From assembly GCF_045679555.1 (NCBI RefSeq), contig NC_092098.1:20862038-20926037 (forward strand): a stretch of DNA of 64,000 nucleotides, in the 5' to 3' direction. The stretch is from Salvelinus alpinus. Lineage: Eukaryota; Chordata; Actinopteri; Salmoniformes; Salmonidae. The notes beneath the pieces were generated by a model. It did not search any database, had not been told where the DNA came from, and saw only the letters and a list, made by a program, of their open reading frames with translations. The translations under genes and the position numbers were made by a program. Below are positions 1 through 64,000 of this stretch, piece by piece; position 1 is the stretch's first letter, and each line of letters begins with the position of its first letter.

Positions 1-871
1 AACACCCGGCTCAAACGGAGGGATGCTATCTTACCTAGATGGCTATGGCTATCTAACACTAGAACTCTTCCAAGTCAAGGTAAGCTTTTGGTTTTATGAT
101 TTTATTCCCACCGGGGCCCACCGGTATAACTGCTCAACTGCTTGCTAACTGTACTGCATGATTGTAGCGGGTTTACTAACGTGTCAATCCTAGTAGCTAT
201 GTTTACTTGACGTTAGCAAATATGGTGACAACGATGTAGGCTGTGTATAGTGGTTAGCGGTTATGATATGAAGGATTGGCTTGGAAAGTTTTTTTTTGCC
301 TGGTCACAGACAGCTGATGTGTTGTACACTGAAGTCCCCAAGCGAAGGGAAAAGGTGAGAGGAGGAGAGCGTGTAGATGCGAGAAGGAATTATCCAATGA
401 TCAAAGGGATCATGCTGTTTGTATGTGGCTGCTAATAAAGGGAACGGACGATTCTGTTGAAAAACGTTTCTTAAGGAAGCAAACGGAACAAAACGGATAA
501 TCATACCTGAATTTGTCCAATAGAAACTCTCGTTTGCAACTGGTGTAATGATTACACCCTAGGTCAGCTAGGGTGTAAGGCGGTATGGATTGTGCAAGGC
601 GGTATGGATTGTGTCAGTGTCTGTCACCTTGATTACTCAAATTTCCCTAGAGCTGTGCACCTACCTTTGTAAACTGTCATTCATAGGCTCGGTTGTAGCA
701 ACCTCATGATGGGTATAGGGAAGATTTGAGTATCATGTAGTAGCCTATCGATTTTACATTGAGCTGGGTGAATGGAATACGAATGAGAGTCATCCAATAT
801 ACTGTAATAGAAAGAAGGCCATGCTCATAAAAATATATCATCCTCCCTCATCTTCAGCGGCACCGACCGCC
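1..871. other. Non-coding DNA at window start, probably taf1 intron
   Basis: No exon of a recognised protein is visible here. The first 79 bases end in a possible splice donor (CAAG followed by gtaagc). In the phase required by the next taf1 exon they translate to a basic stretch that does not resemble the segment preceding DDDTxSVTS in human TAF1, so I do not call them a taf1 exon. They could be an untranslated exon of something else or chance. The remainder is unremarkable A/T-rich DNA. Confidence 0.4.
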
Positions 872-1026
872 GCTGTACCATACCCCATTCAAAGGAACTG
901 AAATATTTTGTCTTGCCCATTCACCCTCTAAATGGCGCACATAAACAATCAAGGCTTTCACCTGGATTCCTGGTCAGTTTATGTCATGGAAAGAGCAAAT
1001 GTCCTTAATGTTTTGTACACTTAGTG
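872..1026 (-). mobile_element. Truncated Tc1-like element, one end
   Basis: This stretch is the reverse complement of the left part of the short Tc1-like element at 11148-11631. It shares the phrases CTTAATGTTTTGTACAC, GTCTTGCCCATTCACCCTCT and CATACCCCATTCAAAGG. Its terminal inverted repeat ends at 1026 and is followed by TA, the expected target duplication. The other end is missing. It has diverged more than the 11148 copy. Confidence 0.7.
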
Positions 1027-1953
1027 TATATTAAAAGTATTAGTTCCTCACAGTAAGCTATTTGAAAAATCTTTCCAACAATCTCCCCCTCGATAATCAC
1101 CAATCCTCAGTGTGAAAGAGCTATAGAAGTTATAGGCCTACTGCTGCGTTGGCCTGTAGGCTATGAGTTCCATGCACACATTTCTTGTATCATTGTAGAT
1201 GGATCACAGTGTATGATCACGCGCCGCCTAGGAAGTCTTTATAAAATAATTGCCTCCACGTTTCCATGGTCGGATTTTGCCTTTAGGCTACTTTGTAGCA
1301 AGGTAAGATATGCCTCATAATATGAAATATAACATTCCAGTTTCAAACAATTAAGTATGCTTTCAAAATGCATACTGCCTCTAGCTCACATTGTAAAGTG
1401 GTGGGTGACGGGCTGATAGCCTGTTGCCTGCACTTGAATGGCGAATGAGAGGCGCGCTTTAATTACCAGTTGAGAAATAAAAATAGTAGCTCTCTTTGTC
1501 ATGCACCAAAACGGTTTTTAACACACAATTGCATTTAGAATTGTTGCATAATGAATGGGCTGATAAAATAAGGTTTTACTCCATCAGCAACCAGCTGAGG
1601 AGCTGCAGGTGAAATCCAGCTTAAAATGTGCACATGTGATAGTTGTGTTAGATAAATAAGATACATGATGACCAACAAAAATACACACAGGCCAATTTAA
1701 TTCCACAAAATTATGCAAATGAACCTGTAGACCCTATAAGCATGACGGTCAAATATATTTCCATCAATGAATAAAAAGCATTATTTTGCCATGTGATTTA
1801 TTTTTCTTTCTCCCTGTCATTTTGGCTGGAAACAGTTTTATTTATCGGCTTTTAATTTTTTTTTTGGGGGGGAGGGTCAAAAGCCAGCAATTGCCGGCTA
1901 ACGGAAACCCTGGTGTGTGTGGGTAACTTATCTCTCTCTGTGTGTCCCTGCAG
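1027..1953. other. Intron DNA before the first taf1 exon in view
   Basis: No gene is visible. Near 1880-1912 there is a short G/C-rich phrase (GCCGGCTAACGGAAACCC) that I remember as recurrent in fish repeats, but I cannot assign it. The last bases form the pyrimidine tract and AG acceptor of the taf1 exon that starts at 1954. Confidence 0.4.
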
Positions 1954-14364
<12,411 letters not shown>

Positions 14365-14376
14365 AGAAGTGTTCCA

Positions 14377-14426
<50 letters not shown>

Positions 14427-15409
14427 AAAGACGCAATTGTGCTCTACAATCATTATAACAGACAGATCCACATCCATACACGTGAGTTCAGGCTCACTAA
14501 ATGAATACACCTTAAACTTGCAGGCTGAATTACATGCACGTACTGTCATCATAACTTTATCTCATGTCAGTCAATCCCCCAATGATAGTTAAGACTGTTT
14601 GCTGTCCAGTCATTACCACACCTATGAAGTCTCTATGATAAACTCCTGTGAGATCAATATTGTGGCAGGATTAAATTGGAGTTGATGCTTTAAGTCAATG
14701 TTTTCTACTGGTTATGCTCTTTTCAGTGTACCGACACATGTATATATTTTTTTACAATTGAATAACATTTTATTTTATGGTTGTGCAGAACTTTGGCCAA
14801 AATGAAGATATTTCAATAGTCAGCTTTGACAATTGTTTGTTTTCAGTGCCAGGTCTCATCTCAACCTTTTGTCTTGAGACACTGGGTTGAGTGATGGAAA
14901 AATACTGTTATTCCCCATTAACTATTATGATTGCAGCCTGGATTGTCAGGCATTTGAGATGTTTCCAGCACTGTTACTAGGAAACTCAAACTTCCAAGGA
15001 GATCCTAAATAAAAACCAGAGATAAGACCATCATCTTTTCATTGTTTGTTTTTGGGGATAAATGTTAGCTGTATCTGATGTAACCACGTTGAAGTTGTCC
15101 TTTCGTGTTATGCTGTGTTGCTTATCGAAAGTAAGAGGCACTGTTGAATACCAATCTGCACTAACGCATTAACAATAATATTAAATGTTATTACAGAAAG
15201 TCTGTTGTGTGTTATATGACCAAGGTGCTTCCTGTTTCACTGCTTTTCCCTATCCTGCCATACCTTACAGGCTTGCCCTCGTTCATATCTTAGAACAGTG
15301 GTCATACAAGCTGAACATGAACTCTGCTCCACCGTAAACTCATTATTATTGTAAGGAGTCACGTAGATAGTGTGTGTTGAGTATAAAATAGTACAGTACG
15401 TGTGTGAAG
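14365..15409 (+). other. taf1 3' UTR and short intergenic gap
   Basis: An (AC)n microsatellite lies at about 14376-14424, 12 bp after the taf1 stop. A candidate polyadenylation signal AATAAA is at 15007-15012, which would give a 3' UTR of about 660 bp. No reading frame of interest follows. A TATAAAAT element at 15382 lies 28 bp before the ATG of the next gene. Confidence 0.55.
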
Positions 15410-18400
15410 ATGAAGGCCTATAGTTTGCTGTGTTTAATATTTCTACTCCCTGTCACAGTTATTGGACAAACGACACCAGATCGTGAGTAGCAATTATTTT
15501 CTGTTGAAATCTGTAAAGAAAGCCTGTCTTTTAGTATGAGTAGGATATGTATTACTGTAGCATTGAATCAGATGACATCTCTAAAATGAACATGTAAATA
15601 TACTGTAGGTTGTCCTGCTGCTTTTTGAGGTTTTGGGGGAGGAGTAGGTTAGGCCCTCTGTTTGAAGGTAGTGCTTTTTATCAAATTGTGTCTTCATTTT
15701 CTCATGATGTTGCTGGGCCAAATCACTATCACGTTTCAGTTACATCTTTTCTTTTTACATCCAGCAAGTTGTGTAACAGTAGATGACTTTGAAGTGTGCA
15801 CAGGAACTGCATATACATGCAATGCTGAGAAAAGCAAATGCTACTGTAAGGACAAGAAACCTTTCTGTAGGTACGTTTCAGCGCTTCCCACACTTGGCTC
15901 TACAGCTTTATCCTCAATATTTGTTTATTTTTTGAATTCAGACATTTTAAATTGTTACATAAATATGTCAGTTACCTCTGTTATGCTGTTCTTTTCAGGT
16001 GTAACAACTACATAGACAAGTGGTACATAGGGGAGAAGTGTGACTTTGAGTGGACCATATTGAACTTTGCCCTGGTATCATCTCTACCAGGACTGGCCCT
16101 GGCTGTTATTGTTGGTGTGATGGTCCAGTGTGTTCATTACTTAAGGAAACCAGCAAAGAAACAAAAGGATCGGACAATGAGGTGAGAGGGGGAGAGGGTT
16201 TGGACAAGATAGAATTCAGAGGCTCAATATTTCCATGTGTTTTGCACAGTGTATGGCACCTAGTATCAAGAAGTTGGCTTGTTAAAAAATAATAAGAAAA
16301 AGAAAATAAGATGTTGGGCATTAACTAAATAGATTCATATTTGTCCACAGTCTTGTTTCAGGTTTTAAATGACTACTCATGTCTTTATAATGTCATTTTC
16401 ACTTGTTTCAGTTACACAAACTATGCAATGTCACCGACAACATATTATGAAAATAATCAAGATGACATGTTCTCCAACACAGTGTTTGCCTCAGACATGC
16501 CGGTGAGTAGCTTGAGTTCCTTTACTCTCCAAGGTATTAGATCATTGGTATTTCCAATGGTGATGTCACATCCAGAGATCCTGCTAAGTTAGGGTTTCCT
16601 TATCTCCCAGTAGTGATACCGTTTGTGAATCATTCACCTCACCATCATTCACCCACCATCTTTTTTTTTGTCACACCGGATAGATGCATTGAAATGTTTT
16701 GTTTTCAAGCCTCTCAAAAATGTTTTCTTGCCTAGCATCATTATTTGGAAACGGTATATTGATGATATTTTTGTTCTATGGAGGGGTGATGCAAAACAGC
16801 TCCAGGCATTCCATGCTTTTCTTAACTCTTGTTCTGAGCATTTGAGATTTACTATGCAATCTGACACACGTCAAATCAGTTTCTTTGATCTTCTGATTTT
16901 GTGTAAAGATAATGTTCTATACACTGATCTTTACAGGAAACCTACTGGCCGTAACAGTTTGTTGAGGGCTGATAGTTGTCACCCGCTTCCCTTGAAAAAC
17001 AGTTTTCCCTACAGCCAATTCTGTCGAATCAAAAGAATTTGCTAAAAACAATCAGATTTCGACAGAAATATGGTTGAGACGCAAAGAAAATTAAAGGGGG
17101 GGGGGGGGGGGGGTACAAAAATTGTCAAATTAATACTGCCATTGAGAAAATTCGAAACAAGACATTACCTTTTTTCAAGGACAGTCTCGCAAAAATAATC
17201 ATTCTAACTACCCGCTATTCAAAATGCTCTGAACAAATTAAGGGAATTGTTCACAAACATTGCCACATTCTAAGATCCGATGATAGTATCGGTAATGTGT
17301 CTTCAGACCTTCCCTTGGTCGTATTCTCGCGGGGCAGAAATCTCAGAGATCAGTTGGTAAACTCTGATTTACCACCCCAAGATATCCCTGCACAACGTGT
17401 ATTTGCGCCCCTATTGGATGGAAACTACAAATGTAATGGCTGTGCTCAATGCAATGGCACTTATAAATGTAGATCCTTCAAACACCCCCAAACAGGGAAA
17501 CAGATCCCAATCAAAGGTGTTATAACGTGCTCCACTAAGGCAGTTATTTATCTTTTAACTTTTCCTTGTGGTAAAAATTATGTGGGTAAAACAAAACGAA
17601 TTTCGGAGCGTCGTAGCACCATTAGGTGCAAAAACTCGTCTTATCCAGTTGCTGACCACTTTTTGGAAGCAAACCACTCGATTTCGTCTCTATGTTATAT
17701 ACATGTCATCCTCCCTAGGATAGGGGTGACCTCAATAACTTATTGTTAAAACGAGAGGCTGCCTGGATCTTTAATTTAAAGACCCTTGCTCCCTTCGGTC
17801 TCAACGTAGACTTTGATCTGAAGCCATTCTTGTGATTTTGCTGTTGTAAATGTTTGTAGGCTTATGTAGCCAAATTGTATCTATGATCGTAGCCTATCCA
17901 TTTGTTTTTTTGTATGCTATTTTAATATATGAGAATTAACCAATGATATCAGGCCAATAACCGGCCATGATTACAGACACCTGTGTGTGTCTTTTGACAC
18001 TATATAAACGAGTCACCCCACAATGTTTGTCATTATACCCTGATGAAGACAGCTTGTCTGGCGAAACGTTGGACATTATCATTTTTGCATCTGACTCCTA
18101 GGGTGTGCGGCTCTCCTTTATTTTTCAAGATGTCTTCCACACCATCTCTTTAAGAGCCATTTGAATCTACTGTCTCTCCTGGACGTGGTTTGTGTCGTCC
18201 AAGTAGTGTAGTGTAAAGATGCCATAAGTGCAGATGCAGAGCAGATACATTCAGTAATAGACATGGCTGTCAATGTTGCATAGTAAACATGGCCCTGAGC
18301 AACAGTCTCTATTTTTCTTATTTCTTCAGAATCGGCCAAAGCCCCCCAGTGTCCAGCCCACCCAGGAGAGGTTTCCCATATCCAACTTACCCAACCGCCC

Positions 18401-21400
18401 TTACAGGTTAGCTGTCTGAACACAATTCAACATGCCATTGGTTTTCACCTTCATTATAGGGGCCCTTATTATAGTGTCTGCAATGTTATAATGTGCTTTC
18501 ATTGAAATGTTGATCTCTCTACTCTCTTAGCCTTCAACCAAACGGCATGCGGCCCACTTTAGATAGATTGTCTTTGACCAACCCTACAAGCCAGCCATAC
18601 AAGTAAGAACCTTGGTGTTGTTTGTTTTTGGTCTGATACTTTGTTCAATGGCAGTGATGTCATACCCATTCTGTGCGTATAACCATGTTCTGGGTGGTGG
18701 ACTAAAAATGGAAACAAAATTAGAGACGACAACAGGACAACGCCCCCTCGACAGTGAATGAGTAGTCACCCAGTGATTTGAGCAGCATGAGTCATGATGA
18801 CACGGACATTATCCTTATCAAATCTTATTAGTCACATGCGCCGAATACAACAGGTGTAGACCTTAGTGAAATGCTTACTTACAAGCCCCTAACCAACAAT
18901 GCAGTTAAAAAAAAGTATGAATAAGAATTGAAAGTAACAAGTAATTAAAGAGCAGCAGTAAAATAACAATAGCGAGACTATATACAGGGGGGTACCAGTA
19001 CAGAGTCAATGGGCGGGGGCACCGGTTAGTTGAGGTAATATGTACATGTAGGTAGAGTTATTAACGTGACTATGCATAGATGATAACAACAGAGAGTAGG
19101 GGGGGGGGGCAATGCAAATAGTCTGGGTGGCCATTTGATTAGATGTTCAGGATTCTTATGGCTTGGGGATAGAAGCTGTTTAGAAGCCTCTTGGACCTAG
19201 ACTTGGCGCTCCGGTACCGCTTGCCGTGCGGTAGCAGAGAGAACAGTCTATGACTAGGGTGGCTGGAGTCTTTGACAATTTTTAGGGCCTTCCTCTGACA
19301 CCGCCTGGTATAGAGGTCCTGGATGGCAGGAAGCTTGGTCCCAGTGATTTACTGGGCCGTTCACACTACCCTCTGTAGTGCCTTGCGGTCGGAGGCCGAG
19401 CAGTTGCCATACCAGGCAGTGATGTAACCAGTCAGGATGCTCTGGATGGTGCAGCTGTAGAACCTTTTGAGGATCTGAGGACCCATGCCAAATCTTTTCA
19501 GTCTCCTGAGGGGAATAGGTTTTGTCGTCCCCTCTTCACGACTGTCTTGGTGTGCTTGGACCATGTTAGTTTGTTGGTGATGTGGACACCAAAGAACTTG
19601 AAACTCTCAACCTGTTCCAGTATAGCCCCGTCGATGAGAATGGGGGCGTGCTCGGTCCTCTTTTTCCTGTAGTCCACAATCATCTCCTTTGTCTTGATCA
19701 CGTTGAGGGAGAGGTTGTTGTCCTGTCACCACACGACCAGGTCTCTGACCTCCTCCCTATAGGATGTCTTGTCGTTGTCGGTGATCAGGCCTACCACTGT
19801 TGTGTCATCGGCAAACTTAATGATGGTGTTGGAGTCGTGCCTGGCCGTGCAGTCATGAGTGAACAGGGAGTACAGGAGGGGACTGAGCACGCACCCCAGA
19901 GGGGCCCCCGTGTTGAGGATCAGCGTGGCGGATGTGTTGTTACCTACCCTTACCACCTGGGTTGGCCCGTCAGGAAGTCCAGGATCCTGTTGCATAGAGA
20001 GGTGTTTAGTCCCAGGGTCCTTAGCTTATTGATGGTGGAGCAGTAAGACGTGCTTGTTTTCATCCCATGTAAATCTTGTATTTTTCGGGGGGTTTTGTAT
20101 ACATTTCATTATCTCAATCTCTTTTTTCCTTTTTCGAATTAAATATACCTTCCTGCAACCCACCTCACCCAATGTGGTACGGATCTGCTATAAAAATAAA
20201 AAAAATTAAGACCTTATAACTGGAACCTCCATCAGCAGCTAGCCAGGTAATTAGCTACTAGCCTTTTAGTCATTGTTAGCCACTGCTAGTGGTCTTTACC
20301 TTTTGCTCAGACTCCAGCCGCTTTAGCCCGGATAGCCCGGATAATACCTGCCGGGCTGCACAGCACGATATCAGCCCTGAGCATATCGGACTGATTCCCC
20401 CCCCCCCCCACTACATCACCAGGTTCCTGCCGCAAGCTCTGGACGATCACACTGGATCTTCGCTGCTAGCTAGTTACTACCGAGTGGCTGACGCCCTTGT
20501 CCAGAAGCATGCACCAGCTAGCCTCGAGCTAGGACCATTTCCCGGCTAGCAAACGAAGTACACCAACTACAATACCTCTCTTGCCAATTGGCCTGGAACC
20601 TTTGTCGTCACGGAGCCCCGCCGATCCATCACGACTGGTCTGCTGACGTAATTCGGCCGATGTGCGCTCAACCGGCCTCCGCGTCGTGGATGTTGGTGTT
20701 GATCCATCTGCTAGCCCAGGCCTGCTAGCTTCCTGAACGCTGTGTCTCCCGCTCGCCTTACGTAGTAATCGACTACCTGAACTGCTCCCTGTTTCATCTT
20801 TGCTGCTCATTGGACCCTATGATCACTCAGCTACACAGCTGATGCCTGCTGGACTGTTCATTAACACGGTACTTCATTTTGTTTATCTGGTATTTGTTTA
20901 CCAGCCTTGAACTCAGGGCCTGTGTGTAGCTAACTGACCCTCTCTGCCCGTTCATCGCCATTTACCCATTGTTGTTGTCCTAGCTGTTTACCCGTTGTTG
21001 TCTTAGCTCTCCCAATCAACACCTGCCTTTCTCTAATGTCAATATGCCTTGTATACTGTTGTTTAGGGCAGCTCTTATTGTTTTATTTTACTGCGGAGCC
21101 CCTAGTCCTGCTCAACATGCCTCAGATAGCCCCCTTGTCCGAACCCCCACACATGCAGAGACCGCACCTAGCTTAACTGGCGCCTCCAGAGATGAAACCT
21201 CTCTCATCGTCACTCAATGCCTAGGTTTACCCCCACTGTACTCGCACCCTACCACACCCTTGTCTGTGCACTATGCCCTGAATCTATTCTACCACGCCCT
21301 GAAATCTGCTCCTTTTATTCTCTGTTCCCAAAGCACTAGACGGCCAGTACTTATAGCCTTTAGCCGTACCCTCATCCTACTCCTTCTCTGTTCCTCTGGT

Positions 21401-24400
21401 AATGTAGAGGTTAACCCAGGCGCTCTCATTTGTTGACTTCTGCAACCGTAAAAGCCTTGGGTTCATGCATGTTTACATCAGAAGCCTCCTCCCTAAGTTT
21501 GCTTTATTCACTGCTTTAGCACACTTTAGCCAACCCTGATGTCCTAGCCGAGTCTGAATCTTGGCTTAGGAAGGCCACCAAACATTCTGACATTTCCATC
21601 CCCAATTACAACAATTTCCGTCAAGACAGAACTGCTAAATGGGGCGAAATTGCAATCTACTGTAGAGGTAGCCTGTAGGGTTCTGTCATACTATCCAGGT
21701 CTATGCCCAAACAGTTCGAGCTTCTACTTTTAAAGATCCATCTCTCCAGAAATAAGTCCCTCACTGTTGCCGCTTGTTATAGACCCCCCTCAGCTCCCAG
21801 CTGTGCCCTGGACACCATATGCAAATTGATTGCCCCCCATCTATTGTCAGAGTTCGTACTGTGTCGTGGCAATTTCCTGTATTACCAAATGAGGAGAGTT
21901 ACATACCACACACCAGTCAGAGTTATACTTAAACTTCATCTTTAATAATATGAGTTTTACCATAGCCCTGTGACTTTCAACAATTCACTATCTATAATGA
22001 ATTGTTGAGAGTCCCAACATAATGGCAACTGAGATCTTTTATAGCAAAGATACACCCCTCTCAACTTACATGCCGAACCACAGATCTTAGGAACTCTTCA
22101 CAAAGGGCCTTTTACTTGAGAAAGGAGTATCCCTTAGCCAGATTGCATTCGCTATAAATTATCGCTCAGTTTGGTCTCTAAAACGAGGTTCTAATCTCGT
22201 TCCTGGTACTTCATAGTACCAAAACATTACCTCATCCAAGGCATAACTCAATTGTCAACTCTATATACTCCCATCTCAAGTAAACCCCCTCTTCTCCCCA
22301 CTCCTGGACAAGCTCACTGAGGGGAGTGACTTGCGCACAGACATTGTGGAGCCAAGAGATAATTGGTTCCCCCTTAATCACGCCATCCCTTCACATGGTT
22401 TAACAGATACATTCACATATGAAGACAATGTTCCATTCTGTACTCCTCCCTTTCTGATATTCTGCATATTACCAGAGACATGTAAAAGACAAGCCTGACC
22501 TCTCCCCTCTCTGGGCCCCAAGTGACTGAGCACTAGCTGAGAAGGGTAAAGTGCAACTGCCAATAGTATAGTCCAATGGGATACATTCCAATGACAAGTA
22601 TCTCACATAAGCATATTATGTAAATAAAACATCTTATTTATCTATGTTACCCAACTAATTCTGATTAATCCGCCACACTGCTAGGTGACCTAAATTGGGA
22701 TATGCTTAACACCCCGGCCGTCCTACAATCTAAGCTAGATGCCCTCAATCTCCCACAAATTATCAAGGAACCTACCAGGTACAACCCCAAATCCGTAAAC
22801 ATGGGCACCCTCATAGATATCATCCTGACCAACCTGCCCTCTAAATACACCTCTGCTGTTTTCAACCAGGATCTCAGCGATCACTGCCTCATTGCCTGCG
22901 TCTGTTATGGGTTCGCGGTCAAACGACCAGCCCTCATCACTGTCAAGCGCTCCCTAAAACACTTCTGCGAGCAGCACTTTCTAATCGACCTGGCCCAGGT
23001 ATCCTGGAAGGATATTGACCTCATCCCGTCCGTAGAGGATGCCTGGTTGTACTTTAAAAGTGCTTTCCTCACCATCTTAAATAAGAATGCCCCTTTCAAA
23101 AAATGTAGAACTAAGAACAGATATAGCCCTTGGTTCACTCCAGACTTGACTGCCCTTGACCAGCACAAAAACACCTTGTGGCGTACCGCAGTAGCTTCGA
23201 ATAGTCCCTGCGATATGCAACTTTTCAGGGAAGTCAGGAATCAATACATACAGTCAGTTAGGAAAGCAAAGGCTAGCATTTTCAAACAGATATTTGCATC
23301 CTGCAGCACTAATTTCAAAAAGTTTTGGAATACTGTAAAGTCCATGGAGAATAAGAGTACCTCCTCCCAGCTGCCCACTGCATTGAGACTAGGAAACACT
23401 GTCACTACTGATTAATCCATGATAATCGAGAATTTCAATAAGTTGGCCATGCTTTCCACCTGGCTACCCCAACCCTCGGCCAACAGCTCTGCACCCCCCG
23501 CAGCAACTGGCCCAAGGCCCCCGCCCTGCTTCTCCTTCACCCAAATCCAGACAGCTGATGTTCTGAAATAGCTGCAAAATCTGGATCCCTACAAATCAGC
23601 TGGGCTAGACAATCTGGACCCTCTCTTCCTAAAATTATCCGCCACCATTGTTGCAACCCCTATTACTAGTCTGTTCAACCTCTCTTTCGTATCGTCTGAG
23701 ATTCCTAAAGATTGGAAAGCGGCCGCGGTCATCCCCCTCTTCAAAGGGGGAGACACTCTTGACCCAAACTGTTACAGACCTATATCCATCCTGCCCTGCC
23801 TTTCTAAAGCCTTCGAAAGCCAAGTGAACAAACAGATCACCGACCATTTCGAATCCCACCGTACCTTCTCTGCTATGCAATCTGGTTTTCGAGCTGGTCA
23901 CGGGTGCACCTCAGCCACGCTCAAAGTCCTAAACGATATCATAACCGCCATCAATAAAAAACAGTACTGTGCAGCCGTCTTCATCGACCTGGCCAAGGCT
24001 TTCGACTCTGTCAATCATCGTATTCTTATCGGCAGACTCAGGAGCCTTGGTTTCTCTAATGACTGCCCCGCCTGGTTCACTAACTACTTCTCAGATAGAG
24101 TTCAGTGTGTCAAATCGGAGGGCCTGTTGTCCGGACCTCTGCCAGTCTCTATGGGGGTGCCACAGGGTTCAATTCTCGGGCCGACTCTTTTATCTATTTA
24201 TATCAATGATGTCGCTCTTGCTGCGGGTGATTCTTTGATCCGATTAGCATCACTACTCTGGACGGTTCTGACTTAGAATAACTATAAATACATAGGTGTC
24301 TGGCTAGACTGTAAACTCTCCTTCCAGACTCACATTAATAAGCATCAATCCAAAGTTAAATCTAGAATTGGCTTCCTATTTCGCAACAAAGCCTCCTTCA

Positions 24401-27400
24401 CTCATGCTGCCAAACATTCCCTCGTAAAACTGACTATCCTACCGATCCTTGACTTCGGCGATGTCATTTACAAAATAGCCTCCAACACTCTATTCAGCAA
24501 ATTGGATCCAGTCTATCACGGTGCCATCTGTTTTGTCACCAAAGCCCCATATACTACCCACCACTGCGACCTGTATGCTCTCATTGGCTGGTTCTCACTG
24601 CGTATTCGTCGCCAATCCCTCTGGCTCCAGGTCATCTATAAGTCTTTGCTAGGTAAAGCTCCGCCTTATCTCAGCTCACTGGTCACCATAGCAACTCCCA
24701 CCCGTAGCACTAGCTCCAGCAGGTATATTTCACTGGTCATCCCCAAAGCCAACACCTCCTTTGGCCGCCTTTCCTTCCAGTTCTATGCTGCCAATGACTG
24801 GAACGAATTGCAAAAATCACTGAAGTTGAAGACTTATATCTCCCTCACTAACTTTAAGCGTCAGCTGTCAGAGCAGCTTACCGATTGCTGCAGCTGTACA
24901 CAGCCCATCTGTAAATAGCCCATCCAACAATCTACCTACCTCATCCCCATATTTGTTTTAGTTTTTCTGCTCTTTTGCACACCAGTATTTCTACTTGCAC
25001 ATCTGCACATATATCACTGCAGTGTAAATTGCTAAATTGTAATTACTTCGCCTCTGTTGGCCTAATTATTGCCTTACCTCCTTACTTAATTTGCACACAC
25101 TGTATACAGATTTTTCTATTGTGTTATTGACTGTACGTTTGTTTTTCCCATGTGTAACTCTGTGTTGTTTTTGTCGCACTGCTTTGCTTTATTTTGACCA
25201 GGTCGCAGTTGTAAATGAGAACTTGTTCTCAACTGGCCTACCTGGTTAAATAAAGGTGAAATTAAAAAATTTAAAAATGTATGCGCTTTTGAGGCCACTA
25301 TGGTGTTGAACGCTGAGCTATAGTCCATGAATAGCATTCTCACATAGGTGTTCCTTTTGTCCAGGTGGGAAAGGGCAGTGTGGAGTGCAATAGAGATTGC
25401 GTAATCTGTGGATCTGTTATGGCGGTATGCAAATTGGAGTGGGTCTAGAGTTTCTGAGATAATGGTGTTGTGAGCCATGATCAGCCTTTCAAAGCACCTC
25501 ATGGCTACAGATGTGAGTGCTACGGGTCGGTAGTCGTTTAGGCAGGTTACCTTAGTGTTCCTGGGCACAGGGACAATGGTGGTCTGCTTAAGACATGTTG
25601 GTATTACAGACTCAGACAGGGAGAGGTTGAAAATGTCGGTGAAGACACTTGCCAGTTGGTCAGCGCATGCTCGCAGTACACGTCCTAGTAATACGTCTGG
25701 CCCTGCGGCGTTGTGAATGTTGCCCTGTTGAAAGGTCTTACATCGGCTGCGGAGAGCGTGATCACAGTCTTCTGGAACAGCTGGTGCTCTCATGCATCCC
25801 CACAGTGTTATTAGCCTCGAAGCGAGCATAGAAGTAGTTTAGCTCGTCTGGTAGGCTCGTGTCACTGGACAGCTCTCGGCTGTGCTTCCTTTTGTAGTCT
25901 GTAATGGTTTGCAAGCCTTGCCACATCCGACAAGCATCACAGCCGGTGTAGTAGGATTCGATCTTAGTCTTGTATTGACGCTTTGCCTGTTTGATGGTTC
26001 ATCGGAGGGCATAGCAGGATTTCTTAGAAGCTTCTGGGTTAGAGTCCCGCTCCTTGAAAGGGGCAGCTCTAGCCTTTAGTGCAGTGTGGATGTTGCCTGT
26101 AATCCATGGCTTCTGGTTGGGGTATGTACTTACGGTCACTGTGGGGATGATGTCATCGATGCACTTATTGATGAAGCCAGTGACTGATGTGGTGTACTCT
26201 TCAATGCCATCGGAGGAATTCCGGAACATATTCCAGTCTGTGCTAGCAAAACAGGCATGTAGCTTAGCATCTCCTTCATCTGACCATTTTTTAAATTTAT
26301 CGAGTCACTGGTGCTTCCTGCTTTAATTTTTGCTTGTAAGCAGAAATCAGGAGGATAGAATTATGGTCAGATTTGCCAAATGGAGGGCGAGGGAGAGCTT
26401 TGTATGCATCTATGTGTGTGGAGTAATGGTGCTCCAGAGTTTTTTTCCCTCTGGTTGCAGATTTAACATGCTGATAGAAATTTGGTAAAGACTGATTTGA
26501 GGTTCCCTGCATTAAAGTCCCCTGCTACTAGGAGTGCCGCCTCTGGGTGAACGTTTTCCTGTTTGCTTATGGCGGAATACAGCTCATTCCAGTGCGGTCT
26601 TAGTGCCAGCATCAGTCTGTGGTGGTATGTAGACAGCTACAAAAAATACAGATGAAAACTCTCTAGGTAGATAGTGTGGTCTACAGCTTATCATGAGATA
26701 CTCTACCACAGGCGAGCAAAACCTCGAGACTTCCTTAGATATCGTGCACCAGCTGTTATTTACAAAAATACATAGTCCGCCGCCCCTTGTCTTACCTGAT
26801 GCCGCTGTTCTATCCTGCCGATACAGCGTATATCCATATCCATCATGGTCATTTCTCTTTCGTCATTGAAGAAAGGGAAAAGTCCACGAGTATGCGACCC
26901 AATTTAGATAGATCATCTTTATCCAACCCTGAAAGCCAGCCATACAAGGAAGCCTCTCTCTGTCCTTTGATTTGTGTGTTTTCAATCTGATATAGTTCTT
27001 TGTTCCATGACAAGTTACGATTGGGTGCCCTTTGAACTACATTATTATGATTGTTTTTATATGGTTTGTCTGCTTCGGAAAGTTGACTAGTTTTCTGGAT
27101 TCAGCTATGCTACAGGTATGACGCAGCCCCTGGGTAACCCCTATCCCAAGTCTCCATCGCCAAGGAACCCGTATGAAGACAGAGCGCCACCTCCAGACTG
27201 TTATGACGACCAGCACATGAGACCAACACAGCCCCCACCAGGACACAACGGCATGATGGTGAGTCATTGATTCCCCCTACTGAACAGTAGGATGAATTCA
27301 ACTGATCAACTGGACAAGTAAACTGCAGGGTGAAACTGTGGCTAAAACATTTGGTTTTGATCTTAGCCTAAAGGTCAAATATTAGTTAGACCCTAGGTGA

Positions 27401-27581
27401 CCAGGCTGAAATAGAAAAGCAGAATTTTGCACTGTGTTTTGACATGAGATCTGTTTCTATCTTCCAGAGAGAAGGCATGTCTGGGTATCCTGCGCCCAGT
27501 TCACCTGCTCCCCTCTATTCAGCACCAGAGTACAACCTCAGTTCCCAGTTTCCCAGAGCCCAGATAGGGAGACACTACTGA
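15410..27581 (+). CDS. Single-pass membrane protein, EGF-like Cys cluster, unrecognised
   Basis: Eight exons with consistent AG/GT sites and frame: 15410-15482, 15765-15870, 15999-16181, 16412-16502, 18330-18406, 18531-18602, 27105-27258, 27468-27581 (stop TGA). They give 289 residues. The start [20 protein letters not shown] is a clear signal peptide. Residues about 25-75 are Cys-rich ([42 protein letters not shown]) and look EGF-like. A single hydrophobic helix ([20 protein letters not shown]) is followed by a basic stop-transfer stretch ([14 protein letters not shown]). The cytoplasmic tail is rich in Pro, Asn and Tyr ([32 protein letters not shown]) and ends AQIGRHY. I infer a type I plasma-membrane protein. 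I do not recognise the family. The 8.5 kb intron before exon 7 is filled with LINEs. AATAAA at about 27839 may end the transcript. Confidence 0.8.
16660..18120 (+). mobile_element. Penelope-like retroelement (Neptune/Poseidon type), 5'-truncated
   Basis: Lies in an intron of the small membrane-protein gene. The first reading frame (16668-17045) has the palm motif [10 protein letters not shown] of a Penelope-like reverse transcriptase and the downstream block [24 protein letters not shown]. The second (17297-17749) has a CxxC cluster ([13 protein letters not shown]) followed by a GIY-YIG endonuclease core ([19 protein letters not shown], then a basic helix and [17 protein letters not shown]). 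A 17-18 bp G run (about 17096-17113) and stops separate the two. The 3' part ends with the phrase TGATGAAGACAGCTTGTCTG then GCGAAACGTTGG, seen in Penelope terminal repeats. The copy is defective: the 5' part of the RT is missing. Confidence 0.8.
18022..18075 (+). ncRNA. Decayed hammerhead-like ribozyme motif of the Penelope element
   Basis: The core CTGATGA is at 18040-18046 and GAAAC at 18062-18066, separated by a hairpin (GACA-GCT-TGTC). This is the order CUGAUGA, stem II, GAAA of hammerhead ribozymes, which are known in terminal repeats of Penelope-like elements. Here stem II does not close directly onto GAAA (an extra TGGC intervenes), and I cannot draw stems I and III with confidence. 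I therefore call it a probable inactive relic. Confidence 0.45.
18822..20036 (-). mobile_element. Rex1/L2/CR1-type LINE, 3' half (first part of split copy)
   Basis: The minus strand carries reverse transcriptase palm and thumb sequence: [39 protein letters not shown] and [18 protein letters not shown] (19726-19995), then [20 protein letters not shown] (about 19600) and [20 protein letters not shown] (19361). The 3' end is at about 18822 with TTATTAGTCACATGCGCCG. Frameshifts split the coding sequence. The element stops abruptly at about 20036 and its next upstream segment resumes at about 25281, because another LINE has inserted between. Confidence 0.85.
20037..25280 (+). mobile_element. L2-clade LINE (RSg-1-like), defective
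   Basis: Starts with a G/C-rich 5' region (about 20220-21040). An open frame at 21044-21436 ends in [19 protein letters not shown], a 2A-like motif. Endonuclease-domain pieces follow ([20 protein letters not shown] near 21550; [20 protein letters not shown] near 21770), then [20 protein letters not shown] and [11 protein letters not shown] at 22800-22900. The RT continues at 23824-24276 ([40 protein letters not shown]). The YADD-type catalytic block expected next is missing by an internal deletion near 24250-24280, after which the C-terminal domain continues to 24918. The 3' tail (CCTACCTGGTTAAATAAAGG at about 25236-25255) resembles the tails of the tRNA-derived SINEs here. It is inserted into the minus-strand LINE that flanks it. 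Confidence 0.85.
21865..22678. mobile_element. Solo-LTR-like fossil inside the L2-type LINE
   Basis: About 0.8 kb of unrelated sequence interrupts the endonuclease domain of the LINE: coding sequence stops matching after SEFVL and resumes with [12 protein letters not shown]. The insert begins TGTCGTGGC and ends CCGCCACA, a TG...CA arrangement, and carries AATAAA about 50 bp before its right end, which fits a single long terminal repeat. No internal coding region is present. Exact ends and family (perhaps Gypsy-like) are uncertain. It is younger than the LINE it interrupts. Confidence 0.5.
25281..26880 (-). mobile_element. Rex1/L2/CR1-type LINE, 5' half (second part of split copy)
   Basis: The minus strand (25829-25116 and upstream frames) reads [60 protein letters not shown] and [19 protein letters not shown]. 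Farther upstream are an RT N-terminal block (26229-25999) and endonuclease-end sequence (26512-26297, [20 protein letters not shown]). This continues the LINE at 18822-20036 in the same orientation, so both pieces are one element. The upstream border is near 26830-26890. Its outer part is included in the inverted duplication beginning at 26624. Confidence 0.85.
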
Positions 27582-27788
27582 GGACAAACAGGAGTGACCA
27601 TGGCCTGAATTAGAACGCCACCAATTTCACTATCACAATTCAAAAAAGTTCAACTCGTATATAATTTAAAGTGAGTGGAAAATGTAAACATTCAAGGACT
27701 TTGTAAACTTTAATTTAACGTACTAAAAAATGTATTGTGGCTGGCTGCTAAGTTTTATGAGTAATCCCCATTGACTGATTATGAAATT
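26624..27788 (+). repeat. Left arm of a large inverted duplication
   Basis: This 1,165-bp segment is repeated in reverse complement at 28013-29007. Every stretch I compared by eye was identical, apart from a 170-bp block (26909-27078) that is absent from the other arm. The arm spans the outer end of the minus-strand LINE, a dead exon copy, and the last two coding exons plus most of the 3' UTR of the membrane-protein gene. Confidence 0.9.
26890..26949 (+). pseudogene. Dead duplicate of exon 6 of the membrane-protein gene
   Basis: Reads [19 protein letters not shown], against [19 protein letters not shown] in exon 6 (18531-18602). The similarity continues into the following intron (TTTTCAATCTGATA... 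here, TTTTTGGTCTGATA... there). The donor that is AA/gtaaga in exon 6 is AA/ggaagc here, so it cannot splice normally, and no good acceptor precedes it. I read it as an intragenic duplication that has lost its splice sites. Confidence 0.75.
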
Positions 27789-28012
27789 TGCTCATATTTT
27801 TGCAGTTTTAAGATTTATTGTTTGACAATTTTGTAACTAATAAAGGCTATTATTCCTAGATTCAATCCGTAGCGTGGATCAACACTAAAGCGCGATTGAA
27901 ATGTAAAGGCAATGTTCCGATGTTTCAATTTCCGATCGCTTTAACTCGGATCTCCACACTACAGATTGAGTAGTCAATTCCAATTTCATTTGAAATTCAA
28001 CTTCAATTCAAG
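27789..28012. other. Central spacer of the inverted duplication
   Basis: 224 bp lie between the arms. It contains the AATAAA at about 27839 that could serve the membrane-protein gene and then unique A/T-rich sequence. No gene or known repeat is visible. Confidence 0.8.
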
Positions 28013-29007
28013 AATTTCATAATCAGTCAATGGGGATTACTCATAAAACTTAGCAGCCAGCCACAATACATTTTTTAGTACGTTAAATTAAAGTTTACAA
28101 AGTCCTTGAATGTTTACATTTTCCACTCACTTTAAATTATATACGAGTTGAACTTTTTTGAATTGTGATAGTGAAATTGGTGGCGTTCTAATTCAGGCCA
28201 TGGTCACTCCTGTTTGTCCTCAGTAGTGTCTCCCTATCTGGGCTCTGGGAAACTGGGAACTGAGGTTGTACTCTGGTGCTGAATAGAGGGGAGCAGGTGA
28301 ACTGGGCGCAGGATACCCAGACATGCCTTCTCTCTGGAAGATAGAAACAGATCTCATGTCAAAACACAGTGCAAAATTCTGCTTTTCTATTTCAGCCTGG
28401 TCACCTAGGGTCTAACTAATATTTGACCTTTAGGCTAAGATCAAAACCAAATGTTTTAGCCACAGTTTCACCCTGCAGTTTACTTGTCCAGTTGATCAGT
28501 TGAATTCATCCTACTGTTCAGTAGGGGGAATCAATGACTCACCATCATGCCGTTGTGTCCTGGTGGGGGCTGTGTTGGTCTCATGTGCTGGTCGTCATAA
28601 CAGTCTGGAGGTGGCGCTCTGTCTTCATACGGGTTCCTTGGCGATGGAGACTTGGGATAGGGGTTACCCAGGGGCTGCGTCATACCTGTAGCATAGCTGA
28701 ATCCAGAAAACTAGTCAACTTTTCTAAATTGGGTCGCATACTCGTGGACTTTTCCCTTTCTTCAATGACGAAAGAGAAATGACCATGATGGATATGGATA
28801 TACGCTGTATCGGCAGGATAGAACAGCGGCATCAGGTAAGACAAGGGGCGGCGGACTATGTATTTTTGTAAATAACAGCTGGTGCACGATATCTAAGGAA
28901 GTCTCGAGGTTTTGCTCGCCTGTGGTAGAGTATCTCATGATAAGCTGTAGACCACACTATCTACCTAGAGAGTTTTCATCTGTATTTTTTGTAGCTGTCT
29001 ACATACC
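28013..29007 (-). repeat. Right arm of the inverted duplication (carries reversed exons)
   Basis: Reverse complement of 26624-27788 minus 170 bp. It carries inverted copies of the last two exons of the membrane-protein gene (exon copies at about 28220-28333 and 28543-28696 on the minus strand). Their splice sites look intact, but no upstream exons are arranged for them. The arm stops at 29007 inside former LINE sequence. Confidence 0.9.
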
Positions 29008-31592
29008 TCATGAAGTGGAGAATTTAAGTTAAATTCAATTCAAATTTCAACAATCTTCAAGTGGAATTAGACTGTGTTGAATTGTTAAAAAAAAAAAAAT
29101 ATTAAATGTAGTCTTTGGAATTTCATTTAATTGGAATTCAATATTGTACATTTCCGAGTTAGTATCAAAATTGGACTGCAGGATTTGTTTTAAATCATTT
29201 CAACTTATATTTTTATATTTACAGTATAGCTACACTGTATGAATAGTGACATAATCAGCCTGAAGGAATTAAATTTGAATTGGAATATACAGTATCGAAC
29301 ATTGGAATTTAATTATCTCTAAATTCAAAGACTGACCGGGAATTTGAATTGAATTAAATGGAATTTACAGGGAGAGGGAATTTTATTAGAATTTAATTTG
29401 TTGAATTGACCCCAACCCTGCTATGTAATAGGCTAGTCTGATTTGTTACAATTTTTTGGTCATGAGGGTTATCTGCCAGTGGTTCCCAAACCGTGGGTCA
29501 GTACTAGGGGAGAACGACTGCCCCCTCTCATTGAAGCCACGGTAGTTCAAGGCTAACCGCAGTACTGCAGGCATTGTTAGCAGAAAACATGATCCCCCCA
29601 TTATAGTGAATTATAACAGATTGTTTTTAAATCGCACACAGAAGTTATAAGGATAATTTAGTTGCTAATGGCAGCCTGCTGTACCCCGGTCGGCCTTCAA
29701 CTTGAGTTACTCAATGAGAGCGTGCAGCACTGAGCTCGCATGCAACGTCACTTCCTGGAGTAGCTCACACTGCGCATGATAGGTCTCCATGAGGCACCTA
29801 AAACCTGTAAATGAATTACCTCTGGTTCGTTCCTATGTGGAAAATTAATGGGGAAATAATAGGATTTTGTTATAAACGCAGAAAATAAGGTCTGAGGTTT
29901 ACACAGCTTAGGAGATCTTATACGTTTTGTTTATCCAAAAACACAATTTCCACATAGGCTTTGTCCAACGAACCATGGTGGAGTTGGTGCCTACAAGAAA
30001 ACAACATTACTATTTGTCTTACAAAGGAATGAATGGTGTCACGTGATCTAGGACTTTGACGGTCGCAGGGGTCCAGGTGTGACGTTTTTTGTGCATTGCA
30101 AAAATATATATATGGAAAAACACTTTGTGTAAACTTAAACGACTAAAACCAAATCGAAAGTATGTAGAAAAGATAATGGACATATAATACCCTATAATCT
30201 GAGAATTTACAATCAGCAAAATAAACGCTAGATAATCAGGCACCCATTGATTTTATATTTGAGGATAAGAACACGTCAAAATGTGTAGAATTGACGGAAA
30301 TTAGCTTAAGTGAAAATTCTCAGCTCCTTGGAAAAATGTATAGAATTGCAACCTATTATTTCAGCGCCATGGCAAAATGTGTAGAATTGCTGGAAATTAG
30401 CTTCAAAACTGCACAATCTTCTCTGCTGCCAAGATGATGTTCTATGTATGTTTTTTTCACCGCTCAACCCTTATGGTGGGTCGCGACTCAAGACACCTCA
30501 ATTGGTCGGTCACAAAGCAAAAAAGTTGTATACAATGGTAAGTCAAGCAACATCAATTAAAGATACTTTCAAAAAGAACATTTATTTTCTACAAATCAGA
30601 TGTTAATAATTTTAAATCAATAAACAAAATACAATCTTAATTTCACCTCTAGGTCAATCATGGGATAACTTGGTGTCAGCAGTCGCCCTTATTGTAAGAT
30701 GCAAAACACTGTCATCTTAACACAAATCCACTTGTTGGTACATTCTTTGTTACTGAATGATGGCAAAAAGAGTGAATGAAAGTAATAGGTTGAGGTGAAC
30801 AATTCATCAGGAGATGTCTTTATTTACTAAAGAAGCTCCTAATATTTCAGTTGACAGACAGAGAATAGATAACACTGATTTGGATCTGATACATGAGACA
30901 TTCCTGATAGTAAACATTTTATTGGCTTTGAGCAACATGATTTTACCAGATTTTACCACATGGGAAAAATTAAAACCCCTGATTGTTTGACAAGCGATTA
31001 TTTCAAAGCATAAAGGACAAATACAAGTAAAAAGCTGGGTTGTCCACATCCCCTTTTCATGCTTTTGAATACAGAGAAAACTGATACAGATGACTGTTTA
31101 TGTTTGAAATTAGAACTGGGTCTTTAAATGCATGTTTTTCACAATTTGCTAGCAGTAGCATTACTAAAAATCATACAATGACTTGTCAGATAATGGTTAC
31201 CCCAAGTTCAACAGTGAGAATACAGTCAACAGATAAACACGCCATTAGTTAAAATCAAATTACAGCATTATCTTACCACTGATACTGCATATGACAAGTG
31301 GTGTGCTATTCAAACAACCCAGACAAGCATACTACGGTACTGAGAAAATGTGTGCTTTCAAGCAGTGTTCTGATTCAGGATTTACCTGACTTGAGGTTTG
31401 TTTGAATAGCACCCCAGGTTTGAGTACTAATGGTGATGTGAGGACAAGTTAATAAATTACTAATGCAGTTCGAAGAAAATGTGACAATTGTCATCCTTTA
31501 TTTATCACATTGAAATAATTGTATTTCCCTGCTCTATAGTGAGTGAGAATCAGATTGTTCTGAATATGGGAAAGGGTGTGTGAAGAAGCACT
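29008..31592. other. Intergenic A/T-rich DNA and znf711 3' UTR
   Basis: No gene is visible. About 29464 begins CAGTGGTTCCCAAACCGTGG, and about 30470 has GGTGGGTCGCGACTCAAGAC, a phrase pair I associate with fish hAT-type non-autonomous elements, so 29464-30540 may be one. Three imperfect copies of AAAATGTGTAGAATTG occur at about 30278, 30333 and 30372. On the minus strand an AATAAA (TTTATT at 31497-31502) lies about 90 bp after the znf711 stop. Confidence 0.45.
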
Positions 31593-34500
31593 TTACATTA
31601 AAACATCCTTGTGATGCCGTGCAATGTGCTGGCTCTTTTCAGAGGGCCTACGGAAGCCTTTAGTGCAGTAGTCACAGCGGTGGGGATAGTCCTTGGTGTG
31701 GATGGATATGACGTGCCGTTTGAAACCTGAAGCGTCCGAGGAGCTGTACTCACAGTACTGGCACTGGTACACTTTCCGCCCACTGTGGGTCTTCATGTGC
31801 TTCTTCAGTTCCAGCTGATGCCTGAAGCCCCGTCGGCAGCGCTTGCACTTGAAGGGTAAGTCTTTGGTGTGGACGGACAGGATGTGGCGACTGAGTATGA
31901 AGGGGTCTGGGGTCTTAAAGTCACAGTGGCGGCATTGGTGCAGCCTGGCACCTTTGTGAGTCTCTGTGTGTTTTTTCAGCTCCGAGGGCCGGTGGAAGCC
32001 CTTTTCACACACGTCACACTTGTGAGGGAAGTCCTTGGTGTGCACGGAGATGATGTGGCGCTTCAGGTCGCTGGAGTTGGTGCTCTTGTGCTCGCAGTGC
32101 GGACACTGGTGCGTCTTGTGGCCCTGGAATATCTCCATGTGCTTCTGCAGCTCCCGCTCGTCAGAGAAGGCCTGGGGACAGTGGCCACACTTGAACGGCA
32201 GCTCCGCTCCATGCTTGCTCTTTATGTGGGTCTTCAGGTTAGACTGGTCGGCACAGCAGAACTCACAGTGCTGGCAGTGGTAGGGCTTCTCACCCGTGTG
32301 GGTCCTCATGTGCTTTTTGAGCTCAGAGGGGTGGCGGAAACCTTTAGCACACTCCACACACACATGGGCAAAGCTCTTGCTGTGGACAGCCAGCAAGTGG
32401 CGGTTGAGAAGGCCCTGCTCGGCTGTCTCATAGTCACAGTACTTACAGTGGTGCAGCTTGGGCTCCTGGTCACGTAGGATGAGCTTATTGGAGCTGAGTG
32501 GGCTCTCCACACAGTAACGCCTTGTGACCTCAGTGAATTCTGAGACCCGGTCACTCTTCACTATGAGCTTGTGGCCCTCCAGGTGGTTGTGGAAGTTTAC
32601 CTTCTTGTTGGTGGTGAAATCGCAGTCTGTGCACTGGTACTTCTTCTTGAAGATGTGGTCGGGGTGGTTCTTCATGTGGATCTTCAGGAAGCCTCGCGAT
32701 CTGAACTTCTTCCCGCAGATGTTGCAGGGGTACACAGTCAGAGGCTGGCCATCTGGACCAATGATCACAGCTGAGGAAAAGTGTGGAGGCAAAAAAGAAC
32801 AGGAATTGTTAGGCCTACATCTAAAAAAGAAAAGTATAATCTTACAAAATGATGCAAGCTTTTTGAAAATGTTTTAATGAACATAGAACCCCATACCTGT
32901 CTGACACTGACGTGTCTCTCCCTTTTTCTTTTTCTTGATCTTCTGTTTGAGAGCTCTACTTGTACTCAGGCTGTCGCTGATCTTCAGGTAATGTGTCCCT
33001 GTGTTGTTCTTGTTCTCCAGCCTGGAGTCCAGACTGTTACCTAAGGAAAATTATACACCAATTCAACACACCTAAAAATCGTGACATGAACAAATCTAAA
33101 TGTTAGGCTAAATGTAGAATTATCTTACGCCATACTGAATGTATGTCTCTGAGGAACTTGTGTCTATGGAGAAAAGGAGTAGGCTTTACCATAAGCTGCA
33201 GCCCAGGCAACAGTGCCGAAGTTCTTATTGTGGCTGGAGTCATCCAGTGAGTCCTGGATGGCAGGGGCATCCTCCTCTCCCACTATCACCTCCATGTACA
33301 CCTCATCCGCCATCTCAGTGCAGTCTGCTCACAGAAAAGGAGGAAGGAAAACTCAGTCACTTAATTTAACACTGCAACCATCTATTGGGACAAAAATAAT
33401 AAGGCAGCCATATCGTTTAATATGTTGTGCTGTATAAGGGATTGGAGGAAAGGCTGCTAATTCAGGGGACTCACTGATCTCTGAATCCTCCTGGGACGGG
33501 TCTTTCACTGCCATGTAGACCATCTTCTCTCGAGACAGCTTGCCAATGCCCCCAGTCTCCAGCACTGCGTGACCGTTGTGGAAGTCGCTCTCAGCTACAA
33601 TCTCTGTGCCACCTGCACTCACAGTAAATGTCTGAATTCAGGGAAACTGAACAGAGGTGTATCTTTCAAATTGATCGGAACTTGTAAGAGTCCTTACCTA
33701 TGTCAACATCATCATCAGCCTCTGCCTTGAAGATGTAGACTTTGATGCACTCAGAGTCGTAGTCACCCTCTTTGGAGCCATCCTCCATCACCTCAGAACC
33801 CATCTTCAGGGGTGTGTCCTCCATGTCCAACTTCTCCCCAACATCGTCCACTGCACAAACAATAGCACACTCATCATTATACACTATCAGATTCATCCTA
33901 TTATTAGAGTCAAAATTTGTGTTGGAGCAGTCTAGTAGTACCAAGAAAATAAGACGTGTCTTACAGGAGATCATCAGGTAGTCCTCGGAGACGCTCTCTC
34001 CAGCCTCGTTGTCCGGCTCCTGGATGGTGACTGCAGAGTCTTCAATCTCCTCCTGCTCCTCCACATACGTCTCTGAGTTGCAGTTGGAGACCATGACCTC
34101 CTCAGTGACAATTTCAAACACCTGGTCAGGAACCCTATCAGATTCCTCTATGAGATCTGTTGTCAGCACATGGTGATGGTGGTCAGAATCCAGCACGTCC
34201 TCAATGGCCACCTCGGCCCCCAGGACCGACTCAGTCATGATTATGCCGTCAGGCTCGTCGCTGCAGCAGATGTCTGGCCCCTCTACAACCTCTGACCCCA
34301 GGTCATGCTCAAACATGATTCCCTCCTCGTCAGTCACCACGTCTGACACCAGCACCGCCTCTGGCACAGAAACCACAATGTGATCATCGTCAATGTGGGC
34401 CATTCCTGCCACTGGGGAAGTCAGGAGGAACTGTTACTCTTATCAGTTCGAGCACACACAGATACAATCAAATAAACTAAAGGCCATGTACTATTAGTTC

Positions 34501-34603
34501 TCTGCATTGATGGAGTGGACTTACCAAAATCCTGCATTATCATTGTGTGTGGCATCTTTGAGTCTTGCATCTGAAAGTTCAAGACCCCTCCACCGTGGTC
34601 CAT
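31593..34603 (-). CDS. znf711: Zinc finger protein 711 (ZFX/ZFY/ZNF711 family)
   Basis: A nuclear transcriptional activator of the ZFX family. Seven coding exons on the minus strand: 34603-34525, 34411-33965, 33850-33698, 33612-33475, 33324-33190, 33040-32897, 32770-31593, giving 757 residues (human ZNF711 is about 760). The start [11 protein letters not shown]...HTMIMQDFG and the acidic activation domain ([56 protein letters not shown]) match ZNF711 rather than ZFX. A basic nuclear-localisation stretch ([15 protein letters not shown]) is in the sixth exon. The last exon encodes 12 C2H2 fingers from [10 protein letters not shown] to [12 protein letters not shown]. The segment [20 protein letters not shown] replaces one finger, a ZNF711 trait. 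An untranslated 5' exon must lie upstream; the first coding exon has an acceptor at about 34620. Confidence 0.95.
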
Positions 34604-34719
34604 TCTCTTTTTATCCTGTCTGCTACAAACACAAATGAGGAGGATTCTTTTATTTTTCTTACTAGCTCTGACTTTGCTGGTTGCTACTTTATTGAGGAAA
34701 AATGTACTTACTATGACTG

Positions 34720-34820
34720 TGATATGTGATTGTCCAACCTAGCTATGAATGCACTAACTGTAAGTCGCTCTGGATAACAGCGTCTGCTAAATGACGTAAA
34801 TGTAATGTAAATGATTAAGT
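34720..34820 (+). mobile_element. 3' part of a tRNA-derived SINE
   Basis: Contains GTAAGTCGCTCTGGATAACA then GCGTCTGCTAAATGACGTAA and a TGTAATGTAAATG tail, the 3' body of a common salmonid tRNA-derived SINE. The head is missing. It lies in the 5' non-coding region of znf711. Confidence 0.65.
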
Positions 34821-35233
34821 TGATCTAATTTTATCAGATCAATTAGGACCTCTGTCAATACACAACTCATTACAAATGTATCAACATACTGATTCAATGC
34901 TGAATAAACATTAACATTGAATAATGCATTGTTGGGTTTGGAGCTTGCAAGAAAGACATTTCACTGTACTCGTTCATGTGACATTAAAACTTTAACAAAA
35001 TGTTAACACTGAAAGATTAAAAACACATTGCTAATGACAGTATTTCACCACTCACATTTGATTCTGAGCTCTCAAACCATCAGGGAAGTGTTATGTTTTT
35101 TTTTTAAATCAGCTAGGGAGGAGAAACACCTGAAATAGAGAAAAGAAAAACACATAAAATCATTGAAGCTGATATCTGTTATCTATCCTGAAATATAATT
35201 GTGGTAATGGAAATAAAGAAGACTGCTATAATC

Positions 35234-35475
35234 CTTTATTACTTATAAGAATGTGCCTTTATAATGTCTTAGTATCAGGAGACATTATGGTTTGGGGGCG
35301 GAAGGTAACCTAGAGTTTAGGCCAGTAACCGAAAGGTCGCTGGTTAGAATCCCCGAACCAACTAGGAGAAAAATCGGTCAATATGCCCTTGAGCATGGCA
35401 CCTTAGCCTAATTGCTTCTGTAAGTCACTCTGGATAAGAGTGTCTGCTAAATTACAAAAATGTAAAAATTAGAGA
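35234..35475 (+). mobile_element. tRNA-derived SINE with duplicated left flank
   Basis: From about 35292 the head reads AACCTAGAGTTTAGGCCAGT, then CCGAAAGGTCGCTGGTTAGA with a recognisable B box, and the 3' part is TAAGTCACTCTGGATAAGAG then TGTCTGCTAAATTAC. The 60 bp before it (from 35234) and its head recur at 36108-36234. Confidence 0.75.
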
Positions 35476-35574
35476 GGGTAAACTATTGGATAAATGCAGA
35501 AGTATATTATGTTATTACGTTGTTGTTTTAGGTCTCTCTTTATGTAGTGTTCTCTCTCTTGTCATGATGTGTGT

Positions 35575-35705
35575 TTTGTCATTTTTTATTTTTTTATCCC
35601 AGCCCGTCCCCGCAGGAGGCCTTTTGCCTTTTGGTAGGCCATCATTGTAAATAAGAATTTGTTCTTAACTGACTTGCCTAGTTAAATAAAGGTTAAATAA
35701 AAAAA
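35575..35705 (+). mobile_element. LINE/SINE shared 3' tail
   Basis: AATAAGAATTTGTTCTTAAC, GACTTGCCTAGTTAAATAAA and a simple AATAAA-type end form the 3' tail shared by the tRNA-derived SINEs and L2-type LINEs of salmonids. No head is attached. Confidence 0.65.
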
Positions 35706-35920
35706 CAAGTAACGTGGTTGATGATGCAATGATAAATCTAATGGGAAGCAAAAAGCTACAATGTGTTTATATTCACACACTCACAGGTGATACTCCTTGG
35801 TTTGGATACATTGAGTAGACTGGTGTTACAAGTAATGGGACACTTCTGGCACCAACAAATACATGCCTCCAGGACTAATTTGTCAATGTAACATAATTTG
35901 CACTGTGGGTGACAGTAATG

Positions 35921-36105
35921 GGGCGGCAGGTTGCCTAGTGGTTGGGGCGTTGGGCCAGTAACCGAAAGGTTGCTAGATCGAATCCCCGAGCTGACCAGGT
36001 AAAGATCTGTCGTTCTACCCCTGAGTTCCCCGGGCGTCGAAGACCTGGATGTCGATTAAGGCAGCACCCCGCACCTCTGATTCAGATTCCCTACTGAATC
36101 AATAC
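35921..36105 (+). mobile_element. tRNA-derived SINE (HpaI/SmaI-like)
   Basis: Head GGGCGGCAGGTTGCCTAGTG and TGGGGCGTTGGGCCAGTAAC, B box GGTTGCTAGATCGAATCCCC, followed by AGATCTGTCGTTCTACCCCT. The 3' half (CCCCGGGCGTCGAAGACCTG and CACCCCGCACCTCTGATTCA) differs from the other copies here. Confidence 0.75.
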
Positions 36106-36107
36106 CA

Positions 36108-36234
36108 CTTTATTACTTATAAGAATGTGCCTTTATAATGTCCTAGTATCAGGAGACATTATGGTTTGGGGGCGGAAGGTAACCTAACGTTTAGGCCAGT
36201 AACCGAAAGGTCGCTGGTTAGAATCCCCGAACCA
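36108..36234 (+). repeat. Second copy of the 35234-35353 segment
   Basis: About 120 bp nearly identical to 35234-35353. It includes non-SINE flank (ATTACTTATAAGAATGTGCC) plus the SINE head up to CCCCGAACCA, so it is a DNA duplication rather than a second SINE insertion. It ends abruptly at the edge of the znf711 upstream region. Confidence 0.85.
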
Positions 36235-37120
36235 CGCTAGCATAGATATTGCTCCTAGTTCTATCTGTGTCTGTGGTTACAGTGACAGATACGGGAAAGT
36301 AGCTGGCAAGTGATTCACACGCACTGTTTTCGCCCAATGCAGTAGTTGACTGACCGTAGAGAGCGCGCGCAGACGCATTAAATATGGCGGCTTCTGTTTA
36401 CATTGTGGACACAGAACCCCGACAACAAAGGCGCTTGAGTGCGCACGGCGAATTTAGCAAAATTAATGGCTATGAATGAATGATAAGCATAAATCGAATC
36501 TATGCTAAATATTTAATGAAATCCAAGCTATGCGCTTGTTTCAAGACTCCAACAACAAGCGTGCAAGACTGACGCTCTGCGAAATCCTGACCGCAATGCA
36601 TATTTTCTGCCCAGTCTGGGCCATTGTTGGGCTAAATTAGCGAGCTAACTAGCTAGCAATAGCATTCCCAGCAATTGCAATCGATATCATTAGTAAAATA
36701 AACGCAGTAAACCTACCATACTTTCGAACGTGTGCACTGGAAGATGGCACAAATGACTATCGTCTTACAAAAGTCACAATATATTTCCGAGCGAGCTAGC
36801 TATGTCGTTAGTTAGCATAGCTATCGACGGCTAGCTAGCAGTCATTGTTGTTGTTTTTTCGGCTTGGGTGGAGGCCCATAGGCCTTCGTGACAAGGCCCC
36901 ATCGTCATATCGCATTAAATGTAATATATACTTACCAAATCAAGTCACTACTGTCTTGTTTTAATTCCACTTTTCCGGTTTGAACAGTATTTCCGCAGTC
37001 GTATTATTAAATTTGGTTATATTTCTCATGGTGCGAATGCAAGGCCTGTACAACATTCTAGATCCTGAAGGCTGTTTTTCAGGCCTGGACCAATCACGTA
37101 GCTCGCTGTTAGCTCGGAAG
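36235..37120 (-). promoter_or_regulatory. Probable znf711 promoter / 5' exon region
   Basis: Repeat-free DNA with GCGCGCGC at about 36364 and a YY1-type motif AATATGGCGGC at 36381-36391 (plus orientation). On the minus strand there are good donor sites at about 36718 (GTATG/gtaggt) and 36936 (GATTTG/gtaagt), either of which could end a non-coding first exon of znf711. The exact start of transcription cannot be seen from sequence. Confidence 0.4.
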
Positions 37121-37825
37121 GGTGGGGGCGGTGGGGAAGTAGGTGACAAACTGCACTCGGTCTTCAACAGTTGATTCTAAAACTGCTGGCCCGTTTCTTA
37201 CAACTTCACATACGTAATAATATAATTGTAAGGAATAGAAACATTGAATGAATGTGTCTGTATGCACCAACTGAAAGGTGGCGCAGTAGTGTATACCACA
37301 ACTGATCAATATGCAACAAAAACTAAATAGGGCTCAATACTGTAACTGTCCTCAAAGTGTTAAATTATGATAGTTTCAACTGAAACATGTTGTGGTATAA
37401 CTTTTAGTATGCAGAATTAGATGGTGTTTACAACCAAGCCCTGTGAGATAATCTACAGTGACAATTAATGTAATAATGATACACTGTATCAGTTCTAAGT
37501 ATGTGAATTTGTGTGTCAATTCCCAAATTTGAATCAAATTAAGATTAATTTCATTGGCGATCATTTGGATTTTAGCATTGAGCAGCACCTTGCATTTAAG
37601 ATGAGAAAGGATGGATAAGGTGTCCAATTCCAGTGGAAGGGATTGTGAAGCCACACAAAATAAACCAGCACTGCATGATTGGCAGAAGAAAACGATAACT
37701 AAATTCAAATTCACAGAAACCAAACCTACTGTTTAATGTGCTTTAATACATTAAGTGGAGTTATTTTGAGTGAGAGTATGTTACAGATTACTGAGGAATT
37801 ACTGAGAAACATTGAGTATACATTT

Positions 37826-40800
37826 TTACCTATGGGTATTGGCAGGCTGCCCCAGTCTGCCCCAAGCCAGGGTAGTGGACCTCTCAGGGGAGGCATAGAC
37901 ACGACCATGAGTTGATAGGTACCCTCCAACTGAAAAGTCCTTACTGGGACAGGGGATCCTCAAACCAGAGGGGCTGAGGGACTGGGCTCTCGGCAGCCCT
38001 CTAATAGACAAGGCCTGAAATGATTCTCTCAGGGACTGCCGTGCTGCTCCAGTTGCAGGGGGGTCACTGGAGTTCAAGGTTTTGGCAGAAACAGATGAAG
38101 ATCGGCCACCACTCCTAAGCCTGACTGAAGACTCACCTAGGAGGCAATCACAAGTTTGGAAATGTTATGGACTAAACATGTCTGTCTGAAATAAAGACAA
38201 GTTAAAAAAAATATATTAAAAAAAAGGCAGCTCCAGAATCTTCTATAAGTGTTCAATTGGGTTGAGATCTGAACCAGTATTCACAAAGCATCGCAGAAGA
38301 GTTCCTAGGAATCCTGTTAAAACCTGTTTTAGGACAAAAAAACTCCAAGGTCAGTTAGTTTTAGGATGATGGTAGCCCTATCCTGCAGTCAATGACCAAA
38401 AGTGCCTTGTCTGGCCTCATGGGTGGAATTTTCATAATTTCATCGTTAAAAGTTAATTTTTTTAACCGACGAAAATCGGGTGTTTCTATGTCAAACAGTT
38501 TTGTTATATTTCAGTCTTCTGTGATGTATATAAAGTGCAATATTGGGATGCAAACTCCACATTGAATACACAAGCATTTCGCTACACCCACAATAACATC
38601 TGCACGTGTATGTCACCAAAACATTTTTTATTTGTATTACACTCTATAAATGACATGGTACAGGTGTCTTCTTTTTTTAAGACCGTAACCATGTGTGTGA
38701 GTTGTATACTTTTGTTTCAAAATAGATCTGTTTAAGACTACCAAGAATCACTCTGTGTGACCCCGATTAAGCCCACTGCAGTAAAAGGCTAGACACTGCT
38801 CAGACAAACTCTGAGCCAGGAGTAAAACCAATTCCTCTGTGGAGATGGGAGAACCTTCCAGAAGGTCATCTCCACCCCTCAACCAGTATTCTACAAGAGC
38901 ACAGACACAAGGGACTACAGACACACCGGTCTCTACATTGCAGATGAGCTGAAGGCAGTCATCAATGACCTTGGACCACAGAAGGTATTTGCACTGGTGA
39001 CAGACAATGCTGTGAACATGAAGGCTGCTTGGTCTAAAGTGGAGGAGTCCTACCCTCACATCACACCCATTGGCTGTGCTGCTCATGCATTGAATCTGTT
39101 CCTCAAGGACATCATGGCACTGAAAACAATGGATACACTCTACAAGAGAGCCAAGGAAATGGTTAGGTATTATCAGCAATCTAGTTATATCAGCAATCTA
39201 TCTCACCAAGCAAAGTGAGAAGAATAAGAGCACCACATTGAAGCTGCCCTGCAACACCCGTTGGGGTGGTGTTGTCATCATGTTTGACAGTCTCCTGGAG
39301 GGAAAGGAGTCTCTCCAAGAAATGGCCATATCACAGTCTACTGATATGGACAGCCCCATCAAGAGGATCCTCCTGGATGATGTATTTTGGGAGAGAGTGG
39401 TAAGCAGCCTGAAACTCCTGGAACCTATAGCAGTAGCAATTGCACGGATTGAGGGAGACAATGCCATCCTGTCTGATGTTCAGACTCTGCTTGCAGATGT
39501 AAGAGAAGACATCTGTACAGCCCTGCCCACTTCAATGGTGCTCCAAGCAGAGGAAACTGCAATTCTGAAATACATCAAAAAGCTTAAAGACTTCTGCCCG
39601 AAGCCCATACATGATGCAGCGTACATGTTACATCTCATCAGCCACCTGGTGGAAGGGACTTTGTGGATCTGAAGCTCTTTCCCCTGTTGCCTCTATCATC
39701 CTCCAAATCCCACCAACACCAGCCGCCTCAGAACACAACTTGTCCTTGTTAAGGAACACACACACCAAAGCACGCAACAGGCTGACCAATACAATGGTTG
39801 AAAAATTGGTGGTCATCTGGGCAAATTTGAGGCATTTTGAGCCTGACAACGAGCCATCCTCAACAAGGTTGGAAAGTGACAGTGAAGATGAGGCCTCAGA
39901 GTCTGATGTTCAAGAGGTGGACATTGAGGAGGTCCAGGGAGAAGACATGAGAGGAAGACAACAAAAGCTTTAGTTTCTAGACTATCATTTTACAGATGTG
40001 TGTTGAAAACGTTTTTGGGAGATGCGATGGATCATTGAGGATCATTCAATATTCCCTTTCTTTTGTTGTTCAGTGAAATCATCCCATGTGAAGAGTCAAC
40101 TAATTTAATAAAAGTAAAATTTGTAACTAAATTGTTTTTCTAAATGTATATTGGAAGGATTTAATAATTAAGGTAAAATGTTTATGTTTCCGTCTCCATA
40201 TAGTAAATACAGTTGAAGTCGGAAGTTAACATACACTTAGGTTGGAGTCATTAAAACCCTTTTTTCAACCACTCCACAAATTTCATGTTAACAAACTATA
40301 GTTTTGGGAAGTCGGTTAGGACATCTACTTTGTGCATGACACAAGTCATTTTTCCAACAATTGTCTACAGACAGATTATTTCACTTATAATTCACTGTAT
40401 CACAATTTCAGTGGGTCAGAAGTTTCCATACACTAAGTTGACTGTGCCTTTAAACAGCTTGGAAAATTCCAGAAAATGATGGCATGGCTTTAGAAGCTTC
40501 TGATAGGCAAATTGACATCATTTGAGTCAATTGTAGGTGTACCTGTGGATGTATTTCAAGGCCTACCTTCAAAATCAATGTCTCTTTGCTTGACATCATG
40601 GGAAAATCAAAATAAATCAGCCAAGACCTCAGAAAAAAATTTGTAGACCTCCACAAGTCTGGTTCATCCTTGGGAGCAATTTCCAAACGCCTGAAGGTAC
40701 CACGTTCATCTGTACAAACAATAGTACGCAAGTATAAACACCAGGGGACCATGCAGCCGTCATACCACTCAGGAAGGAGGCGCGTTCTGTCTCCTAGAGA

Positions 40801-43800
40801 TGAACGTACTTTGGTGCGAAAAGTGCAAATCAATCACAGAACAACAGCAAAGGACCTTGTGAAGATGCTGGAAGAAACAGGTACAAAAGTATCTATATCC
40901 ACAGTAAAACGAGTCCTATATCAACACAACCTGAAAGGCCGCTCAGCAAGGAATAAGCCACTGCTCCAAAACCGCCATTAAAAAGCCAGACTACGGTATG
41001 CAACTGCACATGGGGACAAAGATCGTACTTTTTAAAGAAATGTCCTCTGGTCTGATAAAACAAAAATAGAATTGTTTGGCCATAATGACCATTGTTATGT
41101 TTGGTGGAAAAAGGGGAGGCTTGCAGGCCGAAGAACACCATCCATAACGTGAAGCACGGGTGTAGCAGCATCATGTTGTGGGGGTGCTTTGCTGCAGGAG
41201 GGATTGGTGCACTTCACAAAATAGATGGCATCATGAGGTAGGAAAATTATGTGGATATATCGAAGCAACATCTCAAGACATCAGTCAAGAAGTTAAAGCT
41301 TGGTCGCAAATGGGTCTTCCAAATGGACAATGACCCCAAGCATACTTCCAAATTTGTGGCAAAATGGCTTAAAGACAACAAAGTCAAGGTATTGGAAATC
41401 AAATCAAATCAAATTTTATTAGTCACATACACATGGTTAGCAGATGTTAATGCGAGTGTAGCGAAATGCTTGTGCTTCTAGTTCCGACAATGCAGTAATA
41501 ACCAACAGTAATCTAACCTAACAATTCCACACTACTACCTTACACACACACAAGTGTAAGGGATAAAGAATATGTACATAAAGATATATGGATGAGTGGT
41601 GGTACAGAACGGCATGGCAGATGCAGTAGATGGTATAGAGTACGGTATATACATATGAGATGAGTACTGTAGGGTATGTAAACATAAAGTGGCATAGTTT
41701 AAAGTGGCTAGTGGTACATGTATTGCATAAAGATGGCAAGATGCAGTAGATGATATAGAGTACAGTATATATACATATGAGATGGGTAATGTAGGGTATG
41801 TAAACATTGTATTAAGTGGCATTGCTTAAAGTGGCTAGTGGTACATTTTTACATAATTTCCATCAATTCCCATTTTTAAAGTGGCTGGAGTTGAGTCAGT
41901 ATGTTGGCAGCGGCCGCTAAATGTTAGTGGTGGCTGTTTAACAGTCTGATGGCCTTGAGATAGAAGCTGTTTTTCAGTCTCTCGGTCCCTGCTTTGATGC
42001 ACCTGTACTGACCTCGCCTTCTGGATGATAGCGGGGTGAACAGGCAGTGGCTTGGGTGGTTGTTGTCCTTGATGATCTTTATGGCCTTCCTGTGACATCG
42101 GGTGGTGTAGGTGTCCTGGAGGGCAGGTAGTTTGCCCCTGGTGATGCGTTCTGCAGACCTCACTACCCTCTGGAGAGCCTTACGGTTGTGGGCGGAGCAG
42201 TTGCCGTACCAGGCGGTGATACAGCCCGACAGGATGCTCTCGATTGTGCATCTGTAGAAGTTTGTGAGTGCTTTTGGTGACAAGCCGAATTTCTTCAGCC
42301 TCCTGAGGTTGAAGAGGCGCTGCTGCGCCTTCTTCACAACGCTGTCTGTGTGGGTGGACCAGTTCAGTTTGTCCGTGATGTGTACACCGAGGAACTTAAA
42401 ACTTTCCACCTTCTCCACTACTGACCCGTCGATGTGGATAGGGGGGTGCTCCCTCTGCTGTTTCCTGAAGTCCACAATCATCTCCTTTGTTTTGTTGACG
42501 TTGAGTATGAGGTTATTTTCCTGACACCACACTCCGAGGGCCCTCACCTCCTCCCTGTAGGCCGTCTCGTCGTTGTTGGTGATCAAGCCTACCACTGTAG
42601 TGTCATCCGCAAACTTGATGATTGAGTTGGAGGCGTGCATGGCCACGCAGTCGTGGGTGAACAGGGAGTACAGGAGAGGGCTCAGAACGCACCCTTGTGG
42701 GGCCCCAGTGTTGAGGATCAGCGGGGTGGAGATGTTGTTACCTACCCTCACCACCTGGGGGCGGCCCGTCAGGAAGTCCAGGACCCAGTTGCACAGGGCG
42801 GGGTCGAGACCCAGGGTCTCGAGCTTGATGACGAGTTTGGAGGGTACTATGGTGTTAAATGCTGAGCTGTAATCGATGAACAGCATTCTCACATGGGTAT
42901 TCCTCTTGTCCAGATGGGTTAGGGCAGTGTGCAGTGTGGTTGCGATTGCGTCGTCTGTGGACCTATTGGGTCGGTAAGCAAATTGGAGTGGGTCTAGGGT
43001 GTCCGGTAGGGTGGAGGTGATATGGTCCTTGACTAGTCTCTCAAAGCACTTCATGATGACGGAAGTGAGTGCTACGGGGCGGTAGTCGTTTAGCTCAGTT
43101 ACCTTAGCTTTCTTGGGAACAGGAACAATGGTGGCCCTCTTGAAGCATGTGGGAACAGCAGACTGGGATAAGGATTGATTGAATATGTCCGTAAACACAC
43201 CAGCCAGCTGGTCTGCGCATGCTCTGAGGACGCGGCTGGGAATGCCGTCTGGGCCTGCAGCCTTGCGAGGGTTAACACGTTTAAATGTTTTACTCACCTC
43301 GGCTGCAGTGAAGGAGAGCCCGCAGGTTTTGGTAGGGGGCCGTGTCAGTGGCACTGTATTGTCCTCAAAGCGGGCAAAAAAGTTGTTTAGCCTGTCTGGG
43401 AGCAAGACATCCTGGTCCTCGACGGGGCTGGTTTTCTTTTTGTAATCCGTGATTGACTGTAGACCCTGCCACATACCTCTTGTGTCTGAGCTGTTGAATT
43501 TCGACTCGATTTTGTCTCTGTACTGAGACTTGGCCTGTTTGATTGCCTTGCGGAGAGAATAGCTACACTGTTTGTATTCGGTCATGCTTCCGGTCACCTT
43601 GCCCAGGTTAAAAGCAGTGGTTCGCGCTTTCAGTTTCACGCGAATGCTGCCGTCAATCCACGGTTTCTGGTTTGGGAATGTTTTTATCGTTGCTGTGGGT
43701 ACGACATCGTCAATGCACTTCCTAATGAACTCGCTCACCGAATCAGCATATTCGTCAATATTGTTGTTGGACGCGATGCGGAACATATTCCAATCTGCGT

Positions 43801-46800
43801 GATCGAAGCAGTCTTGAAGCGTGGATTCAGATTGGTCGGACCAGCGTTGAACAGACCTGAGCGCGGGAGCTTGTTGTTTGAGTTTTTGTTTGTAGGCTGG
43901 AATCAACAAAATGGAGTCGTGGTCAGCTTTTCCGAAAGGGGGGCGGGGGAGGGCCTTATAAGCGTCGCGGAAATTAGTGTAACAATGGTCTAGTGTTTTT
44001 CCAGCCCTGGTAGCACAATCGATATGCTGATAGAATTTAGGGAGTTTTGTTTTTAGATTAGCCTTGTTAAAATCCCCAGCTACGATGAATGCAGCCTCAG
44101 GGTGTGTGGTTTCCAGTTTACAAAGAGTCAGATAAAGTTCGTTCAGGGCCATCGATGTGTCTGCTTGGGGGGGAATGTATACGGCTGTGATTATGATTGA
44201 CGAGAATTCCCTTGGTAGATAATGCGGTCGACATTTGATTGTGAGGAGTTCTAGATCAGGTGAACAGAACGACTTGAGTTCTTGTGTGTTGTTATGATGA
44301 TCACACCACTTCTCGTTAATCATAAGGCATACCCCCCCGCCCCTCTTCTTACCGGAAAGATGTTTGTTTCTGTCGGCGCGACATCTCGCGAGAGGGGCAC
44401 TCACAAAGCCCTGACCTAAATCCCATAGAAAATGTGTGGGCAGAACTGAAAAGGTGTGTGCAAGCAAGGAGGCCTACAAACCTGACTCAGTTACACCAGC
44501 TTTGTCAGGAGGAATGGGCCAAAATTCACCCAACTTATTGTGGGAAGCTTGTGGAAGGTTACCCGAAACATTTGACCCAAGTTAAACAATTTAAAGGCAA
44601 TGCTACCAAATACTAATTGAGTGTATGTAAACTTCTGACCCATTGTGAATGTGATGAAAGAAATAAAAGCTGAAATAAATCATTCTCTCTACGATTATTC
44701 TGACATTTCACATTCTTAAAATAAAGTGGTGATCCTAACTGACCTCTAATACAGGGAATTTTTACTAGGATTAAATGTCAGGAATTGTGAAAAACTGAGT
44801 TTAAATGTATTTGGCTAAGGTGTATGTAAACTTCCGACTTCAACTGTATATCCAATGCAAAAAACATTCATTTGCCTATATTTCTATTAATTCCCATATA
44901 TTCCTGTTAATTCCCATGGAAAGTTTCTGAATATTCCCCAAAATGTGCAACCCTAGTCAGGATCGAGGGAAAGATGAACGGAGCAAAGTACAGAGAGAGA
45001 TCCTTGATGAAATCCTGCTCCAGAGCGCTCAGGACCTCAGACTGGGGTGAAGGTTCACCTTCCAACAGGACAACGACCCTTAGCACACAGCCAAGACAAC
45101 ACAAGAGTGGTTTCGGGACAAGTCTCTGAATGTCCTTGAGTGGCCCAGCCAGTGCCAGGACTTGAACCCGATCGAACATCTCTGGAGATACCTGAAAATA
45201 CCTGTGCAGCGATGCTACCCATCCAACCTGACACAGCTTGAGAGGATCTGCAGAGAAGAATGGGAGAAACTCCCCAAATACAGGTGTGCCAAGCTTGTAG
45301 AGTCATACCCAAGAAGACTCAAAGCTGTAATCGCTGCCAAAGGTGCTTCAACAAAGTACTTAGTAAAGGGTCTACATACAAACATGGTCTTTTTTTGGCT
45401 TGCTTGAGTAAGGCAGCTCCAAAATGCAGGTGTTTCAGCCTAGCTCAGTGCTTTCTGTGGTGGTGGGGCAGCCTGCGGAAAATACAGAGCGTAGGGGTTG
45501 GTAATGTTCTTTAGTTGCGCGGTGATTGGCTTAGTCTTCTTTCACTCGTGGGGACAGTACGTCACTATAAAATCGATGGGGAGAGCTTGAAAATGCAAGC
45601 CTCTTGGGTGCTGCCATAGAGTTACATTAGAAGTGCCCATCCAAGAAATCTCAAGGTCATTGGCCACAGATAAAATTACGTCAAATCACGTTATATCTAC
45701 CATAGCTTTGATTTGACTGATCATGTTAACATCATACTTTCACAATCTTAGCTAGCAAGCTAGACAAGCAGTCATCATCATGAATCAAGTCGACAATCTA
45801 CTGGCAAAACCTTTTCAATCCTTGTCATATGAAGAGAAATTACAGATAAAACTTATCGATGCTCATCGGCCATTGGACATAAACATTACACAACAAGTTG
45901 GAAATCGCAAATTCAACAATGCGTGGTTTGGAAGGAATCAGAGGCTTTCTGCAAGCGTTGCAAAGCAATCACTAGCCAGCTATTCAGTGGAGTGGGTGTG
46001 TGGTTCAAGTCTGCAGTTTAAGGGTATCTTTTCCAAGCTTAAAAGGATAAACCTTCAACACTATGGGCCAGAAAAAGTTGAATACATTGGTCATGCTGTC
46101 AATCCAGCATGACTTCTGCCACGTTCTAAACAACTGGAAACTCGGAACTGGGAAATCTCAGACTTTAGTGAGTTCAAGACAACTGAAAAAAAATTGCTCG
46201 GACTGGGAAAATACGTTTTTAACGGTCATTCGGGCCTCTTTCTAGAACTCCAACCTGAAGATCACTGACGTCATGATTCAACCTTGTTTTTTTTCAGAGT
46301 TCCCAGTTGTTTTGAAAGTATCATAAAGCCAGAGAATGCCAGACTTCGATGACAAAGTTTGATGACAAAATTTGCTCACAAGGACCACCGCGCCAACTTA
46401 CTGTTCAAGTGAGAACAGCACAACATGAGTCCAAAAATGTATTGTATGCTGCTGCATAAATTATGTAATATGCCAGGGCGATATGTATACTGTAGCTAAG
46501 AAAGTAATACTAAGTGTATGTTGTGTAGTAAGCTGTTAGTAGCCCATGTACCTCATCCTAGTAATTTGGTCTCTTTCCCCCTCATAACTTAGCCTACTGT
46601 TTTGATTTGGCGGTGAACATGTAGCCACTAGCCTGTTTTAGAGAAATGCAATCATTGAATATTGTAAGAGCTTTCATTTTCTGCCCCCTTTATTTATCCT
46701 ACGACTTAGTGTACAGGGAGAATACTGTAAGAATGTCCCATGTTCTGAATTCTGTCGTACATTTCAAAAGTGCTGAAAAATTAGTGATATTGACTACGCC

Positions 46801-49800
46801 CGTCCTAGCTCACTCATTAATGTCTTAATCGAAATTATGGATTGCCTCTTATTAGCTCGTCGTCACCTTATGCCATAGTTTGTACATCTCAATTGTCAGT
46901 AGAAACCACATTTATTTAAGCAAGTCAGCCATATCAGCAGTTTAAAGGCAGTAAATGAGGCTGAATGAACTGTTTCGATAGCCAGGTGTAGCAGTGGTAA
47001 GGATTCACTCCATGGTGTTGAAAAGAAAGCTCTGCTGTTGGTACAGCTTTATGTAGGCCCTAACAGTTTGTGGGCGCCGTTTGTCACTGTTATAGTGCAA
47101 TTCATGTACTGTTTAGTGTTGTGTAGTGGCTTTGCTGGCATGCATCAAAAGCACTTGTTATTTTTTGCCTCACCAAGATTGAAATGCTAAAGTCGCCACT
47201 GCATGTAGGTCTAGAGTATTTATGCAGGGCTCTACGTTGACCTTTTTTACAAGGAACACGTGTGCACCTAAGTTGAACAATGTAGGCGCACACAAAGACA
47301 TTTAGGAGCACAATGAAAAATATTTGAGGTATTAAAACAAGAATCCTTAATTTTTCTAGGCGCACTGGTACTCCTAAATAAAATGTCAAGTCGCACAGCA
47401 AAATATTTAGCCTCATATGCGAGCAAAATGGTTGCACTGTAGAACCCTGATTTATTGGTTGATCATATAGAAATATCAAAACATTCTTTCAACAACTCCA
47501 AAGCAATTGGTTGTCTATGGCACAGGAACCACTGACTCGCTGCCCTTTTCTATTTTCAAGACACCTGTTGGTAACTCTTAACGGGTTAAGACAGCTCATG
47601 AGGTATCCTAAATATAAAGTAAATGTATCTATTCTCAGAACTTAAGACCAATTGTGTACTCCGAGACGCTTTGTGGATACGGGCACTGGTGAATGAGTGA
47701 GTGAGTGAGTGAGAGAGACACGCACACTTTAAACCCCCTGTGCTCCTTTAAACCCCTTTCAAAGTCACTAAGATCTCTTCTTCTAGCCAAAATAATGTGC
47801 AACATGACCCTAAACATGATGTGTTTAATTGCTTAATTAACTCAGGAATCACACCTGTGCTTTGTATCGCTCATTTAATCAAGTGTTTCCTTTTATTTTG
47901 GCAGTTACCTGTATATGTTTTCTGAGATGTATCCTAAGATACAGATGAAGTCGGAAGTTTACATACACCTTAGCCAAATACATTTAACCTCAGTTTTTCA
48001 CAATTCCTGACATTTAATCCTAGTAAAGATTTCCTGTCTTAGGTCAGTTAGGATCACCAGTTTATTTTAAGAATGTGAAATGTCAGAATAATCGTAGAGA
48101 GAATGATTTATTTCAGCTTTTATTTCTTTCATCACATTCCCAGTGGGTCAGAAGTTTACATACACTCAATTAGCATTTGGTAGCATTGCCTTTAAATTGT
48201 TTAACTTGGGTCAAACGTTTCGGGTAGCCTTCCACAAGCTTCCCACAATAAGTTGGGTGAATTTTGGCCCATTCCTCCTGACAGAGCTGGTGTAACTGAG
48301 TCAGGTTTGTAGGCCTCCTTGCTCCCACCAATTTTCTATAGGATTGAGGTCAGGGCTTTGTGATGGCCACTCCAATACCTTGACTTTGTTGCCCTTAAGC
48401 CATTTTGACACGACTTTGGAAGTATGCTTGGGGTCATTGTCCATTTGGAAGATCCATTTGCGAACAGGCTTTAACTTCCTGACTGATGTCTTGAGATGTT
48501 GCTTTAATATATCCACATAATTTTCCTTCCTCGTGATGCCCTCTATTTTGTGAAGTGCATCAGTCCCTTTTGCAGCAAAGCACCCCCACAACATGATGCT
48601 GCCACTCCCATGCTTCACGGTTGGGATGGTGTTCTTTGGCTTGCAAGCCTCCCCCTTTATCCTCCAAACATAACGATGGTCATTATGGCCAAACAGTTCT
48701 ATTTTTGTTTCATCAGACCAGAGGACATATCTCCAAAAAGTGCGATCTTTGCCCCCATGTGCAGTTGCAAACCGTAGTCTGGCTTTTTATGGCGGTTTTG
48801 GAGCAGTGGCTTCTTCCTTGCTGAGCGGCCTTTCAGGTTGTGTTGATATCGGACTCGTTTTACTGTGGATATAGATACTTTTGTACATGTTTCCTCCAGC
48901 ATCTTCACAGGGTCCTTTGCTGTTGTTCTGGGATTGATTCGCACTTTTCACACCAAAATATGTTAATCTCTAGGAGACAGAAAGCGTCTCCTTCCTGAGT
49001 GGTATGGCGGCTACGTGGTCCCATAGTGTTTACGTACTACTGTTTGTACAGATGAACGTGGTACCTTCAGGTGTTTGGAAATTGCTCCCAAGGATGAACC
49101 AGACTTGTGGAGGTCTACAAATTTTTTTCTGAGGTCTTGGCTGATTTATTTTGATTTTCCCATGATGTCAAGCAAAGAGGCAATGAGTTTGAAGGTAGGC
49201 CTTGAAATACATCCACAGGTACACCTCCAATTGACTCAAATGATGTCAATTTTCCTATCAAAAGCTTCTAAAGCCATGACACCATTTTCTGGAATTTTCC
49301 AAGCTGTTTAAAGGCACAGTCAACTTAGTGTATGTAAACTTCTGACCCACTGCAATTGTGATACAGTGAATTATAAGTGAAATAATCTGTCTGTAAACAA
49401 TTGTTGGAAAAATGACTTGTGTCATGCACAAAGTAGATGTCCTTACCGACTTGCCAAAACTATAGTTTGTTAACAAGAAATTTGTGGTTGAGTGGTTGAA
49501 AAACACGTTTTAATGACTCCAACCTAAGTGTTTGTAAACTTCCGACTTCAACTGTACATGGTGGCGGGCAAGGTTTAGTCACATCTTATCCCTACTAAAA
49601 TGCCAACCCACCTGATGGAGACCTGGTTGAACCTGCTACAGGGTAGGTGAGCCGGGAGGTGGGGTGGTCTGTGAGGAGCTGGCCGTTGGCCTCCAGGTTG
49701 CGGCTGTTCCTGACTGCCTGGAGGGAGCGGAGGCTGGTGCGAGGAGGTGGATCCTGGTTGGACATGCTGCTTCTCAGACCCTCTACCACAACATTCTGGG

Positions 49801-52800
49801 TTAACTTCATTTCACATACAATCGTGTGAAACACACAGAGCAGATCATGATAAACTGATAGGAGTAAAGAATGTTCTATGTGACATCACACCACTTTAAA
49901 GAGTGCTGTCGATATGTAAAAAAAAATGTCAAAGTCAATGTGTATATTTGTGTGTCAAAAGGGATTTTCCATGTTGCCTGTTATAGGTGCTCTTTTTACC
50001 TCTGCTCTTTGCAATCTTAAACAGCTTAGATTGAGTGGTCGCTTGACTGGGTGGCCTTGGCAGCTGGCTGCTGTAACCAGGCTGGGCTATGGCTCTGGGT
50101 GACTGGCCCAATGGGGAACGGCGGTAGTGGGGCAGCTGGCTGGGAGGCGGTGTGTATGCGACTGTGTCCTCCAGGCTATACTTGTCGAACTCCAGATCAT
50201 TGTAGCTGTAGTTAGAAGGTGACAGCATGGATGCACCAGGACCCCTGAACGGTGTGGCGGCAGCAGGGATGGAGGCATAGTCCTGTCGTAAACCTTGGGA
50301 CAAGCAAAACACTGTCAAACACCCTGTCCACTAGTAAAGTAAATATGCATAGTATTTACACTGAACAAAAATATAAACGCAACATGTAAAGTGAGCTGAA
50401 ATAAAATTTCACAGAAATGTTCCGTAAGCACAAAAATATTATTTCTCTCAAATGTTATGCATAAATGTGTTTTCTCCTTTGCCAAGATAATCCACCCACC
50501 TGAAAGGTGTGGCATATCAAGAAGCTGATTAAACAGCATGATCACTACACAGGTGCACCTTGTGCTGGGGACAGAAGGCCACTCTAAAATGTGCAGTTTT
50601 GTCACTCAACACAATGCCACAGATGCCTCAAGTTGAGGGAGCGTGCAATTGGCATGCTGACTGCAAAAATGTCCACCAGAGCTGTTGCCAGATAATTTAG
50701 TGTTCATTTCTTTACCATAAACCGCCTCCAACATTGTTTTAGAGAATTTGGCAGTACTTCCAACCAGCCTCACAACAGCAGACCATGTGTATGGCGTCGT
50801 GTGGGCGAGCAGTTTACTGATGTCATTGTTGTGAACAGAGTGACCCATGGTGGCGGTGGGGTTATGGTACGGGCAGGCATAAGCAACAGACAACGAACAA
50901 AATTGCATTTTATCGATGCAAATTTGAATGCACAGAGATACTGTGGCGAGATCCTGAGGCCCATTGTTGTGCCATTCATCCACCGCCATCACCTCATGTT
51001 TCAGCATGATAATGCACAGCCCCATGTCGCAAGAATCTGTACACAATTCCCGGAAGCTGACAATGTCCCAGTTCTTCCATGGCCTGCATACTCACCAGAC
51101 ATGTCACTCATTGAGCATGTTTGGGATGCTCTGGATCAACGTGTACGACAGCATGTTCCAGTTCCTGCCAATCTCCAGCAACTTTGCACAGCAATTGAAG
51201 AGGAGTGGGACAACATTCCACAGGCCACAATCAACAGCCTGATCAACTCTATGCGAAGGAGATGTGTTGCGCTGCATGAAGAAAATGGTGGTCACACCAG
51301 ATACGGACTGGTTTTCTGATCCACGCCCCTACCTTTTTTTGTTAAGGTATCTGTGACCAACAGATGCATATCTCTATTTCCAGTCATGTGAAATCCATAT
51401 ATTAGGGCCTAATGAATTTATTTCAATTGACTGATTTCCTCATATGAACTGTAACTCAGTAAAATCGTTTACATTTTTGCATGTTGCGGTTATATTTTTG
51501 TTCAGTATATGAATCAAAACTTTCCACACTCTCTTCCTGCATGCGAGCCATGATCTGGACATCAGTGAGGTCCTGCAGCCTGTAGCCCATGGTGATGGAG
51601 TCATCTGAGAAACTCGGCTCATTCTTGTCCATTGATGGTGGTAAAATAGCATCATTGCCATCTGAAATACCAAGGCAATAGAGACACTGAGTAAATACAA
51701 CCAGGACAATCTGGAACTTTAGTTGGTTGGAGTTACAGAGCATTTTGAAAGATTGATTTTCCTCATCAATCTACACACAATACCCTATAATATCAAAGCG
51801 AAAACAGGTTTTTAGACATTTTAGCAAAGTTATGAAAAATTTAAATAACTTACTTACATAAGTATTCAGACACTTTGCTAAGAGACTCAAAACTGAGCTC
51901 AGGTGCTTCCTGTTTCCATTGATCATCCTTGAGATGTTTATACAACTTGATTGGAGTCCACCTGTGGTAAATTCAATTGATTGGACATGATTTGGAAAGC
52001 CACACACCTGTCTATATAAGGTCCCACAGTGGACAGTTCACGCCAGAGCAAAAACCAAGCCATGAGGTCAAAGGAATTGTCCGTAGAGCTCTGAGACAGG
52101 ATTATGTCGAGGCACAGATCTAGGGAAGGGTACCAAAACATTTCTAAAACATTGAAGGTCCCCAAGAACACAGTGGCCTCCATCATTCTTAAATGGAAGA
52201 AGTTTGGAACCACCAAGACTCTTCCTAGAGCTGGCCGCCCAGCCAAACTGAGCGATCAGGGGAGAAGGGTCTTGGTCACTCTGACAGAGCTCCAGAGTTC
52301 CTCTGTGGAGATAGGAGAACCTTCCAGAAGGACAATCATCTCTGCAGCACTCTACCAATCAGGCCTTTATGGTAGTGGCCAGACAGAATCCACTCCTCAG
52401 TAAAAAGCACATGACAGCCCGCTTGGAGTTTGCCAAAAGGCACCTAAAGGACTCTCAGACCATGAGAAACAAGATTCTCTGGTCTGATGAAACCAAGATT
52501 GAACTATTTGGCCTGAATGCCAAGCGTCACGTCTGTAGGAAACCTGGCACCATCCCTACGGTGAAGCATGGTGGTGGCAGCATCATGCTGTGGGGACGTT
52601 TTTCAGCAGCAGCGACTAGAAGAAGTCAGGATCGAGGGAAAGATGAACGGAGCAAAGTACAGAGATATCCTTGATGAAAACTTGCCACAGAGCGCTCAGG
52701 ACCTCAGACTGGGGTGAAGGTTCACCTTCCAACAGGACAATGACCCTAAGCACACAGCCAAGACACCACAGGAGTGGCTTCGGGACAAGTCTCTGAATGT

Positions 52801-54297
52801 CCTTGAGTGGCCCAGCCAGAGCCCGGACTTGAACCCGATCGAACATCTCTGGAGAGACCTGAAAATAGCTATGCAGCGATGCTCCCCATCCAACCTGACT
52901 GAGCTTGAGAGGATCTGCAGAGAAGAATGGGAGAAACTCCCCAAATACAGGTGTGCCAAGCTTGTAGCATCATTCCCAAGTAAAGGGTCTGAATACTTAT
53001 GTAAATATTGCAAAAATTTCTAAAAAGCTGTTTTTGCTTTGTCATTGTGGAGTATTGTGCGTAGATTGATGAGGGGGAAAAAACTATTGAATCTATTTTA
53101 GAATAAGGCTGTAACGTACATTTTTGGTGGAAAAAGTCAAGGGGTCTGAATACTTTCCGAATGCATGTACAGGCACCCATGGGAGAGAACAGTTTTACGA
53201 ATTGGGAATTGTTTTCTCCAGATTGCACCCTACCTGAGCTGTTAGGTTTGTTGCTTTGTTGACTTCTGTCAGTTGATCTGTGGTACCGAGGGGAAGGTGA
53301 GCCCATGCAGAGATGGCCAGTGTCAGGGAAGGCTACAGGACGTCTGTGGGAGCGACTGCTAAAGATACTCCTCCATCTCGTCTCTAAAGGAAAGAATAAG
53401 GAAATTAAATGAATAGGAGTTACCTGTTCAAGATGATAAAGCATTATGGCCACTTTTAGTCTGTGTCCATTTGTGTGAGAGAGATTGTAATATACTGTGC
53501 AGTACTTACTTTGGTCCAGGATATTAATTAGTGTGTGACATGCCACCTCTGTTTCAGGGCTGGGGTTGTCCAGGACCTGTCTGCACCACTTTATAGGGGA
53601 CTCATCACTTCTCTCAGCAGATGCCCCTTTCTTGGGTGACTCGTATAACCTAATAATGAATGAGAGATTCTGCTTAAATACTCTCAATTATAATTAAGCA
53701 ACTGAGGTATTAAAAAAGGTGGTTTGCAAAGGCATGGACAAAAATGTTGCCTAAAATAGTGAAGTTGCAAATTCTTGACAATATACAGTTTAGAGTTTTA
53801 TCAACAAATTGTGCGGGTACCTACCAGCTCACTTCATTCTCCACCTCACAACACTCCTCTAGGTCCAGGAGGTCCACTAGCTCCAGAGAAGACTGCTCTG
53901 CTCTCTTCTCTGTGTCCCTGACCACCAGCTCCTCTGACCCCATGCATCCTTGCCTGTGTGTCTCCTCCAACATGTCACTGTGGGGCAAGTGTGTATAACA
54001 GCCATCATATACGTGTCCATCCTGCCTCACTAGTGTATCTCTGGGGCTTTCAAGAGGTGGAGATATACCATCCCCACCGTTGACCTCTGCTGGTTCAGGG
54101 TCTGGCAAATCACAGCAGTTTAGATGTTCTTCCAGCGAAGAGGGACAGCTGATAAGCACACCAGAGAGAGACTGGTTTTTGGTGTTGATATTTCTTCGCC
54201 TCTCGGTTAGAAATTCATTTTGAATTTCCAGTCTCCGCACTAATTCATGTAACTTTCGAACTTCTACCAGCTCCAGTGCAGCAATGTCCTGCTCCAT
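37826..54297 (-). CDS. slain1: SLAIN motif-containing protein 1-like
   Basis: SLAIN proteins bind microtubule plus ends with CLIP and EB proteins and promote microtubule growth in the cytoplasm. Coding exons on the minus strand: 54297-53825, 53649-53510, 53383-53234, 51661-51530, 50293-50000, 49782-49612, 38136-37826; 556 residues in one continuous frame. The N-terminal coiled coil reads [20 protein letters not shown]. The SLAIN region follows: [30 protein letters not shown], then [20 protein letters not shown] with LRQDYAS and EFDKYSLED. These fit SLAIN1 ([23 protein letters not shown]) better than SLAIN2. Human SLAIN1 ends in a conserved RDGNWRDGCY-type tail that is absent here: the last exon ends PANTHR then TAA, the stop overlapping a donor-like GTAAAA. 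An upstream exon probably joins the acceptor at about 54355. The 11.5 kb intron 38137-49611 is filled with transposons. Confidence 0.85.
40210..44846 (+). mobile_element. Sleeping Beauty-type Tc1 transposon, split by a LINE
   Basis: Outer ends CAGTTGAAGTCGGAAGTTAA (40210) and its inverse CTTCCGACTTCAACTG (44846), each flanked by TA. Inner direct repeats (CAGTGGGTCAGAAGTTTCCA at about 40412; its inverse ending near 44640) give the IR/DR structure of the Sleeping Beauty family. Transposase pieces: [20 protein letters not shown] and [20 protein letters not shown] (40670-40981), [20 protein letters not shown] and [20 protein letters not shown] (about 41265-41390), and after the [24 protein letters not shown] (44470-44616). 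Several changes and the LINE make it inactive. Confidence 0.95.
41397..44393 (-). mobile_element. Rex1/L2/CR1-type LINE, 5'-truncated, open RT frame
   Basis: A frame of 847 codons (44467-41924) runs without a stop. It holds the end of an endonuclease domain ([40 protein letters not shown]) and a complete reverse transcriptase: [60 protein letters not shown] and the catalytic [14 protein letters not shown], followed by a C-terminal region with [20 protein letters not shown]. The first ~25 codons come from antisense Tc1 sequence, not from the LINE. The 3' end (TTTTATTAGTCACATACACA at about 41413) and two ~120-bp tandem copies at 41611-41844 form the 3' UTR. The endonuclease N-terminus is absent, so it could not move by itself, but it looks recent. 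Confidence 0.9.
44955..45400 (+). mobile_element. C-terminal fragment of a Tc1-like transposon
   Basis: Begins exactly after the hAT end with GTCAGGATCGAGGGAAAGAT and carries catalytic-domain sequence: [20 protein letters not shown] and [20 protein letters not shown] (45162-45390). It is close to the corresponding part of the element at 51760-53167. The 5' part and inverted end are missing. Confidence 0.85.
45400..46115 (+). mobile_element. N-terminal fragment of a TTF/ZMYM-type hAT element
   Basis: Starts with GAGTAAGGCAGCTCCAAAAT and a long non-coding leader. A 110-codon frame at 45780-46112 follows: [40 protein letters not shown], then [19 protein letters not shown]. It resembles the N-terminus preceding the TTF zinc finger in hAT transposases often annotated as zinc finger MYM-type 1-like. 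The catalytic core is absent. Confidence 0.6.
46118..46320. mobile_element. Small inverted-repeat element (MITE)
   Basis: The left end CTAAACAACTGGAAACTCGG and the right end GAGTTCCCAGTTGTTTTGAA are imperfect inverses about 200 bp apart. The interior contains GCCTCTTTCTAGAACTCCAA and TCACTGACGTCATGATTCAA. No coding capacity. It interrupts or abuts the hAT fragment to its left. Confidence 0.6.
47225..47449. mobile_element. Non-autonomous hAT-like MITE
   Basis: The left end CAGGGCTCTACGTTGAC and the right end TGCACTGTAGAACCCTG are imperfect inverted repeats of about 17 bp. Flanks TATTTATG and ATTTATTG could be a decayed 8-bp target duplication. It has no coding capacity. Confidence 0.55.
47735..47911 (-). 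mobile_element. Truncated Tc1-like element
   Basis: The right end TTTTGGCAGTTACCTG is followed by TA and matches the end of the element at 56220-56696. The body contains AATAATGTGCAACATGACCC then TAAACATGATG, the inverse of the left part of that element. The other end is missing. A GAGT-rich simple repeat (47692-47716) precedes it. Confidence 0.65.
47942..49554 (-). mobile_element. Sleeping Beauty-type Tc1 transposon, full length
   Basis: 1,613 bp, flanked by TA. Ends are CAGATGAAGTCGGAAGTTTA and the inverse CTTCCGACTTCAACTG. Inner direct repeats (CAGTGGGTCAGAAGTTTACA at about 48142 and its inverse at about 49333) complete the IR/DR pattern. On the minus strand the catalytic domain is readable at 48618-48301: [80 protein letters not shown]. 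The DNA-binding domain is at 48944-48699 and beyond ([20 protein letters not shown]). The coding region is split by frameshifts, so it is inactive. Confidence 0.95.
50359..51505 (+). mobile_element. Tc1-like transposon, internally deleted
   Basis: Ends ACTGAACAAAAATATAAACG and CGGTTATATTTTTGTTCAGT are inverse copies, next to TA. A 172-codon frame (50801-51319) holds the second half of a DD34E transposase: [60 protein letters not shown]. The N-terminal DNA-binding half is mostly deleted compared with the 60202-61664 copy. Its right end lies about 24 bp from the donor of slain1 exon 4. Confidence 0.9.
51760..53167 (+). mobile_element. Tc1-like transposon, left end missing
   Basis: The right end (GTCTGAATACTTTCCGAATG, then TA at 53168) is present; the left inverted repeat is lost at about 51760. 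Transposase pieces are [20 protein letters not shown] and [20 protein letters not shown] (52104-52403), [20 protein letters not shown] and [20 protein letters not shown] (52369-52560), and [20 protein letters not shown] (52829-52960). Catalytic Asp and Glu positions are recognisable but the frame is broken in several places. It lies in the slain1 intron between exons 3 and 4. Confidence 0.9.
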
Positions 54298-54354
54298 CCC
54301 GATATCCGGCCTAAACTGCTCTCCAATTCTCCAGTGTTCTTCACTTTTCACTGA

Positions 54355-56219
54355 CTGAAAAACAACACTACTTGACCACACTGAAAAATAAAAAGCAGCT
54401 GAATTATAGACTAAATTCAGAACACAAATCAAACATTTCTTTCAAAGTGACATCAAGTAAATGCGATATTATCAATGTCCAAAGTAGCTCTCAAAATGTA
54501 GAGCCACTGAATAATGTTACCTCCACTACACTCAGTACTGACCCAGATTTGCAGGAGAGACTCAACAGCTTGGATGGCTTTAAAGCAGTGTCAGGGTCTT
54601 ATGTGGATTAAAGAGTCGACAAGCTGCCTCTGAGAAAGGATCAGACTTGGTGACAACAGCAGTCATAAGTGATGAGTATCGTTAATGACTTGCTAGCAAT
54701 CACACAGGAGAAGTCAGATCACACACCAGTCACTCATCAATCTTGTCCTCGGCCAAAATAAACCCCTAACGTTACTTGGCCAGCCAGCCTGTACTGTAGC
54801 AGATCCGAGTGTTGACCTCTAATAAAACCGTCCACTGGGACTACTTGTCAAGACATTTTGAAATGACCAAGTCAAGGATATAAGGAGGGGTTAACCGTCT
54901 TGATTTATTCATATAGCTTGCTTATATACTACATCTCAACATAGCCTACAAGACTGAAAATACTATCTAGAGCACACATTTAGCTAGTACAGTACCTAGC
55001 TACAGTAACGTCAAAGTTTAAAAAAAGTTAGCTAGCGATATAAAGGTCCGGTTTAATTCATATCTAGCTAGCTAATGCTCGTATTCCAACAAAACTAGCT
55101 ACGTTATATACCGACACTTGGATACATGGCTACATTAGTACAAAAAAATGTGCCTTTGTTTGATAGGGATTTTTCCATACCACCCACAAGACAAGGACCA
55201 CAATCATGTTGTTGCCTGGCTTGCTGGCTGTTGTTGATAACGGTAACCAACGGCCGAAGAAGCTCCCCCAGCGTTCCATTGAGATATATTTATTCTGTTA
55301 GCAGCGCCAGGTAGGCTTCATAACTACTGCTGTGGACACCTTGCTTCACTCATTATTTGGTAGTAGGCATGCAGTGTTTTTGTGTGATGCATCTATCCCA
55401 AAGGAAATGGTTTTATTATACATCAAGGGAATACAATGCATACATATGAACAAAACAGGGACTTTAGACTAAGCCCTCTGACTGCCAAATTCCCCACTCC
55501 CAGGTCGTTAATTTGAATTGCATAGATAAACACATTTTTTTTTTTTTTAAATCTATTCAAAGTTCCAGATAAAATTTTATTGTTCCAAATTCATAACCCA
55601 ATACATTCATTTCTTGTCTCGATGTTGTGGAGAAGGCAGGAAATCTTATGGAAACGATATTAAATCTGGCACATTTTCACTTTAAGGCAACAGGGATCCT
55701 CAAATCAATCAAGATGTGTCAGAGTAGGTTTAAAGAGCTATAATCTCAGCTAAAATCAGACACATTTACACACATTGGCTTAAACAGTAAAATCAGATTC
55801 GATTCTGGGGTATAATGGTCTTGGTGTGGATTGCTTTTACCGACTCTTGAAGCAGCTACAGCCGTGTTTGAGCGTTATAGGACGGACTGACAATACTTAA
55901 TACTCGAAAGAAAAAGATGTAAGCAGGCCTTACACATGGGCAGGCTTTAAACTACACAAGCCATTGTTTTCGAAATAGACTGAACTGAAGTTTTGAAAGG
56001 GTGCATGCTACCCCACGTGGCGAGTGCCCTTAGGCTTCCCGAATTTTAGCGTGAAAGTTCATATAATTTAAACTTCCCAATACCGCTACGCAAAACCACT
56101 TGGATTCGTAAAGCTCAAATAATGTGACAGCTACATTAGGCTCCATGCACTACACGCCTTATTGCTTGATTTATAAAATATGGCAGATGTGCATGATATT
56201 GAATCACATTCATTAGGTA
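54355..56219. other. slain1 upstream region and intergenic DNA
   Basis: An acceptor-like TTTTTCAG ends at about 54355 on the minus strand, so the 5' untranslated exon of slain1 lies to the right, probably between 54.4 and 55.3 kb. GCTAGCTA-type phrases recur near 55000-55090. A poly(A/T) run is at about 55530-55550. No other gene is visible. The right part probably holds prps1 3' flank. Confidence 0.4.
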
Positions 56220-56696
56220 GAGGTAAATACCAAAATAAAAGGAAACACTTGAGTGAATGAGCGATTCAAAGTATATTGAAAGCAGTTGCAGCCACATAGA
56301 TGGAGTTTGAGTTAATTACGCAATTAAAACATCCCATCATGCTTAGGGTCATGTACAAAAATGCCCCGTTTCCCATTATTTTGGCTACCATGTCTAAAAG
56401 ATATCTCAGTGACTTTGAAAGAGGGGTCTCAAAGGAGCATAGAGGGTTTAAAGGGTCTCACCCCGATTCAACACTTATGGGAGATTCTGGAGCAGTGCCT
56501 GAGTGTTTTCCACCACCATCAAGAAAACACCAAATGATGGAATTTCTCGTGGAAGAATGGTGTCGCATTCCAATAGAGTTCCAGAGACTTGTAGAATCTA
56601 CGCCAAGGTACATTGAAGCTGTTCTGGTGGCTCGTGGTGCCCCAACGCCCTATTAAGACACTATGTTGGGGTTTCCTTTATTTTGGCAGTTACCTG
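56220..56696 (+). mobile_element. Short Tc1-like element (deletion derivative)
   Basis: Ends GAGGTAAATACCAAAATAAA and TTATTTTGGCAGTTACCTG, inverse of one another with mismatches, flanked by TA. Remnant transposase sequence includes RYLSDFERGVSKEHRGFKGS near the start and MEFLVEEWCRIPIEFQRLVE, STPRYIEAVLVARGAPTPY at the end (56300-56656). The central catalytic region is deleted. Confidence 0.8.
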
Positions 56697-57434
56697 TATG
56701 TGTGCACTGCAAGTCATGCTTTGATTACAACTACATAAAAATCATGCAACTAAATATTAAAATCATAGTATCAACACACCAAGGCATAGAACTAAGGACA
56801 CTTGTAATTGGAACTGCAAACACGTCCTAGAATATAGCTTGAAAAACAAAGGCATAAAAACTACTAAAGTCTAACTAAAGCGTAGATGTAAACAGTACAC
56901 AATGCTTTGTTGTTGAACTGTGTAAACGCAGAGTTCTATCAGTACAAGCATCTCAAAATTATAACATTATCTAGGAAATGCAAGTGGATAGACCGCCTTG
57001 TAGCGGAAAAAACAGATCAGTAACATAAAATAACAAGCTCATTAAACATAACGCCATATTGGCGTGAACATTTCTCTCAAAATGGCTGTCAACAGCAATG
57101 TAAACTAGAGCTTTTCAATCTTGTAGTACACAATGCCTATGTGAAACAACATGGCAGACAATGCCAATATGAAACAGCCTGGCATATTAATACACCAATT
57201 AACTAAAATCTTAATTTGGTAAGTCAAAAGGTCAAACCAGTTGATAGCCAGTGCACTGTAACAGAATATTGGCAAGGAGCTTTTTTTTTTTCTTCTTTTT
57301 TTAAATTGACCCCACAGTATTTCCTTCCTTCCTGAGATGGGGAATAAATGGATGGGCTGAGATGGTGGTGCTCCAGACACCCGTCCTTTGGTACAGGTTT
57401 CCAGTGAAAGCAGGGTGGGGTTGTTCATGGGATG
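56697..57434 (-). other. Probable prps1 3' UTR
   Basis: Directly downstream (minus strand) of the prps1 stop. A/T-rich, with a T-rich run at about 57281-57303 on the plus strand. No gene or recognised repeat is visible. I could not fix a polyadenylation site. Confidence 0.45.

Positions 57435-64000
<6,566 letters not shown>

Follow-up and report, generated by a model that had tools for sequence, protein, structure and literature searches.

How does the end of a gene come to lie beside an exact, inverted copy of itself, and does such a copy belong to the animal or only to its assembly? We addressed these questions for a locus in the window, the whole 64,000-nucleotide stretch of Salvelinus alpinus DNA that was analyzed, which sits on contig C13 of an assembly of 2.37 Gb in 928 contigs. 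A slip of repair or replication appears to have placed a backward copy of a gene's end, about 1 kb long, just downstream of the original. The event would be a known kind of DNA mistake, in an unusually long example.

Layout of the inverted arms

The initial annotation described inverted arms around a 224-bp centre that are identical to each other and include the last two exons of a membrane-protein gene. Self-comparison of the window and a script confirmed all of these features. There are two perfect inverted blocks, 27079-27788 against 28722-28013 (710 bp) and 26624-26908 against 29007-28723 (285 bp). Once reverse-complemented, 28013-29007 reads as 26624-26908 followed by 27079-27788, with 995 of 995 letters identical and 0 mismatches. 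The description of the arms as reverse complements of each other therefore holds exactly over 995 bp, but not over the full span: the left side extends over 1165 bp (26624-27788) and the right arm over 995 bp (28013-29007), and the latter is missing 170 bp (26909-27078) found only on the left. In the features below, C1 refers to a paralogous block on another contig of the same genome.

26624-26908, plus strand: left arm, distal segment; exact reverse complement of 28723-29007
26909-27078, plus strand: ancestral 170-bp stretch that the left arm has and the right arm lacks, with a counterpart in C1
27079-27788, plus strand: left arm, proximal segment, the source copy, containing the last two exons; exact reverse complement of 28013-28722
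27105-27258, plus strand: penultimate exon, placed by eye after TTCAG and before GTGAGT; conserved in C1
27468-27581, plus strand: last coding exon, to TGA, placed by eye; conserved in C1
27789-28012, plus strand: centre (loop), 224 bp, holding the gene's AATAAA at 27839
27862-27969, no strand: imperfect palindrome in the loop, self-complementary at 74 of 115 aligned positions; a gap in the C1 alignment
28013-29007, minus strand: right arm, a derived insert in inverted orientation, flanked by 28012 and 29008; the collinear C1 block lacks it
28220-28333, minus strand: last coding exon, inverted copy, hand-computed from the exact arm match
28543-28696, minus strand: penultimate exon, inverted copy, hand-computed from the exact arm match

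Arms of this kind did not turn up in a control sample of 20 slices of 10 kb each, drawn at random from this genome (200,000 bases in all, including 12,203 N). None of the inverted matches of at least 100 bp reported there was perfect, the nearest being one of 206 bp (97.1%) and one of 200 bp (97.5%), each with a spacing of 1211 bp.

The membrane protein matched no Pfam family over a 177-aa stretch of joined pieces. According to Pfam, its neighbours encode a bromodomain and C2H2 fingers, and we take these genes to be TAF1 and ZFX, respectively. Repeats are found elsewhere in the window. An 849-codon open frame at 41927-44473 (minus strand), which presumably encodes a LINE reverse-transcriptase protein, has relatives at 19232-20019 (78%) and 25287-25713 (77%). 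Inverted copies at 40208-41396 and 48371-49556, some 7 kb apart and 92.7% identical, hold frames that we assume to be Tc1-like transposase, and 7251-8255 is a tandem array of 36-bp units (12-aa repeats), with several frames open.

The paralogous block and the ancestral state

The C1 block is collinear with the window in a single orientation, matching it at 12626-16610 (downstream of the bromodomain exon, including membrane-protein exons), 26889-27613 (the last two exons), 27973-28016, 29007-29430, and 30586-32536 (the zinc-finger gene). On the bromodomain side, this comparison covers only sequence downstream of the bromodomain exon. The product of the transmembrane exon has a C1 match at 80% over 56 residues, and that of the preceding exon one at 56% over 34.

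At the site of interest, C1 (L009) matches 27973-28016 from 6224 to 6181 and matches 29007 onward from 6178, with 2 bases between. The alignment holds one copy of the exons, omits the right arm, and reads straight through the insertion site; by this comparison, the left arm came first, and the right arm was inserted into the C13 copy afterwards. This polarity is set by a paralogue rather than an orthologue. Nearby sequence was copied in inverted orientation, and its source was left intact.

The same comparison bears on the 170-bp stretch. Bases 1-149 match C1 at 76%, and searches for a third place found matches only here and in C1, so the right arm is without these bases by loss. Separately, a piece resembling 26889-26953 of the window matches three places in a C1 intron (L009:7391-7696), where it forms a small local repeat.

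Junctions and mechanism

The C1 site reads ...TTGAATTCACTCATGAAG. In the window, ...CAAG is followed by the arm, which runs from AATTTCATAA to CATACC, and the sequence resumes with TCATGAAG. At the inner junction, AATT is common to the arm and the inferred ancestral site, where it matches the continuation of the paralogue. This motif is self-complementary, as a fold-back requires, is present in the donor at 27785-27788, and begins at 0.7% of nearby donor positions. At the outer junction, about 1 bp is shared and, judged by eye, 2 or 3 target bases were apparently lost. Since the ancestral junction was read from a paralogue whose non-coding sequence has diverged by 14.7%, these microhomology lengths, including that of the AATT at the initiating junction, are approximate. 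AT content is 68% at 27950-28012 and 74% at 29008-29400, against 57% for the window.

In our judgment, fold-back template switching of the 3-2-1-4 type probably produced the right arm as a local templated insertion. Having folded back across about 224 bp, an AATT-terminated DNA 3' end close to 28012 would have paired with the matching AATT at 27785-27788. Some 710 bp would then have been copied, 170 bp skipped, and a further 285 bp copied, after which the new end would have been sealed, putatively by end-joining, to the original sequence that resumes at 29008. The switch points follow one another along the window in the order 3 (26624), 2 (27788), 1 (28012), and 4 (29008). The derived state (through the paralogue), the orientation, the exactness of copying, the skip, and the junctions are shown by the sequences, whereas the primed strand, the polymerase, the end joining, and the timing of the skip (during copying or later) are inferred. 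The marks left here do not tell a replication switch apart from break repair.

The skip itself is blunt. An explanation by a hairpin within the 170 bp was unsupported: no unusual folding was found in the stretch (z = +1.08, with 172 of 200 shuffles folding at least as well). Splicing was rejected, given blunt ends that carry neither GT-AG nor CT-AC.

These features also bear on whether the arm arose by retroposition of an antisense transcript or by LINE-carried transduction. One end of the arm does lie in a dispersed repeat (26624-26836; genome copies at 94-97% among the 40 of 3683 candidates scored), near an antisense RVT_1 fragment at 25119-25838 (minus strand) by the distal segment of the left arm, and a 170-bp gap could recall an intron. 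Yet the gap lacks splice-like ends while the gene's own intron is retained in the copy, no poly(A) is visible in the sequence, and the insertion junctions lack a target-site duplication of 3-14 bp, such that we regard this origin as extremely improbable. A transposon with terminal inverted repeats was likewise rejected, the whole unit having been matched once (40 of 3683 candidates scored) and the spacer once (40 of 93 scored).

Assembly or animal

Perfect identity is also what an error-made copy would have, and the arm could have been placed by a chimeric or fold-back read or by local misassembly. The assembly is scaffolded or masked, with 4 of the 20 control slices containing runs of 100 to 5000 N, although the window contains 0 N. 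In one study, roughly 0.55-0.6% of reads in ONT genomic libraries are fold-back reads, and the segments of one that is shown are separated by about 2 kb (PMC12870357). The spacer is thus no defence on its own, and the argument in the initial annotation that a unique spacer speaks against an artefact loses its force. The same study describes PacBio HiFi data as virtually free of fold-back reads (PMC12870357), a point whose weight depends on the technology used here. What disfavours an artefact is the return at 29008 to sequence that C1 has, which a single fold-back would not produce, together with the clean 170-bp internal skip and the junctions, where a blunt skip and 4 bp of inner microhomology would be unexpected from such an error. 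In addition, the full spacer was found once among the 40 of 93 candidates scored, with no alternative version of the locus. On balance, we consider an artefact unlikely.

Age of the event

Having favoured fold-back template switching, we can ask when the copy was made. The arms differ at 0 of 995 positions, whereas non-coding divergence from C1 is 14.7% (67 of 456; Jukes-Cantor 0.164). The 95% upper bound on divergence between the arms is about 0.3%, or 0.4% on the 732 non-coding sites alone, which corresponds to 1.8-2.5% of the non-coding divergence from C1. The exon borders used for this count were 1 to 5 bases off those in our exon list, which leaves the conclusion unchanged. Freely evolving arms would imply a recent event, but its apparent age could have been lowered by conversion or polishing. 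Of the three origins initially proposed (a very recent event, ongoing conversion between the arms, and an assembly artefact), the first is the best supported by these numbers.

Close inverted repeats can undergo conversion, and an older inverted duplication could have been kept identical by arm-to-arm gene conversion or by short-read polishing. Identity alone does not separate this history from a recent origin. However, conversion often leaves diverged edges; here, identity reaches the last base at all segment ends, and yet the 170-bp difference persists. We therefore hold long-term homogenization to be quite improbable.

Loop, palindrome, and transcription

The palindrome in the loop (27862-27969) folds somewhat better than shuffled versions, of which 2 in 200 did as well (z = -2.07). 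Roughly its first half (27856-27924) resembles a dispersed MITE-like repeat with at least 41 further matches (40 of 93 candidates scored), and of eight copies fetched, six were self-complementary over 177-206 bp and two were not. This degenerate palindrome might have helped the fold-back, which is a guess. A bolder version, in which a MITE-like palindromic repeat landing behind the gene seeded the fold-back and so generated a kilobase inverted pair in one step, strikes us as a long shot.

Transcription through both arms had been proposed to yield a long hairpin RNA, an idea that the polyadenylation signals weaken. With the gene's AATAAA located within the loop, ordinary transcripts would be expected to stop short of the right arm, in which an ATTAAA follows at 28087. 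On the minus strand, five AATAAA and three ATTAAA lie between the zinc-finger frame and the right arm, and neither motif was found from 29007 to 28013, leaving the inverted exons without a signal of their own. Judged from these motifs, a hairpin RNA from both arms would be possible but unlikely. Published hairpin-RNA loci (PMC10317233) resemble this locus in carrying an inverted copy of part of a gene, but differ in that the AATAAA here falls in the loop. The inserted arm is probably without function.

Relation to published events

Among template-switch mutations in great apes, the 3-2-1-4 order is one of two majority patterns (Walker et al., PMC7954356); intra-strand switching requires point 2 to precede point 1, and the surroundings are AT-rich. 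Our locus shares the inverted copy of nearby upstream sequence, the return to the original, and the AT-rich setting, but those events are short range, in contrast to 995 bp with an internal 170-bp skip. In yeast, local insertions arise by microhomology-primed fold-back synthesis followed by end-joining capture (Yu et al., PMC11724301). Our arm is similar in this respect, with one end primed by microhomology and the other captured in an end-joining-like manner, but the yeast insertions measure 2 to about 150 bp, the majority being under 14 bp, and the far greater length here counts against the parallel.

Human inverted duplications with a disomic spacer offer a further comparison. Among 21 sequenced junctions, 13 had 2-8 bp of inverted microhomology, 3 had repeats of about 300 bp, and 5 had insertions (PMC3907307). 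An unduplicated spacer with short inverted microhomology at its edge (4 bp here) is common to both, whereas the human cases are large, have spacers of 766-70,466 bp, and are tied to dicentric chromosomes, unlike our interstitial copy with its 224-bp spacer. Small inverted triplications (PMC13334657) likewise combine a small inverted copy, a spacer, and a tie to replication error, but their DUP/INV/DUP structure measures about 150 bp and has a 30-bp spacer. For many human-chimpanzee microinversions (<33 bp), one study preferred break-induced replication at microhomology over template switching (PMC8755829). By titles and the beginnings of abstracts, we found no published description of the present locus, and the match found in the salmonid literature on inverted duplication concerns TRIM genes.

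If the copy is real in the animal, it means that perfect inverted arms in assemblies need not be artefacts. It would also provide a long, fully readable fold-back insertion, in which a paralogous block fixes the ancestral state and the junctions record the mechanism. And should seeding by a MITE-like palindrome prove true, it would constitute a general route from such repeats to new hairpin-RNA loci directed against host genes.
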